Shown here piece after piece: positions 1 to 64,000 of a DNA stretch of 64,000 nt. Below the pieces are notes generated by a model. That model worked only from the letters and a program-made list of their open reading frames with translations. It did not search any database and was not told where the DNA came from. A program made the translations under genes and the position numbers. The DNA is taken from assembly GCA_028284935.1 (NCBI GenBank), contig JANQQQ010000022.1:1-64000 (forward strand). The letters are read 5' to 3'. Each line of letters starts with the position of its first letter. Position 1 is the stretch's first letter. This DNA is from Croceivirga sp. GTDB taxonomy: Bacteria > Bacteroidota > Bacteroidia > Flavobacteriales > Flavobacteriaceae.

Positions 1-1335
1 ATTTTTTATATTCTGGTCCCTCACAAACTGATTACCCGCAACTGAATTTGGCGTCAGTTCATCAAAAACTATGGCTTCACCACTTCTTCCTGCTTCACGG
101 GTTTCTTCAAAGACTTTATTAACGGCAAAAGCATTAAACTTAAGACTGTTATTATCATTGATCTTATACTGAGCCACTAAAATACCGTTAGTATTTACGG
201 TACGTCTCCAATATATATTGTCCCCATCGGGCACGAAATCCCTAGCACCGCCAGTTACCTCCAATAAACTATTTGTTATGCCCCGATCAAATTCCCTAAA
301 TAATCCTTCTCGGTACTCATAATCTACAGATTGCCCACCAGCAAATAATAAACGAAACTTACCCGCTTCATCTAAAAATCCACCGGCATTAAAACTAAAA
401 GAATAATTTAACGGTACATCAACAGCTTGAGGATTCCAAGTCTGACGCGTTAGCGATTGCACCATAGTATTGATTTGGTAGGGTCTTGAAAAAATGCCAA
501 GATTGATATCACTGTTAACTGCAGTTGCTTTGAAATTATCAAAAACATCCTGACTAGCTACGTTACTATTGGCTCCTCCGCTAAAACTAACCCCAAAGTC
601 ACTTCGAGAAGTAATGTTCTTTGATTGAATATTAATATTTCCAGAAGCTTGATCGGCAGAATTATTGGGCGCAAAGGTTTTACTTATGGAAACATTCTCA
701 ATAAATCGAGTAGGAAATAATCCTAAATCTATATTTTTTTTATCGACATTATCCGAAGGGATTGGCAACCCGTTCAATGTCGTCGTTAAATAGCGATCAC
801 CTAAACCTCTAACATAGATTTGCCCAGAACCCTCTGATTTGGAAACCCCTGAAATTTTAGTGGTAGCAGCTGAAGCGTCTGAAACCCCCAAACGACCCAA
901 CTGCTCTGCCCCGATGCTTTCCACCACGGTCACTGCCCTTTTTTGGTCAAGTAAAAGTGCAACTTCAGAGTCTTTTCGAGCCACGGTGGTCACCACAACT
1001 TCATCTAAAGAAACCCCTGCCGAGGCACTCATGGGTACATTTACATTGGTTACTTTTCCAGCTTCTACCAACACATTTGGAATTTCGATGGTCTCATACC
1101 CCAAATAGCTATACACTACAGTGTATGTACCTGGTTCCAGACCGGCAATTTCATATAATCCGTCAAAATCTGAAGTGGTTCCTGTCGTAGTGCCCTTAAT
1201 AAGTACATTGGCGAAGGGAAGGGGGTCGTCATTTGCCTCTTTATCAATTAGTTTTCCAACGATGCTCCCAGTTGTGTCTTGAGCATTTGCAATACTTAAA
1301 ATAAGTACTGCAACAATCATCAAATAGAATCTCAT
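1..1335 (-). CDS. TonB-dependent outer-membrane receptor, N-terminal part (runs off left edge)
   Basis: The frame is open on the minus strand from an ATG at 1333-1335 to the window edge, giving 445 residues without a stop. A signal peptide (MRFYLMIVAVLILSIANAQ) is followed by a carboxypeptidase-regulatory-like domain (about residues 24-110, with the typical GTTTGTTSDFDGLYEI run). A TonB plug follows, from VVVTTVARKDSEV, including the IYVRGLGDRYLTTTLNG signature, and then the start of a beta barrel. The plug style is that of TonB receptors with a CarboxypepD_reg domain rather than SusC. Its substrate is unknown. The gene is divergent from a PhoB/PhoR-like pair, and 11-bp direct repeats lie between them, so phosphate-linked control is possible. 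The C-terminal barrel is outside the window. Confidence 0.9.
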   Translation of the reverse strand, partial: MRFYLMIVAVLILSIANAQDTTGSIVGKLIDKEANDDPLPFANVLIKGTTTGTTSDFDGLYEIAGLEPGTYTVVYSYLGYETIEIPNVLVEAGKVTNVNVPMSASAGVSLDEVVVTTVARKDSEVALLLDQKRAVTVVESIGAEQLGRLGVSDASAATTKISGVSKSEGSGQIYVRGLGDRYLTTTLNGLPIPSDNVDKKNIDLGLFPTRFIENVSISKTFAPNNSADQASGNINIQSKNITSRSDFGVSFSGGANSNVASQDVFDNFKATAVNSDINLGIFSRPYQINTMVQSLTRQTWNPQAVDVPLNYSFSFNAGGFLDEAGKFRLLFAGGQSVDYEYREGLFREFDRGITNSLLEVTGGARDFVPDGDNIYWRRTVNTNGILVAQYKINDNNSLKFNAFAVNKVFEETREAGRSGEAIVFDELTPNSVAGNQFVRDQNIKN

Positions 1336-1371
1336 TTGTCAGTCAAGTGTTTGCCGCAAAGAACGCCAGAG

Positions 1372-1404
1372 GCTGTAAAAGTCATGTTACGCACATGTTA
1401 ACAG
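1372..1404. promoter_or_regulatory. Tandem 11-bp direct repeats resembling an OmpR/PhoB-family box
   Basis: Three consecutive 11-bp units start at 1372, 1383 and 1394. Their 7-bp cores are GCTGTAA, CATGTTA and CATGTTA, each followed by 4 variable bases. PhoB-type regulators bind tandem 11-bp units of this 7+4 form. The site lies between the TonB receptor and the response-regulator gene. Binding by that regulator is inferred. Confidence 0.45.
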
Positions 1405-1480
1405 TTTATTTCAAAAGCATTACCATAAGGTTATGAGTTTAAATGAATGTTAAGGGCAGAAGGGGTTGTTGTATTATATT

Positions 1481-1488
1481 TACATTTG
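1481..1488 (+). promoter_or_regulatory. Candidate -7 box for the two-component operon
   Basis: TACATTTG matches the Bacteroidota TAnnTTTG box exactly and lies 24 bp before the ATG at 1513. No well-spaced -33 TTTG is evident. Confidence 0.4.
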
Positions 1489-1512
1489 GGTAAAATTGAG
1501 TAATTGCCAACC

Positions 1513-2199
1513 ATGAAAACAAAGGATATACGAATACTTCTTGTTGACGATGAACCCGATATTCTTGAAATTGTAAGCTACAATCTTTCGGCTGAAGGTT
1601 ACGAAGTGCTTACCGCCAAAAATGGGGTTGAAGGTGTTGCCAAAGCAAAAAAGAAATTGCCCCATTTAATTATCTTAGATGTCATGATGCCGGAGATGGA
1701 TGGTATTGAAGCCTGCGAGATCATGCGAAGCACACCCGGATTGGAAAACTCCATCATTACCTTTTTGACCGCTAGGGGGGAAGATTACTCCCAAGTGGCC
1801 GGGTTTGATGCGGGTGCCGATGACTACATCACCAAGCCCATTAAACCCAAAGTGTTGGTGAGCAAGGTAAAAGCACTTTTACGTAGAATGAAAGACAACA
1901 AAACGGAGGTAGAGGATATTGTTAAGGTCGGTAATATTGTCATCAACCGGGAGGAGTACAAAATTGAAAATAATGGAGAAGAGTTGATATTGCCACGAAA
2001 GGAATTTGAACTTTTGTCCCTATTGACTTCAAAACCCAACAAGGTGTTTAAACGAGAGGTGATTTTGGACAAGGTCTGGGGCAATGAAGTGGTTGTGGGT
2101 GGCCGTACCATTGATGTACATATAAGGAAGCTACGCGAAAAAATTGGAGATCACCACTTTAAAACCGTTAAGGGCGTTGGCTATAAGTTTGTACTGTAA
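1513..2199 (+). CDS. OmpR/PhoB-family response regulator
   Basis: A 228-residue DNA-binding response regulator. The receiver domain (residues 5-120) has the acidic pair D12-D13, phosphoacceptor D56 in LIILDVMMP, switch residue T86 and K108 in the TKP motif. A winged-helix trans_reg_C domain (about 133-228) ends in TVKGVGYKFVL. The ATG at 1513 is preferred over an in-frame TTG at 1504, because the family begins directly with the KxxRILLVDDE strand. The stop and the next gene's start share one base (TAATG), so the kinase is probably translationally coupled. The combination with a short membrane kinase is typical of PhoB/PhoR in Bacteroidota, but the phosphate role is inferred. Confidence 0.93.
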   Translation: MKTKDIRILLVDDEPDILEIVSYNLSAEGYEVLTAKNGVEGVAKAKKKLPHLIILDVMMPEMDGIEACEIMRSTPGLENSIITFLTARGEDYSQVAGFDAGADDYITKPIKPKVLVSKVKALLRRMKDNKTEVEDIVKVGNIVINREEYKIENNGEELILPRKEFELLSLLTSKPNKVFKREVILDKVWGNEVVVGGRTIDVHIRKLREKIGDHHFKTVKGVGYKFVL

Positions 2200-3254
2200 T
2201 GGCCGTTGCGCTTAAAAATTCGTACCGTTTTGCGGTTCGTTCCTCCCTTTTTATTTCATTATTATTGACCATTGTGCTAACTGGATTACTTTATTTATCC
2301 GAACATTTGGTTTGGTACATTCCCATCGTTTTTCTGGCACTCGCTTTTTTACTCTCTTTTTTGATTATTCAGTCCAGGGTGGAGCGCTTTATTTATAGAC
2401 GGGTCAAGAAAATATATGATGAGGTTTCCTTACTGGAGTCTTCTTCTTTCTCCTCAAAACCCATCACTACGGACATGAAAACGTTGACCGAGGAAATCGA
2501 AAAATTTGCAAAGGGCAAAAAAGTGGAGATAGACACCCTAAAGATTCGGGAGGAATACCGAAAGGATTTTTTGGGCAATGTTTCACACGAGCTCAAAACG
2601 CCACTATTTACGGTTCAGGGCTATATCTTAACGCTGTTGGATGGGGCCATTAAGGACAAAAGGGTGAGTGAAAAGTACCTGAAGCGCGCAAGCAAAGGTG
2701 TGGAACGGCTTATTTATATTGTAAAGGACCTGGACATGATCACCAAATTGGAAACAGGAGATCTTAACCTAAAAAAGGAGCCCTTTGATGTTATTGAAGT
2801 GATAAAAAATGTTTTTGAACTTCTGGAAATGCGGGCTGCTAAAAAGGAGATTACGCTGACCTTTGATATGGAGTATTCGACCCCTATTTATGTTCTTGGC
2901 GATGCGGAAAAAATCCAGCAGGTATTGAGCAACCTTTTGGTGAACTCCATAAAATATGGCCATACCAACGGTACCACTGAGGTGAGTGTGGAGAATTTGA
3001 TCAAAAACAAAGTTATTGTTCGGGTAACGGACAATGGTGAGGGCATCCCAAAACAGCATATTCCCAGGCTGTTTGAACGGTTTTATCGGGTGGACCAAAG
3101 TGGCAGCCGAAAGGAAGGTGGTTCAGGACTTGGATTGGCCATAGTAAAGCACATCATCGAGGCGCACGGTGAAAAAATCTATGTGGAAAGTGAAGTGGAT
3201 GTAGGTTCGGAGTTTTCTTTCACTTTGGAAAGAACGGAAAAGAGTTGGGTATAA
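2199..3254 (+). CDS. Membrane sensor histidine kinase (PhoR-like)
   Basis: A 351-residue kinase with two N-terminal membrane segments (about 16-33 and 38-57), separated only by a very short loop, so there is no real periplasmic sensor domain. A linker leads to a HisKA domain with phosphoacceptor H130 in GNVSHELKTP. The HATPase_c domain has the N box (NLLVNSIKYG), the G1 box (DNGEGIP) and the G2 box (GSGLGLAIVKH). It is coupled to the upstream response regulator by a TAATG junction. The absence of a sensing domain suggests it reads a signal through a membrane partner, as PhoR does through the Pst system. Its 3' end overlaps the convergent glycosyltransferase gene by 76 bp. Confidence 0.92.
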   Translation: MAVALKNSYRFAVRSSLFISLLLTIVLTGLLYLSEHLVWYIPIVFLALAFLLSFLIIQSRVERFIYRRVKKIYDEVSLLESSSFSSKPITTDMKTLTEEIEKFAKGKKVEIDTLKIREEYRKDFLGNVSHELKTPLFTVQGYILTLLDGAIKDKRVSEKYLKRASKGVERLIYIVKDLDMITKLETGDLNLKKEPFDVIEVIKNVFELLEMRAAKKEITLTFDMEYSTPIYVLGDAEKIQQVLSNLLVNSIKYGHTNGTTEVSVENLIKNKVIVRVTDNGEGIPKQHIPRLFERFYRVDQSGSRKEGGSGLGLAIVKHIIEAHGEKIYVESEVDVGSEFSFTLERTEKSWV

Positions 3255-4291
3255 TCAATTCCTTTTTCAAAATTGGTCAATCCCGAATAGCGATCTACCC
3301 TTTCCAAATCCGATAGCTGAAAACTTTTCTGTTCGGCATAGGGCACTATGTTTTTTTTATCCAATCTTTTGGCGAGATATTCCTGCTCATACTGCCCAGG
3401 AGTAGGGATAAAAAAGGCCTTCTTTTCCAACTTGGCCAAATCCATTACCGTAGTGTAGCCAGAACGGCACAACACCAATTTGCTGGAATTGATGGCAGCT
3501 TCCAGTTCTCTGGACTGCATGAAATTATAGACGGTCACGGAGGCCTGCCGATAATCTAAGGTGTTAACCCTTTGACTTTCTTCAATCTTTCCCTTGACAA
3601 AGAGTATGTTTCCAGAAAACCCTTTTAATTCTTCCAATAATTTTTCGGCAAGCATACCCCGTTGGGGCTCCGGCCCCGACAACAGCACCAGTAAATCATA
3701 TTTTTTAGGGAGTTCCTTTTTCTGGAATCGGCTTAGAGGCCCTAAGTATTTTATATTAAGTTTTGATTTTTTTAAATGACCCAGTTTTCCGGTTAGGTTG
3801 GGTTTCCCCGGAACATCGGGGACCCAACAGGCATCAAATTTTTTAATAATCCTTTGATGCATCGTAGAACTGAACCATGTGGTGTTTCCAGAGAGGACAT
3901 TCAATTGGTGGGTAATAAAAACACAAGGTACTTTTTTGTAGTACGCCCCAAGTCGATTATCAGAGATAATACCATGAATTTGATGCTGTTTTACAATACG
4001 CTTTACCTCCTTTTTTTCTTTGGCCATGGCCTTAAGAACTTTGGGGGAATCCCAAATCATTTTAAGTTTAAAGTGTTGGGCTTTTTGGGCATATTTGATT
4101 TTGTAGGAGGGAAGTTTTAGAGCTTCCAAACTCGGAAACTCTTTCTGAAGAAGGGAAAGTGCCACGCCATCCGATGCCATAACAGGTTGAAAACCATGGT
4201 AAAGAAGTGCCTTTATAATGGGGATACATCTTGTGGCGTGACCTAATCCCCAGTTAAGGGGCGCCACTAAAATTCGATGTTGTTTTGGCAT
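3179..4291 (-). CDS. MurG-like glycosyltransferase family protein
   Basis: A 370-residue protein starting MPKQHRILVAPLNWGLGHAT, a glycine-rich N-terminal loop typical of GT-B glycosyltransferases related to MurG (Glyco_trans_1_3 type). The C-terminal half has the donor-binding signature LVLCRSGYTTVMDLAKLEKKA followed by FIPTPGQYEQEYLAKRL, matching the MurG-like nucleotide-sugar site. The start is placed at the ATG at 4291. A frame-extending TTG at 4345 would add 18 unconserved residues. No membrane segments are seen. The acceptor and sugar cannot be named. It is convergent with the histidine kinase, with a long 3' overlap. Confidence 0.8.
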   Translation of the reverse strand: MPKQHRILVAPLNWGLGHATRCIPIIKALLYHGFQPVMASDGVALSLLQKEFPSLEALKLPSYKIKYAQKAQHFKLKMIWDSPKVLKAMAKEKKEVKRIVKQHQIHGIISDNRLGAYYKKVPCVFITHQLNVLSGNTTWFSSTMHQRIIKKFDACWVPDVPGKPNLTGKLGHLKKSKLNIKYLGPLSRFQKKELPKKYDLLVLLSGPEPQRGMLAEKLLEELKGFSGNILFVKGKIEESQRVNTLDYRQASVTVYNFMQSRELEAAINSSKLVLCRSGYTTVMDLAKLEKKAFFIPTPGQYEQEYLAKRLDKKNIVPYAEQKSFQLSDLERVDRYSGLTNFEKGIDYTQLFSVLSKVKENSEPTSTSLST

Positions 4292-4333
4292 AATTTCCAA
4301 AGAAACGATTCCATTCTTGGATTTGGTTTTCCT

Positions 4334-4341
4334 TAGTTTTG
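4334..4341 (+). promoter_or_regulatory. Candidate -7 box for trmB operon
   Basis: TAGTTTTG is an exact TAnnTTTG match 21 bp before the TTG start codon of trmB. Its placement supports the non-ATG start. The TTG upstream is only 14 bp away, shorter than the usual -33 spacing. Confidence 0.4.
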
Positions 4342-4362
4342 CCAAAAGTTTAAATTATTGTT

Positions 4363-5034
4363 TTGGGCAGTAAGAATAAGTTAAAGCGCTTTGCCGAGAA
4401 TGAAACATTTTCCAATGTTATCCAACCAAAACGGGATGAGATTATGGATGGATTTGAATATAAGGGGAAATGGCATGACTACTTTAAAAATGACAACCCT
4501 GTTGTTCTTGAGCTGGGTTGCGGAAAAGGGGAATACACCGTTGGTCTTGCAAGGCGCTTTCCAAATAAAAATTTTATTGGCATTGATATTAAGGGTGCCC
4601 GATTTTGGCGTGGGGCAAAAACAGCACTTGAGGAGAACCTGGAAAATGTCGCTTTTTTAAGAACCCAAATTGAGTTGATTGATCATCTATTTGGAGAAAA
4701 CGAAGTTTCTGGAATCTGGATTACCTTCCCTGACCCACAAATCAAATACAAACGCACCAAACACCGGTTGACCAACGCCTTTTTCTTAAAAAAGTATGGG
4801 ACGGTATTGAAAACTGAAGGCACTGTCCATTTAAAGACAGATAGTGAATTTATGCACGGCTATACTTTGGGTTTATTGCATGGTTTGGGATGTGAAATTT
4901 TGTATGCGAACCATGACATCTATAGAAACGAAGGTGCCCCAAGGGAAGTGTTGGAGATACAGACTTTTTATGAAAATCAGTATCTTGAGAAGAATAAGGC
5001 CATCACCTACATTCAGTTTAGACTGACCAACTAA
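4363..5034 (+). CDS. trmB: tRNA (guanine-N7-)-methyltransferase
   Basis: A 223-residue SAM-dependent enzyme that methylates G46 of tRNA. It has the SAM-binding motif VVLELGCGKGEYT, the acidic loop GIDIKGARFWRGAK and the family signature ITFPDPQIKYKRTKHRLT. The start codon is TTG. It is chosen because the encoded N-terminus GSKNKLKRFAENETF is the conserved TrmB N-terminus in this phylum, whereas the next ATG (4444) would remove it. A lysE-family gene begins 3 bp after the stop, so the two probably form an operon with the alkyltransferase-like gene. Confidence 0.93.
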   Translation: MGSKNKLKRFAENETFSNVIQPKRDEIMDGFEYKGKWHDYFKNDNPVVLELGCGKGEYTVGLARRFPNKNFIGIDIKGARFWRGAKTALEENLENVAFLRTQIELIDHLFGENEVSGIWITFPDPQIKYKRTKHRLTNAFFLKKYGTVLKTEGTVHLKTDSEFMHGYTLGLLHGLGCEILYANHDIYRNEGAPREVLEIQTFYENQYLEKNKAITYIQFRLTN

Positions 5035-5037
5035 ATA

Positions 5038-5667
5038 ATGACCCAACTACTATCTCTTTTTTTGGCGACCCTTGTTGCAGCTATTCTGGCATCTGCGCCG
5101 CCCGGGCTTTTGAATGTCAATGCGGCTAAGGTCAGTGTTGAAAAAGGCAAAAAAAATGGAATTGTTTTTAGCTTGGGGATTGCATTGATGGTAATGTTTC
5201 AGGCCTATTTGGCAGTACGTATCGCTAAATTCCTTTCCAGAAATCCAGAAGTTATTTCATGGTTGATGAAATCTGCCATTCTCATTTTTGCAGCATTGGC
5301 TATTTTCTTTTTTCTAAAGGCAAGAAAACAACAACAAGACCGGATTACCGTACATCACGGCACGTATAAAAGTAGTTTCACTAAAGGGTTGTTCTTGGCG
5401 GCCCTGAATTTATTGCAGATTCCCTTTTATAGTGCATTGAACACGTTTTTTCATGCCAAAAAGATTATGAATTTTGAAATTTTGGATGAGGTACTTTTTA
5501 TTTTAGCAGCAGGACTGGGTACATTTTTGGTCATGTATTCCTATGTGTTTTTTTTCAATAAAATGGAAACGAAATCAACCCGATTTTCCAAAAACTCCAA
5601 CTATATTCTTAGTGGTCTAATGGTAGTATTATTGGTGGTTACCCTAATTCGTCTGTTCAATGGGTAA
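5038..5667 (+). CDS. LysE-family membrane exporter
   Basis: A 209-residue integral membrane protein with about six hydrophobic segments. The N-terminal segment carries the ASAPPGLLNVNAAK motif, the counterpart of the GPNT/PPGP loop found at this position in LysE/RhtB exporters. A charged loop (residues about 95-115) splits the two halves. The family exports amino acids and related small molecules, but the substrate cannot be told here. It begins 3 bp after trmB and overlaps the start of the following alkyltransferase-like gene by 8 bp. Confidence 0.75.
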   Translation: MTQLLSLFLATLVAAILASAPPGLLNVNAAKVSVEKGKKNGIVFSLGIALMVMFQAYLAVRIAKFLSRNPEVISWLMKSAILIFAALAIFFFLKARKQQQDRITVHHGTYKSSFTKGLFLAALNLLQIPFYSALNTFFHAKKIMNFEILDEVLFILAAGLGTFLVMYSYVFFFNKMETKSTRFSKNSNYILSGLMVVLLVVTLIRLFNG

Positions 5668-5992
5668 GGAAATGGAACCTAGTTTTTTTGATAAGGTCTA
5701 TGAAGTAGCCAAACGCATCCCTTATGGAAGAGTCACCTCTTACGGATCCATTGCGAAATACTTGGGAGCTGCTAGAAGCGCTAGAATGGTTGGCTGGGCC
5801 ATGAACAATTCCTTGGGAAAGGATGTCCCTGCACATAGGGTGGTCAACAGGGTTGGGGTCTTGACAGGGAAACATCACTTTGACGGCACTAATTTAATGC
5901 AGCAACTCTTGGAAAATGAAGGGATAAAGGTGGTGGACAACCAAATTGTTGATTTTGAAAAACACTTTTGGGACCCCGGAAAGGAACTTTAA
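5660..5992 (+). CDS. Alkyltransferase-like protein (ATL, MGMT family without the active cysteine)
   Basis: A 110-residue protein of the O6-alkylguanine-DNA alkyltransferase DNA-binding fold. The conserved PCHRVV active-site motif reads PAHRVV (A58), so it cannot accept an alkyl group. ATL proteins instead bind O6-alkylguanine and hand the lesion to nucleotide excision repair. Other family features are present: FFDKVYEVAKRIPYGRVTSYG, the helix-turn-helix region and the arginine finger in ARSARMVGWAM. An alternative ATG at 5672 would avoid the 8-bp overlap with the lysE gene and lose only four residues. Confidence 0.85.
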   Translation: MGKEMEPSFFDKVYEVAKRIPYGRVTSYGSIAKYLGAARSARMVGWAMNNSLGKDVPAHRVVNRVGVLTGKHHFDGTNLMQQLLENEGIKVVDNQIVDFEKHFWDPGKEL

Positions 5993-6032
5993 CCAGATGT
6001 TGCGTTATTCAAGGAATTCCTACAAATCGTGA

Positions 6033-6049
6033 GATAAGCACTGCTTATC
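6033..6049. promoter_or_regulatory. Perfect 8-1-8 palindrome upstream of mrp
   Basis: GATAAGCACTGCTTATC is a perfect inverted repeat with a one-base centre, 40 bp after the alkyltransferase-like stop. No T-run follows, so it looks more like an operator than a terminator. Confidence 0.4.
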
Positions 6050-6100
6050 CCATCATCTTCACTTTCAATGGAAGGGCTTTAAAAACTGAGGGCTTCGGCG

Positions 6101-6108
6101 TATCTTTG
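6101..6108 (+). promoter_or_regulatory. Candidate -7 box for mrp
   Basis: TATCTTTG matches TAnnTTTG exactly, 43 bp before the mrp ATG. A transcript would begin just before the palindrome at 6120-6137. Confidence 0.45.
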
Positions 6109-6119
6109 CATTCCAGAAT

Positions 6120-6137
6120 TGGTTTGCGCGCAAACCA
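6120..6137. promoter_or_regulatory. Perfect 18-bp palindrome in the mrp leader
   Basis: TGGTTTGCGCGCAAACCA is self-complementary over all 18 bp. It lies 11 bp after the candidate -7 box and 14 bp before the mrp ATG, where an operator or leader hairpin would act. Confidence 0.5.
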
Positions 6138-6151
6138 TTCAAATACAGCAA

Positions 6152-7291
6152 ATGAAGTTTACAAAAAAGGAAGTTTTAACAGCGTTGGAGCACATCTCCG
6201 CTCCAGGTGAAGGGCAGAATATTGTAGAAAGTGGTGCGGTGACCAATGTGCAGGTCTTTGGGGACGAAGTTGAGGTAGATGTTACCATAAAAAACCCAAG
6301 TCTTCAGGCAAGGAAAAAAACCGAAGTGGAAATCCTGAAAATCATCCACCAAAAGGTCTATGAAAAAGCCAAGATTAAGGTCAACCTAAAGGTGGACGCC
6401 CCTAAGAAGCCTCAAGTCAACCAAATTAAGGGAAAACCTATTCCAGGTATTAACAATATCATAGCAATTGCATCGGGAAAAGGAGGTGTCGGTAAATCTA
6501 CGGTTACTGCAAATCTAGCCGTGACCTTGGCAAATATGGGTTTTAAGGTAGGCCTGTTGGATACGGATATCTATGGACCCTCCATGCCCATTATGTTTGA
6601 TGTTGCCACTCAACGACCCCTTTCCATTAATGTAGACGGCAAAAATAAAATGAAGCCTGTAGAGAACTATGGCGTGAAAATGTTGTCCATAGGTTTTTTC
6701 ACTCAACCCAATCAAGCAGTAATTTGGAGAGGTCCCATGGCAAGTAAGGCCTTAAACCAAATGATTTTTGATGCCCACTGGGGACAGCTGGACTTTTTGT
6801 TGCTGGATTTGCCACCGGGAACAGGGGATATTCATTTAAGCATCATGCAGTCTTTGCCCGTTACAGGGGCCGTGGTAGTAAGTACGCCTCAGGAGATTGC
6901 CCTGGCAGATGCCCGAAAGGGAGTTGCCATGTTCCAGCAAGAGACCATCAATGTCCCTGTATTGGGTATTGTTGAGAATATGGCCTATTTTACACCCCAA
7001 GAACTACCTGAGAACAAATATCATATCTTTGGTAAGGATGGCGCAAAGAATTTGGCTGCGGATATCAATGTTCCCTTTCTTGGGGAAATACCTTTGGTAC
7101 AAAGTATACGTGAGGCAGGTGATGTGGGTAGGCCTGCGGCTTTGCAAACGGCAACCCCGATTGAGAGGGCTTTTGAGGAATTGACCAAAAATGTGGTACA
7201 GGAACTGGTGCAGCGAAACAAAGACCTTCCCCCGACTGAAGCCATAAAGATTACAACAATGGCGGGTTGTTCCGCCGTTAAAAAGAAATGA
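6152..7291 (+). CDS. Mrp/ApbC-type P-loop Fe-S cluster carrier
   Basis: A 379-residue protein with an N-terminal MIP18/DUF59 domain (about 1-85) and a deviant Walker A ATPase (A107-T117, SGKGGVGKST), then a Mrp signature around LDTDIYGPSMP and LLLDLPPGTGD. The family carries Fe-S clusters for protein maturation. The CxxC pair usual near the C-terminus of proteobacterial ApbC is absent: the region after VENMAYF reads TPQELPENKY. The only conspicuous late cysteine is in the terminal MAGC. ATG 6152 is preferred to a frame-extending upstream start, because the family begins MKFTKKEVL. It overlaps the NifU-like gene by 4 bp (ATGA), supporting joint function. Confidence 0.92.
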   Translation: MKFTKKEVLTALEHISAPGEGQNIVESGAVTNVQVFGDEVEVDVTIKNPSLQARKKTEVEILKIIHQKVYEKAKIKVNLKVDAPKKPQVNQIKGKPIPGINNIIAIASGKGGVGKSTVTANLAVTLANMGFKVGLLDTDIYGPSMPIMFDVATQRPLSINVDGKNKMKPVENYGVKMLSIGFFTQPNQAVIWRGPMASKALNQMIFDAHWGQLDFLLLDLPPGTGDIHLSIMQSLPVTGAVVVSTPQEIALADARKGVAMFQQETINVPVLGIVENMAYFTPQELPENKYHIFGKDGAKNLAADINVPFLGEIPLVQSIREAGDVGRPAALQTATPIERAFEELTKNVVQELVQRNKDLPPTEAIKITTMAGCSAVKKK

Positions 7292-7533
7292 ACATGACAG
7301 TAGAGGAAATACAAACAAACGTAGAGAAAGCTCTGGATGAAATCCGACCCTTTTTACAAAGCGACGGGGGAGACATTTCATTGATTTCCATTGATAATGG
7401 CACTTCAGTCAAAGTGAAGCTGGAAGGCAATTGTATTGGATGTTCAGTTAATCAGATGACCTTGAAGAGTGGCGTGGAGATGACCATCAAAAAATACGCT
7501 CCACAAATCGAAGAAGTTATCAATTTAAGTTAA
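7288..7533 (+). CDS. NifU-like C-terminal domain Fe-S scaffold protein
   Basis: An 81-residue stand-alone NFU domain with the cluster-binding pair C49-x-x-C52 in GNCIGCSVNQMTLK. NFU proteins receive Fe-S clusters and pass them to target enzymes. Translation is probably coupled to mrp through the ATGA overlap, and both proteins act in the same pathway. Confidence 0.9.
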   Translation: MNMTVEEIQTNVEKALDEIRPFLQSDGGDISLISIDNGTSVKVKLEGNCIGCSVNQMTLKSGVEMTIKKYAPQIEEVINLS

Positions 7534-7694
7534 GGAGTCGGACCGCTGCTCTCTGAAAATATGCATTCATTGCCTTACCCATATCCTAAGGGAACATCCT
7601 TTTTCAATAGTAAAACTTATAAGGAGACGTTATACGCAAGCCGTTTCGTAGGATTTGTTACGGATTCTCTCTTTTTTTGCAACGTATTTGTATC

Positions 7695-8027
7695 ATGTCC
7701 GATATCAAAATAAAAATTACTGATAGGGAGGGGGAAATCCATGAGGTCGATGCCCCGACCGACATGAATATGAACCTTATGGAGTTGGTTCGTGCTTACG
7801 AATTGGCCCCAGAAGGAACCATAGGTATTTGTGGTGGAATGGCCATGTGCGCCTCTTGTCAGTGCTACATAAAATCGGCACATGAGCTTCCTGAAATGTC
7901 AGATGACGAAGAGGCCATGTTGTCCGAAGCCTTTAATGTTGAAGATAATTCCCGGTTGGGCTGTCAAATTCATATTGCCCCAGAATTGGAAGGATTGGAG
8001 ATAGAGCTGGCTCCTGAAGAACTGTAG
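7695..8027 (+). CDS. 2Fe-2S ferredoxin (adrenodoxin type)
   Basis: A 110-residue soluble electron carrier. The cluster ligands C46, C52, C55 and C90 follow the CX5CX2CXnC pattern of vertebrate-type/adrenodoxin-like ferredoxins. The C-terminal half is acidic. The ATG at 7695 (MSDIKIKITD) is preferred to an in-frame TTG at 7677. It lies 161 bp after the NFU gene with no terminator seen between them, so co-transcription with mrp-nfu is possible. The redox partner is unknown. Confidence 0.9.
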   Translation: MSDIKIKITDREGEIHEVDAPTDMNMNLMELVRAYELAPEGTIGICGGMAMCASCQCYIKSAHELPEMSDDEEAMLSEAFNVEDNSRLGCQIHIAPELEGLEIELAPEEL

Positions 8028-8132
8028 CGGTATCGTTCTAAGTAACGTGAAGATTCATAGTGGATTGATTTCCTTCTAAACACACTGGGAATGGCAAGAC
8101 AAGAAGACCCATGCCCATAACTTGACAACCGT

Positions 8133-9872
8133 TTATATTCTGGTCTGGTAGGTAAACAGATGGTAGTACCGACCTTTTTCGGCAATTAACGCATCATGGG
8201 TGCCCTGTTCGGCGATTCTCCCATTTTCAATCACCAAAATTTGATTGGCTTTACGTATGGTACTAAGTCGGTGCGCTATGACAAAAGTAGTTCTGCCCTT
8301 GGTAAGCTCTGCTAGACTTTTTTGAATCAATGCTTCACTTTCGGTATCCAGATTGGAAGTGGCTTCGTCCAGAATAAGAATCCTGGGATTGGCCAAAATG
8401 GCCCTAGCAATGGCAATACGCTGACGCTGCCCCCCAGATAGTTTTACTCCACGTTCCCCGATAAGAGTGTCCATTCCATCCTCAAAACGGTCCGTAAATT
8501 CATTGACATATGCTGCTTTTACTGCTGCTTGAAGCTCTTCTTTAGAAGCATTGGGGCGTGGGAACAAGATGTTTTCCTTTATGGTTCCCTCAAACAAAAA
8601 ATCGTCCTGTAAAACCACACCTAGAAACTGTCTGAAACTGGTCAATTCTATTCGGGAAAGGTCGTTTCCATCAATGATAATGGTCCCTGAATCCGGGTTT
8701 AGAAAACTGGCCGCCAGTCCGGCTATGGTGCTTTTTCCCGATCCTGAACTGCCCACCAATGCAATCACTTCGCCAGCTTTCACCTTAAAGTTGATGTTAT
8801 GCAGTACTTCTTTGTCTTCCTCATAAGCGAAGGAAACATTGTCAAAAACCACATCCCCTTTTACCGATTCCAGAAGAACGGTTCGGTCTTTTTCATCAAT
8901 CTCAGCGGTTTTATTCATCAATTCTTCTGTACGGTCAAGGCCTGCAAGGGCTTCCGTGAGCTGACTCCCTATGTTGCTCATTTGGACAATGGGAGCTACC
9001 ATGAGTGCCAATAGGAAGGTAAATTCAAAATATTCCCCGGTACTTAATTCTCCCTGCATCATCATGTAACCTCCATAGCCCATCATGATACCCGTAGTGG
9101 CAAGCCCTAACAAAAAGGTAGAGGAGCTGGTCATCACAGCTGTTGCGGTAAGACTCTTCTTCACATTTAGATAGAGCCGTTCCACGCCCAGCTCAAAAAC
9201 TTTTGCTTCCTGTGCTTCAGCATTGAATCCTTTGATTACACGAATTCCTGCCAAGGTTTCCGTCAACCGACCTTTTACTTCCGCATTGATCTCTCCACGC
9301 TTGCGGAATACGGGTCTGATGATCTTGAACGCCCTTAAGGCTATGATGCCAAAAACTACTAGGGGGATAAAGGTTAACAATGTCATTGCAGGACTGATTC
9401 GAAGTAACAGTATAAGGGAAACTATGGCGGTGATTGTTCCACCCACCAATTGCACCAATCCCGTTCCAATCAGATTTCTAACCCCTTCCACATCACTCAT
9501 GATCCTGGAGACCAAAGCTCCCGATTTGGTGTTGTCAAAAAATCGAATGGGCAATGATAGTACTTGTTTTTGGACCTGTGCGCGTAATTCAGAAATCATG
9601 TATTGTGCCTGGATACTCAATACCTTGGTCAACAGAAAAGACATTATAGCCTGGATGAAAAAAGAAAGAATCACCACTCCCACCAATATTTTTAGAAATT
9701 CATAGTCCCTATTGGGAACAATATCGTCCAAAAAATACCGCAAGGATACCGGAGCTACAAAGCTGGCCGCTTTATTGATTACGATGAGCAATAACCCTAA
9801 AAAAACTAGATTTCTTCTCGGCCATATTATGGTTTTGAATGCTTTAAGTATGCTAACTTTCCTGTCGGACAT
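8133..9872 (-). CDS. ABC exporter, fused permease and ATPase (MsbA/MDR-like)
   Basis: A 579-residue half-transporter. The N-terminal type-1 exporter domain has six membrane segments (about 20-310). The nucleotide-binding domain has Walker A (VGSSGSGKST, about residue 373), the signature LSGGQRQRIAIARAI, Walker B (ILILDEATSNLD) and the switch histidine in VIAHRLSTI. It would work as a homodimer exporting a lipid or drug. Its nearest named relatives are MsbA-type, but nothing nearby fixes the substrate. Confidence 0.9.
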   Translation of the reverse strand: MSDRKVSILKAFKTIIWPRRNLVFLGLLLIVINKAASFVAPVSLRYFLDDIVPNRDYEFLKILVGVVILSFFIQAIMSFLLTKVLSIQAQYMISELRAQVQKQVLSLPIRFFDNTKSGALVSRIMSDVEGVRNLIGTGLVQLVGGTITAIVSLILLLRISPAMTLLTFIPLVVFGIIALRAFKIIRPVFRKRGEINAEVKGRLTETLAGIRVIKGFNAEAQEAKVFELGVERLYLNVKKSLTATAVMTSSSTFLLGLATTGIMMGYGGYMMMQGELSTGEYFEFTFLLALMVAPIVQMSNIGSQLTEALAGLDRTEELMNKTAEIDEKDRTVLLESVKGDVVFDNVSFAYEEDKEVLHNINFKVKAGEVIALVGSSGSGKSTIAGLAASFLNPDSGTIIIDGNDLSRIELTSFRQFLGVVLQDDFLFEGTIKENILFPRPNASKEELQAAVKAAYVNEFTDRFEDGMDTLIGERGVKLSGGQRQRIAIARAILANPRILILDEATSNLDTESEALIQKSLAELTKGRTTFVIAHRLSTIRKANQILVIENGRIAEQGTHDALIAEKGRYYHLFTYQTRI

Positions 9873-10001
9873 AGACGTAAAAAAGAAATTGCAAGATAGC
9901 TCAAATACCGGTCTAAATCACTTGCGTAATTTTCAACTGTAGATTTTTCAGATGGATAGGTAATAGTATCTTTAAAGCGGCATAATCCACAATTAAAAAG
10001 T

Positions 10002-12176
10002 ATGAGAACGCTAGTCTTTCTTTTCCTGCTGACCTTGATGGCCTGTAAAACTTCTGTTGCCCGTCCGGAAATTGAAAAATGGAAGGCCCAAGCTGAGAAT
10101 GTGACTATCATTCGTGATGATTTTGGTGTACCCCATATCTATGGAAAAACAGATGCTGACGCTGTCTTTGGATTGCTCTACGCCCAATGCGAAGATGATT
10201 TTAACCGGGTAGAGCAAAATTACATTTGGGCTACGGGTAGATTGGCAGAGGTGGAAGGGGAAGATGCCCTTTATAGTGACTTGCGAGCAAGGTTGTTTAT
10301 GACGGAAGAGGAGGCCAAGGCCAATTATGAAAAAAGCCCGGAATGGCTCAAAAAATTATGTGATGCTTTTGCCGATGGTATCAACTATTATTTGTACACC
10401 CACCCAGAAGTACAACCGCGATTATTGACCAGATTTGAACCCTGGATGCCCATGTATTTTAGTGAAGGCAGTATTGGGGGGGATATCGAGCGGATTTCCA
10501 CCCGAAAAATCAAAGCGTTTTATGAGTCTGGGATGCAATTGCCCGAGATGGAGTTACTGGAAATGACAAGGGAAGAAGAGATGACCGAACCCCAGGGGTC
10601 CAATGGCATTGCCATTTCGGGGGATTTGACCCAATCGGGAAATGCAATGCTATTAATCAATCCGCATACGTCATTTTACTTTAGGGGGGAGGTACATGTG
10701 GTTTCGGAAGAAGGCCTCAACGCCTATGGTGCAGTGACTTGGGGGCAGTTTTTTGTCTATCAGGGATTCAATGAGAAAACCGGTTGGATGCATACCAGCA
10801 CCTATACCGATGTCATGGATGAATTCAAGGAAAGCATTGTAAGTAACGATGGAAAATTGCTTTATCAGTATGGAGAGGAATTACGATCTGTGGATTCCTC
10901 ATCGGTAACCTTGAAATATAAAAAAGGGGATGGTTTTAAAGTAAAAACGTTTCCAATGTACCGAACGCATCATGGTCCCATTACCCATGCTGTAGACGGT
11001 CAATGGACCGCTTCGGCAATGATGTGGGAACCGGTGAAGGCTTTGGAACAATCCTATGTTAGAACCAAACAAGAGGGGTATGACGGATTTCGAGGGATGA
11101 TGGACATCCGCACCAATTCTTCCAACAATACGGTCTATGCCGATGCCGAGGGAAATATTGCCTACTTTCATGGAAACTTCATTCCCAAAAGGGACACTAT
11201 ATTTAACTATACCGAAGCTGTTGATGGCAGTAATCCGAAAACGGATTGGCAAGGAATACACACGGTGGATGAGAATATTTTGGTGAAGAACCCACCTAAC
11301 GGATGGATACAAAATTGCAACTCTACGCCCTATACCGCTGCATTGGAATATAGCCCCAAACGTTGGGATTATCCAAAATATATGTCCCGCGACCAGGAGA
11401 ATTTTAGGGGAGTACATGCCATTCAACTACTAAAAGGTAGAAAGGGATATACGCTGAATAGTCTTATTCAATTGGCCCATGACCCCTATTTGCCTGCCTT
11501 TAAAACGTTGATTCCTGGATTGGTACAGGCCTATTATCGAAACCCAGGTGAAGACCTAAAAAATCCCATAGAAACTCTGTTAAACTGGGACTTTAAAACT
11601 TCCACGGAATCTGTTGCCATGACATTGGCCCATTATTATGGAACCAAGTGTTATCGCAAAGCGGTGCGACCAGAGGGACTTTATGCGATGGAACTTGTAG
11701 AATATTGGGGCAATGAATCCCCGGATGAAGAAAAACTTACGCTCTTTTCAGAGGTTATCACCGATTTAAAAAATGATTTTGGCACCTGGGAAATCCCTTG
11801 GGGAGAAGTCAACCGCTACCAAAGGCTAAATGGTGATATTCGACAAGATTTTGATGATGCCAAGCCCAGTATTCCCATTGGTTTTGCAAGTGGAAGATGG
11901 GGTGCTTTGGCGGCCTATGGTGCCCGTTATACCAGTGAAAGAACCAAAAAAATCTATGGGACACGAGGCAATAGTTTTGTTGCCGCCGTAGAATTTGGGG
12001 AAAAAGTGAAGGCTAAGACCATTTTGGCCGGTGGGCAAAGTGGAGATTCCAATTCACCCCATTTTGATGACCAAATTCAAAGATATGCCAATGTGAAATG
12101 GAAAGATGCTGCCTACTATGAAGAAGATGTGCTGAAAAGGGCCAAGGAAACCTATAGACCAGGGGAAAGAAAGTGA
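10002..12176 (+). CDS. Penicillin-acylase-family lipoprotein (Ntn hydrolase)
   Basis: A 724-residue protein with a lipoprotein signal (lipobox LMAC, C15), so it is probably exported and membrane anchored. The family is made as a precursor that cleaves itself before a catalytic serine. Here that residue is S200 in EPQGSNGIAISG, leaving an alpha chain with a VIRDDFGVPHIYGKT start. The beta chain keeps NPHTSFYFRGE and the C-terminal GGQSGDSNSPHFDDQ region. Substrates in this family range from penicillins to acyl-homoserine lactones and aculeacins, and cannot be told apart here. A weak promoter-like TATCTTTA lies at 9967-9974. Confidence 0.88.
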   Translation: MRTLVFLFLLTLMACKTSVARPEIEKWKAQAENVTIIRDDFGVPHIYGKTDADAVFGLLYAQCEDDFNRVEQNYIWATGRLAEVEGEDALYSDLRARLFMTEEEAKANYEKSPEWLKKLCDAFADGINYYLYTHPEVQPRLLTRFEPWMPMYFSEGSIGGDIERISTRKIKAFYESGMQLPEMELLEMTREEEMTEPQGSNGIAISGDLTQSGNAMLLINPHTSFYFRGEVHVVSEEGLNAYGAVTWGQFFVYQGFNEKTGWMHTSTYTDVMDEFKESIVSNDGKLLYQYGEELRSVDSSSVTLKYKKGDGFKVKTFPMYRTHHGPITHAVDGQWTASAMMWEPVKALEQSYVRTKQEGYDGFRGMMDIRTNSSNNTVYADAEGNIAYFHGNFIPKRDTIFNYTEAVDGSNPKTDWQGIHTVDENILVKNPPNGWIQNCNSTPYTAALEYSPKRWDYPKYMSRDQENFRGVHAIQLLKGRKGYTLNSLIQLAHDPYLPAFKTLIPGLVQAYYRNPGEDLKNPIETLLNWDFKTSTESVAMTLAHYYGTKCYRKAVRPEGLYAMELVEYWGNESPDEEKLTLFSEVITDLKNDFGTWEIPWGEVNRYQRLNGDIRQDFDDAKPSIPIGFASGRWGALAAYGARYTSERTKKIYGTRGNSFVAAVEFGEKVKAKTILAGGQSGDSNSPHFDDQIQRYANVKWKDAAYYEEDVLKRAKETYRPGERK

Positions 12177-12215
12177 TTTTGGTAGATGTCAGATGTTTAG
12201 ATTTGGGCTTTAACC

Positions 12216-12872
12216 CTATTCTTGTTCCTCTTCTTCCAAACTAGGCTCTTTAACCACGATTAGGCTTGCTTTAGACCCGGTCGAAAGATTCCACCGGTTA
12301 TTGTGCAATACCTTTCCTGCCTCATCAGTAACGACCACCTGCGCCGTATTAGGTCCCGATGAGCCTTGGTTTAGGGCCTCAAAATCCAATCTATTAAAAC
12401 CTTCGACCAAGTCGACGTTCACCCCCTTGAAAGCCCCTGAGAGGAGTAAGTTGTGCTCAACCACGGAGCCGTTTACATAAATTTTTACACGGTCCCCATC
12501 CACATATTCATGATCCCGGGCCACTATCCCAACAAATTTGGCGTTGGTCTTAAAGTCTCCTAAATATTGATCACCAAAATGCTTATTGGATCCTTTTTTC
12601 TCGCGTTCACCTACTTTTGGGTCTATTTTAAGATTGTGACCTGCCTGTAGTAATTGCCGTTCCGGCAACATTTGGATAGGTGTTTCCTTGGAAACCAGAT
12701 CATCGTCCAAAACCGAGGGTACCCGTAATACCGTGCCTTTATTGCTGGGTAATGCATCAAGATTGTTCCTTCTGCCAATTTCCAACGGCTTGGTAGTGGG
12801 AATATCACCTTGTCCCCATGTTGCAAAAGGTAATGCCGTTAGCACCAATAGAAAGAGTAGTAGTTTCTTCAT
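12216..12872 (-). CDS. Secreted protein of unknown function
   Basis: A 218-residue protein with a clear Sec signal peptide (MKKLLLFLLVLTALPFATWG, cleavage near GQG). A low-complexity central stretch rich in K, G and D (about 85-105) is followed by a probable beta-sandwich domain (about 110-205) with FVGIVARDHEYVDGDRVKIYVNG, and then an acidic tail of glutamates. The beta-rich part reads like a small exported adhesion or binding domain, but I do not recognise the family. It is convergent with the penicillin-acylase-family gene, 39 bp away. Confidence 0.75.
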   Translation of the reverse strand: MKKLLLFLLVLTALPFATWGQGDIPTTKPLEIGRRNNLDALPSNKGTVLRVPSVLDDDLVSKETPIQMLPERQLLQAGHNLKIDPKVGEREKKGSNKHFGDQYLGDFKTNAKFVGIVARDHEYVDGDRVKIYVNGSVVEHNLLLSGAFKGVNVDLVEGFNRLDFEALNQGSSGPNTAQVVVTDEAGKVLHNNRWNLSTGSKASLIVVKEPSLEEEEQE

Positions 12873-13072
12873 TGCAATTTTTGTCGAAAGACTTTAATAA
12901 AGTTAACAAATACCCTGCCAAGAGCTTGATAAAGTGCTGTTAAATGTTGATTTCTATCGATGAATCTAAAAAAAGATAATCCACCGATTTTATTTTTAGG
13001 TTAAGAAATAAATGAAAACCGAAGTTGGAACAGAACTTGGGGGATATTAGATTTAATCATAACACACTAAAA

Positions 13073-13741
13073 ATGAAGAAAATTTTAATTCTTGGGGCAT
13101 TCTGTTTTACAGGACTAATAATTGCCCAAACGGACAATCAGGACATACTTTCAATAGAAAAAGGAACATGGAATGTAGGTGGAAATCTGTCTTTTGGATT
13201 CGATGAAAGTGAAGACACGGGAGCTAACAGAAATAGGGAAACTGAATCTTCCTTCTTTTCATTTTCGCCTAATATTGGTTATGCAATCAAAAAAAACTTG
13301 ATTGCGGGTCTTGCTCTGCGCTACAGCCGATTTGACCGAGAAGCAATTTCAATGAACGACTCCTTAATTAGTTTCTCTGGGACAGGTGAAAATACCACCC
13401 TGGGAGTGACTCCTTATCTAAGGGGATACTTACCCGTTGGAAACCGACTGGCCTTTTACGCACAATTTGAAACTAGTTTTTTTAAAACAACCTTAAAATC
13501 TGAAGATAAAATACCTGAACCTGACTTTTCTGAAAACGAGTCTAGAGGTTTTTTTGTTGGGATACGGCCAGGCATAACTTTCTTTGTATCAGAGAGATTT
13601 GCCCTAGAAACTGTCATTGGGTCATTGGGATATACCCAAAGTAAATTTGAGGATACCGCAGATAGGGAAACCACATCGAAAGATTTTAGTTTTAATCTTA
13701 ATTCTTCTGAAATTTTCTTCGGACTTTCCTATTATTTTTAA
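13073..13741 (+). CDS. Outer-membrane beta-barrel protein
   Basis: A 222-residue protein with a signal peptide (MKKILILGAFCFTGLIIAQ) and alternating beta strands of barrel type (GGNLSFGFDES, FSFSPNIGYAI, GVTPYLRGYLPV, FFGLSYYF). It ends in a terminal phenylalanine, as outer-membrane barrels do. The size suggests an 8- to 10-stranded OmpA/OmpW-like barrel. The function is unknown. The ATG at 13073 is chosen over an in-frame upstream ATG at 13025, because the signal peptide starts there. A hairpin terminator follows 24 bp after the stop. Confidence 0.8.
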   Translation: MKKILILGAFCFTGLIIAQTDNQDILSIEKGTWNVGGNLSFGFDESEDTGANRNRETESSFFSFSPNIGYAIKKNLIAGLALRYSRFDREAISMNDSLISFSGTGENTTLGVTPYLRGYLPVGNRLAFYAQFETSFFKTTLKSEDKIPEPDFSENESRGFFVGIRPGITFFVSERFALETVIGSLGYTQSKFEDTADRETTSKDFSFNLNSSEIFFGLSYYF

Positions 13742-13765
13742 AATCATATTAAAATCTAAGACACG

Positions 13766-13798
13766 AAAAAGCCCGCAGCTACGAACTGCGGGCTTTTT
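13766..13798. terminator. Bidirectional intrinsic terminator
   Basis: A 13-bp perfect stem (AAAAAGCCCGCAG with its complement) and a 7-base loop, with T-runs on both strands. It ends the barrel gene (plus) and overlaps the last codons and TAG stop of the acyltransferase gene (minus). Confidence 0.9.
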
Positions 13799-14915
13799 TT
13801 AACCCAAAAAGCGGGTGTAATGGTCGTATCGGTAGTACGATAAAGTGATAGATAACCCATGAAAATCCGAAGGTACCCACCACCAAAATAGTGGCTTTGG
13901 TAAGGAAATTCCATTCTAGGTCCATCATGAAATAGGCAATGATAATTGTAATGGTTTGATGTAAAATATAGAAGGGATATACGGCTCTGTTGGCATATGC
14001 CAATTTTTTACTGGGCTTGTTCAACCATTGTGCCGCATACCCGAAAAGGACCAAAATCCAAGACCAAAGGTTGACCACTTTTAATAAGGCTTCAGCCAAG
14101 TGATGGGGTAATTCATCCTTTTCAATAAACAACCATCTGCATACCATAAGGGTAAAAGCTATAATTCCTATCCAGAAAGCCCGCTTTTTTATGTTTTCCA
14201 AACTGCTCCAAAAGACCTCTTTGGTAGCAATCAATAAAAATCCGTAGAAAAACAGAATAATGTAGAACGAAATGGTAAACCAATCGCCTATTAGGGCTTT
14301 TGTAGATGGAAAAAACGGTTCCACAAAACTTTCCACCAGAAATAGGGGTATAATGAATAGGTAAAACCCATAGGGCTTTTGGATTTGCTGTTTGGTCCAT
14401 TGCACCAACTTGGAAGGTCTTCGCTTTAGTCTAATAAAGACAGGAGCTAAGACCCATGAAAATAAAAGGAGGTAAGGTAAGAACCAAAGGTGGTGCCAAC
14501 TGATATTACCTTCGGGGTAGGGACCGTTGCGAAATAGTTCAGTTCTATAGAATTCCAAAAAAGAACCTGTAAAATCGCCATCTGCCAATCGCTCAATATA
14601 GATTTGAGGCGGAACTATAAGTAACATCCCTACAAACAGGGGAATTCCCAGTCTAAGGTATCGCTCCCAAGCAAATTGTTTTAAACTTCTCCAAGAGAGC
14701 GCATAATAGGTTCCCATACCCGAGATGACGAATAAAATGGGCAATCGCCATTGGTTTAAAAAAATCATGGGCCAACGGAGCCAATCATAAATAACGTTAT
14801 TTTTGATGTGAAAATCCCAAGGCACGAAAAACATGCCCACATGATAAAAAATAAGCAAGGCAAAAACGATGACCCTAAGCCAATCCAAATCGTAACGTCT
14901 GATCTTTGCTTCCAT
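13779..14915 (-). CDS. Acyltransferase-3 family membrane protein
   Basis: A 378-residue polytopic membrane protein with about ten hydrophobic segments. The N-terminal signature RRYDLDWLRVIVFALLIFYH includes the conserved histidine of Acyl_transf_3 proteins, which O-acylate sugars or lipids using acyl-CoA on the cytosolic side. The ATG at 14915 is chosen over a TTG at 14933. The final residues KKARSS are encoded within the terminator stem. The substrate is unknown. Confidence 0.82.
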   Translation of the reverse strand: MEAKIRRYDLDWLRVIVFALLIFYHVGMFFVPWDFHIKNNVIYDWLRWPMIFLNQWRLPILFVISGMGTYYALSWRSLKQFAWERYLRLGIPLFVGMLLIVPPQIYIERLADGDFTGSFLEFYRTELFRNGPYPEGNISWHHLWFLPYLLLFSWVLAPVFIRLKRRPSKLVQWTKQQIQKPYGFYLFIIPLFLVESFVEPFFPSTKALIGDWFTISFYIILFFYGFLLIATKEVFWSSLENIKKRAFWIGIIAFTLMVCRWLFIEKDELPHHLAEALLKVVNLWSWILVLFGYAAQWLNKPSKKLAYANRAVYPFYILHQTITIIIAYFMMDLEWNFLTKATILVVGTFGFSWVIYHFIVLPIRPLHPLFGLKKARSS

Positions 14916-15011
14916 GATTTTTGTTTTGGGCAAAGGTTTGAAGGAATCTTTGAAAGGCCTAATTTTTGCGGCTTGGTTACGTTCAGAATTACAATTACGG
15001 AGAAAACACTT

Positions 15012-16118
15012 CTATTTTAATGCTTTCTTCTGCTTGACGAAGGCAGAGGGGGAAAGACCCACAAATTTTTTAAAGGCCGTATAAAATGCTGATTTTGAGT
15101 TAAAACCAACTGAATTTCCGATAGCTTCAACGGTCAAATGTGCAAAATCAGCACTTAAAAGTCGTTCTTGGGCCACTCTGACCCTTTTCTGGTTGATGTA
15201 ATCGTTGAAGTTGAGTTGTAACTCGGAATTTATCGTTTTTGAAACAACATTTGAGTTGACTTCAAGGCGTTCAGAAAGTCTCTTTAATGACAATTCCGGG
15301 GACAGGAAATACGAATCTTCCATGATAGTAGATTCAATGCGCTCAATATCCAAAGAATCAACGGTCAAAGTTTCATAGCGATCGGCCAACCAAGAATTTT
15401 CAAAAAACCGGGATTCGGAAAGAATGAAAAAGCTACTGATATAGGTAATTGTGGTCATGGAAAGCACAATGTAGTGGTCGCCCGCGTCATCTTCAAAATT
15501 CAAATACACCACAAATATCAAGGTGAGCAGTAGTACCAAAAAAACCATGGTATTACGTGTAAAGGCATATTTATCCACCCGAATTTGCTTGGCGGAAATC
15601 TTTCTATTTTTTCTGCTATTCAACACCAATCGAATGGATAGTCCCAAATAAATGGCAAAACTTAAAAGTACCAACCACCGAAATTCATCTTTGATGATTT
15701 GATAATGATACGTGACATTTTCTGGAACCTGGACCATGGAAATAGAAGGATGATAAGCATCCAAATAGGCATTTAATTTTACGGAAAGTGGGTTTAGGAA
15801 GTATCCTATTTGGGTGATGGGATATAGCAAGGGCACCAATATATGGGGCCAATGTTTTTTAAGGTTGAAAGGGCGTCGTTCTAAAAGGGCATAGGTGAAG
15901 AAATAAATACTGGGCGCTATCATGAGAACCAAAAATTCCGTGGAATCGTTCCACTGCAACGTATATTTCATCAATCCTGTGTAGCATAAATAGGTGTCCG
16001 TACAGACAATGGCCTGAAAGAGTAATGACCAACCAAATATTCGAATCGGCGAACTTGCTTTTGATCGTAGAAAAATGATGATAGTCAGAAAATAAGCTTG
16101 AGAAATTCCCAAAAACAT
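15012..16118 (-). CDS. AraC-family transcriptional regulator with membrane-spanning N-terminus
   Basis: A 368-residue protein. The N-terminal about 230 residues contain seven or so hydrophobic segments, followed by a C-terminal AraC HTH pair (about 270-368) ending VGFNSKSAFYTAFKKFVGLSPSAFVKQ. Membrane-bound AraC regulators of this shape are common in Flavobacteria, and their signals are largely unknown. The start is uncertain. ATG 16118 is the first ATG before the membrane segments, but a TTG at 16181 would add a plausible 21 residues, and the frame is open to 16358, overlapping the divergent aminotransferase gene. That gene is the obvious candidate target. Confidence 0.82.
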   Translation of the reverse strand: MFLGISQAYFLTIIIFLRSKASSPIRIFGWSLLFQAIVCTDTYLCYTGLMKYTLQWNDSTEFLVLMIAPSIYFFTYALLERRPFNLKKHWPHILVPLLYPITQIGYFLNPLSVKLNAYLDAYHPSISMVQVPENVTYHYQIIKDEFRWLVLLSFAIYLGLSIRLVLNSRKNRKISAKQIRVDKYAFTRNTMVFLVLLLTLIFVVYLNFEDDAGDHYIVLSMTTITYISSFFILSESRFFENSWLADRYETLTVDSLDIERIESTIMEDSYFLSPELSLKRLSERLEVNSNVVSKTINSELQLNFNDYINQKRVRVAQERLLSADFAHLTVEAIGNSVGFNSKSAFYTAFKKFVGLSPSAFVKQKKALK

Positions 16119-16272
16119 AAAATGGGAAACCAGATTATGCCTAATGGGAATTTGGTCAATAATCGCCTCAAGGTGTTCCAAAACGCTATTTAGTTGTAAA
16201 TTGTAGTTGGTCCCAAGTAAGATACAACACTTTTGGGCTAAATAAGCTCCATCCTTAAAAATGCAAAGGTCA

Positions 16273-17535
16273 ATGGAAAAGCGAGATTTTTTAAAACGAT
16301 TAGGGCAAACAGCTATTGCCACCCCATTTTTGACCATACCATTCGATGGGTTTTCCAAAAATTCAACCTTGCCATATCCTGAAAATGACGAAGAAGAATT
16401 TTGGAAGCGAGTTCGAATGGATTACGCTTTAAAACCCGATTATATCAATCTGGAAAATGGATATTACAATTTTGTGCCTACCCCTATTTTGAAGAAATAT
16501 ATGGCGCATGTGGAAAAGGTTAATTATGAGGCTTCATATTATATGCGAACTGAACAATGGCACAATAAAGATGCTGTTGCAGCGCGCTTGGCAAAATTGG
16601 TGAACTGTTCAGAAAAAGAACTTATCGTTACACGAAATACTACCGAATCCTTGGATATGATCATTGGTGGTTTTCCATGGGAAAAGGGTGATGAAGCCGT
16701 TTTTGCCAAACAGGATTATGGTGCGATGCGCATCCACTTTTACCAACAACAAAAGCGTTATGGGATAGTTTGTAAAGAGATTTCCCTCCCAAACCATCCT
16801 TCTTCAGATGAGGAGATTGTTAAACTCTATGAATCACAAATAACTCCAAGGACCAAGTTATTAATGGTTTGTCATATGGTAAATATTACAGGGCAGATTC
16901 TCCCCATCCGGAAAATATGTGATATGGCGCATTTGTATGGTGTCGAGGTCATGGTCGATGGGGCCCATGCCGTTGGTCATATAGGGGTAGACATTGCATC
17001 CCTTGATTGCGATTACTACGGTTCCAGCTTGCATAAATGGTTGAGTGTACCCCTTGGAGCGGGGTTACTCTATGTAAAGGAAAAACATATCCCAAAAATT
17101 TGGCCTTTATTGGCTGAACATGAGAAGGATGAAACCAAAATAAGGCGGTTGAACCATACTGGAACGCACCCTGTTCATACGGATTTGACCATTAATGATT
17201 CCATGGACTATTTGGAAATGATAGGTTTGGGTCGCAAGGAAAAGCGATTGCGCTACATCCAGAGATATTGGAGCGAAAGATTGCGAGAGGTGAAAAACGT
17301 GCTTGTCAATACACCGGAGGAACCACAACGGAGTTGTGGGATTGCAAATGTGGGCATCAACACCATGAAACCCCATGATTTGGCAAAAGTTTTGTTGGAT
17401 GAGTTTAAGATATGGACGGTTGCCATAGACCACGAGAATGTTCAAGGATGCAGAATTACACCCAATATTTATACGAACGAAAAAGAGCTTGACCAGTTTG
17501 TACTTGCCATAAAAACCTTGGCCAAAAGAACTTAG
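16273..17535 (+). CDS. Exported class V aminotransferase-like PLP protein (isopenicillin-N-epimerase type)
   Basis: A 420-residue fold-type I PLP enzyme. The Schiff-base lysine is K255 in SSLHKWLSVPLGAG, and the ring-nitrogen aspartate is D229 in VMVDGAHAVGH. The closest annotated relatives are isopenicillin-N epimerase and cysteine-desulfurase-like proteins, but the reaction is unknown. The N-terminus KRDFLKRLGQTAIATPFL resembles a Tat signal with KR in place of RR, suggesting export of a folded, cofactor-loaded enzyme. ATG 16273 is preferred over ATG 16261, because the twin-basic motif sits right after it. It is divergent from the AraC regulator. Confidence 0.82.
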   Translation: MEKRDFLKRLGQTAIATPFLTIPFDGFSKNSTLPYPENDEEEFWKRVRMDYALKPDYINLENGYYNFVPTPILKKYMAHVEKVNYEASYYMRTEQWHNKDAVAARLAKLVNCSEKELIVTRNTTESLDMIIGGFPWEKGDEAVFAKQDYGAMRIHFYQQQKRYGIVCKEISLPNHPSSDEEIVKLYESQITPRTKLLMVCHMVNITGQILPIRKICDMAHLYGVEVMVDGAHAVGHIGVDIASLDCDYYGSSLHKWLSVPLGAGLLYVKEKHIPKIWPLLAEHEKDETKIRRLNHTGTHPVHTDLTINDSMDYLEMIGLGRKEKRLRYIQRYWSERLREVKNVLVNTPEEPQRSCGIANVGINTMKPHDLAKVLLDEFKIWTVAIDHENVQGCRITPNIYTNEKELDQFVLAIKTLAKRT

Positions 17536-18428
17536 TCAGAAATATAATCTTTCATTTTTTCAGGACCTTCCAGTAAAACCCGTACAATTTGCAAGGTGCC
17601 GTCGGGTTTGGTGTCTATGTGCCATTTTATAAGTGAAATCTCCCCATTGACCAATTCCATCCCCGTAATGCTTCTAGGGTGAACACAACTACCGTCATTG
17701 AAAAAAGGTATTTGACCTGGTTCGGGGAACCTTGGTCTATGGGTGTGCCCTGACATGGTCATCCTTAAATTGTTTTGCAAGATCCACTTTTTGATGCGCC
17801 TCTCAATTCGAATCAGTTCCTTGTAGTTTTTGGCAGGACTTGTAGGGTCTGCGATGCCCACTACCTGAAGGGGTTTCCATAAAACACGGACCAAAAAACG
17901 ACCAATTCGCCAAAAGTTATAATTCCACCAATCCGCCTGGTGTCCATGGCAGCAAAAGAGCTCTTGTCCGGTTTCCTTATGTTTTAGAATAAGACCCTCA
18001 TGATAGGTGATGTCCTCAAAGAGTTCAATATCCTTCCCGTCAATCGGTTCAAAATAACTGGAAAGATGTTTGTTTACATAGCTCGGATCTCGATACACCA
18101 TATCATGGTTTCCCCATACCATGTGCAGGCGGTTTTCCAGATGAAACTTTTTTAAAAGTTGGAAAACATTTTTGTGTGCCTCAAAGATGGCTTCAAAGTG
18201 CAGGTTTTCCCAAAGTTCATCGCCATCCCCCAATTCACAATACTGAAACCCCTCCCGGTAGTAATGGTTTAAGGCATGAAAGTAGATATTTCGGTTATTC
18301 GCAAAATCATCGGCAAAGCTATTGTCCCCCCTATGGCAATCACTGAAAAAAATGAATTTTGATGCATCATCAAACGGAATGATTTTGGCTTTTGAGTATG
18401 CTCTTGTGAGGCGGGCGTTGGAAGACAT
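17532..18428 (-). CDS. Calcineurin-like metallophosphoesterase (LpxH-like)
   Basis: A 298-residue phosphoesterase with the full metal-binding set: D30 and H32 (FFSDCHRGD), D68 (ELGDGDELWE), N107-H108-D109 (GNHD), H161/H163 (CCHGHQAD) and H228/H230 (SGHTHRP). The layout resembles UDP-2,3-diacylglucosamine hydrolases, but it is longer than LpxH and a lipid A role is not shown. It has no signal peptide. Its stop overlaps the stop of the convergent aminotransferase gene by 4 bp. Confidence 0.88.
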   Translation of the reverse strand: MSSNARLTRAYSKAKIIPFDDASKFIFFSDCHRGDNSFADDFANNRNIYFHALNHYYREGFQYCELGDGDELWENLHFEAIFEAHKNVFQLLKKFHLENRLHMVWGNHDMVYRDPSYVNKHLSSYFEPIDGKDIELFEDITYHEGLILKHKETGQELFCCHGHQADWWNYNFWRIGRFLVRVLWKPLQVVGIADPTSPAKNYKELIRIERRIKKWILQNNLRMTMSGHTHRPRFPEPGQIPFFNDGSCVHPRSITGMELVNGEISLIKWHIDTKPDGTLQIVRVLLEGPEKMKDYISD

Positions 18429-18499
18429 GCCCTAAATATCCTAAAAATGTCCAAAAAACCATAAACAAAACGTTAACTAAGAGCAATCTACATCTTTTG

Positions 18500-18507
18500 T
18501 AACTTTG
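18500..18507 (+). promoter_or_regulatory. Candidate -7 box for the GAF-protein gene
   Basis: TAACTTTG matches TAnnTTTG exactly. It includes the in-frame TTG at 18505, so that codon is promoter rather than start, and the ATG at 18535 is the likely start. Confidence 0.45.
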
Positions 18508-18534
18508 ACCCAAAAACAACGACCAAGTATAGGG

Positions 18535-20907
18535 ATGGACGGAAATTACACAGGAGAGGCACCACTTATTCAGCTGGTTAGTTTTAACAAGTTGTTACAA
18601 CACTATGATGCGCAGGCTAAAAGTAAGGACAAGCTTCTTGCAGAACGGGCACGGTATATTTTGGATACGGTAGCGCCTTACCCGGAATTGCGGGAAGGTT
18701 TTGACGACCTCTCAATAATTGATAAAAGAAAGGATATCATTGAGCTGATCCTCACAGATACATTTTCGCCTATTTTAACCCATAATGAGATAAAAACGGC
18801 GTCCATACCCTTTGCCAATCTTGTTTTCAATTCTTCCGAACGATTCAAAAAGATATTGGCGGATGCAGGCGAAGGTTTTGAACTTCAAATGCGCAACCTA
18901 CCTGATAACCTGCATTACATCATGCAAGCTACGGTAATCCTTAACTTCCATTATGGCTTCAAAATGGATTTTAAGCGCCCATTGTTCTATGATATTCCTG
19001 ATGCCAATGGAGTAATGCGGCATTATCGAATTCTGTACAACGCGGATTTTATGGAGATTACGCCCAATGAAAATGCAAAAGAGCTGACCCAATTGGATGT
19101 GGATGAACTGTTGGAGAACTTTGACAATCTGGAGTTGTGGCGCGAAAAAATACCACCCAATAGCTTCACATCAAAAGGCTTTGCCATTTCAAATATGTTT
19201 GATGTATCTGCGGAACATTCCATATCGGAAATCAAGTCGACCCTAATTGGCAACAATAAAAGGGGCAACGACAACTTCATGGATAGTTTCCAGGATACCT
19301 TCAGGTCACTGTTCAACCTAAAGAACATTAATGTTGGGTTTACGGGATACGACCCCAATACCCATCGTTTTTTGAAAATACATGGTAAGGGAATTGAGAG
19401 CCATTTGTTAAAGGGCAAGGAAACCGAGTCATGTGACGCTATGTTATGTGACTTCTCCTATGGGAAGTTACTTGATGAAACTGCTTTCTATGCCATTTCA
19501 AACGTAGAAAAGTTTTTCAAGAAATCTAAAGGAGGCCAGCCTTATAAAAATTTGCATGAGCAAGGTGTTAAAAGTGCCATACTGGCTCCAATTGCCGATG
19601 AGGGAAACCTTTTGGGCGTACTTGAGCTTGTATCCGACAAGGTGAATGAACTCAATAGTATCAATGCCAATAAGCTGTTGGATGTGATGCCATTCATCGT
19701 TTCTGCGGTCTTGCGGTCCATTGAAGAAGAGCAGAATTTGATAGACGCCATCATTCAGCATGAATGTACTACGGTACATTCTTCCGTGTATTGGAAGTTT
19801 CAAGAGGAGGCCAAACGCTTTATGAACGATGAATTGAATGGAAAACAACCCTCCTTTAACGAAATTGTTTTTAAAGAAGTGTATCCTTTATATGGTCAGA
19901 TTGATATCAAGGACTCATCCAAGGAACGGAATTTGGCCATTCAAAGGGACCTAATGATTCAATTGTCGGAGATTCAGGCTGTCTTGGAAATGGCACATAA
20001 GAAATTAAAGTTACCCATTTATGAGGAGTTGACATTTAGGGTGAACAATCATTTGGAAGAAATAAAGGATACCCTCTATACCCATACGGAGCAGGCTGTT
20101 TTTGATTTTGTGCATGAAGAGATCAACCCAGCGTTCCATCATCTGAAGAGGGAGGATAAAGAAATTAAGGTGTTGATTGAGAAGTATGAGTCACAAATTG
20201 ATGCTACTACGGAATCTTACTATGACCATCGTCGCAATTACGATGAAAGTGTCATGGAAATCAATATGAAATTGGCCGCCTTGTTGGATAAGAAACAACA
20301 AGAATCGCAACTCATGTTTCCTCATTATTTTGAGCGCTATAAAACCGATGGGGTGGAACACAATATGTACATTGGTAGTTCCATCGCCAATGATCGTACT
20401 TTTGATGAGCTGTACTTGAACAACTTAAGGTTATGGCAGTTGCAGACTATGGTGGAAATGGAAAATAAACACTACTCCTTAAAGCCCCATTTACCCGTTC
20501 CGTTGGATGTGGCTTCCCTACTGCTTGTTTACAGTACGCCATTAGCCATACGTTTTCGTATGGACGAGAAAAAGTTTGATGTGGACGGTACGTACAATGC
20601 GCGCTATGAAATTATCAAAAAGCGCATTGACAAATCCACGATTAAGGGGACCAATGAGCGATTGACCCAAAAGGGAAAGTTGGCCATTGTGTATTCCCAA
20701 AAGAAAGATGAACGGGAGTATTTGCGATATGTTCATTTTTTGAAGGCCAAAGGATATTTCACCAATACTATTGAGATTGTGGAATTGGAAGGTTTACAAG
20801 GGGTCACTGGGCTAAAGGCCATCCGCGCGGAAATCCTCTACAAAACGGATGCTTCATCCGAAAAAACGTACACCTACGATGATTTGATGGAGGAGTTGAA
20901 GAATTAA
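18535..20907 (+). CDS. Large GAF-domain protein of unknown function
   Basis: A 790-residue soluble protein. A helical N-terminal part (about 1-240) is followed by a GAF-like domain (about 255-410, with INVGFTGYDPNTHRFLKIHG and GVKSAILAPIADEGNLLGVLELVSD). A long helical C-terminal region (about 420-790) has coiled-coil character. There is no kinase, cyclase or DNA-binding domain, so the output is not evident. It looks like a conserved Bacteroidota sensor protein without a named function. ATG 18535 follows a matched -7 box, whereas the alternative TTG at 18505 lies inside that box. Confidence 0.75.
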   Translation: MDGNYTGEAPLIQLVSFNKLLQHYDAQAKSKDKLLAERARYILDTVAPYPELREGFDDLSIIDKRKDIIELILTDTFSPILTHNEIKTASIPFANLVFNSSERFKKILADAGEGFELQMRNLPDNLHYIMQATVILNFHYGFKMDFKRPLFYDIPDANGVMRHYRILYNADFMEITPNENAKELTQLDVDELLENFDNLELWREKIPPNSFTSKGFAISNMFDVSAEHSISEIKSTLIGNNKRGNDNFMDSFQDTFRSLFNLKNINVGFTGYDPNTHRFLKIHGKGIESHLLKGKETESCDAMLCDFSYGKLLDETAFYAISNVEKFFKKSKGGQPYKNLHEQGVKSAILAPIADEGNLLGVLELVSDKVNELNSINANKLLDVMPFIVSAVLRSIEEEQNLIDAIIQHECTTVHSSVYWKFQEEAKRFMNDELNGKQPSFNEIVFKEVYPLYGQIDIKDSSKERNLAIQRDLMIQLSEIQAVLEMAHKKLKLPIYEELTFRVNNHLEEIKDTLYTHTEQAVFDFVHEEINPAFHHLKREDKEIKVLIEKYESQIDATTESYYDHRRNYDESVMEINMKLAALLDKKQQESQLMFPHYFERYKTDGVEHNMYIGSSIANDRTFDELYLNNLRLWQLQTMVEMENKHYSLKPHLPVPLDVASLLLVYSTPLAIRFRMDEKKFDVDGTYNARYEIIKKRIDKSTIKGTNERLTQKGKLAIVYSQKKDEREYLRYVHFLKAKGYFTNTIEIVELEGLQGVTGLKAIRAEILYKTDASSEKTYTYDDLMEELKN

Positions 20908-22100
20908 CTAAGGCGTGCCGAGCCCCCAAAAAAGTGAAAGGATATACCAAAAGCAATCACCGAGACCACAATACCTATGATGAATATGGTGTAGGTCAAT
21001 CGTAAAATCTTATATTTTCTATCCAGCACCAAACCCAAGAAATAGAGGTCCTTGGTCAGGGAAGAGTAGATGTACTCCTTATCCTTTACCAATTCTTGAA
21101 TGGCCCATTCATAATCATTTAGGCTCATTTTATGAAAATTTCCGAAGAAAAGTAAATTCACTTTTTTTTGTTCAACGTCTTCTTTGGTGAATTTGCCACT
21201 GGTCACATTGGGTCGCGTAGCCAATACGGCCAAAATCATGGAAATAACACTAAAGGTGATAAAGATGACAGTGGGGTAAATTAAATAGGTATTGGAAGGA
21301 TTATCCAGTTTTGGAATCAAGTTGGATAAGGCTACAGAAATAATAATGGCATTTACGGACAACAGAATATTTGCTTTGGTATCCGCAATATCACTGAGGG
21401 TCAGATGGTTCTTTAGGGTTACCCGGTAGAGGGTCTGTATCCCCCGATCGGGGCTTTCACTTTTATATTTTGCTTTGAGGGCCTCTTTTTTGGCAATTTC
21501 CTTTTCGGTTTTCTTTTCTTTTACCAGTTGTTTTAGATTCCTTTCTTTTCCAGGCTCCCAATTCTCTTTGGCATATTCTGTATGGAATTCATGCTCATTT
21601 CTGAACATCTTTATATTAATGTCCCTCCATTCTTTTTGGGAATACGTTGCCATCCCTAAAAGATCCAATTCGTCCTTTAGAAAATCTGTGGTCTCCCAAT
21701 AACTGCTTTGGGCAAAATGGGAGGCATCAGCGTCCCTGATAATTTTTTCTGGCAAATTGGTAGGATCATGATAGCGTTCTGTTGCCATAATGATGGACTG
21801 AATTGAGTCCACACCTTCAGGAGCATATCCTTCCGATCTAAGGAATTTGCTGGCAATTGCACCACTTCTCTTTTCGTGTTCATTTGTTCCTTTTGTATAT
21901 CCCGTATCATGAAACCAAGCAGCCAACAAGATTTCCTCTTTTGTTTTGGCATCAATTTCGGTATAATGTTCCAAGAGCTTTTTTGTGCTTTTAACAACGC
22001 GCTGGGTGTGCTTTAAGTTATGGTAGAGAAAATTGGAATCCAATTCGGTCTCCAAAAGATTTGTGACAAAATCTTCAGCTTTTTGAACGATTTCCGACAT
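20904..22100 (-). CDS. HD phosphohydrolase fused to Pycsar-type transmembrane effector domain
   Basis: A 398-residue fusion. Residues 1-180 are an HD domain with H31 (NLKHTQRV), H64-D65 (AWFHDTGY) and a later D123. A charged linker (about 190-215) leads to a Pycsar effector transmembrane module (about 222-398). This module opens with the signature LSDIADTKANILLSVNAIII and has about three or four hydrophobic segments (245-262, 272-294, 368-390). In Pycsar defence, such domains respond to cCMP or cUMP made by a partner pyrimidine cyclase and damage the membrane. No cyclase lies within the window. The HD part might degrade the signal nucleotide or have a housekeeping role. ATG 22100 is preferred to the longer start at 22154, which would overlap the divergent gene. 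It is convergent with the GAF gene, overlapping by 4 bp. Confidence 0.83.
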   Translation of the reverse strand: MSEIVQKAEDFVTNLLETELDSNFLYHNLKHTQRVVKSTKKLLEHYTEIDAKTKEEILLAAWFHDTGYTKGTNEHEKRSGAIASKFLRSEGYAPEGVDSIQSIIMATERYHDPTNLPEKIIRDADASHFAQSSYWETTDFLKDELDLLGMATYSQKEWRDINIKMFRNEHEFHTEYAKENWEPGKERNLKQLVKEKKTEKEIAKKEALKAKYKSESPDRGIQTLYRVTLKNHLTLSDIADTKANILLSVNAIIISVALSNLIPKLDNPSNTYLIYPTVIFITFSVISMILAVLATRPNVTSGKFTKEDVEQKKVNLLFFGNFHKMSLNDYEWAIQELVKDKEYIYSSLTKDLYFLGLVLDRKYKILRLTYTIFIIGIVVSVIAFGISFHFFGGSARLS

Positions 22101-22117
22101 AGTTGTATATTGAATAA

Positions 22118-22137
22118 TCCAAAATACAAATTTTGGA
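22118..22137. promoter_or_regulatory. 8-4-8 inverted repeat in a divergent intergenic region
   Basis: The arms TCCAAAAT and ATTTTGGA flank ACAA in the 52-bp gap between the HD-Pycsar gene and the phosphoesterase-barrel gene. The position suits a shared operator. Confidence 0.4.
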
Positions 22138-22152
22138 ACGAAGCTCTTAACC

Positions 22153-25100
22153 ATGAAAAGAATTTACCTAACCGCCGCATCCCTACTTTTAATCTCAAGT
22201 TGTGCTACCTACAAGGCAAAATATGCTGAAATGCCATTCCAAAAACCAAATAAAAGTCAAATAGTTGAACCCGCCCATACCTTCTATCTCATTGGGGATG
22301 CTGGCTTGTCACCCATGGGACAATTGAACCCGGTACTGAAAGCTTTTCAATCGGAGCTTTCCACAGCACCCAAAAAAAGTACTGCCATTTTTCTGGGGGA
22401 CAATATTTACCCTGCCGGATTACCTAAAAAGGATAGTAAGCAGGCCTATGAAGCTGCAAAAAGCCATTTGGATGCACAAATCCAATCTGTTCGGGAGTAT
22501 GGGGGACAAACCATCTTTATTCCTGGTAATCATGATTGGTATGGTGATGGATTGAAGGGATTAAAGCGGCAAGAAAAATATATTGAAGACCATATGAAAG
22601 GAAAGGATGTATTTCTCCCTGAAAATGGTTGTCCTTTGGAAAAAGTCGAGATTAGTGATGATATCGTTCTGCTCGTTATTGATACGCAATGGTACTTGGA
22701 GGATTGGGACAAGCATCCTGGTATTAATGATGATTGTGAAATTAAGGACAGGGGAAAATTCTTGGATGAATTGGAGGGTCATATCAAAAAGAATAGGGGC
22801 AAAACCACCTTGATTGCATTGCACAATCCCATGTTTACCTATGGTTCCCATGGAGGCCAGTTTTCCTTCAAACAGCATATTTTCCCAACAGGAGGCAACC
22901 TCCCGCTTCCTTTTCTAGGAACGTTGGTGAACGTACTCAGAAGAACGTCTGGAGCCTCCAATGCCGACCAGTCCAACAAAATGTACAATGAATTAAAAAA
23001 ACGAATAGTAACCTTGGCCCAATATTCGGAGAAGGTGATTTTTGTTTCGGGTCACGAACATACCTTACAATACATTGTTGAGGAGAACACGCCACAAATT
23101 GTCAGTGGTTCAGGAGCCAAAAAGGGAGCCACTCGATTATTGAATGGTAGCCAATTCTCAACCGGTCAAATGGGATATGCAATTTTAAAGGTGTATTCCG
23201 ATGGATCTTCCAAGGTAAAGTTTATTGGGGTAGAAGATGATTCGAAAATGGACCTGTTCGAGTCACAAGTACTCCCAGCAAATAGGAAGGCCATAGCATT
23301 TAAAGGGGATTCCGATTTCCCTTCGCATATGGAAGCCTCCATTTATACCGATGAAGAGGTCGATAAAACTGGATTTTACAAATGGGTCTGGGGAGAGCGC
23401 TACAGAAAATATTACAATACCAGGGTAAAAGCCCCCACCGTGGATTTGGATACCCTTTACGGCGGATTGTCACCTGTTCGAAAAGGTGGAGGTAACCAGT
23501 CTAAATCATTGCGGCTACAGCATAAGGATGGTAGGCAGTTTGTGATGCGTGCGCTTCGCAAAAGTGCGGAATTATATTTACAGGCAATGGCCTTTCAAGA
23601 AAAATATGTGGTAGGGGAGTTTGAAGATACGTTTACGGAATCCGTCCTTAAAGACTTTTATACGGGGTCTCACCCTTATGCCCCCTTTACCGTTGGAGCG
23701 CTATCGGATGCCGTAGGAATTTATCACACCAATCCCCTATTGTTTTACGTTCCCAAACAGCGGGCATTGGAAGACTTCAATAGTGAGTTTGGAGATGAAC
23801 TTTATATGATTGAAGAGCATGTTTCCGACGGGCATAATTTAAAGAGTTTTGGAGAAACGAAAAAGATCGAAAGCACCGATGACTTGATCAAGAAGCTTCG
23901 AAGGGATGAGGAATACCAACTGGATGCCATGGCCTATGCCAAAGCACGCCTCTTCGATATGCTTATTGGTGATTGGGACCGTCATGTTGACCAGTGGCGC
24001 TGGGCCCAATTCAAACAGGAAGATGGCACTAAGGTGTTTCGACCAATTCCAAGAGATCGTGACCAAGCATTTTCCATTATGGGTGATGGGGCCTTGATGA
24101 ACTTCGCTACAAGGGCCATACCTGGCCTCCGTTTGTTTGAAGGTTTTGAAGAAGAATTTCGCAGTGTAAAAGGTTTCAACTCTTCCCCTAAGACCTTTGC
24201 CCTTGATATGGCACTACTTTCCGAAACTACTTTGGAAGATTGGGTGAATCAGGCCAGATTTCTTCAGCAGAATTTGGATGCCTCTACCCTCGATAGGGCC
24301 TTTGAACAATTTCCTGAAGAAGTTAGGGATGAAACGGTGGATGGAATAAAGAGGACGTTTTTAAAGCGGAAAGAAAGTTTGGTTGAAGTAGCCAAGGAAT
24401 ATTATGGCATACTAAATAAATACAGTGTGATTACGGGAACTGATAAAGACGATCATTTTGTAATCACCGATTCCGGAAAGGGTAATTTGGATGTTAAGGG
24501 TTATCGAATCAAAGGCGGTAAAAAAGCGGATGTATTTTTTGATAAGGAGTTTTCCCCAGAATTCAATAAGGAAATTTGGGTGTATGGCCTTGACGATGAC
24601 GACATTCTTGAGGTGGTTGGGAATTCCGGTAAAATCAAGGTTCGCTTAATCGGAGGTCAGAATAATGATGTCTATAAAATCAACGAAAAGTCCAGAAATG
24701 TTCATGTATATGATTTTAAGGATAAGAAAAACACCTATGATGAGGCCTTTGGGGGAAAACTCCATAAAATCAATGATTATGATACAAATACCTATCAATT
24801 CCTAAAAGTAAAAGCCAGTAATAATCAGTTCCTGCCTACAATTGGTTTCAATCCGGATGATGGATTAAGTATAGGTTTTGTCAATACCTATACCTTCAAC
24901 GGATTTCGGCAGAATCCGTTTACCCAACAGCATACCTTCAGTGGGGGATTTTATTTTGCCACAAGTGGATTTGATTTGAGGTATTCCGGGGAATTTGCCA
25001 ACGTATTTGAAAAAGTGAATCTGGAACTGGAGGCTCGTTTTACAAGTCCAAATTTTGCAATCAACTTCTTTGGCTTTGGGAATGATACCCCAAATTTTGA

Positions 25101-25857
25101 TGAGGATTTGGAGCTGGATTTTAATCGGGTAAAGATTAGACAATTTCATTTTTCTCCTTCATTGGTTTGGAGGGGCTTTTTGGGTTCCAAGGTAAAGTTG
25201 GGAGTGAGCTACGAAAACTTTGAAGTAGAAGAGACTGAGGATAGGTTTATTGAAGGATTCTTTACGGATCAAGGAAGAGATCCCCAACAAGATTTCTTTG
25301 GAATCAACGCCAGTTACGAATATTCAAATTCGGATAATGAAGCATTCCCTACCATGGGAATGGCATTTTCCCTAGAGGGAGGTTATACCATGAATTTAAG
25401 TGATTCCGAACGTGCTTTTGGTTATTTTATCCCCTCCCTGTCATTTGACTACAGATTGGTTCCCAGCGGCCAATTGGTTTTGGCTACGCAATTCAGGGGG
25501 CACTTTAATATCGGGGATGATTTTGAGTTTTATCAGGCTGCCAGTATCGGCGCCAATAATGGACTACGAGGATTTAGGTTTCAACGGTTTACGGGGAAAA
25601 CAGCATATTTTCAAAACACCGACTTACGATTGAGTTTTCGAGAGCAAAAAACAGGATTGTTGCCGGTCACTCCGGGTATTTATGGAGGATTCGATTACGG
25701 CCGCGTCTGGTTGCCGGATGACGATTCGGATACATGGCATAATTCTTACGGAGGAGGGTTTTTTGTAAATGGGGCCGATATCCTATCGTTCAATGCAGGC
25801 CTTTTCAACAGCTCGGACGGAATTCGCTTCGCCTTTGGACTAGGGTTTGGATTTTAA
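22153..25857 (+). CDS. Metallophosphoesterase / kinase-like / outer-membrane barrel fusion lipoprotein
   Basis: A 1234-residue exported protein with a lipobox (ISSC, C17). Residues about 42-360 are a calcineurin-like phosphoesterase: D49 (IGDAG), D83-N84 (LGDNIYP), N126-H127-D128 (GNHDW), HNPMF and SGHEHTLQY. Residues about 430-720 lack an obvious family, but contain a G606-DWDRH stretch and, 28 residues on, R634-DRDQAF. This spacing recalls the catalytic and metal-binding loops of atypical kinases (FAM20/PI4K type), which is an inference. A beta-rich linker with GGQNNDVY follows. From about residue 890 it is an Omp85/bacterial-surface-antigen barrel ending GLGFGF. Its 3' end overlaps the convergent propeller gene by 18 bp. 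Confidence 0.85.
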   Translation: MKRIYLTAASLLLISSCATYKAKYAEMPFQKPNKSQIVEPAHTFYLIGDAGLSPMGQLNPVLKAFQSELSTAPKKSTAIFLGDNIYPAGLPKKDSKQAYEAAKSHLDAQIQSVREYGGQTIFIPGNHDWYGDGLKGLKRQEKYIEDHMKGKDVFLPENGCPLEKVEISDDIVLLVIDTQWYLEDWDKHPGINDDCEIKDRGKFLDELEGHIKKNRGKTTLIALHNPMFTYGSHGGQFSFKQHIFPTGGNLPLPFLGTLVNVLRRTSGASNADQSNKMYNELKKRIVTLAQYSEKVIFVSGHEHTLQYIVEENTPQIVSGSGAKKGATRLLNGSQFSTGQMGYAILKVYSDGSSKVKFIGVEDDSKMDLFESQVLPANRKAIAFKGDSDFPSHMEASIYTDEEVDKTGFYKWVWGERYRKYYNTRVKAPTVDLDTLYGGLSPVRKGGGNQSKSLRLQHKDGRQFVMRALRKSAELYLQAMAFQEKYVVGEFEDTFTESVLKDFYTGSHPYAPFTVGALSDAVGIYHTNPLLFYVPKQRALEDFNSEFGDELYMIEEHVSDGHNLKSFGETKKIESTDDLIKKLRRDEEYQLDAMAYAKARLFDMLIGDWDRHVDQWRWAQFKQEDGTKVFRPIPRDRDQAFSIMGDGALMNFATRAIPGLRLFEGFEEEFRSVKGFNSSPKTFALDMALLSETTLEDWVNQARFLQQNLDASTLDRAFEQFPEEVRDETVDGIKRTFLKRKESLVEVAKEYYGILNKYSVITGTDKDDHFVITDSGKGNLDVKGYRIKGGKKADVFFDKEFSPEFNKEIWVYGLDDDDILEVVGNSGKIKVRLIGGQNNDVYKINEKSRNVHVYDFKDKKNTYDEAFGGKLHKINDYDTNTYQFLKVKASNNQFLPTIGFNPDDGLSIGFVNTYTFNGFRQNPFTQQHTFSGGFYFATSGFDLRYSGEFANVFEKVNLELEARFTSPNFAINFFGFGNDTPNFDEDLELDFNRVKIRQFHFSPSLVWRGFLGSKVKLGVSYENFEVEETEDRFIEGFFTDQGRDPQQDFFGINASYEYSNSDNEAFPTMGMAFSLEGGYTMNLSDSERAFGYFIPSLSFDYRLVPSGQLVLATQFRGHFNIGDDFEFYQAASIGANNGLRGFRFQRFTGKTAYFQNTDLRLSFREQKTGLLPVTPGIYGGFDYGRVWLPDDDSDTWHNSYGGGFFVNGADILSFNAGLFNSSDGIRFAFGLGFGF

Positions 25858-26709
25858 TTCATATTTATAAAGATTCCGTCCTTTGGTTTTGGATTGCTCA
25901 TCGGCAATAAGTAAGGTGTTTTCACCCAAAAAGCATACAGATTCAATTTGGGTAGGATATTGCAAATCAACAGTGGTTACTTTTGGTGAGGAAAAATTTT
26001 CGAAATCAAACTCGGTCAAGAGGTAAATAAAGCCATATCCGATAAGAACGATGGTTTTTCCATCTGCTGAAACGTCAGCACCAGTCACCGAACAGTGATC
26101 TTGATTTGTACAAAGGGTAAATTCTCCCAGAAACTCCGCTTTATGTTCACCTTTTTTATCGGGGACCCTATAGGCTAACGTTTTTCCTGAATAAGGTCTT
26201 GAGCGATTTTTCGTAAAAACATAGAAATAACCGTTCCAGTGAAAAAAGCCTTCAGCATCGAAAAGAAGTTCACTTTTTCTGGGAGGAAAGTCCTTTTGCT
26301 GGGGATAGTAAAACTTAATCTTTAGCGCTTTTGGAGTTTTTTTGTCCAACTGCTCTTTTGGAATACGGTAAATGACTAAGTCTTTTCGGTCATTATGGTT
26401 ATTGCCAAAATCTCCGATATAAACAGTCCCTTCCCGGGAAATGGTCAAATCTTCCCAATCTCCGTTTTTGGCATTCTCAATTTTAAGTTTTTTTACGGGA
26501 TTTCCCTTCAAGTCCAGTTGGTAGAGTACGTCTTTGTTTCCATTGTCCTCAATGGCCCAAAGCTTACCTTCTTTGTCCATGTCAATACCGGAAATCTCGG
26601 AGAGTTGTGATGGAAAACGTCCTAGATACTCAAGTTTTCCAAAATACGCTTGTTGGGCGCAGGACTGCATCATCAATAGTAATCCCGTATAGAAAGCCCA
26701 TTTATTCAT
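25840..26709 (-). CDS. Beta-propeller lipoprotein of unknown function
   Basis: A 289-residue protein with a lipobox (MQSC, C17 of the longest start). Repeated blades follow, resembling SdiA-regulated/phytase-like propellers: SEISGIDMDKEGKLWAIEDN, GDWEDLTISREGTVYIGDFG, SELLFDAEGFFHWNGYFYVF and SVTGADVSADGKTIVLIGYG. The acidic loops could bind calcium. It is the last gene of a six-gene minus-strand operon and overlaps the upstream GyrI-like/SRPBCC gene by 8 bp. The substrate or ligand is unknown. Confidence 0.78.
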   Translation of the reverse strand: MNKWAFYTGLLLMMQSCAQQAYFGKLEYLGRFPSQLSEISGIDMDKEGKLWAIEDNGNKDVLYQLDLKGNPVKKLKIENAKNGDWEDLTISREGTVYIGDFGNNHNDRKDLVIYRIPKEQLDKKTPKALKIKFYYPQQKDFPPRKSELLFDAEGFFHWNGYFYVFTKNRSRPYSGKTLAYRVPDKKGEHKAEFLGEFTLCTNQDHCSVTGADVSADGKTIVLIGYGFIYLLTEFDFENFSSPKVTTVDLQYPTQIESVCFLGENTLLIADEQSKTKGRNLYKYELKSKP

Positions 26710-27604
26710 TGGATTCCTTTATTGGCATGTAGATTTCAGTTTTCCAATTCAACTCTTCACCACCCACATTAGGGTTGTTGTAAAATATTTCCACTGGATG
26801 GTGTTCCACCTCAATATCATTTCTTCCGGCATAATCCAACAAGGTATACCAAGCCCTATCTGAGGTGATATAGTTCCCGTTGTATTCTGCTTTTAGCGCC
26901 CTTTTGGGAAATATCCTTTTGTATTGGATGTCGGTGCCAATGGGTAACCTTTCGGAGCGGATAATCGGCTGTCCAAAATTATAGTAAAGACTATCATTTT
27001 CCATATCCCATTGAGTCACCTCCAACATGGGTGGACCATCCAATTCTACACCATTGACATGAAGTTCGTTGGTCAGATAGGAAAAATTCTTCATCATACC
27101 TCCCGCTTTTTGGAACTGGGTGACCTTTACTGGTATATACGCCAAATACTTCGAGGGAATGTCCTCTTCCCCAACAATGGTCACCCTGATGTTCTTGGTA
27201 TGATGATCAAGGTTCTCCATAAAGTCAAGAACCGTTTTCTTGCTTCGCCTAACAAAATCATTTTCTTTGAACGGAACTTGGATTTTGTTCATAAGACTAT
27301 GGTTTTCATCCCTTACATTGACGATGACTTTTGAGGTAGAATCCGTGAGGGGCAGAATCTTCCAATGGTAGTGATGTATGGAATCCCCAAAGCTAACTTC
27401 TTGCGAAAGGTGGTATAGGTCGCCCTCTTGTTTGATTTTACGGATAGTATCCAGCGTTTGATCCCACAATTTTAAGGATTGGTTAACGGTTCCAGGTACG
27501 GCCTTGGCCTCAAAACGAATGGTGTAGTCTGATGGTTTGATAAGTAAATACCAAAGAAGGCCACCAAGAATAACGAAAAGAATACCAAAAATTAACTTCT
27601 TCAT
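26702..27604 (-). CDS. Membrane-anchored SRPBCC / GyrI-like ligand-binding protein
   Basis: A 300-residue protein with one N-terminal membrane segment (LIFGILFVILGGLLWYLLI). A probable SRPBCC half (about 25-140) is followed by a GyrI-like/AraC-effector-binding half (about 150-300) ending VEIFYNNPNVGGEELNWKTEIYMP. Such domains bind small hydrophobic ligands. No DNA-binding domain is present, so it probably acts as a periplasmic binding or enzymatic protein. It sits 6 bp after the haloperoxidase gene and overlaps the propeller gene, so it belongs to the same operon. Confidence 0.75.
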   Translation of the reverse strand: MKKLIFGILFVILGGLLWYLLIKPSDYTIRFEAKAVPGTVNQSLKLWDQTLDTIRKIKQEGDLYHLSQEVSFGDSIHHYHWKILPLTDSTSKVIVNVRDENHSLMNKIQVPFKENDFVRRSKKTVLDFMENLDHHTKNIRVTIVGEEDIPSKYLAYIPVKVTQFQKAGGMMKNFSYLTNELHVNGVELDGPPMLEVTQWDMENDSLYYNFGQPIIRSERLPIGTDIQYKRIFPKRALKAEYNGNYITSDRAWYTLLDYAGRNDIEVEHHPVEIFYNNPNVGGEELNWKTEIYMPIKESNE

Positions 27605-27610
27605 TTTTAA

Positions 27611-28957
27611 TTAATTAATGTGAACGACTTCGTTTTCTTTTTTCATGGTCAACGTACTGACGATAAAAGCACCAAGATCTCGCCCTTGTTTCACGCCTAC
27701 TTCCACAGCTGTCCTATAATGGATACCACCATACATTCTACTGATGGCGGCTTCATCTGCCGCAGAAGTAAATGATGGAAAGGAACGAACAGGCAATCCA
27801 TATTGAACTTCAGTATCATCGTCAAAAGCAAAATTATCACCATAAATACTGGTTAGGGCCACTGCCGCTGCTCCAGATACCACACTGTGACCACTGGTAT
27901 ACTCTGGAAATGGGGGGGTCTGCAGTACAGGTTCCCAGCTTTCATCGATATGGTCGTTGATAAGCGTTTCAGGACGTATGAGGTTACTGCGGTATTTTTC
28001 ATCCCAACAACTAATAAAAGCGTCTGCGATGGCAATCGAAGTTTTGGTATAGGTGTGCACGGTTTCGATCACATTGGCATTGGTTTTTCGGGCGGCTATC
28101 TTGGCAATACCAATCCAATGTGCACCAGGGGTAATTTTTTTGGTTGCAAACATTAAATGGCCCCGGGTTACGGAGACATAGGGATTGCAATCCCAAAACT
28201 GTGCTATGGCCACCTCTTCCGATTCGTCACCCTTTGAAGTAATCTCATTGCTAATGTCATAAACCTCTTTGACCTCATTGAAAAAGTCGGATCCCTGGTC
28301 CATGGAAAAAGCAGGTGGTGGCGTTGGTTTGAACTGTCCAGCTGAGTCTATGACAAAAGGGCGGATCTTGTTCCAATGCGGTTCTATGCCATCCATATAA
28401 GCAGGGGGAGTAGGCTGCCAGCGAGCGGGTTCATCCGTGTCAACCGAAAACTTGGGCATGGTACGGGTCTGTTTGTAATTATCCTTGTCCATCCAAACCG
28501 AAATATGTTCCGAAACGGTAAGACCATAATTCTTGGAAGCACTGAATACATCTTCATTGGTAGCTTTCCAAACGGTATATAAACTATCCCGATAGGTAGT
28601 AATCATCTCTTCCGAAAAAATAAGCTTTCGGCTCAGGTCCATATGTGCAATCAACGCTGCCAACTCAAAGTTGATGTTTTCTGATGTAGGTTTAGGAATG
28701 GACTGAAGTCCGGTCAATTGACCTGCCAACGATTGGTAATCCTTGTTGTTTTTCGCAATAATCTCATAAGCCCCAATATTTGGATAGGCATAAATTCTGC
28801 TCGCAACGGGAGGAGAAAAAATATCGTGAACCATCACCTCGGTCACCTTGTCCACAGAGGCATGATAATCTTCTGGTGTTATTTCTATAGCTTGTTTTTC
28901 CTTTACGCAGGAAAATAGAATAAAGGAAAAAACCAATGAAAACTGTACTCTTTTCAT
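27611..28957 (-). CDS. Vanadium-dependent haloperoxidase / PAP2-family lipoprotein
   Basis: A 448-residue protein with a lipobox (ILFSC, C17). The vanadate/phosphate-binding motifs are present in order: K and R in KYRSNLIRPET, PEYTSGHSVVSG, and S-R with H in SRMYGGIHYRT. Where acid phosphatases of this superfamily have an aspartate four residues after that histidine, this protein has alanine (HYRTA), which argues against phosphatase action. Haloperoxidases oxidise halides with peroxide. The actual activity is untested. ATG 28957 is preferred to a TTG at 28963. It lies 2 bp after the first FG-GAP gene. Confidence 0.82.
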   Translation of the reverse strand: MKRVQFSLVFSFILFSCVKEKQAIEITPEDYHASVDKVTEVMVHDIFSPPVASRIYAYPNIGAYEIIAKNNKDYQSLAGQLTGLQSIPKPTSENINFELAALIAHMDLSRKLIFSEEMITTYRDSLYTVWKATNEDVFSASKNYGLTVSEHISVWMDKDNYKQTRTMPKFSVDTDEPARWQPTPPAYMDGIEPHWNKIRPFVIDSAGQFKPTPPPAFSMDQGSDFFNEVKEVYDISNEITSKGDESEEVAIAQFWDCNPYVSVTRGHLMFATKKITPGAHWIGIAKIAARKTNANVIETVHTYTKTSIAIADAFISCWDEKYRSNLIRPETLINDHIDESWEPVLQTPPFPEYTSGHSVVSGAAAVALTSIYGDNFAFDDDTEVQYGLPVRSFPSFTSAADEAAISRMYGGIHYRTAVEVGVKQGRDLGAFIVSTLTMKKENEVVHIN

Positions 28958-28959
28958 CT

Positions 28960-31900
28960 TCAATTTTGTTTGGAATTGATTTTATAAACTTCTACTTCAC
29001 TATCATTATAAACGGCCAATAAATAGCCCCTCCCGTTTAGGGAAAGTATATCCAAATGCCGTATGGATTTCTGTGTAAGGTCCAATCCTAGTTGATTGCC
29101 CAAAATTATTTTATTTTCAGATGTTATCAAGGCCCCGGGGAATGAATCAAATCGACCATGATAGGGTTTTACCCCAAAGTAATTTCCTCCTGCCAAAACT
29201 TCAAGATGGCCATCACCATCAAAATCAGAGGACACAAAGTCCATAATGGGGGAAACCTGTAAGGTGCTTGGGAAAGGTAGGAATTCAAAATTTCCTTTGT
29301 TATTCTTTAAATATCCGGAGGCCAAGGTGCTCACTTCAAGTATTTCTGCCTTTTCCAATTGATCGGCTTCAAAAATGTCTTCAACTGATTTTCCCGCAAA
29401 AGAGGAATAGGTATTAAATTTTTTACGGAGACTGACCATTTGGGCAGCCAATGCGTCCAGACCTTCCAGCGTATAGTAGGTGCCATTTTTCGCGAAAGTC
29501 GTAATGGTTTCGGTTTGTCCGTTGTTGTCAAAATCGGAATAGTACAAGCGCAGTGGATTTTTTTCTGAGGCATTGAATTTGCTATTGAGTCCCCAATTTC
29601 CCAATAGATAATCCATATCACCGTCGCTATCAATATCAAATGGGTGAATACTCTGCCAAAGTCCAGATGCATTGATTTTTATGTTTTCAACCAGCCTTCC
29701 ACTCGAGTTTTTAAAGAAACGTGGGGACATCCATTCACCGACTACAATAAGGTCCTTCATACCATCGTGGTCAAAATCGTTCCAAATAGCGTCAGTGACC
29801 ATGCCGGATAATTCAAAACTATGGTCAATTTCAAACCTTCCATTCCGATTGATAAGAAGGTAAGAAGGGACTTCTTTGCCAAATCGGGCCGTTTCGGTTT
29901 GCCCCCCAATGAAAATATCCAAATCACCATCATTGTCGTAGTCAAAGGGTTTTATTACTGAAGTGTTTTGAAAAAACACTGGAAAATCTGTCTTGACCCA
30001 GCCAGAAGGATTGGAGGAATAAAGTTGGTCGGTTAGGGGTTTTGAATTGCCGAAGAAGTCGCCACCACCATTCCCTACCAGTAAATCATTGAAATTATCC
30101 CCATTAAAATCAGCAATAAAGGCTGAAATATTTTCAGTAATGGAATCATTCTTTGTTGCTGCAAATCCCATTGCCTCAAAGCCGTCTTGATTTTGGATGA
30201 AAACTGTTGAACGAATAAACTTGGAACCGCCAAAGAACAAATCCTCCTTACCGTCTTGGTCAATATCGCCTTTGGCAAAAGCTGGACCCCTGTCAGAGAT
30301 GCGATAGGGAATTAGTTTTTCCCGGTTAAAATCCAGATAGTTGTCCTCTACATGTGTAAAGTATATCCCAAGGTTGGTGGTGTCTTTTTCAAACAGGGGT
30401 GTTTCCTTCTTTTTTTTGTTCGAGGTAAAAACCTCTCTAGAGCTTTCTGGAGCTATTTTGAGGGTTTTATTTGCTGGAATACTGGTCAAGGTTTGATAGG
30501 TGTTATCTGGCCAAACTACCCGTATTGAATCGATTTGTTCCTTATCACCAAGGCCAAAATGGAGTATGGGCTGAGAGCTCGCCTGAAAACCTCGTGCTGG
30601 GAATAGTTCTTTAAACTGAAGTTGACCATCGTGATAGAGATATACTTTTGAGCCGATTCCGAATTTGTTTTTTTCACCATGCTCCAACGTAACCTTGAGG
30701 TAATTTGTTGAGTTATCCACCTTGTTTTCGTAGATACTGGCAACTGCATTGAGGTTGTTGACCACGATATCCAAGTCACCATCATTGTCCAAATCTCCGT
30801 ATGCCGAGGCTCCTGAAACCAAAGTGTCATTGTCCATCCAATTTTTGGATTTATCCAAAAAAGAAAGATTGCCATCCCCTTGAAAAATATAGTTTTGGGT
30901 CATTCCAGATGGAATCATGTCCAGTGCCTTTTGGTCCACCAACTTGGTATTGTTGATCTTATTCTGAATCTGTGTGTTGGAAATGAATTTGATGAAATCC
31001 AGGTCATTGGGGCGTTTTGGAATTCCATTGGCTATAAATAAATCTTGATTTCCGTCTTGATCGTAATCCCCAAAAAGCGCACTCCAACTCCAATCGGTAG
31101 CTGCAACCCCACTTAAGAGTGCAGTTTCCAAGTATTTTCCATTAGGCTGGTTCACGTAGAGCATGTTCCTCGTGAATTGGTAATGGTACCCAAAATCTTG
31201 AATCCTCATTTTTTGAACCTGTACGTTGTCATCCCCTTCAGAAGCTTTCAACGGAACCTCATCTTCAGGCAACATGTCCAAGGAAATTAAATCAGGCAAC
31301 CCATCATGGTTGATATCTGCAACATCACTACCCATAGAGAATCGAGAAGTGTGTCCAAAGTACTTTCTTAGGCTTTCCGTAAAGGTACCATCCCCATTGT
31401 TGAGGTAATAATAGTCGTCCTCATGGAAATCATTGCCCACATAAATATCAGGATAGCCGTCTGAATTAAAGTCGGAAACGGCCAACCCTAAACCATAGCC
31501 ATTTATTCCTCCGTAGATACCGGCTTCCTCGCTCACATCAATGAATTTTCCTTCGTCATTTCGCAGCAGTTTGTCGCCCGTCTCATAATTGCGTTGATAG
31601 CGTAAATCTGCTTTTCCATAAGAGCCTGAAGTATGGACGGCATGGTTCAATAGGTACAGGTCCAAGTCCCCATCCAAATCATAGTCGAAAAATGATGCAG
31701 CAGAACTATAAGATTCAAAATCCAGATCGTATTCTTGTGCCCTTTCCGAAAATGTAAGATCCCCATTATTGATATAAAGTTCATTATACCCTCCAAAACC
31801 GTTGATACCTACCACGGCGCAAACATATATGTCCAACAATCCATCCCCATTGACATCGGCCATAACGGTACCTGTATTCCAATCACTTTCTCCTGCTACA

Positions 31901-32199
31901 CCGGCTTGATCGGTGATATCCTCGAACGTCATCCCTCCTTTATTCAAGTATAGTTTGTTTTTTACCTGATTGCCCGAGAAGTAGATATCCGGAAGGCCAT
32001 CATTGTTGATATCCCCAACAGCAACGCCACCTCCATTGTAGAAATAGAGATAATCCAAAATATTAAGGTCATCAGTTTCTTTAACCGTATTGGTAAAATC
32101 AATACCTGTATGATTGGGTGAAGTGTTGTTAAAAAGTGTCCCTACTTGGGTACACCCAAATAATACTGAACCTAAAATGTACATGAACCATTTCCTCAT
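28960..32199 (-). CDS. FG-GAP/VCBS repeat lipoprotein with ASPIC-UnbV domain (copy 1)
   Basis: A 1079-residue exported protein with a lipobox (LFGC, C16). Two sets of calcium-type FG-GAP blades (for example DINNDGLPDIYFSGN, DVNGDGLLDIYVC, DYDNDGDLDIFIGG, DIDSDGDMDYLLGNWG) flank a central ASPIC/UnbV (CRTAC1-type) segment near 540-580 (FPARGFQASSQPILHFGLGD, then DSIRVVWPDN). This suggests two propellers joined by the ASPIC domain. The ligand is unknown. It is the third member of a tandem triplet. Its ATG overlaps the TGA of the upstream paralogue (ATGA), and it is followed after 2 bp by the haloperoxidase gene. Confidence 0.88.
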   Translation of the reverse strand: MRKWFMYILGSVLFGCTQVGTLFNNTSPNHTGIDFTNTVKETDDLNILDYLYFYNGGGVAVGDINNDGLPDIYFSGNQVKNKLYLNKGGMTFEDITDQAGVAGESDWNTGTVMADVNGDGLLDIYVCAVVGINGFGGYNELYINNGDLTFSERAQEYDLDFESYSSAASFFDYDLDGDLDLYLLNHAVHTSGSYGKADLRYQRNYETGDKLLRNDEGKFIDVSEEAGIYGGINGYGLGLAVSDFNSDGYPDIYVGNDFHEDDYYYLNNGDGTFTESLRKYFGHTSRFSMGSDVADINHDGLPDLISLDMLPEDEVPLKASEGDDNVQVQKMRIQDFGYHYQFTRNMLYVNQPNGKYLETALLSGVAATDWSWSALFGDYDQDGNQDLFIANGIPKRPNDLDFIKFISNTQIQNKINNTKLVDQKALDMIPSGMTQNYIFQGDGNLSFLDKSKNWMDNDTLVSGASAYGDLDNDGDLDIVVNNLNAVASIYENKVDNSTNYLKVTLEHGEKNKFGIGSKVYLYHDGQLQFKELFPARGFQASSQPILHFGLGDKEQIDSIRVVWPDNTYQTLTSIPANKTLKIAPESSREVFTSNKKKKETPLFEKDTTNLGIYFTHVEDNYLDFNREKLIPYRISDRGPAFAKGDIDQDGKEDLFFGGSKFIRSTVFIQNQDGFEAMGFAATKNDSITENISAFIADFNGDNFNDLLVGNGGGDFFGNSKPLTDQLYSSNPSGWVKTDFPVFFQNTSVIKPFDYDNDGDLDIFIGGQTETARFGKEVPSYLLINRNGRFEIDHSFELSGMVTDAIWNDFDHDGMKDLIVVGEWMSPRFFKNSSGRLVENIKINASGLWQSIHPFDIDSDGDMDYLLGNWGLNSKFNASEKNPLRLYYSDFDNNGQTETITTFAKNGTYYTLEGLDALAAQMVSLRKKFNTYSSFAGKSVEDIFEADQLEKAEILEVSTLASGYLKNNKGNFEFLPFPSTLQVSPIMDFVSSDFDGDGHLEVLAGGNYFGVKPYHGRFDSFPGALITSENKIILGNQLGLDLTQKSIRHLDILSLNGRGYLLAVYNDSEVEVYKINSKQN

Positions 32200-35100
32200 T
32201 TTAAGGCGAATATTTTGGGTTTTCCTTCATTGATGCCAGCAATTAAAAATCGATTACCGTTTTTATCCGTAACGGCTTTCAAATGTTTGACCTCATCACG
32301 CACTACGAACCCACTCTCGTCATAGTTTTTCCATTCAAAATTTAGATGGCCATCGCCCAAAAGGACATTGCCAAAGTTGGCATCCAATCTTGAGAATTGG
32401 GGCTTGAATTCAAAATTATTTCCCGCCATAATTAAATCAAGATGACCGTCATTATTAATATCACTACAAGTAATATCACAGACACATGAAAATTGGACCC
32501 GAGGGGGTAATTTGTTGATTTTAAACTGGCCGTTTCCTTCATTAATGGCAATTACAGAGGCAGATAACCTGCTTTTTTTCACAATGGATTGTTCAATGAT
32601 TTCTTTTGGGAATAACTCTTGAATGGTTCTTTTTGCATACTCCGAAGCCCTCAGATTTTCCTTTTTTAGGGATACCAACTGGTTGGTCACCTCTTTTTTC
32701 TGGTGGATGGGATAGTCCTTCCCATCTTCAGTTATCGTCACTAGTTGTTCGATGGTACCGTTATTATCAAAGTCATTGATCCATAATTTCATGGGATGCC
32801 CTTCTGTTGGTCTGTAATGCAGGTTCTCACCATGATTCCCTAGGATAAGGTCTAAATCCCCATCACCATCCAAATCAGCTGCTTCCAAAGTGTTCCACCA
32901 ACCATCTAGGCTATCTAAGGAAGTGTTGATTCGCTGGACCCTTCTCCCAGAATTTTTATGGATTTTAGGTGCGTCCCAGTCTGAGACGGTCACCAAATCG
33001 TCTTTGCCATCCCCATCCATATCAGCCCAAATGGCATCAGTGACCATACCTTCATCTTTAAGGTTATACCCTCTTCTTTCAGTGGCATCCACAAAAATCC
33101 CATCTCGATTTTCCAATAAAAGGTGATTGGGGTCAAGACCGTAGACACCAACTACACTTCTGGAGCCTATAAAGACATCTGTGTCACCATCCCCATCATA
33201 ATCCTTGGGTGCAATAATGGAAACGTTTTTAAAAGTAGTTGGCAAATTTTGTTCGGAAGGACTAAAATTTCCATTCCCATCGTTAAGGTAAAGTCGGGTT
33301 CTGTAGGTGTTATCTTGGCCTACCTCATTACCGCCGCTTCCTACCATGAGATCCATATCCCCGTCACCATCGGTATCCAAAAATGCCGCTGCCGTATCTT
33401 CCAAGGATTTATCCCTATCAAAAGCCCTCGAGGGCTTTGGCTGAAATTTCCCTTTGCCCAAATGGGTATACATGATTGCCGCAGTACCTTTTGCACCACC
33501 AATAAAAACATCTTCATGACCATCACCGTTCACGTCTGCTACTGCCATTGCAGGTCCTTCTTGAGACAACTTATTGTAAATAAGGCCTTCATAATCAAAA
33601 TCATTATATGAGTTTTCAATATGGGCGATTAAATTGGAATTGTCCAGTTCTTGAATAAGGGTATTTTTAATTTTATATGAATCAGGTGTATAGGTATCCT
33701 GAGCATCCTTTTGGTAAAGTTCCAAGCGTTGATTGGCCTGGACTTCTTTAAGGACCATGGTTTTATCGTTTGGCCAGACGATTTGGATGGAATCCAGTTT
33801 TTTGGTGTTCCCCAAGCCCAAAGTCATAACATAATCAATAGAGGACTGAAACCCCCTTGAGGGTATCAGCTCTTGATTAACGGTATTTTCACCAAAATAG
33901 AACGTTACCGAAGACCCAATTGCGAACGGATTGCCGTCTTGCCCATTTAGTTTGAGTTGTATGTGGTTGTGTGGTAATTGATCATTGGTATTATTGCGAT
34001 ACACAAAGGTGTTGGTGTTCACATTGTTTATTACTAGGTCAAGATCCCCATCATTGTCAAGATCCCCATAGGCCGCCCCGTTGGAGCGAGTGGGCAAATC
34101 AAAACCCCAATCTTTGTTGGCGTTATCAAAAGTGATGTCCCCATTGTTTTTGAATGCAAAATTGGGTTGCGGTTTTATGGGCATTTTGTTAATGATGGAA
34201 TCAATGGATTCCTTTTTCCCGGTCAATGCCATTTTTTGGATGATCTCATTAGCAAAGAAATCCACAAAATCCAAATCGGTAAGGTCATGGTTGATACCAT
34301 TGGTCACAAAAATATCCTTAAAGCCATCATTGTCCATATCAAATATGAGTCCTGCCCAACTCCAGTCCGTAGCATCTATTCCACTATAATAAGCTACTTC
34401 AGAGAAGGTGCCGTTTCCGTTATTAAGCTGTAAGGTATTCTGAATGTACTGCTGGTAAAAATCCTTGTTTCGTTTTAGATCATGGACATTATATCCTTCA
34501 AACTCCATCACAGATTTCACCCTTTCTTCAGGTTCAGGGAGCATATCAGTAATAAATATATCATTGTGACCATCATTATTGATGTCTGCAATATCAATAC
34601 CCATTGCGGATAGGCTCAAATGTTGCGTGTAATCCTTGATTTCTTCTGTAAAAGTGCCATCCTTTTGGTTGATATATAGGTAATCCCGCTCATAGAAGTC
34701 ATTGGAGACATAAATATCGGGCCATAGGTCACTATTAATGTCAGTAACCAGAACTCCTAAGCCAAAACCGATCAAACTTCCATAAATTCCTGCCTCTTCA
34801 CTGACATCAACAAATTTTCCCCCGTCATTGCGCAACAGCATATCACCAACTCCCCTAAAAATATGGGGAACTCCCTCCCAGTCCTGCGCACGCACTTCCC
34901 GTTGTTCCGCATAACCAAGACTGCTAACGGGGATGTTGCTGTTATTCAGAATATAGGCATCCAAGTCCCCGTCCTTATCATAATCAAAAAAAGAAGCATG
35001 GGTGGAAAATCCTGTTTTTGCCAAATTAAATTCTTGGGCGCGCTCGGTAAAGGTCAAATCCCCGTTATTGATATAGAGATCATTATCATGATTATTCCCT

Positions 35101-35534
35101 TCTAAATTTCCAGCGTTACTTACATAAATATCCAAGAGACCATCAGCGTTAATGTCCGCCATGGTTACCCCTGTGGACCAAGGTTTGTTACCTCCAACTC
35201 CAGCGTTTAAGGTAATGTCTTCAAATTGCAACCCTCCTTTATTAAGGTATAGTTTATTGGGTTCCATATTACCAGTAAGATAGATGTCTGGTAATCCATC
35301 GTTATTAATGTCGCCTATGGCTACGCCACCACCGTTATAAAAATTACGGTACTTGAAAATATTGAAGTCCTTTTGGTTTTCTACATAATTAACAAAGTCA
35401 ATACCGCTTTCCTCAGCGGTCAATAGGGAAAAAAGTGGCTCTTTTGTTGTGGCCGAAACTTCATTCTTTGTTTCATTGCAGGCAATTAGTAATAGAAGCG
35501 TTGTAATCCAGGGGATTATGTATTTTGATTTCAT
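32196..35534 (-). CDS. FG-GAP/VCBS repeat lipoprotein with ASPIC-UnbV domain (copy 2)
   Basis: A 1112-residue paralogue with a lipobox (LIAC, C19). It has the same order: acidic blades, the ASPIC segment (SRGFQSSIDYVMTLGLGN then DSIQIVWPND), and a second blade set (DVNGDGHEDVFIGGAKG, DYDGDGDTDVFIGSRS, DLDGDGDLDLILGNHG). Copies share long stretches such as NFYNGGGVAIGDINNDGLPD but have diverged clearly, so the triplication is not recent. ATGA overlaps at both ends indicate translational coupling. Confidence 0.88.
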   Translation of the reverse strand: MKSKYIIPWITTLLLLIACNETKNEVSATTKEPLFSLLTAEESGIDFVNYVENQKDFNIFKYRNFYNGGGVAIGDINNDGLPDIYLTGNMEPNKLYLNKGGLQFEDITLNAGVGGNKPWSTGVTMADINADGLLDIYVSNAGNLEGNNHDNDLYINNGDLTFTERAQEFNLAKTGFSTHASFFDYDKDGDLDAYILNNSNIPVSSLGYAEQREVRAQDWEGVPHIFRGVGDMLLRNDGGKFVDVSEEAGIYGSLIGFGLGVLVTDINSDLWPDIYVSNDFYERDYLYINQKDGTFTEEIKDYTQHLSLSAMGIDIADINNDGHNDIFITDMLPEPEERVKSVMEFEGYNVHDLKRNKDFYQQYIQNTLQLNNGNGTFSEVAYYSGIDATDWSWAGLIFDMDNDGFKDIFVTNGINHDLTDLDFVDFFANEIIQKMALTGKKESIDSIINKMPIKPQPNFAFKNNGDITFDNANKDWGFDLPTRSNGAAYGDLDNDGDLDLVINNVNTNTFVYRNNTNDQLPHNHIQLKLNGQDGNPFAIGSSVTFYFGENTVNQELIPSRGFQSSIDYVMTLGLGNTKKLDSIQIVWPNDKTMVLKEVQANQRLELYQKDAQDTYTPDSYKIKNTLIQELDNSNLIAHIENSYNDFDYEGLIYNKLSQEGPAMAVADVNGDGHEDVFIGGAKGTAAIMYTHLGKGKFQPKPSRAFDRDKSLEDTAAAFLDTDGDGDMDLMVGSGGNEVGQDNTYRTRLYLNDGNGNFSPSEQNLPTTFKNVSIIAPKDYDGDGDTDVFIGSRSVVGVYGLDPNHLLLENRDGIFVDATERRGYNLKDEGMVTDAIWADMDGDGKDDLVTVSDWDAPKIHKNSGRRVQRINTSLDSLDGWWNTLEAADLDGDGDLDLILGNHGENLHYRPTEGHPMKLWINDFDNNGTIEQLVTITEDGKDYPIHQKKEVTNQLVSLKKENLRASEYAKRTIQELFPKEIIEQSIVKKSRLSASVIAINEGNGQFKINKLPPRVQFSCVCDITCSDINNDGHLDLIMAGNNFEFKPQFSRLDANFGNVLLGDGHLNFEWKNYDESGFVVRDEVKHLKAVTDKNGNRFLIAGINEGKPKIFALK

Positions 35535-38500
35535 AAAGAATCCTTTTTAGTCAGAAAAATTGGGATATCATCATTGCGGCCAATGACATAACCTTTCTTA
35601 TTTCCTATGGTTATCGGCTCGATGGCATTGACTTGACCATCAATCTTTAGATGTTCAATATTCTCGAAACTACCTTTACCATCATTGTACAACACCACAC
35701 CATGAAGGGCATCCAACCTACCTAATTGTGTGCTAACGTGATAGTTGTTCCCCATCAAAATAATGTCCAGAAAATCATCATTATTTACATCAGCGCTTAC
35801 GATTTGACGAATTTGGGATACTTGTACAAATCGGGGAAGGTCTTTCTTTTCAAATGTATTGTTTCCCTTGTTTTCATAGTAAGAAGTCTCAAGTTCAAAA
35901 ACCTCTTTTCGTTGTGCATCATTGAGCTTCCCTTTGCCAAATAATTCTTCTAATGACGCTGAAGCAAATTTTTGATAGGAAAGAAATTCTTTGTTGAGAA
36001 ACGGAAGCTGTTTTGCCAATTCGTCTTTTGAAGCAAAAGGAGTCTCAGTTTCGTTATGGAAATAAGTAACTAAAGGTTCCACGGTTCCATTGTCATCAAA
36101 ATCATTACGATATAGGGTTATTGGTCTTTCTACTGAAGCGTTGAACTTGGAGTTCAAACCCCAATTGCCGCAAATCATATCCCAATCACCATCCTTATCA
36201 AAATCCGCCATTTCTATGTTGTTCCACCAACCGTGGGTTTTTTCCAGTCCGTTGTTTTTCTGGAGTTGCAGTTGTTTTCCGTCATTGAGGAGAATGGAAA
36301 TAGGAGTCCAATGCCCAACGGCTATTACATCCTCTTTCCCATCCGAGTTAAGGTCAAGGATTTCAATATCCTTCAAATTACCCAGCAACCTAAAATCAGG
36401 AGCGAATTTGGAGGTGACGTCTTCAAAGTTGCCTTTTCCGTTATTAAATAGAACAAAATTTTTTGAGGTTTCCCCAAAATTTCCTGGTATCCCATCGGCT
36501 ATGAGGATGAGGTCTAAGTCTCCGTCTCCATCAAAATCGGTTGTCTTTATTGAAGCTAAGTTGCCTTCAATGGATGCGTTAAAGGCGTTTTCACTTTGTC
36601 TCAGTGTCCCTTTATGGTTAACATAAAGCTGGGGTCTAATATTCCCCCCTGAGGTAAATTCATTTCCGCCGTATCCTACAATTAGGTCTTGCCAACCGTC
36701 GCCGTTGGCGTCAAAGAATAGGCTACAGGTAGTTTCTTTTATATCATTTTCGTCAAATAATTCATTTTGGGAAGGTAAGAAGTCACCATTAGATTTTTGG
36801 GTAAATAATCGACTGGATTGTCGTTTTGCTCCGCCGATAAAAACGTCTTGCCTATCATCGTTGTTGAAATCACCTATGGCTACGGAAGGTCCTTCATTGG
36901 AACTGGCAAATGGGACCAAAGGTTCTCGGTCAAAATCCAATGAAACGTTCTCTTTGTGGGAAAAAGGAAGTATGGAATCCATAGTGATAAAATGATTCTT
37001 TAAGGATTGTGTTCCATCTTTTTCAGTAATAGCTTCTTCATAGGTAAGGGTAACGGTCTGATTGGCCGTCACGTCCCTTAGCCATTGTATTTTACCATCT
37101 GGCCATCTTACTTTTAAGGAATCGATTATAGAATCTTTGCCCAATCCAAAATATAATTTGGAGGGAACCGCTGATAAATATCCTTTGGCAGGAAAATTTT
37201 CTTGGGTTTGCATCTCACTGGAATAGAGTACAACTTTTGCTCCAATCCCAAACCTATTGTTCTCCGGACCATTGAATTCAATGGTTATGGAGGTTGTCCC
37301 TACTGAGGTGTTTTCCAAAAAGGTAACGGGCTCATTTATAGTATTAATGACCAAATCCAAATCACCATCATTGTCAAAATCCGCATAAACACTTCCGTTG
37401 CTGAATGAAGGAATGGATTTCATCCATGAGGAGGAAACGTCCTCAAAATTTAGATTGCCCTTATTTTTAAATACATAATTGGGCACTTTTTTCTGTGGGA
37501 TTTCTTGGGTCATTGGTAAGTCGCTTTGACTCAATCCATTGTCGATTCTTCTCTGGATGTCTTCATTGGCTATAAAATTCATGTAATCCATGTCATTGGT
37601 GGCGCCTACTATCCCATTGGAAATAAAAAGGTCTTTATGACCGTCGTTATCCAAATCTACAGGTAGCACGCCCCACGACCACTCTGTTGCGGCAATGCCA
37701 CTTAAATAGGCTATCTCTGAAAAGTGTTCCCCATCAATGTTCATATGGAAGGTGTTCTGCATATACTGGGGGCTGTACCCTTTCTTTAAGTATTGACGAT
37801 AAATGGGGTATGCGTATTCGAGCCCTGAAGACTTATAGGTTTCGAGATTTTCTGGAAGCATATCCAATGAAATAATATCAGAGAGTCCGTCATTATTGAG
37901 ATCGGCAATGGCGTTACCCATGGAAAAATGGGTGGTGTGTCCAAGTTTCATGGCATCATTTGAGATGACTTCCTTAAAACTTCCATCTTTTTGATTGATA
38001 TAGAGGTAATCATTTTCAAAGAAATCATTTCCCACATAGATATCGGGATAGGTATCATTGTTTACATCAGAAATGCTCAAGCCCAAACCATAACCAATTT
38101 TGCCTTGATATATTCCAGCTTCTTCACTTACATCCTCAAAGCGTCCGTTATTGTTTTTAAAAAGAATATCCCCATATTTCGGATGATATCCTTCACGAAG
38201 TGTACCTCGTCCATAATTGCGATTGGGGTGAACCGAGTGGTTTAAGAGGTACATATCCTGGTCGCCATCCAAATCGTAATCAAAAAACGCGGCATGTGTA
38301 CTCAATCCTGAAAAATCCAAACCATATTTGGCTGCAGCTTCCTTAAATGTTGGGACGCCGTCGTCATTTATACCTTGATTCACATAAAGAAGGTTTTTCC
38401 CTTTTAGGTTTTTATATCCGGAAACCTTACAGATGTAAATATCCAAAAGCCCATCGTTATTGATATCTACATGGGTAGCGCCAGTGGACCAGTCTTTTGT

Positions 38501-38818
38501 AGGCACTATTCCTGAAACTGCAGTGGTTTGCTTGAACGAAAGATTACCCTGGTTGATGTACAGCTCATCTTGAACCTGATTTCCGGTAAAAAATAGATCG
38601 ATAAGCCCATCATTGTTAAAATCTTCGGCTATCACTCCCGCACCATTGTAATAGTACAAATAGCTTAAAATATTGAGTTCAGGGGAATTATTAAGTGTAT
38701 TGGCAAAATGTATTCCTGTCTGCTCTGGGTTTAGCTCTATTAGGAGATGTTCTGTATTCCTTGAGCAGGCGCAAACAAGAAAAAAAAGCAAAAGAAATTT
38801 TAAGAAATCCAGCTTCAT
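35531..38818 (-). CDS. FG-GAP/VCBS repeat lipoprotein with ASPIC-UnbV domain (copy 3, first in operon)
   Basis: A 1095-residue paralogue with a lipobox (FLVCAC, C16 or C18). FG-GAP blades (DFNNDGLIDLFFTGN, DINNDGLLDIYICK, DYDLDGDQDMYLLN) are followed by the ASPIC segment (FPAKGYLSAVPSKLYFGLGK then DSLKVRWPDG) and a second set (DFNNDDRQDVFIGGAKR, DFDKDGDWDMICGNWG). ATG 38818 is preferred to a TTG at 38830, which would lengthen the signal peptide with charged residues. It is the first gene of the operon, with a 10-bp inverted repeat 21-50 bp upstream and a terminator beyond that separating it from susD. Confidence 0.87.
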   Translation of the reverse strand: MKLDFLKFLLLFFLVCACSRNTEHLLIELNPEQTGIHFANTLNNSPELNILSYLYYYNGAGVIAEDFNNDGLIDLFFTGNQVQDELYINQGNLSFKQTTAVSGIVPTKDWSTGATHVDINNDGLLDIYICKVSGYKNLKGKNLLYVNQGINDDGVPTFKEAAAKYGLDFSGLSTHAAFFDYDLDGDQDMYLLNHSVHPNRNYGRGTLREGYHPKYGDILFKNNNGRFEDVSEEAGIYQGKIGYGLGLSISDVNNDTYPDIYVGNDFFENDYLYINQKDGSFKEVISNDAMKLGHTTHFSMGNAIADLNNDGLSDIISLDMLPENLETYKSSGLEYAYPIYRQYLKKGYSPQYMQNTFHMNIDGEHFSEIAYLSGIAATEWSWGVLPVDLDNDGHKDLFISNGIVGATNDMDYMNFIANEDIQRRIDNGLSQSDLPMTQEIPQKKVPNYVFKNKGNLNFEDVSSSWMKSIPSFSNGSVYADFDNDGDLDLVINTINEPVTFLENTSVGTTSITIEFNGPENNRFGIGAKVVLYSSEMQTQENFPAKGYLSAVPSKLYFGLGKDSIIDSLKVRWPDGKIQWLRDVTANQTVTLTYEEAITEKDGTQSLKNHFITMDSILPFSHKENVSLDFDREPLVPFASSNEGPSVAIGDFNNDDRQDVFIGGAKRQSSRLFTQKSNGDFLPSQNELFDENDIKETTCSLFFDANGDGWQDLIVGYGGNEFTSGGNIRPQLYVNHKGTLRQSENAFNASIEGNLASIKTTDFDGDGDLDLILIADGIPGNFGETSKNFVLFNNGKGNFEDVTSKFAPDFRLLGNLKDIEILDLNSDGKEDVIAVGHWTPISILLNDGKQLQLQKNNGLEKTHGWWNNIEMADFDKDGDWDMICGNWGLNSKFNASVERPITLYRNDFDDNGTVEPLVTYFHNETETPFASKDELAKQLPFLNKEFLSYQKFASASLEELFGKGKLNDAQRKEVFELETSYYENKGNNTFEKKDLPRFVQVSQIRQIVSADVNNDDFLDIILMGNNYHVSTQLGRLDALHGVVLYNDGKGSFENIEHLKIDGQVNAIEPITIGNKKGYVIGRNDDIPIFLTKKDSL

Positions 38819-38838
38819 TCCCAATTTCAAAAGTGACG

Positions 38839-38868
38839 CAATTTAAGGAAACAGGTTGCCTTAAATTG
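38839..38868. promoter_or_regulatory. 10-10-10 inverted repeat upstream of the FG-GAP operon
   Basis: The arms CAATTTAAGG and CCTTAAATTG are perfect complements separated by 10 bases. It lies 21 bp before the first ATG of the operon (minus strand), as an operator or leader hairpin would. No good -7 box was found nearby. Confidence 0.55.
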
Positions 38869-38923
38869 ATAATAAAATATTAATGAGGCATCATATTATG
38901 GGAATATGTATGGAAACAAAAGC

Positions 38924-38952
38924 AAAAGACCCGCTTGTAGAGCGGGTCTTTT
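38924..38952. terminator. Intrinsic terminator after susD
   Basis: A 12-bp perfect stem (AAAAGACCCGCT with its complement) with a 5-base loop and T-runs on both strands. It lies 22 bp past the susD stop and isolates SusCD transcription from the FG-GAP operon. Confidence 0.88.
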
Positions 38953-38974
38953 TATCTATAAAGAAGGGTAACTC

Positions 38975-40603
38975 TTAATATCCTGGATTTTGAACCAAAT
39001 TAGGATTGGCCAAAAGCTGAGGAAGGGGAATAGGGAATAACAAACGTGTTGTATTACCAGTTTCCGTATCTCCTTTGAACTCCCACTGACGTAGGTACTG
39101 ACCAAAACGAATCATATCTTGACGTCTCCAACCTTCAATATACAGCTCCCGTCCTCTTTCATCAAGTAATTCCTGTTCTGAAACAGAGGCCAGAGGAGTG
39201 GCACCCCTTGTTGTCCTCAAGGTATTAACCATTGCTGTTGGATCACCTCCACTACGCATCATCGCTTCTGCTCTCATAAGAAAAGCATCTGCATATCTAA
39301 AATAGATTTGGTGGTTGAGCCTTGCCCCAAAGGAGGGGTTATATTTTAAGATTCTGATACCCGTTTGCTCGTTATTGTTGATCAAACTTGGATTGCCGTC
39401 AGTATCCACAAAATTTCTTTGGAACATTAGAGGATTTCCTTGTCTATCCAGTACTTCGGTTCCGTCCAAATTGTACTGTTGGCCAATCAAAAATCCGTAA
39501 CCTACGTTAGATCCATTTTCAAAGCCACCTTCATCAGAAGTGTTTGGTCGACCGGTAAAGGGTATTCCTCCCGGTGGGACCCCACCCCTACGGGGTTCTT
39601 GGTTATCCAATGGTGCTCCACCAACTTCTACCCTATTGCTATCGGCATTTCCTTCGAAAAGGTCGTAAAATTCAGCAAGTGTACTAAAGCCGTTCCAACC
39701 CCCACCTTCTAAACCGGTTGAGTTGTAGTGCAATGTATTAAAGATTCTAGTACCTACGTCAGAAGGTCCCCACCAGATGGTTTCCGTATCGGAAGTCTCC
39801 CTGAAAATTTCAAAAAAGTCGTTCTCGAGAGCGAATCCGTCACCTGTGATGGCATCTATCAATCCAATAACCTCTTGCATGTCAGCAGTATCAGGAGTAC
39901 CTCCTCCACCTGTTAACTGATTGAGGTAAATGTGTTTGTTCAACAATAATTTAGCCTTCAAATATCGCGCTGCGCTTTTCGATGCGTTTCGCAGTCCATC
40001 AATATCTCCGGCTCCAGTAGCGGGCAAACCTGCAATGGCCGCATCAACATCGCTCATGATGAAATCTACTGCCTGCTGACCTGTAAAGACCACCGGTATC
40101 TCAGTAGAGGCCAGTTGCGTATCCCTAAAAGGTACTTGACCATAGAGATCTAGAATTAACCACATGGAGAAAGCCCTTAGAAATCTAGCTTCAGCTTCGA
40201 CCAATGGGGAAGCATTGCTTCTTTCATCAAGAATTTGGGAAGCAAGGAGTTGTCTGGCATTCCAAGTATCAAAAGGTCTGATAATGTCTTGCTCCTCCAA
40301 TCCCCATTCGTGTTGGTGCAATTTTCTCCAACGACCGTTATCCCCCCAGTCGGCGCCGCGTGTGGGGATAAGAAGCATATCGGAAGTGACCTCCCTTAAC
40401 GCATATTGGTTCTCTTGGCCCGTCAAAGCACCAAATACATCTTGGTACAATTGTTCAATGGCCGAATCTGTATTTTCAAGGCCTTGAAAACCTTCATCAA
40501 TGAAGGAGTCGGTCTCTTCTATTTCCAAATCGGTACAGGAGATGGCCCCAATAGCGATGACGAAAACAGATAAATAAATTTTAAAATAATTTCTTCTTTT
40601 CAT
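38975..40603 (-). CDS. SusD/RagB-family nutrient-binding lipoprotein
   Basis: A 542-residue surface lipoprotein (lipobox AISC, C23) of the SusD family. It has a helical TPR-like core (EARFLRAFSMWLILDLYGQVPF), the RYADAFLMRAEAMMRSG repeat and the C-terminal LLFPIPLPQLLANPNLVQNPGY. SusD proteins cap the SusC transporter and bind the glycan. It lies 18 bp downstream of susC, with no SusE-like gene after it. Divergence from lacI and alpha-glucan enzymes suggests maltodextrin uptake, although the FG-GAP operon on its other side is another possible partner. Confidence 0.93.
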   Translation of the reverse strand: MKRRNYFKIYLSVFVIAIGAISCTDLEIEETDSFIDEGFQGLENTDSAIEQLYQDVFGALTGQENQYALREVTSDMLLIPTRGADWGDNGRWRKLHQHEWGLEEQDIIRPFDTWNARQLLASQILDERSNASPLVEAEARFLRAFSMWLILDLYGQVPFRDTQLASTEIPVVFTGQQAVDFIMSDVDAAIAGLPATGAGDIDGLRNASKSAARYLKAKLLLNKHIYLNQLTGGGGTPDTADMQEVIGLIDAITGDGFALENDFFEIFRETSDTETIWWGPSDVGTRIFNTLHYNSTGLEGGGWNGFSTLAEFYDLFEGNADSNRVEVGGAPLDNQEPRRGGVPPGGIPFTGRPNTSDEGGFENGSNVGYGFLIGQQYNLDGTEVLDRQGNPLMFQRNFVDTDGNPSLINNNEQTGIRILKYNPSFGARLNHQIYFRYADAFLMRAEAMMRSGGDPTAMVNTLRTTRGATPLASVSEQELLDERGRELYIEGWRRQDMIRFGQYLRQWEFKGDTETGNTTRLLFPIPLPQLLANPNLVQNPGY

Positions 40604-40621
40604 GATTCAAACAATTTTTTA

Positions 40622-43600
40622 TTAAAATGAAGCATTAATTCCGAATGTAACCGTTAGAGGATTTGGAAATGCCGACCAGTCAATACCTCTAACTGGGATA
40701 CCAGAACCTAAAGATCCTGTAGCCACGGTAACTTCGGGGTCAATTCCACTATAATCAGTAATTAAAAATAGGTTTTGACCAGTTAAAGCCAATCGAAGAC
40801 TTTTTAATCCGCTATCTTCAGATAGAGGCACATTGTAGCCAATGGTTGCGTTCTGCAGACGAACAAAATCACCACTTTCCAAGAATCGCGTGGAAACAGC
40901 TGTAGAAGCTGCACCATTTTCACCGCTTGTCAGTACACTTTGTGTTACATTACGACCTGTAACAAGCTGGCCTGCATTGAAGAAGGAATTTGCTGTATTG
41001 TTGTATACGGAGAATCCAAATTGACCGTTAAGGAAAGTATTGAAATCCCAGTTCTTAACCCTTAGGTTTAAGGACAGACCGGATGTAACATCAGGAAGAC
41101 CATCTTCACCTACAAAACTTTGAAAGTCTGGATTCAATGATGTACCACCATTGCCATCGTTGTAGAGCGGAAAACCGTCATCTGTAAAGCCTACAAATTC
41201 TGCCATGTAAAAGGAGAAAATGGATTGCCCTTCAGCGAATCGCTGCGCAAAAGCACCGGATAAACCGGGTCCATTGATTTCCCCAGTGTTTATCGCTACA
41301 TTCGTGTTTTGAATTTCGTTCTGGTTGTAAGCGATATTAAAGGCTGCCGAAAAATTAACATCCTCGGTTTGAATAAAATCATATGCCAAAGCCAGTTCGA
41401 CACCTTGGTTCAAGATTTCCGCATCTACGTTACCAAATTGAAAGGGTATTGTTGACGGAGCCGCTGGGGGCGTTTGCAATAGTACGTCACTTGTTACATC
41501 GCGATAAAAATCTAAACTACCGCTAAAACGATCGTTGTTAAAACCAAAATCAATACCAAGGTTGAGGTTCAAGGTAGATTCCCATTTGAGGTCAGGAACA
41601 TCAATAGCGACAATACTTAAACCATTGGCATTAACGGTTAAATTATTTTCCACACCTCTACCAGCAAATCGTTGCCTTGCCACAAAATTACCGTAACCCA
41701 ATCCATCCTGGTTACCGGTAAGACCTCCACCAACTCTAAGTTTCAGCGTGGAAATCTTGTCTTGGTTGATAAAATCCTCTTCTCCAATTTGCCAAGCAAA
41801 AGAACCCGAAGGGAAGAAACCATACTGATTGTCCGGGCCAAAACGGGAAGAACCATCTGCACGAACGGTACCGGTTAAAATGTACTTGTCCGAAAGTGTG
41901 TAGACAAAACGGCCAAAGAACGATTGCAATTCATCAGTATTGTCGAAAGTATCTACGGATACTGCCTGCACCTCCCTACTAAAACGGAAGGGGATGTCTT
42001 CCGTAACAACAGTTGGGAATAGTCTATTTATCGTCAAACCTGTAGAATTGGTTCCGTAATAAAACTGTTGGAAAGAACCATCAATAGTGGACCGCGCAGC
42101 GTCTACAACAGAAGACAAATCATCTCCCATTGCATTTAGGTTGTTTGTTCCAAAACCTCTACCAACGGCTTCACGCCCTTGTGTCCTAAAATCTTGAAAA
42201 GCATAACCTACAATAACATCCAAATTGGATTTTCCAAAATCCTTATTGTAGTTGAGGGTAGCTTCCAAGGTTTGGTTGTCTCGATCTAGGGTTCGGAAAC
42301 TCCCGAAACCAACTCCTTCAATACCATCAAAATTTTGAAGTTGGGAGTTTAACATCGAAACGTTTTCACTCTCCGATTTATCATATCCCAAGTTGACCTT
42401 GGCGGAAAGCTCTGGGGTAAATTTATATTCCACAGAACCATTTAACAGGAATCGGTTGGTGTTGGTTAAGTTCTGGGTTGATGCCAAATAGTTGGCTGGT
42501 TGAACCTGCCCCCCACCATCGTCAAAGGATGGTGAGGATGACCAAGTGGGATTTGCAGAATAGGCCGCACCCAAAATATCACCCCTAAAACCTGCTCCAT
42601 TGTCCAATGGAGGTTGTTCCCTATTCACTCTTGAAACGGATGACTGAATGCCAACGATTAACTTGTCATCTAAAAAGCGTTGGTTAAGATTCACCCTTCC
42701 AGTAATCCGTTCGAACTCGGACTTTTCAACAACACCAAACTGTTTTTGGTAGCCAAAAGTGGCACGTACGTTACCGGAACCATAATTTTGCGAATAGGCC
42801 AAATTGTGATTGGTAGATGCTGCAGTTCTGAGTACTACCTCTTGCCAATCCGTGTTAGCACCAAAATCTATCGCGGAAGGATCACCGCCAAAGCTTTCTA
42901 CTCCGTTCAAAAATTCAGTTCTATCCAATAAATCGAATGTACGAACCGGAGTGGAGACACTTATGTTTGATGACAGTTCCCAAACGCCACCTTGGCTGCC
43001 TTTACCACTCTTGGTAGTAATGATGACAACACCATTGGAGCCTCGCGAACCATAGATAGCTGTAGCCGATGCGTCTTTCAAAACACTGATGCTCTCAATG
43101 TCGCTCGGATTCAAAAAGTTCAAGGGGTTACCTGATTCGGAATTTCCTGCATCACCTCCGGAAGTTCCTTGTGCATCTGTGTTTTGACCAAAAAGTGGTA
43201 CCCCGTCTACAACAAATAAAGGATTGTTGTTTGCTCGGACAGATTTTGCACCCCTAATGTTTACCTGAATACCTGCACCTGGTTCACCACTGGTCTGTTG
43301 GATATTAACACCAGCGGCCTTACCTTGAATCAATTGTTCAGGAGAAGCAATGACACCCGCATTGAAATCCTCTGAGGTAACTGCGGTTACAGAACCTGTT
43401 GCATCCTTTACAGTAGTTTGGCCGTAACCAATAATTACTACCTCATCAAGTGCAGTGGCATCTTCCTGAAGGGTAACATCGATTGTGGTTTGGCCGTTTA
43501 CTGCAACTTCTTGGGTGGCAAAACCGATGTAACTAAAAACCAAAGTGGCGTCACCAGGGACGTCATTTAATGTATAGTTACCGTCAAAATCGGTTTGGGT

Positions 43601-43750
43601 ACCGTTAGTAGTACCTTTAACCACGACACTCGCTCCGGGCAAGGGACCACTAGCATCCGAAACTGTACCCGTTACCGTCTGGGCCTGAATTGTTCCAAAG
43701 CAAACAAATGCGCCTAGGAGCAACAAGCTTTTAAGTAGCGTAATCTTCAT
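40622..43750 (-). CDS. SusC/RagA-family TonB-linked outer-membrane transporter
   Basis: A 1042-residue protein with a signal peptide ending IQAQ and a carboxypeptidase-regulatory domain (about 25-100, DFDGNYTLNDVPGDATLVF). The SusC-type plug begins near residue 103 (LDEVVIIGYG) and includes NIRGAKSVRANNNPLFVVDGVP and SVLKDASATAIYGSRGSNGVV, followed by a barrel ending FGINASF. It would import oligosaccharides captured by SusD using TonB energy. A promoter candidate lies 41-70 bp upstream and a LacI-type operator about 95 bp upstream. Confidence 0.95.
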   Translation of the reverse strand: MKITLLKSLLLLGAFVCFGTIQAQTVTGTVSDASGPLPGASVVVKGTTNGTQTDFDGNYTLNDVPGDATLVFSYIGFATQEVAVNGQTTIDVTLQEDATALDEVVIIGYGQTTVKDATGSVTAVTSEDFNAGVIASPEQLIQGKAAGVNIQQTSGEPGAGIQVNIRGAKSVRANNNPLFVVDGVPLFGQNTDAQGTSGGDAGNSESGNPLNFLNPSDIESISVLKDASATAIYGSRGSNGVVIITTKSGKGSQGGVWELSSNISVSTPVRTFDLLDRTEFLNGVESFGGDPSAIDFGANTDWQEVVLRTAASTNHNLAYSQNYGSGNVRATFGYQKQFGVVEKSEFERITGRVNLNQRFLDDKLIVGIQSSVSRVNREQPPLDNGAGFRGDILGAAYSANPTWSSSPSFDDGGGQVQPANYLASTQNLTNTNRFLLNGSVEYKFTPELSAKVNLGYDKSESENVSMLNSQLQNFDGIEGVGFGSFRTLDRDNQTLEATLNYNKDFGKSNLDVIVGYAFQDFRTQGREAVGRGFGTNNLNAMGDDLSSVVDAARSTIDGSFQQFYYGTNSTGLTINRLFPTVVTEDIPFRFSREVQAVSVDTFDNTDELQSFFGRFVYTLSDKYILTGTVRADGSSRFGPDNQYGFFPSGSFAWQIGEEDFINQDKISTLKLRVGGGLTGNQDGLGYGNFVARQRFAGRGVENNLTVNANGLSIVAIDVPDLKWESTLNLNLGIDFGFNNDRFSGSLDFYRDVTSDVLLQTPPAAPSTIPFQFGNVDAEILNQGVELALAYDFIQTEDVNFSAAFNIAYNQNEIQNTNVAINTGEINGPGLSGAFAQRFAEGQSIFSFYMAEFVGFTDDGFPLYNDGNGGTSLNPDFQSFVGEDGLPDVTSGLSLNLRVKNWDFNTFLNGQFGFSVYNNTANSFFNAGQLVTGRNVTQSVLTSGENGAASTAVSTRFLESGDFVRLQNATIGYNVPLSEDSGLKSLRLALTGQNLFLITDYSGIDPEVTVATGSLGSGIPVRGIDWSAFPNPLTVTFGINASF

Positions 43751-43790
43751 AAAAATTAATTTTAAGTTTAGTTAATTTAAATTCAAGAGT

Positions 43791-43820
43791 TAAACATATG
43801 TAAAAAATGTGTTAAACAAA
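43791..43820 (-). promoter_or_regulatory. Candidate susC promoter (-33 TTTG, N18, TATGTTTA)
   Basis: On the minus strand, TTTG (43817-43820) and TATGTTTA (43791-43798) are 18 bp apart. This fits the Bacteroidota TTTG/TAnnTTTG promoter except for the last base. It lies about 41 bp before the susC ATG. Confidence 0.5.
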
Positions 43821-43843
43821 CATGATTCAAAATCTACAAAAAG

Positions 43844-43861
43844 CACGAAAACGGTTTCGTG
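43844..43861. promoter_or_regulatory. LacI-family operator
   Basis: CACGAAAACGGTTTCGTG is an 18-bp near-perfect palindrome centred on CpG, the classic form of LacI/GalR operators. It lies upstream of the susC promoter and 4 bp before the plus-strand -7 box at 43866. The lacI gene next door is the natural ligand-responsive partner. Confidence 0.7.
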
Positions 43862-43865
43862 TTAA

Positions 43866-43873
43866 TAACTTTG
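43866..43873 (+). promoter_or_regulatory. Candidate -7 box facing lacI
   Basis: TAACTTTG matches TAnnTTTG exactly and sits just downstream of the operator, which would cover its -33 region. The resulting leader to lacI would be about 220 nt. Confidence 0.4.
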
Positions 43874-43915
43874 CAAATATTGGGGTATATCAATTCAACA
43901 CACTCTAAACTATAC

Positions 43916-43940
43916 ATTTCGCAATTCAAAGTGGCGAAAT
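43916..43940. promoter_or_regulatory. Second inverted repeat in the susC-lacI region
   Basis: The arms ATTTCGC and GCGAAAT are separated by 11 bases. The TTTCG/CGAAA half-sites resemble the operator arms in inverted order, so it may be an auxiliary site or a leader hairpin. Confidence 0.3.
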
Positions 43941-44100
43941 ATATGAAATATAATAAAATTAGGGCAAATATACATTTTTTTAATTTTTGGGAAGGCTGGA
44001 AAATTTCAAGTATTTCAGAGGTTCCCTTGTTAAAATTTTAAGCTAAATTTTTAACACATTACGGATATAGTTAACTTCAAATACTTAACATTTCAGGAGC

Positions 44101-45123
44101 ATGCTGAAACAAAAAATTACACTAAAACATATTGCTAAGGAACTTGATGTCTCCATATCCACTGTTTCCAAGGCCTTAAAGAACAGTGAGGAAATAAGCA
44201 GGGACACCAAGGAAAAGATTCAGGCATTTGCTAAATTATACAATTATAAGCCCAACAATATTGCTATCAGTCTCAAGAATAAGCGAACCAAAAACATAGG
44301 GGTCATTATTCCTGATATTGTTCATCATTTCTTCACAACCGTGGTGAGGGGTATTGAAAACTATGCCAATGCCCAAGGTTACAATGTGATTGTGTGTCTA
44401 TCCGATGAGTCTTTTGACAAAGAGGTCATCAATATGGAAATGCTGGCCAATGGCAGTATTGATGGCTTCATTATGTCTTTATCGGCAGGAACTGAAAAAA
44501 AGAAGGATTTCAACCATTTAAAAGAGGTTACGGAACAGGGCATTCCTATAGTATTGTTTGACCGTGTGACTGATGAAATCAATTGTGATAAAGTATTGAT
44601 TGATGACATGCAAGGGGCCTACAGGGCTACTAAGAAGTTGTTGGATCAAGGAAGGCGAAAAATAGCTTTACTGACCACAGAAGATTTTTTTAGTGTAAGT
44701 AGAAATAGAAATAAAGGGTATGAAAAGGCCCTAAAGGACTTTGGATTGGGCTTGAATGAAGATTTAGTACTCCGCCTTCCCTTCATGGATATCGATGAGC
44801 ATAGCATTTCCAAATTTCTTGATGGCATTCATCCTGATGCCATTCTCAGTGTCAATGAAATCTTTGGGATTTATGGAATGAGGGTAGTACAAAGAAAGGG
44901 ATTACGGGTTCCTGAAGACATTTCCATAATTGGATTCACGGACGGCCTGTTGGCCAAACACGCCAACCCCAGTTTAACTTCAGTTGCCCAGCACGGGGAG
45001 AGAATGGGTGAGATAGCCGCAAAGATGCTCATTGAACGCGTGGAAAGTGAAGATGATGAAGTGGCCTACCGTACCAAAATTTTAGAACCTACTTTAATTG
45101 AACGTGATTCCACAATTAATTAA
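44101..45123 (+). CDS. LacI-family transcriptional regulator
   Basis: A 340-residue regulator with an N-terminal HTH (about 6-50, ITLKHIAKELDVSISTVSKAL and the hinge KPNNIAISLKNKRTKNIGVIIP). A periplasmic-binding-like sensor domain (about 60-338) contains DGFIMSLS, LFDRV and the VPEDISIIGFTDG signature. It probably senses maltose or a related sugar and controls susCD and the enzymes downstream through the operator at 43844-43861. The GH65 gene follows 31 bp after its stop, so it is likely the first gene of the enzyme operon. Confidence 0.93.
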   Translation: MLKQKITLKHIAKELDVSISTVSKALKNSEEISRDTKEKIQAFAKLYNYKPNNIAISLKNKRTKNIGVIIPDIVHHFFTTVVRGIENYANAQGYNVIVCLSDESFDKEVINMEMLANGSIDGFIMSLSAGTEKKKDFNHLKEVTEQGIPIVLFDRVTDEINCDKVLIDDMQGAYRATKKLLDQGRRKIALLTTEDFFSVSRNRNKGYEKALKDFGLGLNEDLVLRLPFMDIDEHSISKFLDGIHPDAILSVNEIFGIYGMRVVQRKGLRVPEDISIIGFTDGLLAKHANPSLTSVAQHGERMGEIAAKMLIERVESEDDEVAYRTKILEPTLIERDSTIN

Positions 45124-45154
45124 GTTTGCCCTTCAGCTTTCCTAGTTTGTTTAT

Positions 45155-47458
45155 ATGAATCAAGAATACATTACACCCAATGCGTGGTCAATAATAGAAG
45201 AAGGTTTTGATCCCGAACTCGTACAGAGTTCAGAAAGTTTATTTAGTCTTGGGAACGGGGCTATGGGCCAACGCGCCAATTTTGAGGAACATTACTCTGG
45301 CGAAACTTTTCAGGGCAGCTACATAGCCGGAGTTTATTATCCGGACAAAACCCGGGTAGGTTGGTGGAAAAATGGCTATCCAGAATATTTTGCCAAAGTA
45401 TTGAATGCCCCCAATTGGATTGGCATCAATATTTCAATCAATAACATACCGTTGGATTTAAATACCTGTAAACAGGTAAAGGACTTCCGCCGTGAACTGA
45501 ATATGAAGGAAGGTTGGTACATGCGAAGTTTCAGGGCAACACTTTCCAATGATATGGAGATTAAGATAAGCACTACCCGCTTTTTAAGCCTGGCATTGGA
45601 TGAAATCGGTTCTATAGAATACCAGATGGAAGTGCTCAATGGCAATGCCGAGGTAATACTTCAGCCCTATTTGGATAGCGGGATTAAAAATCAAGATAGC
45701 AATTGGGACGATAGGTTTTGGAATACTACAAATATTACTTCCAATGGAGACAGGGCTTTTATAGAAGCACATACCATGAAAACCAACTTTGCCACCTGCA
45801 CCTTTATGCAATCGAATGCTAATGTGGCCGGTAAATCAGTAGAAATCCTAAAAGAGGAGCAGTCAGAAACCAAAATTTCTTTCTACTATAAAACTGAACT
45901 TGAAAAAGGGGAGAAAATAACCCTTACAAAACTTGGAGGATACACCACTTCCAGATATCATAATGCCAAGGCGTTGATTCAAGCAGGAAATGATGTCTTG
46001 GACAAAGCTTCCGCTTTAGGCTTTCAAGGCCTTTTGGAGCAACAGAAAAAAGCGTGGTCAGAAATTTGGGAAATGAGTGATATTACCATTGAGGGTGATG
46101 TCAGAGCCCAACAGGGAATACGCTTCAATATCTTTCAGTTGAACCAGACTTATCTTGGGAAAGACTCCCGCCTTAACATTGGACCTAAGGGATTCACCGG
46201 CGAAAAATATGGAGGAAGTACCTATTGGGATACCGAAGCTTACTGCCTACCCTTTTACATGGCCACCAAAAACCAGAACGTAGCTTGGAGCCTTCTGGAG
46301 TACAGGTACAATCATTTGGAAAAGGCCATCGAAAATGCGGCAATGCTTGGCTTTAAGAATGAAGCGGCTTTATACCCTATGGTGACGATGAATGGGGAGG
46401 AGTGCCATAATGAGTGGGAAATAACCTTTGAGGAAATCCATAGAAACGGGGCCATTGCCTTTGCCATTTACAATTACTATCGCTTTACTGGAGACTACAG
46501 TTATATTCCCGAAATGGGACTGGAAGTACTTATAGGTATTGCCCGGTTCTGGCATCAAAGAGCCAATTGGTCATCCAAGAAAGGTAAATATGTGATTCTT
46601 GGAGTTACTGGGCCCAATGAATATGAAAATAACGTCAATAACAATTGGTACACCAATTACCTGGCCAAGTGGTGCATTGAGTATGCCCTAGAACAGATTG
46701 AAAAGGTAAAAGAAGGGTATCCAACGGATTATGACCGTATCGTTGCCCATACCAAAATTACAGATGATGAGTTGGAGCAATGGGACGAAGTTGCGGGTAA
46801 GATGTTTTTTCCAAAATCAAAAAAGCACAACATATATCTTCAACAAGATGGTTTTTTGGACAAGGAGTTGATTACAGCGGAACATTTGGATAAATCACAA
46901 CGCCCTATCAACCAAAAATGGAGTTGGGACCGCATACTTCGTTCGCCATATATCAAACAAGCTGACGTACTTCAGGGATTTTATTTTTTTGAAGATCATT
47001 TCTCCAAGGAGGAATTGGAGCGTCATTTCGATTTCTATGAACCCTTTACGGTACATGAATCTTCACTCTCTCCATGTGTTCATAGCATTCAGGCGGCCAA
47101 ATTGGGAAGGATGGAACAAGCGTACCGGTTGTATCTGAGAACATCCCGATTAGATTTGGATGATTACAATAGGGAAGTGGAGGAAGGGCTCCATATCACT
47201 TCAATGGCAGGTACCTGGATGAGCATTGTGGAAGGTTTTGGAGGAATGCGGGTTTTGGAGGATAAATTGCATTTTTACCCTCAAATTCCAGAACAGTGGG
47301 ATTCCTATTCCTTTAAAGTCAATTTCCGAAATCGTATCATCAAGGTTATTATTGAAAAAGAAAGCGCTAAGTTTCACTTGATCGGAAATGAGGAAATGAC
47401 CATTCGCGTCAACGGCAAGCGTTTAGTTTTGGTGCCTGGTGAAACTGTATCCGCTTAA
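45155..47458 (+). CDS. Maltose phosphorylase-type GH65 enzyme
   Basis: A 767-residue cytosolic GH65 protein without a signal peptide. An N-terminal beta-sandwich domain is followed by an (alpha/alpha)6 barrel with the catalytic acid E489 in VTGPNEYENNVNNNWYTN and the phosphate-binding HESSLSPCVHS loop. It would split maltose with phosphate into glucose and beta-glucose-1-phosphate. GH65 also includes kojibiose and trehalose phosphorylases, and maltose is chosen from the GH13 neighbours. The beta-phosphoglucomutase that normally uses its product is not in the window. Confidence 0.9.
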   Translation: MNQEYITPNAWSIIEEGFDPELVQSSESLFSLGNGAMGQRANFEEHYSGETFQGSYIAGVYYPDKTRVGWWKNGYPEYFAKVLNAPNWIGINISINNIPLDLNTCKQVKDFRRELNMKEGWYMRSFRATLSNDMEIKISTTRFLSLALDEIGSIEYQMEVLNGNAEVILQPYLDSGIKNQDSNWDDRFWNTTNITSNGDRAFIEAHTMKTNFATCTFMQSNANVAGKSVEILKEEQSETKISFYYKTELEKGEKITLTKLGGYTTSRYHNAKALIQAGNDVLDKASALGFQGLLEQQKKAWSEIWEMSDITIEGDVRAQQGIRFNIFQLNQTYLGKDSRLNIGPKGFTGEKYGGSTYWDTEAYCLPFYMATKNQNVAWSLLEYRYNHLEKAIENAAMLGFKNEAALYPMVTMNGEECHNEWEITFEEIHRNGAIAFAIYNYYRFTGDYSYIPEMGLEVLIGIARFWHQRANWSSKKGKYVILGVTGPNEYENNVNNNWYTNYLAKWCIEYALEQIEKVKEGYPTDYDRIVAHTKITDDELEQWDEVAGKMFFPKSKKHNIYLQQDGFLDKELITAEHLDKSQRPINQKWSWDRILRSPYIKQADVLQGFYFFEDHFSKEELERHFDFYEPFTVHESSLSPCVHSIQAAKLGRMEQAYRLYLRTSRLDLDDYNREVEEGLHITSMAGTWMSIVEGFGGMRVLEDKLHFYPQIPEQWDSYSFKVNFRNRIIKVIIEKESAKFHLIGNEEMTIRVNGKRLVLVPGETVSA

Positions 47459-47461
47459 ACT

Positions 47462-49324
47462 ATGGGAAGCATCCGGGCTTTTATCTTTTTTCTATTTCTA
47501 TCCGGTTCACTAGTGTCACAAATAGTGAAGGTGGAACCACCAAACTGGTGGGTGGGGATGAAACATCAAGAAGTTCAATTGTTGATTTATGGTGACTCCA
47601 TTTCACATCTCTCACCAATCATGGACTATAAAGGTGTTACCTTGAAGGAATATTCTTCCGGTGACAACCCAAATTATCTGTTTGTAACCCTTAAAGTTGC
47701 GGAAAACGCACAAGCGGGAAACGTTTCAATAGAACTAAAAAATGGAGCGGAATCCATAACTTCCTTTGACTATAAAATCAAGGAAAGAAGTAGAGAGGCT
47801 AATGATTACATTGGTTTTGATAGCTCGGACGTCATTTATTTGATCACCCCGGACCGGTTTGCAAACGGTGATTCTTCAAACGATATAATTGATGGGCTGT
47901 TGGAAACCGAACTCGATAGAGGACATGATTATAAAAGGCACGGGGGAGACATTCGTGGGATTATTGAACACTTGGATTATGTTGCAGATATGGGCTTTAC
48001 TGCCATTTGGTCAAGTCCATTGCTAATGAATGATATGCCCGAACAATCCTATCACGGTTATGCCATTACGGACTTCTACAAGACCGACCCAAGATTTGGT
48101 ACTTTGAAAGAATACAAAGAGCTGTCCCAAAAAGCTTCGGAGAGGGGTGTCAAATTGATTATGGATCAAGTGGCCAATCATTGTGGCCGAGAACATTGGT
48201 GGATGAAGGATTTGCCTTTTGAGGATTGGGTGAACTACCAAGATAACTTCGAAGGAGGAACATATGTTACAACCAATCACAGAAGAACGGTGAATCAAGA
48301 TGCTTATGCCTCGGACCACGACAAGAAGCTTATGGAAGAAGGATGGTTCGTTCCATCGATGCCTGATTTGAACCAGAAGAATCCATTCATGGCCAAATAT
48401 CTGATTCAAAACAGTATTTGGTGGATTGAAACCTTACAACTGGGAGGCATTAGACAAGATACTTATCCCTATCCCAATAAAAACTTCATGGCAGATTGGG
48501 CAAAGGCCATCATGGAGGAATATCCCAATTTCAATATAGTTGGTGAAGAGTGGAGCTATAACCCCCTTTTGGTGGGATATTGGCAAGACGGTTCAAACAA
48601 TACGGATGGTTATCGCTCTGGTCTTAAGAGTACGATGGATTTCCCATTACAAAAAGCAATGGTAGAAGCATTAAAGGAGCCGGAAAGTTGGGATAAAGGC
48701 CTAATTAAGATTTATGAAGGGCTAGCCAATGATTTCAATTATGCCCAACCAAAATCCATTCTACTCTTTGGTGACAATCATGATATGGATCGGATTTTTA
48801 CGCAGTTAAATGAAGATGAAGTGTTGACAAAAATGGCTCTTGCTTTTATCTTGGTCGCTCCCAGAATTCCCCAGATTTATTATGGGACCGAAATCCTTAT
48901 GGATAATACGGAAAAGCTTGGAGATCACGGATTGATCAGGACGGATTTTCCCGGCGGTTGGAATGGGGATGACAAAAATGGCTTTACCGGGGAAGGCTTG
49001 TCCAAAGAGCAAATAAGAATACGGGAGTATCTTAAAAAGCTCCTTAATTTTAGGAAATCCACTTTTGCGCTGCACCATGGAAATACCAAACATTTCACAC
49101 CTGAAAATGGCACCTATGTCTTGTTTAGATTTGATGAAAGGGAAAAAATAGTTTTGATCTTAAACAAGAATGAAGAATCGTTTGAGCTCAATATGGAACG
49201 ATTTTCGGAAATGGATATCATTGGAAAGCAAGCGGTCAATGTTTTGACCAGTGAAAATTTTAAAGTTTCGGAGGTTTTGGAACTTCCTCCCAGAGAAGCG
49301 ATCTTGCTTCAACTAAAAGAATAG
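47462..49324 (+). CDS. GH13 cyclomaltodextrinase/neopullulanase-like amylase
   Basis: A 620-residue exported enzyme with a signal peptide (GSIRAFIFFLFLSGSLVSQ). An N-terminal cyclomaltodextrinase beta domain (about 22-115) is followed by the GH13 barrel, with nucleophile D333 (GGIRQDTYPYP), acid E362 (VGEEW) and transition-state stabiliser D441 (FGDNHDMDR), and a C-terminal beta domain. It resembles SusA, a periplasmic enzyme cutting imported maltodextrins. It begins 3 bp after the GH65 gene and 1 bp before the next GH13 gene. Confidence 0.92.
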   Translation: MGSIRAFIFFLFLSGSLVSQIVKVEPPNWWVGMKHQEVQLLIYGDSISHLSPIMDYKGVTLKEYSSGDNPNYLFVTLKVAENAQAGNVSIELKNGAESITSFDYKIKERSREANDYIGFDSSDVIYLITPDRFANGDSSNDIIDGLLETELDRGHDYKRHGGDIRGIIEHLDYVADMGFTAIWSSPLLMNDMPEQSYHGYAITDFYKTDPRFGTLKEYKELSQKASERGVKLIMDQVANHCGREHWWMKDLPFEDWVNYQDNFEGGTYVTTNHRRTVNQDAYASDHDKKLMEEGWFVPSMPDLNQKNPFMAKYLIQNSIWWIETLQLGGIRQDTYPYPNKNFMADWAKAIMEEYPNFNIVGEEWSYNPLLVGYWQDGSNNTDGYRSGLKSTMDFPLQKAMVEALKEPESWDKGLIKIYEGLANDFNYAQPKSILLFGDNHDMDRIFTQLNEDEVLTKMALAFILVAPRIPQIYYGTEILMDNTEKLGDHGLIRTDFPGGWNGDDKNGFTGEGLSKEQIRIREYLKKLLNFRKSTFALHHGNTKHFTPENGTYVLFRFDEREKIVLILNKNEESFELNMERFSEMDIIGKQAVNVLTSENFKVSEVLELPPREAILLQLKE

Positions 49325-49325
49325 A

Positions 49326-51209
49326 ATGAAAAAATCAGCATACCTCTTTTTTTGTGTAATCATCATCTCTTTGTCTTGTGTTGATAAAGCGGAAAAAAAA
49401 GTTATGGAACAAACTAAGCCAGTAATGAAGAAAGAACGAAAAGCAGTGGTTTACCAAGTTTTTACCCGCCTGTTTGGGAATACAAAGACCACGAACACGC
49501 CTTGGGGAACCATAGAAGAAAATGGTGTTGGCAAGTTTGATGATTTTGATGACAAAGCACTTTCGGCCTTAAAGGACCTAGGAGTCACGCATATGTGGTA
49601 CACTGGAGTACCGCACCATGCCGTGATCAACGATTATACCAATTACGGCATTTCAGAAGATGACCCGGACGTCGTAAAAGGAAGGGCAGGATCTCCGTAC
49701 GCCGTTAAGGACTATTACAATGTAAATCCTGATTTGGCAAATGACCCAAAAAATCGACTGGAGGAATTCCGGGCACTTGTCCACAGAACCCATCAACATG
49801 GCATGAAGGTCATTATAGATATTGTGCCCAACCATGTAGCTAGAAACTATGAAGGAAGGACCAATCCCAAAGGGGTAGAGGATTTTGGGACCAAGGACAA
49901 TACTTCCGTCGAATATTCGCGAGACAATAGCTTTTATTATATCCCGGGGACGGAATTTAATGTGCCGGAATGGCGGGATGGCTATAGACCTTTGGGTGGA
50001 AATGAGAATCCACTTTCTGATGATAGGTTCAAGGAGGTCCCTGCAAAATGGACGGGAAATGGCTCTCGTTTACCAAAGCCAGATTTTAATGACTGGTATG
50101 AGACGGTAAAAATCAACTATGGGATTCGCCCGGACGGAAGTAAAGACTATGAAGAATTGCCAGAGTCTTATAGCAAGATGGATCACAAGGCCCATTTTGA
50201 GTTTTGGAAGGATAAGGAGTTGCCAGATTCCTGGTATAAATTTCGGGATATTGCTTTGTATTGGCTGGAAATGGGTGTTGATGGTTTTCGGTTCGATATG
50301 GCAGAAATGGTCCCTGTGGAATTTTGGAGTTTTATGAATTCTTGCATCAAAGTAAAGAAACCAGATGCGTTTTTATTGGCCGAGGTTTATAATCCTGGGC
50401 TCTATCGGGAATACATCCATAAAGGAAAAATGGATTACCTCTACGATAAGGTGGAACTTTACGATAGCCTTAAACATATTATGAAAGGTTATGGTTGGAC
50501 CGATCACATTCATACCGTGCAATCCGGCTTACAGGATATTGAGCACCACATGCTCCACTTTCTGGAGAACCATGACGAACAACGTATTGCCAGTCCCGAA
50601 TTTGTAGGGAAAGCAGAAATTGCCAAGCCTGCCATGGTCATATCAGCAACCATAAGTTCTTCACCGACCATGATTTATTTTGGTCAGGAAGTTGGCGAAG
50701 ATGGTTCGGAGGATGCTGGATTCGGAAAACCTTCCAGAACCTCAATTTTTGATTACATTGGAGTGCCGGCACATCAGAGGTGGATGAACAACAAGCGGTT
50801 TGACGGGGGACAATTGACAGAGAATGAAACATCACTCCGCGACTTTTATAAACGCTTACTTAATTTTACCATCAACAGTCCCGCACTGATGGGGGAATAC
50901 CAGGAAACCCATTATTACAATAAGGAACACACGGATACGTATGACCATCGTATTTTTTCCTTTGTTCGATGGTCCAATGATGAGAAACTTATTGTCGTTT
51001 CCAATTTTGATACGGAAAAATCATTCGATATCGATTTTAAACTCCCACCTGAATTAATAGCCACATGGGAATTGGAACCTAAGGGATATTCCCTAAAAGA
51101 ACAACTTTACGGGGAGTTCAATCCTATGCTCAAAGTTGAAAATGAAGTAGGTACCATTCCTATAAAAATAGCTCCCTTGGAGTCCTTTGTTTTCAAATTG
51201 GGGAAATAA
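49326..51209 (+). CDS. GH13 alpha-amylase lipoprotein
   Basis: A 627-residue lipoprotein (lipobox SLSC, C18) with a GH13 barrel: D324 (VDGFRFDMAE), E353 (LLAEVYN) and D417 (FLENHDEQR) are the catalytic triad. Region I is IIDIVPNHVAR. The lipid anchor suggests a surface or periplasmic starch-cleaving role, like SusG, feeding SusC/SusD. It is the last gene of the enzyme operon. The next gene has its own -7 box. Confidence 0.92.
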   Translation: MKKSAYLFFCVIIISLSCVDKAEKKVMEQTKPVMKKERKAVVYQVFTRLFGNTKTTNTPWGTIEENGVGKFDDFDDKALSALKDLGVTHMWYTGVPHHAVINDYTNYGISEDDPDVVKGRAGSPYAVKDYYNVNPDLANDPKNRLEEFRALVHRTHQHGMKVIIDIVPNHVARNYEGRTNPKGVEDFGTKDNTSVEYSRDNSFYYIPGTEFNVPEWRDGYRPLGGNENPLSDDRFKEVPAKWTGNGSRLPKPDFNDWYETVKINYGIRPDGSKDYEELPESYSKMDHKAHFEFWKDKELPDSWYKFRDIALYWLEMGVDGFRFDMAEMVPVEFWSFMNSCIKVKKPDAFLLAEVYNPGLYREYIHKGKMDYLYDKVELYDSLKHIMKGYGWTDHIHTVQSGLQDIEHHMLHFLENHDEQRIASPEFVGKAEIAKPAMVISATISSSPTMIYFGQEVGEDGSEDAGFGKPSRTSIFDYIGVPAHQRWMNNKRFDGGQLTENETSLRDFYKRLLNFTINSPALMGEYQETHYYNKEHTDTYDHRIFSFVRWSNDEKLIVVSNFDTEKSFDIDFKLPPELIATWELEPKGYSLKEQLYGEFNPMLKVENEVGTIPIKIAPLESFVFKLGK

Positions 51210-51251
51210 GTTGTCGAGCTAATTTTTCTGGTCGTAGATTCCTCAAGTTTA

Positions 51252-51259
51252 TATTTTTG
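51252..51259 (+). promoter_or_regulatory. Candidate -7 box for the glycerophosphodiesterase gene
   Basis: TATTTTTG is an exact TAnnTTTG match 23 bp before the ATG at 51283. Confidence 0.4.
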
Positions 51260-51282
51260 TAATTCGATAAAATACTTCACAA

Positions 51283-52029
51283 ATGAGAAAAGTAGGTTTG
51301 TTATGTTTTTTGGCTGTACTAATTATGGGATGTGAAATGCAAGAAAAACCCTTGGTTATAGGGCATAGGGGAGCCATGGGATATGAGACAGAAAATACTT
51401 TGGCTTCAGTGCAAAAAGCATTGGATTTGGGTGTGGATATGATTGAAATTGATGTGTTCAATATCAAAAGTGGTGAAACAGTGGTTTTTCATGATCAACA
51501 ATTAGATCGGCTTAGTAATGCTGCAGGAAATATTGAAGAATATTACGTTACTGATTTGCGTCAGGTGATTTTGGAAGGAGGCCACCGCATTCCGCTATTG
51601 CAGGAAGTTTTGCGATTAATTGATAATAAGGTTGCTTTAAATATTGAATTAAAAGGCGACGATACTGCCAACAGGGTAAATCATATTACAAATGCGTACA
51701 TTGAGGATAGGGGCTGGTCCATGGACAACATTGTCATTTCCAGTTTTAATTGGGATGAACTTCGAAAAATGAGGGAGCTTAACCCTGATATTTCGATTGC
51801 CGTTTTAACTGAGGGAGACCCTTTAGAGGCCATTGAAGTGGCAAAGGAACTAAATGCCATAGCCATAAATCCATGGTACAAGACCTTGAATGCTGATAAT
51901 GTAAGGACAATCCAGGAGCAAGGTTTTAAGGTATTTACTTACACCGTCAATACACCTGAAGATATTGAAATGGTTACGGCCTTTGGTATAGATGGCATTT
52001 TTACGGATTACCCGGACAGAGCGCAATAG
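51283..52029 (+). CDS. Glycerophosphodiester phosphodiesterase lipoprotein
   Basis: A 248-residue lipoprotein (lipobox IMGC, C17) of the GDPD TIM-barrel family. It has the metal and active-site signatures IGHRGAMGYETENTLAS (HR and EN), IEIDVF, FHDQQLDR and NIELKG, and ends in DGIFTDYPDRA. It releases glycerol-3-phosphate from deacylated phospholipids outside the cytoplasm. The following flavoprotein starts on the last base of its stop codon (TAGTG). GlpF and GlpK, convergent nearby, could use the glycerol part. Confidence 0.92.
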   Translation: MRKVGLLCFLAVLIMGCEMQEKPLVIGHRGAMGYETENTLASVQKALDLGVDMIEIDVFNIKSGETVVFHDQQLDRLSNAAGNIEEYYVTDLRQVILEGGHRIPLLQEVLRLIDNKVALNIELKGDDTANRVNHITNAYIEDRGWSMDNIVISSFNWDELRKMRELNPDISIAVLTEGDPLEAIEVAKELNAIAINPWYKTLNADNVRTIQEQGFKVFTYTVNTPEDIEMVTAFGIDGIFTDYPDRAQ

Positions 52030-53303
52030 TGTTTGATGTAATAATTGTTGGAGGTGGAGCGGCAGGATTTTTTGGTGCCATACAAACCGCACGGGCCAAT
52101 TCAAAACTTAAGATTGCCATTTTTGAACGGGGAAAGTCCGTCTTGGGCAAGGTAAAGGTCTCGGGTGGAGGGCGTTGCAATGTAACCCATGCAGTGTTTG
52201 AGCCACTTCCATTGTCAGAACATTATCCAAGGGGACAAAAGGAACTGTTAGGTCCTTTTCACAAGTATGCAGCTGGAGATACCATGCAATTTTTCGAGGA
52301 ACGTGGGGTTCCTTTGAAAATAGAGGATGATGGACGCATTTTTCCAACATCGGATTCTTCCCAATCCATTATTGATTGTTTCTTGGAAGAAACGGAAAAG
52401 TTGGGGATTACTGTTTTAAAAAACAGCTCGGTAAAGAACATCGAGAATTCAACGGAAGTTGAAAATGGATGGCGGGTTACTACAATGAACAAACATTATC
52501 ATTGCAAAAAGCTCCTTGTGACTGCAGGAAGTAACACAAAGGTTTGGGAGCTACTTAAACGTTTGGGCCACGCTATAGTTTCACCGGTGCCCTCTCTTTT
52601 TACGTTCAATTGTATTGATTCAAGAATAAAGGGCTTGCAGGGATTGAGCAAGGTGGGGAAAGTGGACATTATGCCAAAAAAGCAGTATGATTCCCGCATT
52701 GTAATCCAATTAAAAAGCAAAGTGGAAAAGGAGCCTTTGTTTACCCAAGAGGGCCCAATTTTAATAACGCATTGGGGTTTTAGTGGTCCAGCTGTTTTGA
52801 AACTTTCCGCGTGGGCGGCAAAAGAATTACACGATTTCCACTACAATTTTAGAATTCGAATCAATTGGATGCCAGATTATAGTTTAGGAACCATGGTTGG
52901 TTTTTTGACCGAAATAAAGTTTGTGGAAGCTAGGAAAACGGTTTTAAAAGCAAAGGTTTTGGAACTTCCCAGTAGATTATGGGCTCGTTTGGTCGAGGCT
53001 GCCGGAATCCATACAAATCAAAAATGGGCTGATTTGACCAAAGAACAAATACAGGCCTTGGCCAGCCAATTGACCGAAGGGTCTTTTAAAATTGAAGGAA
53101 AAAGCACCTTTAAGGAAGAGTTTGTTACCGCGGGAGGAGTCGATTTGAGTGAAATCAACTTTAAAACTTTTGAAAGCAAAATTTTACCAAACCTCTATTT
53201 GGCGGGAGAGGTTATCAATGTGGATGCCGTTACAGGGGGGTTCAACTTTCAAAACGCCTGGACGGGAGCGTACATCGCTGCGCAAGCGATAGCAAAAAAT
53301 TGA
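52029..53303 (+). CDS. BaiN/HI0933-like NAD(P)/FAD-dependent oxidoreductase
   Basis: A 424-residue flavoprotein with an N-terminal dinucleotide-binding loop (FDVIIVGGGAAGFFGA), the SGGGRCNVTH motif typical of the HI0933 family and a C-terminal FAD-closing motif (VDAVTGGFNFQNAWTGAYIAA). The substrate is unknown. The start codon is GTG, overlapping the preceding stop (TAGTG), and no in-frame ATG precedes the FAD motif. It is convergent with glpF. Confidence 0.9.
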   Translation: MFDVIIVGGGAAGFFGAIQTARANSKLKIAIFERGKSVLGKVKVSGGGRCNVTHAVFEPLPLSEHYPRGQKELLGPFHKYAAGDTMQFFEERGVPLKIEDDGRIFPTSDSSQSIIDCFLEETEKLGITVLKNSSVKNIENSTEVENGWRVTTMNKHYHCKKLLVTAGSNTKVWELLKRLGHAIVSPVPSLFTFNCIDSRIKGLQGLSKVGKVDIMPKKQYDSRIVIQLKSKVEKEPLFTQEGPILITHWGFSGPAVLKLSAWAAKELHDFHYNFRIRINWMPDYSLGTMVGFLTEIKFVEARKTVLKAKVLELPSRLWARLVEAAGIHTNQKWADLTKEQIQALASQLTEGSFKIEGKSTFKEEFVTAGGVDLSEINFKTFESKILPNLYLAGEVINVDAVTGGFNFQNAWTGAYIAAQAIAKN

Positions 53304-53311
53304 TGTATTTA

Positions 53312-54037
53312 CTATAAAAGGTTGGCCAACAAAGCTGCTAAAATACCTCCCATTATTGGACCCACAACAGGTATCCAGGAATAGCCCCAACCATTACTCC
53401 CTTTGTTCTTCATGGGAACCAGCGCATGAACTATCCTTGGCCCCAAATCACGGGCTGGGTTAATGGCATAACCGGTAGTACCGCCAAGGCCTAACCCAAT
53501 AACCCAAACAAGGAAGGCCACCGGTAATGCACCCAAAGAACCCAAACCAATAATGGTGTTGTCAGAGGATAGGGTGGCATCAGTAAAATAAAGTATGGTA
53601 AACAATAATACAAAAGTGCCCGTCATCTCACATAAGAAGTTAATAAGGGTGTTTTTAATGGCAGGGGCAGTACAAAAAACCCCCCTTTTGGTATCACCGT
53701 CCTCTGTTGCTTTAAAATGTTCAAAATGGGTCAACCATACTAAAAAGGCACCTGATATTGCCCCAATAAATTGAGCCAGAACGTATTCGGGAACATCATA
53801 AATTGGGAATTCGCCGGCTAGGGCCAATCCTATGGTCACCGCTGGATTAATATGTGCTCCACTGATGGGACCGGCTACTACGACACCAACATAAACGGCC
53901 AAGGCCCAACCAGTGGTTATTACAATCCATCCGGAGCCTGAGCCATAGGTTTTATTCAAGGATACATTGGCATTGACGCCACATCCCAAAAACATTAATA
54001 AAAAGGTTCCTATAATTTCAGCTATGAAAGGTGTCAT
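53312..54037 (-). CDS. glpF: Glycerol uptake facilitator (aquaglyceroporin)
   Basis: A 241-residue MIP-family channel with six membrane segments and both pore motifs, GAHINPAVTIG and GYAINPARDLGPR. The aspartate after the second NPAR and the small selectivity residues favour glycerol over water. It begins 25 bp after the glpK stop on the same strand, so the two form a glycerol uptake and phosphorylation unit. Confidence 0.92.
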   Translation of the reverse strand: MTPFIAEIIGTFLLMFLGCGVNANVSLNKTYGSGSGWIVITTGWALAVYVGVVVAGPISGAHINPAVTIGLALAGEFPIYDVPEYVLAQFIGAISGAFLVWLTHFEHFKATEDGDTKRGVFCTAPAIKNTLINFLCEMTGTFVLLFTILYFTDATLSSDNTIIGLGSLGALPVAFLVWVIGLGLGGTTGYAINPARDLGPRIVHALVPMKNKGSNGWGYSWIPVVGPIMGGILAALLANLL

Positions 54038-54062
54038 GTTATTTTGGTTAGGGTTGTTTTGC

Positions 54063-55556
54063 TTATTGTTCCGTCCAGAATTCCAGTGCCTTTATGGCGC
54101 GATACCACCCTTTAATGCCTTGCTCGATAGTCGCTCTGTTGCTTGTAGGATGAAATTCCACATCAGTCTGCCAAATGTCCTGAATTTCTTCTTGACTCTT
54201 CCAAAAACCGACCGCCAATCCCGCCAAGTACGCCGCTCCCATTACAGTGGTTTCAACAATTTTTGGGCGAATGGTAATGGTATTCAAAACATCAGCCTGG
54301 AACTGCATCAGTAGGTTATTGACCGTGGCGCCTCCATCCACTCTAAGCTCCTTAATGGAGATACCGGAATCTTTTTCCATTGCCTTTAGAATATCCATGG
54401 TCTGATAGGCTATGGAATCCAATGCCGCCCTTGCGATGTGGGCATCCGTTCCGCCCCTTGTCAATCCAAATAAGGTGCCCTGCGCTTTTTGGTTCCAGTG
54501 CGGGGCCCCAAGACCTGCAAAAGCAGGAACGAAGTACACTCCTTCAGAACTTTCCACCGAACTGGCCAATTTTTCTACATCGGAAGACTTTTTTATGATT
54601 TTTAAACTATCCCTGAGCCACTGTACCACCGCTCCTGCAATAAAAATACTCCCTTCCAGGGCGTAGGTCGTCTTTCCGTTTATTTGCCAAGCCACCGTGG
54701 TCAATAGGTTATTGTTGGATTTTGTAGGTTCTTCGCCAATGTTCATTAACATAAAACATCCAGTGCCGTAGGTGTTTTTTACCATGCCTTTTTGGGTGCA
54801 CATTTGACCAAAAAGAGCAGCTTGTTGGTCGCCGGCAATCCCAGCGATAGGAATTTCGTGGGCGAAGAAATTAGGACTGGTATATCCATAAACTTCACTG
54901 GAGGGTTTGACCTTGGGCAACATGCTTTTAGGAATGGTAAATAGCTCCAAAAGGTCGTCATCCCATTCCATGGTATTGATATTGAATATCAACGAACGCG
55001 AAGCATTGGTGACATCCGTAATATGTAATTTGCCTTCGGTCATTTTCCATATCAACCAAGAATCGATGGTCCCAAAAGCCAAGTCTCCGGCCTCTGCCTT
55101 TTCCCTGGCCCCTTCCACATTGTCCAATATCCACTTGACCTTGGTGGCCGAGAAATAGGAATCGATGACCAAACCTGTCTTTTCTCGAATCAATGCCGTT
55201 TTCCCTGCATTTTTCAGTTCGTCACAATAGTCGGAGGTGCGTTTGTCCTGCCAAACTATGGCATTATAAATGGGTTCTCCGGTTTTTTTGTCCCAAACCA
55301 CCGCGGTCTCACGTTGATTGGTAATCCCAATGGCAGCAATCTGCTCTCCTTTTAACCCCTTTTTTGCAACTGCTTCTGCAGCCATTCCTGCTTGAGTAGA
55401 CCAAATTTCGGTGGCATCGTGTTCCACCCACCCCGGTTTAGGAAAAATTTGTGTGAACTCTTTTTGTGCCACGGATACAATGGTACCCTTTCTGTCAAAA
55501 ACAACGGCCCTCGAACTGGTTGTTCCTTGGTCAAGCGCAAGAATATAGTCTGCCAT
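54063..55556 (-). CDS. glpK: Glycerol kinase
   Basis: A 497-residue FGGY-family kinase that forms glycerol-3-phosphate from glycerol and ATP. It has the N-terminal phosphate loop [29 protein letters not shown], the SRSLIFNI region and the C-terminal [21 protein letters not shown] and [17 protein letters not shown] motifs. Length and order are as in the family. It is the first gene of the glpK-glpF pair. No glpD was found in the window. Confidence 0.96.
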
Positions 55557-55623
55557 ATCTCAAAAAATGTTAGGGAATTTACTAAAATAAATTGAGTAGT
55601 TTCAGCCATTAAATACAATCCAT

Positions 55624-56166
55624 GTGAAAACTTATATCGCTTTTTTAAGGGGAATAAATGTTAGTGGTCAAAAGAAGATTAAAATGGGCGATTTACGAGC
55701 AAGCCTGCAAAAGTATGGACTGAAAAATGTTCAAACCTACATTCAAAGCGGCAATATTATTTTGGAAGCTTCCAGTGCTAAACCAAAGGAACTGGAGACA
55801 GCAATTGAAAAAACCATTGAAGACGATTTTGGTTTTGAAGTTCCCGTTCTAATAAAAACCCCTCAAGCGCTTCAGGACATTTTGGACAACAACCCTTTTA
55901 GTAATGAACCCAATGGTAAGGGATTATATTTTGCCCTTATTCATAAAATTCCTTCTGATGAACTGGTAGCATCTTTTCAAAAGCTACGATTTGACAACGA
56001 GGATTTTCACTACACCAAAGACTGCGTATACCTTAACTGTAGGGCAGGTGCCGGAAAAGCAAAACTCAATAATAATCTAATTGAAAATAAGCTTAAAGTT
56101 ACTGCTACCACCCGCAACTTGAATACCATGAAAAAGATGGTTGCCCTTGCACAAGACCAAGGGTGA
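55624..56166 (+). CDS. DUF1697 family protein
   Basis: A 180-residue soluble protein with the DUF1697 N-terminal signature TYIAFLRGINVSGQKKIKMGDL, followed by VQTYIQSGNIIL and the C-terminal TATTRNLNTMKKM. The function is unknown. The start is GTG at 55624: the only close ATG (55622) is out of frame and runs into TGA at once. It is divergent from glpK. Confidence 0.88.
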   Translation: MKTYIAFLRGINVSGQKKIKMGDLRASLQKYGLKNVQTYIQSGNIILEASSAKPKELETAIEKTIEDDFGFEVPVLIKTPQALQDILDNNPFSNEPNGKGLYFALIHKIPSDELVASFQKLRFDNEDFHYTKDCVYLNCRAGAGKAKLNNNLIENKLKVTATTRNLNTMKKMVALAQDQG

Positions 56167-56169
56167 AAA

Positions 56170-56358
56170 TCACCTTCTTTTCATTGCGGTAAGTATCATA
56201 ATGATGGTTATACAACAGAACAAACCTAAATACATTAAAAAGATAGCAGGTGTTAGGCCTGTTTTGACCAAAATTTGATTTCGCAATCCAAATAGAAGTA
56301 CCAATCCGGTACCGACAAATAATTTTCTAGAGTAAAAAATGGGATGTAAGGGCTCCAT
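56170..56358 (-). CDS. Small membrane protein of unknown function
   Basis: A 62-residue protein starting MEPLHPIFYSRKLFVGTG, with two hydrophobic segments (about 14-27 and 38-54) and a basic tail (MKRR). It fills the gap between the DUF1697 gene and the tspO gene and does not overlap a better candidate. A TTG at 56364 would add two residues. No family is recognised, and it could still be a chance frame. Confidence 0.45.
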   Translation of the reverse strand: MEPLHPIFYSRKLFVGTGLVLLFGLRNQILVKTGLTPAIFLMYLGLFCCITIIMILTAMKRR

Positions 56359-56455
56359 AAGCAAAGATTTGGGTTTGGACTACCTAAAACTTTAAAAATG
56401 GAGAAATCGTATGATGGAAAACAAAAATTCGTTCAAATGATTACTTTCTAAGCGC

Positions 56456-56929
56456 TCAATTCAATTCCCAAATCTTAAAATTCAACACCGTGGCAAAAAG
56501 TACCCATCCCAGATAAGGGAGCATTAACCAAGCTGCTGGTTTGCTAACGACTCTAAACCATTTAATGGTGAGCACAATAAGTACGGACAACGTCACTATG
56601 ACAAATAGGGCTGCAAGGGGGTTTTTAAGCCCAAAAAAGATGATGCTCCAAAGGGCATTCAGCAGTAACTGAAATCCAAAATGGTACATGGCGGTCTTCA
56701 CCCAAAGGTGATAAAACCCTTTGGACCACACAATTCCCGCTGCTATACCCATAAGAATATAAAGTAAGGTCCATACGGGGGCAAATAACCAGTTTGGGGG
56801 ATTAAAACTGGGCTTGTTCAAGGTAACGTACCAATCATTGACAGAGCTCTGGGTGGCAAAACTGGAGAGAAAACCTATTAAAAGGCATACGGCGATGGCG
56901 ATGATGATTTTAGTAATGGTTCCCTTCAC
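56456..56929 (-). CDS. TspO/MBR family membrane protein
   Basis: A 157-residue protein with five membrane segments and the TspO signature KPSFNPPNWLFAPVWTLLYI followed by FGLKNPLAALFVI. TspO proteins bind porphyrins and sterol-like ligands and relate to light, oxygen or stress responses. The start is read as GTG at 56929 (VKGTITKIIIAIAV), because the longer frame to 56986 adds unrelated residues and overlaps the divergent promoter. A well-spaced promoter lies at 56946-56975. Confidence 0.87.
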   Translation of the reverse strand: MKGTITKIIIAIAVCLLIGFLSSFATQSSVNDWYVTLNKPSFNPPNWLFAPVWTLLYILMGIAAGIVWSKGFYHLWVKTAMYHFGFQLLLNALWSIIFFGLKNPLAALFVIVTLSVLIVLTIKWFRVVSKPAAWLMLPYLGWVLFATVLNFKIWELN

Positions 56930-56945
56930 AGTAGTTGGATTCTTA

Positions 56946-56975
56946 CTAAAATAACAATTTAAAACAGAATGCAAA
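56946..56975 (-). promoter_or_regulatory. Candidate tspO promoter (TTTG, N18, TATTTTAG)
   Basis: On the minus strand, TTTG (56972-56975) and TATTTTAG (56946-56953) are 18 bp apart, one mismatch from the consensus, 17 bp before the GTG start. Confidence 0.45.
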
Positions 56976-56977
56976 CC

Positions 56978-57004
56978 TTTGGGCAAGTCTTATCTTTGCC
57001 CAAA
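56978..57004. promoter_or_regulatory. 9-9-9 inverted repeat spanning the mvaD -7 box
   Basis: The arms TTTGGGCAA and TTGCCCAAA flank 9 bases. The repeat covers TATCTTTG (56991-56998), an exact TAnnTTTG box 16 bp before the mvaD ATG, and lies next to the tspO -33 element. It looks like a shared operator. Confidence 0.55.
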
Positions 57005-57013
57005 TTCGAGTTC

Positions 57014-58108
57014 ATGACCGAAAAGGATTTTGTGCCTGTTCAAAATCTGGAATATCCGAATGAGGGCATAGTGGGTTGGAAGGCACCCAGTAATATTGCT
57101 TTGGTGAAGTATTGGGGAAAACTGCCCAATCAAATTCCAGCCAACCCCTCCATCAGCTTTACGTTGGATGCTTGTGCGACCACGACTTTGTTGAAGTTCA
57201 AAAGGCTTGAAAGCCGAGGCAATACATTTTCGTTTGATTTTCTTTTTGAAGGGAAGTCCAAGGCAACCTTTAAACCCAAAATCATCACTTTTTTTGAACG
57301 CGTATCATCCTACCTACCTTTTTTAAAGGAGTATCATTTTGAGATTGACAGTTCAAATTCCTTTCCCCATAGTAGTGGCATAGCCTCTTCTGCCAGTGGT
57401 ATGTCTGCCCTGGCCCTTTGCCTTTTGGAAATTGAAAGGCGAAGTACCCCTGGAATGACGCCATATCATTTTAGAAAAAAGGCTTCCTTTTTAGCCAGAT
57501 TGGGATCAGGCAGTGCCTGTAGAAGTATTGAAGGGGGCTTGATCCAATGGGGAAAAACAGCTTCAATAAACCAAAGTTCAGATCTATTCGGAATAAGGTA
57601 CCCCTTTGAAGTCCATTCAAATTTCAAAAACTACCACGATACCATTCTCCTTGTACATAAAGGTCAAAAAACCGTTAGTAGCACTGTGGGACACGGATTA
57701 ATGAAAGACCATCCTTTTGCTGAAAACCGATTTAAACAGGCACATCAAAACTTAGAGGCACTGCGACCTATTTTCAAGAATGGGGATTTGGAGGCCTTTG
57801 TGAAGATTGTGGAAAGTGAGGCATTGACCCTTCACGCCATGATGATGACCAGCCACCCCTACTTTATTTTAATGTTGCCCAACACCTTGGAAATCATCAA
57901 TCGTATTATGGCATTCCGGAAGGAAACAACTATTCCCATTTGCTTCACCTTGGATGCAGGGGCCAATGTTCATGTCCTGTATCCAGAATCAGAAAAAGGG
58001 AAATGTATCCAATTTATTCAAGATGAATTGGTTGCTTACTGCGAAAACGGACATTATATTTGCGATCGAATTGGAAATGGGGCAAAGCAATTTTCCCCTG
58101 TTCCATAG
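57014..58108 (+). CDS. mvaD: Diphosphomevalonate decarboxylase
   Basis: A 364-residue GHMP-family enzyme converting mevalonate diphosphate to isopentenyl diphosphate. It has the N-terminal KAPSNIALVKYWGK motif, the ATP loop HSSGIASSASGMSALAL (about residue 119) and the substrate-site segments RLGSGSACRSIEGGL and DAGANVHVL. ATG 57014 follows the -7 box directly, so the upstream in-frame ATG at 56969 is rejected. Mevalonate kinase follows as a separate transcription unit or with its own promoter. Confidence 0.95.
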   Translation: MTEKDFVPVQNLEYPNEGIVGWKAPSNIALVKYWGKLPNQIPANPSISFTLDACATTTLLKFKRLESRGNTFSFDFLFEGKSKATFKPKIITFFERVSSYLPFLKEYHFEIDSSNSFPHSSGIASSASGMSALALCLLEIERRSTPGMTPYHFRKKASFLARLGSGSACRSIEGGLIQWGKTASINQSSDLFGIRYPFEVHSNFKNYHDTILLVHKGQKTVSSTVGHGLMKDHPFAENRFKQAHQNLEALRPIFKNGDLEAFVKIVESEALTLHAMMMTSHPYFILMLPNTLEIINRIMAFRKETTIPICFTLDAGANVHVLYPESEKGKCIQFIQDELVAYCENGHYICDRIGNGAKQFSPVP

Positions 58109-58156
58109 TATCAAACGCAACAGGGTAACGATATTTAAGGGTTTTTGCCTTAATTA

Positions 58157-58189
58157 TTTGCCAAATAGTTGACTTGGACGTTATGTTTG
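58157..58189 (+). promoter_or_regulatory. Candidate mevalonate kinase promoter
   Basis: TTTG (58157-58160) and TATGTTTG (58182-58189) are 21 bp apart and match the Bacteroidota consensus. A weak stem (58133-58155) precedes it and may end mvaD transcription. Confidence 0.5.
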
Positions 58190-58224
58190 TTTACTTTTAA
58201 TGATGAATGGTTGAACAAAACAAT

Positions 58225-59157
58225 ATGAAAGGGCCATTATTCTATTCTAAAATCTTGCTCTTCGGGGAATACGGAATCATTAAGGATTCCAAAGGATTAT
58301 CCATTCCATATAACTTCTTTAAAGGTGCCCTGAAGACTGATGGGGCGGAAACAGAAGCTGCAAAGCAATCCAATGAAGCTTTGCAGAAATTCGCCACCTA
58401 CATGGAAGGAATACAATCAAAAAATTTGGTGACTTTTGATATAGAAAGCCTTAGGGCGGATATTTCAAGGGGAATGTATTTTGATAGTTCCATTCCCCAG
58501 GGTTATGGTATAGGCAGTAGTGGTGCTTTGGTAGCTGCGATTTATGATAAATATGCCTACAATAAAATAACCGTTCTGGAAAACTTGACTCGTGAAAAGC
58601 TTTTGAGGCTGAAAGCCATTTTCGGCAAAATGGAGTCTTTTTTTCATGGAAAATCTTCTGGATTGGATCCATTGAACAGTTACTTAAGTTTACCTATCCT
58701 TATCAATTCCAAGGACAATATTGAATCCACGAGCCTACCTTCCCAAAACAAGGAGGGAAAGGGTGCAGTATTTTTGTTGGATAGTGGAATGACCGGTGAA
58801 ACCGCCCCTATGGTTCAGATTTTCATGGAGAAAATGAAGCAAGAAGGTTTCCGCAATGTGATTAAGGAAAAGTTCATAAAACATACGGATGCCTGTGTAG
58901 ATCATTTCCTGAACGGAGACATCAAAGGACTTTTTGGTCATGTTAAACAGCTTTCCCATGTTGTCCTAGATCATTTTAAACCAATGATTCCTGCGCAATT
59001 CCATCAGCTATGGCAAAAAGGAATCGAGACCAATGATTACTATTTAAAACTTTGCGGTTCCGGTGGGGGTGGATACATTTTGGGGTTTACCGAAGACATT
59101 GACAAGGCCAGGAAATCATTGCAGGGCCATAAACTGGAAGTGGTCTACAACTTCTAA
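58225..59157 (+). CDS. Mevalonate kinase (GHMP family)
   Basis: A 310-residue kinase phosphorylating mevalonate. It has KILLFGEYGIIKDSKGLSIP at the N-terminus, the ATP loop SIPQGYGIGSSGALVAAIYD and the C-terminal CGSGGGGYILGFTED. ATG 58225 is preferred to ATG 58207, because the family starts right at GPLFYSKILLFGEYG. Position between mvaD and a prenyltransferase agrees with isoprenoid metabolism. The prenyltransferase gene begins 9 bp later. Confidence 0.9.
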   Translation: MKGPLFYSKILLFGEYGIIKDSKGLSIPYNFFKGALKTDGAETEAAKQSNEALQKFATYMEGIQSKNLVTFDIESLRADISRGMYFDSSIPQGYGIGSSGALVAAIYDKYAYNKITVLENLTREKLLRLKAIFGKMESFFHGKSSGLDPLNSYLSLPILINSKDNIESTSLPSQNKEGKGAVFLLDSGMTGETAPMVQIFMEKMKQEGFRNVIKEKFIKHTDACVDHFLNGDIKGLFGHVKQLSHVVLDHFKPMIPAQFHQLWQKGIETNDYYLKLCGSGGGGYILGFTEDIDKARKSLQGHKLEVVYNF

Positions 59158-59166
59158 AAGTTTCAC

Positions 59167-60072
59167 ATGCTTAGTAGAAAAAATAAGCTCTTGCTTTTCA
59201 AGCTTTTGAGCTTGTTCTCTGTGGTTAGGGGTTACAATATTCTAATGATTACCTTGGCCCAATACCTGGCATCCATATATATTTTAGCCCCGGATTGGCC
59301 TTTTCGCAGAGTGGTGCTTGACCTTAATCTTTTTCTCATCGTGACTGCTTCTGCTTTGGTCATTGCCTCGGGGTATATCATCAATAATTTTTACGATGCC
59401 GAAAAAGACTTGATTAATAAGCCTACCAAGAGTATGCTGGATCGATTGGTAAGCCAGCGTTTTAAGTTGACAACGTACTTTATCTTGAATTTTTTGGCCG
59501 TTTTTGCAGCGAGCTATATTTCCTTTAGAGCGGTACTGTTTTTCTCGGCATACATCTTTGGTATTTGGTTGTATTCCCATAAACTAAAGCGGATTCCGGC
59601 CATTGGAAATTTGGTGTCCGCCACCTTGGCCATCGCACCTTTTTTCGTGGTTTTTGTGTATTATAGGAATTTCGAGACCGTGATTTTTGTGCACGCATTA
59701 TATCTATTCTTGTTGATTTTAGCCAGGGAGGTCATCAAAGATTTGGAGAATATTGCAGGAGACTTGACCCAGGGCTATAAAACCATTCCAATATTGCTTG
59801 GTACGCAAGCTGCAAAAAGTTTCATTGCCTTTTTGATAGTTTTGACCTTAGTCCCGACCTATCTTCTGATTGCGGTGTTCGATGTGGGGTATATGTCCAT
59901 CTATTTTATTGCTTCCGGTGCTTTATTGATCGTATTCTTGGTGCTATTATGGAAGTCGGGAGCAAAGATGCACTACGTATGGCTTCACAATATTTTAAAG
60001 TTTATCATAATCTCAGGGGTATTTAGTATTCTGTTAATTGATGTGGACTTGGTTTTAAATCGAATTTTATGA
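59167..60072 (+). CDS. UbiA-family prenyltransferase
   Basis: A 301-residue membrane protein with about eight hydrophobic segments and both aspartate-rich motifs of UbiA enzymes: NNFYDAEKDLINKP and REVIKDLENIAGD. YSHKLKRIPAIGNL lies between them. Bacteroidota relatives are annotated as geranylgeranylglycerol-phosphate or similar transferases, and the acceptor is not clear. It overlaps the nitrilase gene by 4 bp (ATGA) and follows mevalonate kinase closely, so it probably uses the isoprenoid made by this pathway. Confidence 0.88.
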   Translation: MLSRKNKLLLFKLLSLFSVVRGYNILMITLAQYLASIYILAPDWPFRRVVLDLNLFLIVTASALVIASGYIINNFYDAEKDLINKPTKSMLDRLVSQRFKLTTYFILNFLAVFAASYISFRAVLFFSAYIFGIWLYSHKLKRIPAIGNLVSATLAIAPFFVVFVYYRNFETVIFVHALYLFLLILAREVIKDLENIAGDLTQGYKTIPILLGTQAAKSFIAFLIVLTLVPTYLLIAVFDVGYMSIYFIASGALLIVFLVLLWKSGAKMHYVWLHNILKFIIISGVFSILLIDVDLVLNRIL

Positions 60073-61022
60073 AACGAAACGAACTCAAAGTAGCCTTGGC
60101 ACAGATTGCGCCCGTTTGGCTAGATAAAAAGGGGACCCTTGTCAAGATTGAAGCTTCAATTTTAGAGGCCGCCAAGAATAAGAGTGAATTGATCGTATTC
60201 GGGGAAGCACTGCTTCCTGGCTATCCCTTTTGGTTGGCCTTGACCGGTGGAGCCGAGTGGAATACTAAGGTAAACAAAGAACTGCATGCACATTATGTAC
60301 GCAATTCCATTCAGATTGAAACAGGGGATTTGGATACCATCTGCCAATTGGCCAAAGAAAACAACATCGCCATTTATTTGGGCATTATGGAGCGGCCCCA
60401 GGACCGTGGCGGGCATAGTATCTATGCCTCTTTGGTATATATCAATGAACAGGGGGAAATTAAATCGGTGCACCGAAAGTTACAGCCTACCTATGATGAG
60501 CGATTGACATGGGCCCCGGGTGATGGTAACGGATTACAGGTGCATACCCTAAAACAGTTTACGGTCGGTGGATTGAACTGCTGGGAGAATTGGATGCCTT
60601 TACCAAGAGCGGCGCTCTATGGTCAGGGAGAAAACTTGCATATTGCCGTTTGGCCAGGAAGCCTACATAATACCAAAGACATTACCCGATTTATAGCAAG
60701 GGAATCCCGAAGCTACGTGATTTCAGTTTCCTCCTTGATGGTCAAAGAGGATTTTCCTAGGGACACCCCTCATTTGGATAAAATACTGGAAAAAGCCCCC
60801 GATGTCTTGGCCAACGGAGGTTCCTGCATTGCAGGACCTGATGGGGAATGGATAGTGGAACCTGTGGTCAATAAAGAAGGCTTGATATACGGGATATTGG
60901 ATTTTGACCGCGTTTATGAAGAACGGCAGAATTTTGACGCCGTAGGGCACTATTCTCGCCCCGATGTTACCAAACTTGTGATCAATCGTGAGCGGCAATC
61001 CACAGTTGACTTGAAAGACTAA
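60069..61022 (+). CDS. Nitrilase-family carbon-nitrogen hydrolase
   Basis: A 317-residue enzyme with the catalytic triad E46 (VFGEALLPGYP), K137 (HRKLQPTYDERL) and C171 (GLNCWENWMP). The GYPFW and NCWENW details match true nitrilases more than amidases or N-carbamoylases. It converts nitriles to acids plus ammonia, with the substrate unknown. Translational coupling to the prenyltransferase is unexpected for a nitrilase. Confidence 0.92.
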   Translation: MKRNELKVALAQIAPVWLDKKGTLVKIEASILEAAKNKSELIVFGEALLPGYPFWLALTGGAEWNTKVNKELHAHYVRNSIQIETGDLDTICQLAKENNIAIYLGIMERPQDRGGHSIYASLVYINEQGEIKSVHRKLQPTYDERLTWAPGDGNGLQVHTLKQFTVGGLNCWENWMPLPRAALYGQGENLHIAVWPGSLHNTKDITRFIARESRSYVISVSSLMVKEDFPRDTPHLDKILEKAPDVLANGGSCIAGPDGEWIVEPVVNKEGLIYGILDFDRVYEERQNFDAVGHYSRPDVTKLVINRERQSTVDLKD

Positions 61023-63824
61023 CTAATCTTTGTCCGTCCTATCCATTAGTTCATAGCCTTGAAGCACTCCTTTTTCAATGGCAGGAACACCTCGTTCCAT
61101 CCACGAAGGTTTTCCTTCTCCTTTGAGGTAATGATCAAAAAACTGTGCCATGCGAATATTGAAATCCTTACGATTTTGAAGTTTTAAGGGCCAGTGCGGC
61201 TCACCGTTGTAATTTAGGAACCACGATGGTTTCCCAAGACGGCGTAGACTTACAAAGAATTCAATTCCTTGGTACCAAGGCACATGCCCGTCAGCATCGT
61301 TGTGCATGATCAATAGCGGTGTATTGATTTTATCAATGGTAAATATGGGAGAGTTTTCAATGTATCGAGAAGGATATTCCCAAGGAGTACCGCCAATTCT
61401 ACTTTGGGTGTGTTCGTATTGAAACTGTCTACTTAGACCTGTCCACCAGCGAATACCGCCGTAGGCACTGATCATGTTGGGTACGGGGGCTCCAGATTCT
61501 GCGGCCTTGAAAATATCGGTTTTGGTCACCAAATAGGCGATTTGGTAACCGCCCCAGCTGTGTCCTTGGACACCAATATTGTCCTTATCAATAAAACCTT
61601 TCTCAATCAATGAAGTCACACCGGGAATAACGCAGTTATACGCACTTTCTCCGGGGTAGCCCACCCGGTATACCACATCGGGATTGAAAATGACGTACCC
61701 TCTGCTTGTATAAAAACTATAGTTTAAGGAAGAACGTTCCGCTCGTGGATGCCGGTGCCGATGGATTCTGTCCGAGCTTTTTTCGTAAAAATTGACCAAC
61801 AAGGGGTATTTTTTATTTGGATCAAAATTCTCCGGTTTTACAAGCATGCCTTTAAGAGGTTTTCCATCCAGGGAAAACCAGTCCACAAGCTCTATGGTTC
61901 CCCAATTGTAGGAGGCCTGCTGTGGATTGGCATCACTTAATTTCAAGGGTTTTTTAAAATCGAGGTCGGTCAATCGCAAATCAGGAAATTCCTCAAAGGA
62001 CTGTCTGGTGAAAATCACCTTATCGGACAAGGCTGCTTTTTTAGGACGGGAGTAGCTATAAGGACCAGAAACCAATGGGGTGAAGCGGCCGTTTTTGGGA
62101 TTGTATTTAGCATACCCCGCATCTTTAGTGGTTTCATTAAAAGTACTTAGCAATAGGGGCTTGGTGAAGTCAATGGTTTCTTCTTCCTCATCCAAATCCA
62201 AGTAGCGGTAGACGGTTTTGGATGGCCTTCCGTCGGTCAACTTTACCTTTTCACCCGAGTTGGGGTCAACTTTCCAGATATCATACCTATCATAGACAAG
62301 AACGGATTCGTCTCCCTTGGTCCAACCTGCCACACCATAAGGGAAAGGGTAGTTGGGATAGTCATTTTCCTCATAGTAAAAAACATCTCCTTTGGTTAAA
62401 TCCGAACGCTTTCCGGAACGAAGATCATAGGCAAACCAAGTGCTGTCCACCCTGCTATACCCATACCCGTAATCCGCCTTAGGGCTAAGTTGCATACGGG
62501 GTACTTTTTTGAATTCATAAAGGGTTTCCCCCGTTTTGGTATTGATGGCCCTGTAATCATAATAGCGCCTTGCCGTCCATTGGCTTTGCAAATCGTACGG
62601 GCTACCGGTACGGACCAAAGCAATGGGCGCGTTGCCTTTATCGCCCAATTCGGAATCCTTAAACGATTCATTGGCCAGCATGATGAGTTTGTTATCGTTT
62701 ACTTGTATGGCGGAGGTAAACGACTGAATGGAATCGTTCTTTAATTGCAATTCTTGAACCGTGTACAATCTGGGTTCATCATAGGTCCATACCTCCACAT
62801 TTACAATTTCTTCATCCAATAATGAGGTATCCTTTTTAATGGGAGGTCTTGTTAACCCAAAATAGAGTTTGGATTCATCTTCTGAAAAATGGACCTTGCC
62901 GTATTTGGAGACCACATAACCATTTGGGGCGGCATCATTATCAAGGACCTTAGCAGCTTTTTGTTGCCCTTCTTTCCAAAGAAACAGTTCGTTGGGGCGT
63001 AACTGGATTTTGGTGGTATCGGTATCTACTATAAATCCAACGTTTTTTCCTGAATCACTACATCCCAACTGAAAATACTCTGCCTTTTGGGTTTCATGCA
63101 AGGTTGTTGTAATGTTAGTTTCGAGATTTCGCACATATACGCCAACAGTGCTGTCTTTTGCCATACCTGTGGACGCATATGCTAGGTATTTCCCCCTTTT
63201 TGCAAAGACATAATCCGTGACAAATCTGATGGTATCTTCAGCCTTGGTCTCCAAGTTCAACACCACTAAGTGATAGCCTGTTTTTTTTCCTACTTTTTTG
63301 GGTTTGTCCTTTTTCTTTTTGTCCTTCTGAAGGGAGTCTTTTTTTTCTTCCTTTTTCTCTTTTTTTATGTCCTCCAATTGATAGGCCAAATAGCCGGACC
63401 ATTTTTCCGGGACTTTATGGGATTTCACATTCCCAACTTTACTTAGGGTTTGGTTACCCAAATGGAATATACCAAGTGAATCTTTAGGTAGTTTGTCCTT
63501 TTTTACCTTTCTTTTCTTCATGGCCATAACACTGTCTTTCCACGTTTTTATGGTAAAAACTGCATATTGTGAATCATAGGTAAACTGTCCTTTCTGTCCT
63601 CGATCATATTCCAAAACAAAATTTCCCTTGGCATCCTGAACTTTAAAAAAGTGGTCTTTTTCCCCTTTTTCGAGACTGTATAAAACGTGGTTGCCATCTG
63701 GAGCAATGGCTTCGTCCTTGATGGTGCTCCAAAGGTCAAAATCACTATGGTTCAGTATCTTTTTTTGCCCATAGGAAAGGGTTGTCATTAGGGTCAATGC
63801 AATGAGTGAAGTTCTTGGTAACAT
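61023..63824 (-). CDS. Exported S9-family prolyl-oligopeptidase-like peptidase
   Basis: A 933-residue serine peptidase with a Sec signal peptide (LIALTLMTTLSYGQ), a beta-propeller region (about 30-600) and a C-terminal alpha/beta-hydrolase domain (about 640-915). Its nucleophile is S756 in VQGHSWGGY, with the acid in NDADGHVPW and the histidine in GEPHW. Near residues 150-185 the propeller carries a strongly lysine-rich insertion, encoded by a pyrimidine-rich tract on the plus strand. It is convergent with the nitrilase gene, stop to stop. Confidence 0.93.
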   Translation of the reverse strand: MLPRTSLIALTLMTTLSYGQKKILNHSDFDLWSTIKDEAIAPDGNHVLYSLEKGEKDHFFKVQDAKGNFVLEYDRGQKGQFTYDSQYAVFTIKTWKDSVMAMKKRKVKKDKLPKDSLGIFHLGNQTLSKVGNVKSHKVPEKWSGYLAYQLEDIKKEKKEEKKDSLQKDKKKKDKPKKVGKKTGYHLVVLNLETKAEDTIRFVTDYVFAKRGKYLAYASTGMAKDSTVGVYVRNLETNITTTLHETQKAEYFQLGCSDSGKNVGFIVDTDTTKIQLRPNELFLWKEGQQKAAKVLDNDAAPNGYVVSKYGKVHFSEDESKLYFGLTRPPIKKDTSLLDEEIVNVEVWTYDEPRLYTVQELQLKNDSIQSFTSAIQVNDNKLIMLANESFKDSELGDKGNAPIALVRTGSPYDLQSQWTARRYYDYRAINTKTGETLYEFKKVPRMQLSPKADYGYGYSRVDSTWFAYDLRSGKRSDLTKGDVFYYEENDYPNYPFPYGVAGWTKGDESVLVYDRYDIWKVDPNSGEKVKLTDGRPSKTVYRYLDLDEEEETIDFTKPLLLSTFNETTKDAGYAKYNPKNGRFTPLVSGPYSYSRPKKAALSDKVIFTRQSFEEFPDLRLTDLDFKKPLKLSDANPQQASYNWGTIELVDWFSLDGKPLKGMLVKPENFDPNKKYPLLVNFYEKSSDRIHRHRHPRAERSSLNYSFYTSRGYVIFNPDVVYRVGYPGESAYNCVIPGVTSLIEKGFIDKDNIGVQGHSWGGYQIAYLVTKTDIFKAAESGAPVPNMISAYGGIRWWTGLSRQFQYEHTQSRIGGTPWEYPSRYIENSPIFTIDKINTPLLIMHNDADGHVPWYQGIEFFVSLRRLGKPSWFLNYNGEPHWPLKLQNRKDFNIRMAQFFDHYLKGEGKPSWMERGVPAIEKGVLQGYELMDRTDKD

Positions 63825-63975
63825 GTCGCTGTGAATTAATCCTTATAAATATAGGGCATCAAGAGCATTTTGGGAGCATCGGCGGAATATGGGCTGATGA
63901 GCAATAACAAATCTTGTTTTCCCATTTTGATTTGGGCACACTAAGGCCAACTGTTCAAAATGGAATTATTAGAAC

Positions 63976-63983
63976 TATCTTTG
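63976..63983 (+). promoter_or_regulatory. Candidate -7 box for a gene beyond the right edge
   Basis: TATCTTTG matches TAnnTTTG exactly. No start codon with an open frame follows in the remaining bases, so the gene would begin outside the window. Confidence 0.35.
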
Positions 63984-64000
63984 CAAAAAATTTAGACTGA

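Follow-up and report, generated by a model that had tools for sequence, protein, structure and literature searches.

A ZgVIPO1-type vanadium haloperoxidase encoded with CRTAC1-like propeller lipoproteins in Croceivirga, a pairing that recurs across Bacteroidota

The closest described enzyme is ZgVIPO1 of Zobellia galactanivorans (PDB 4cit and 4usz), a crystallised iodoperoxidase according to the title of its paper; the physiological role of Zobellia-type bacterial vanadium haloperoxidases appears to be open. Z. galactanivorans can accumulate iodine, as stated in a passage of PMC9296495. In Arenibacter C-21, iodine accumulation needs glucose, O2 and Ca2+, and it proceeds without glucose when an H2O2 source or an iodide-oxidising system is supplied; a haloperoxidase was proposed to take part, and at least five PAP2 proteins of this strain are homologous to 4USZ (PMC5064120). 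For bacterial ASPIC lipoproteins, the literature found gives nothing past a general adhesion proposal, namely that FG-GAP and other repeats are surface adhesion domains in marine flavobacteria (an excerpt of PMC2668756). Searches of open-access papers, the 2014 ZgVIPO1 paper not among them, yielded no function for, and no report of, a haloperoxidase-ASPIC link.

We analysed a 64,000-nucleotide stretch of Croceivirga sp. DNA (the window), in which six minus-strand open reading frames called between 25840 and 38818 each overlap the next or lie at most 6 bp from it. These genes (F1, F2, F3, V, G and P) and the neighbouring features are as follows.

35531..38818, minus strand: F1, FG-GAP/ASPIC lipoprotein of 1095 aa, the least conserved of F1-F3 (Pfam FG-GAP_3 2.1e-68, UnbV_ASPIC 5e-21)
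32196..35534, minus strand: F2, FG-GAP/ASPIC lipoprotein of 1112 aa, assigned by Pfam, the most conserved of F1-F3
28960..32199, minus strand: F3, FG-GAP/ASPIC lipoprotein of 1079 aa, directly upstream of V (Pfam UnbV_ASPIC 3.2e-23)
27611..28963, minus strand: V, lipoprotein and vanadium-dependent haloperoxidase, ZgVIPO1-like and hence of iodoperoxidase type (Pfam PAP2; 4cit E 1.3e-223)
26702..27604, minus strand: G, N-terminal helix, putative SRPBCC-like part and GyrI-like domain (Pfam GyrI-like 8.5e-7)
25840..26709, minus strand: P, lipoprotein, probable beta-propeller (Pfam Phytase-like and SdiA-regulated, 9.8e-6 and 3.3e-4, both just under the cut-off)
38924..38952, minus strand: terminator-like hairpin of 12 pairs with a T-rich tail, between susD and F1
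38975..40603, minus strand: SusD-family lipoprotein, upstream of the operon and probably a separate unit (Pfam SusD_RagB 1.7e-18)
40622..43750, minus strand: SusC-family TonB-linked outer-membrane protein (TIGR04056 1.1e-210)
44101..51209, plus strand: divergently transcribed genes for a LacI regulator, a GH65 enzyme and two GH13-type (alpha-amylase) enzymes, which form an alpha-glucan locus that adjoins SusCD and is not part of the operon

The F1/F2 and F2/F3 junctions are 4-bp overlaps (ATGA). F3 and V overlap by 4 bp if V starts at the TTG of its ORF, or are 2 bp apart if it starts at the ATG two codons on (28957); V and G are separated by 6 bp, and G and P overlap by 8 bp. The F1 ORF extends from a TTG (35531-38830), and the end at 38818, an in-frame ATG, is that given by the initial annotation. 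P overlaps a convergent plus-strand gene (22153-25857) by 18 bp. The tight packing described in that annotation was confirmed at all five junctions, and it is not due to chance, because these junctions are found again among the family sample of 80 V loci described below. Its claim that every product carries a lipobox or membrane anchor also held: export or membrane signals are present in all six proteins, with lipobox-type cysteines recognised by eye in five (F1 VCAC, F2 LIAC, F3 LFGC, V LFSC, P MQSC) and an N-terminal helix (residues 2-22) in G.

The SusC/SusD pair of the window lies 156 bp before F1 with the hairpin between them, and it is probably a separate transcription unit. This 12-pair hairpin has the most pairs among 23 terminator-like sites (shuffled sequences gave 18, s.d. 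4.5), and a promoter scan found 54 sites versus 44 (s.d. 6.4) in shuffles; from the two scans, only the hairpin was taken as evidence. In the seven family loci showing SusC, SusD and F2, the SusD-F spacers measure 312-368 bp, and some hairpins were seen by eye. Given the window hairpin and these spacers, a single transcript from SusCD into F1 is not favoured. Polysaccharide-utilisation loci (PULs) hold SusC and SusD in the same unit, but in the window the pair is set off by the hairpin; no carbohydrate-active Pfam family, another mark of a PUL, was detected among the six operon genes.

Judged by its sequence, V is a vanadium haloperoxidase of the ZgVIPO1 type. It is 69% identical to a locus protein equal to 4cit, and K323, R330, S357, G358, H359, R409 and H415, which we take from the VHPO literature to be the vanadate-binding positions, are all present and align to 4cit without change. 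All seven are kept in 79/79 family V proteins, and K323, R409 and H415 are each absent in three of 20 outside-family V ORFs with less than 38% identity. A lipobox-like signal was found in 76 of the 79 family proteins and, by the same rule, in 51 of 90 V ORFs outside the family. The catalyst proposed in the initial annotation, a haloperoxidase, stands as to its class and is sharpened to the ZgVIPO1 type by the identity and the pocket residues; the same identity suggests that V would oxidise iodide in an H2O2-dependent manner.

F1-F3 are CRTAC1-like propeller lipoproteins with predicted calcium blades. All three score above the Pfam thresholds of FG-GAP and UnbV_ASPIC, the CRTAC1/ASPIC architecture of a propeller followed by an ASPIC domain. 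F2 matches murine CRTAC1 (9etn) by sequence (E 1.5e-14), and 9etn is also the best PDB match of its AlphaFold2 model (pLDDT 78; TM 0.72 by target length); the N-terminal half is CRTAC1-like, with more blades behind. A slightly widened pattern for Dx[DN]xDG-type motifs, the calcium-blade motif described in a section of PMC3123361, gave 11 hits in F1, 13 in F2 and 13 in F3. The large calcium-binding propellers of the initial annotation are upheld to the extent of these 11-13 motifs per protein, with calcium binding itself predicted. In the genome from which the window comes, ASPIC genes also stand behind SusCD where no haloperoxidase accompanies them (L148), and therefore the propellers have a wider role. 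After the lipobox cysteine, family SusD proteins are strongly acidic (mean 3.0 acidic residues), and family V and F proteins are mixed (1.3-1.6 acidic, 1.4-1.8 basic).

In G, the GyrI-like domain scores 29.8 bits against a Pfam cut-off of 26, and the AlphaFold2 model (pLDDT 90) places a helix at residues 2-22. Foldseek returned CtaZ (7zhe, 6.8e-9) as the best match, followed by rhodamine-binding CTR107 proteins; the putative SRPBCC-like part was read from the model and not from any search. The initial annotation likewise used the SRPBCC label, and its ligand-carrier role for G is a conjecture. G lies within 400 bp of V in 62/80 family loci and within 5 kb in 2/87 outside loci, so it is nearly confined to the window's family. 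P matches designed Pizza propellers (2.8e-8) and adjoins a metallophosphatase gene (Mph). Within 5 kb of V, P occurs in 59 and Mph in 53 of the 80 family loci, and neither was found within 10 kb of V in the 87 outside-family loci. P is the loosest member of the operon, and P and Mph as parts of a wider module were ruled out by the latter count.

Coupling of the operon genes is conserved. The family sample consists of the 80 nearest V loci out of at least 595 matched stretches, is biased to close kin and includes stretches cut off at the edge of a contig. Among these best 80, according to ORF calls, F2 adjoins F3 in 54 loci (at most 20 bp apart in 53), F3 adjoins V in 59 (57), V adjoins G in 59 (40), G adjoins P in 42 (39) and F1 adjoins F2 in 33 (32); F1 was found in 44/80 stretches, some of them incomplete, and in 14/80 loci the 400 bp around V hold no ASPIC gene. 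Conversely, V stands directly behind F3 in 30/30 of the best family F3 loci, window included (five further matches with E 0 were left out). Rarity of these neighbours in related genomes was looked for, and conservation was found instead (F3-V, 59 of 80 loci). Of the six-gene set put forward initially, the F genes and V are conserved in relatives; at outside-family loci, G was seen close to V in hardly any case and P in none. ORF calling overlooked G in L263 and L265-L267 and V in L079, L180 and L234; because G is missed in several loci, distances were counted by tblastn. Several family loci have, next to V, genes that visual inspection suggests are a xylose isomerase, a xylulokinase and a sugar symporter.

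A protein equal to ZgVIPO1 (450/450 residues) sits in the order F1-F2-F3-V-G-P in a Zobellia-genus genome, and a V ortholog (at least 85% identity) is preceded by F1-F3 in 9/9 Zobellia-genus genomes examined. Loss of G in some of them was ruled out, as tblastn finds all 301 residues in 9/9. A second haloperoxidase is present in 6/9 of these genomes, behind SusC-SusD-F-F in 6/6 of its loci. Two Arenibacter loci, from strains other than C-21, carry F2-F3-V-G-P by ORF calls (L031 and L048), and in the one second Arenibacter V locus examined (L274) V is likewise preceded by an ASPIC gene. In L261, a genome of the genus Zobellia, F3 and V share a single open frame of 1554 aa; the V signal peptide is intact and a poly-A run occupies the stop position of relatives, so a small frame change is more likely than a working fusion, and the case was not counted. 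Two long open frames from the F3 search (L285 and L295) are not fusions either, as both stop before V.

The V-ASPIC pairing recurs across Bacteroidota, often beside SusCD. Outside the family, a same-strand ASPIC gene lies within 400 bp of V, on either side, in 44/87 V loci (58 genomes) and within 5 kb in 59/87; the adjacent cases cover 15 of 21 families. These counts take one V per locus, second V genes not being counted apart, and leave out G377 (contig start) and 11 same-family genomes. In 27/87 loci no same-strand ASPIC gene was found in the stretch, and in one more it lies beyond 5 kb; three of these 28 stretches reach less than 1.4 kb upstream. Such loci are concentrated in families f75 (6/6 loci), f63 (5/7) and f36 (5/13), and 9/14 outside loci whose V is below 38% identity lack ASPIC. 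In 25/87 loci, SusC is followed by SusD or an ORF of SusD size, and this in turn by an ASPIC gene. At genome level, ASPIC was found in 17/19 genomes with V (E 1e-60) versus 47/130 without (Fisher 2e-5, kinship ignored). In addition, 10/87 outside loci carry a GH65 gene of one and the same type no more than 5 kb from V, directly before V and behind ASPIC/G genes in L121, L136, L185 and L187; the copy in L121 hits 7fe3 (6e-238), and the other copies were matched to L121.

We favour, as a proposition that stands at an even balance, that the operon is an exported halide-oxidising module of the envelope beside SusCD-type capture proteins, resembling a PUL. V, a lipoprotein at or near the outer membrane, would oxidise iodide with H2O2, and its relatives possibly other halides. 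F1-F3, placed like the surface binding lipoproteins of SusCD loci, would be the binding or scaffold part and may contact V; the physical assembly suggested in the initial annotation is putative. G, held by one membrane helix, might bind a small amphipathic molecule. Taken more broadly, the arrangement SusC-SusD-(ASPIC)n-haloperoxidase would be a PUL-like capture locus with functionally linked SusCD, in which the enzyme makes an oxidant instead of being a glycosidase. More tentatively, and with doubts on our side, this arrangement may be a widespread form of oxidative uptake: surface hypohalous acid would activate or capture a cargo (iodine in marine strains) for TonB-dependent import, and the propellers would be the reason why iodine uptake in Arenibacter needs Ca2+.

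A rather unlikely alternative is iodine capture, with V making HOI/I2 at the cell surface and the propellers plus a SusCD-type pump or G holding and passing on the iodine. It would account for the H2O2- and calcium-dependent accumulation in a marine Flavobacteriaceae strain, and it agrees with the physiology and 4USZ-homologous PAP2 proteins of Arenibacter C-21, the iodine accumulation of Z. galactanivorans, the F2-F3-V-G-P loci of other Arenibacter strains and the title designation of ZgVIPO1 as an iodoperoxidase; however, V relatives with ASPIC neighbours are spread over families across the phylum, and the operon contains no known iodine carrier. Defence or detoxification is likewise improbable: V would consume algal H2O2 or make hypohalous acid against competitors or signals, with the F proteins serving only to anchor or adhere. 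The up-regulation of one Zobellia vIPO (vIPO3) on Ascophyllum versus alginate, reported in a portion of PMC9296495, and the adhesion proposal for FG-GAP repeats point this way, whereas SusC-SusD beside ASPIC genes (25/87) and the nearby GH65 genes (10/87) suggest nutrient capture.

We think it quite unlikely that the module oxidatively treats a glycan or glycoconjugate for SusCD with the nearby sugar genes as partners. The GH65 genes near V, four of them directly before it, the alpha-glucan genes adjoining the window SusCD and the sugar genes seen by eye beside V are consistent with such a role, but in 77/87 distant loci this GH65 type is missing from the 5 kb around V, the sugar genes vary from locus to locus, and the hairpin separates the window operon from SusCD. 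Phosphate acquisition, in which V would act as a phosphatase of the PAP2 fold alongside Mph and the phytase-like P, is very improbable, as the PAP2 match, the sub-threshold Phytase-like signal and the position of Mph next to P are set against the 69% identity of V to a protein whose crystal structure was published as that of an iodoperoxidase and the 0/87 outside-family loci with P and Mph near V.

The operon ties the crystallised Zobellia iodoperoxidase to ASPIC lipoproteins in all nine Zobellia-genus genomes examined and offers candidate genes for the capture of iodine by organisms. The roles of both partners are directly testable in a marine bacterium with a published knockout, a mutant of Z. 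galactanivorans DsijT having appeared in a haloacid dehalogenase study (in the part available of PMC8490876).

Compared with known systems, V resembles ZgVIPO1 in sequence (69% identity), pocket residues and lipobox, with no difference found in the enzyme, and the protein identical to ZgVIPO1 is surrounded by the same six-gene order. F2 shares the fold and sequence signal of CRTAC1/ASPIC (9etn) in its N-terminal half, but the bacterial F proteins are lipoproteins of roughly double the length, with additional blades behind. The C-terminal domain of G is like the GyrI-like/SOUL ligand-binding proteins (CtaZ, CTR107 and SbmC), to which G adds an N-terminal membrane helix and an extra N-terminal domain. 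As in SusCD polysaccharide-utilisation loci, SusC, SusD (or an ORF of its size) and ASPIC genes follow one another at 25/87 outside V loci and F1-F3 occupy the place of the surface lipoproteins; unlike in those loci, the SusCD pair of the window is probably separate and a haloperoxidase takes the place of the glycosidase.

The minus-strand run from 38818 to 25840 comprises six genes in the transcription order F1-F2-F3-V-G-P, as assigned from ORF calls, Pfam matches and models. The tight packing described in the initial annotation was confirmed by the ORF calls, with gaps of 6 bp or less or overlaps throughout the window's run. The features of the region are as follows.

38975-43750, minus strand: SusC/SusD pair, upstream, 156 bp ahead of F1
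38952-38924, minus strand: terminator-like hairpin of 12 pairs, between susD and F1
within 38818-25840, minus strand: F1, F2 and F3, FG-GAP/ASPIC lipoproteins of 1079-1112 aa
fourth gene of six, minus strand: V, PAP2-family enzyme
fifth gene of six, minus strand: G, GyrI-like protein with an N-terminal helix
sixth gene of six, minus strand: P, small propeller-type lipoprotein
22153-25857, plus strand: Mph, calcineurin-like phosphoesterase of 1234 aa, convergent with P (18-bp overlap)
20904-22154, minus strand: HD, protein with HD domain and PycTM (Pycsar effector) membrane region (Pfam 2.1e-36)

Because the hairpin separates susD from F1, the operon is probably a unit of its own, judging by gene anatomy; this hairpin had the highest pair count among 23 terminator-like sites in the region, for which shuffled sequences gave an average of 18 sites. 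An alpha-glucan locus lies past SusCD, recognised by its divergent LacI-GH65-GH13-GH13 genes. On the other side, Mph, whose C-terminal part reads like an outer-membrane barrel, was found near V inside the family only. An HD match was located within 10 kb of V in 51/80 family loci, so the HD/PycTM gene looks like a settled chromosomal gene and not a mobile defence island.

The enzyme first described as redox or haloperoxidase-type could be sharpened to a known one. V matched the crystallised vanadium haloperoxidase of Zobellia galactanivorans (ZgVIPO1, PDB 4cit) with an E-value of 1.3e-223. K323, R330, S357, G358, H359, R409 and H415, which align with the vanadate pocket, were kept in 79/79 family V proteins. 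Outside the family, the V ORFs with an identity of 38% or higher retained the K, R, H, R and H in 72/72 cases, the S in 66/72 and the G in 68/72, and those below 38% retained K, R409 and H415 in 17/20 each. Within the genus Zobellia, V was present in 9/9 genomes, with G beside it in 9/9 (tblastn); one of the nine encodes a protein identical to 4cit over 450/450 residues, and its gene sits in the order F1-F2-F3-V-G-P. Since the window's V is 69% identical to this protein, and given the 4cit match and the pocket residues, V is firmly predicted to be a vanadium haloperoxidase. From the published name of ZgVIPO1, a vanadium iodoperoxidase, we infer that its halide is iodide.

Conservation in the family was assessed by tblastn on either strand in the 80 nearest V loci among the matches listed in one genome scan, a sample biased towards close kin in which some loci end at contig ends: an ASPIC gene lay within 400 bp of V in 66/80 and G in 62/80, while P and Mph lay within 5 kb in 59/80 and 53/80, respectively. 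By ORF calls, F3 and V were adjacent in 59/80 loci, 57 of these 59 with a spacing of 20 bp or less. In the reverse test of whether F3 orthologs carry V, F3-like matches (E <= 1e-180) were found in 89/149 family genomes, and V was directly behind F3 in 30/30 of the best loci from these 89, one per genome, the window's own included. In four relatives (L034, L063, L068 and L076), the ASPIC genes are more divergent (about 40%) and V does not adjoin them; the genes before V there may be read as a xylose locus. In L088, the slot in F2-F3-V-G is filled by a divergent haloperoxidase (38%), and the canonical V (71%) lies downstream, next to P; the enzyme appears to have been swapped. In one Zobellia-genus genome (L261:8733-13397), a single open frame covers F3 and V; a poly-A frame change is likely instead of a fusion, the V signal peptide being intact.

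Outside the family, two overlapping draws, of 149 genomes of the class (E 1e-60) and 345 of the phylum (E 1e-80), contained V in 19 and 60 genomes, respectively, and 87 loci from 58 genomes were sampled. A same-strand ASPIC gene on either side of V was located within 400 bp in 44/87, within 5 kb in 59/87 and farther away in 1/87; in 27/87 none was present in the fetched stretch, 3 of these having less than 1.4 kb of upstream room. The adjacent cases were spread over 15/21 family codes, and the misses were concentrated in families f75 (6/6), f63 (5/7) and f36 (5/13) and in V below 38% identity (9/14). Unlike within the family, P and Mph were found within 10 kb of V in 0/87 outside loci; G and HD were within 5 kb in 2/87 and 1/87, respectively. 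Common ancestry of a chromosomal stretch would probably not by itself produce the contrast between ASPIC and P/Mph; V and ASPIC genes are kept together or reassembled. ASPIC genes occurred in 17/19 genomes with V versus 47/130 without it (Fisher 2e-5, uncorrected for kinship). The link is asymmetric, V being often absent near ASPIC genes; in the window's own genome, 3/6 ASPIC genes have no V nearby.

SusC, then SusD or a SusD-sized ORF, then an ASPIC gene stood in a row in 25/87 outside loci, downstream of V in two of the 25 (L182 and L183). A second haloperoxidase was present in 6/9 Zobellia-genus genomes, behind SusC-SusD-F-F in 6/6 loci. GH65 of one type was within 5 kb of V in 10/87 outside loci (the L121 copy is akin to 7fe3); in distant families these genes flank the ASPIC-haloperoxidase loci or lie within them (L121, L136, L185, L187, L128, L133, L205, L208, L209 and L216), and the fetched stretch of L133 held no ASPIC gene. 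A further gene was within 5 kb in 4/87; its copy in L123 weakly matches copper-monooxygenase and haem-binding entries. The SusCD, GH65 and L123-type partners favour nutrient capture but point to no single substrate.

The L123-type gene lies directly ahead of the ASPIC-haloperoxidase pair in L123, L190, L194 and L199, with a thioredoxin-like gene ahead of it in 3/4. A gene of ~190-200 aa lies between two ASPIC genes in L122, L125 (no Pfam match for this copy) and L191; a relative precedes an ASPIC gene in L179, and genes of similar size occur in L013 and L078. Additionally, one locus of the window's own genome (L148, contig G000:C5, 62000-81900) carries SusC-SusD, then one ASPIC gene (38% to F2), without a haloperoxidase.

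Dx[DN]xDG-type motifs, the calcium-blade motif according to PMC3123361, numbered 11 in F1, 13 in F2 and 13 in F3. The F2 model, built on 24 sequences (pLDDT 78), best matched murine CRTAC1 (9etn, E 5e-26, TM 0.72 by target length), with a second blade set behind the CRTAC1-like part; 135 residues in stretches with pLDDT below 50 limit finer claims. The G model (pLDDT 90) comprises a helix, an apparently SRPBCC-like N-terminal domain and a GyrI-like domain, and its nearest PDB structures are CtaZ and the rhodamine-binding CTR107 proteins.

The haloperoxidase/propeller module might stand behind iodine uptake, which depends on H2O2 and calcium in Arenibacter C-21 (PMC5064120); Zobellia accumulates iodine, according to PMC9296495. 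Two Arenibacter loci from strains other than C-21 (L031 and L048) carry F2-F3-V-G-P. Against this reading, V and ASPIC genes are also paired in families throughout the phylum that have no iodine link known to us. Among the papers listed in searches of the open-access PMC literature, none was found to link a haloperoxidase with ASPIC, FG-GAP, CRTAC1 or SusCD genes, which is weak evidence of absence.

The haloperoxidase-ASPIC-SusCD link is unexpectedly broad, and we rate the system as a capture locus of the SusCD type whose enzyme would make an oxidant, its mechanism being putative. By homology, V would turn halide and H2O2 into hypohalous acid at the envelope. Position and fold suggest that F1-F3 may bind or scaffold there, in the place that binding lipoproteins occupy beside SusCD pumps, and that G may bind a small amphipathic molecule, either a product or a ligand. 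The operon resembles a SusCD-type capture locus in having propeller lipoproteins where binding lipoproteins sit, but differs from it in the oxidant-making enzyme.
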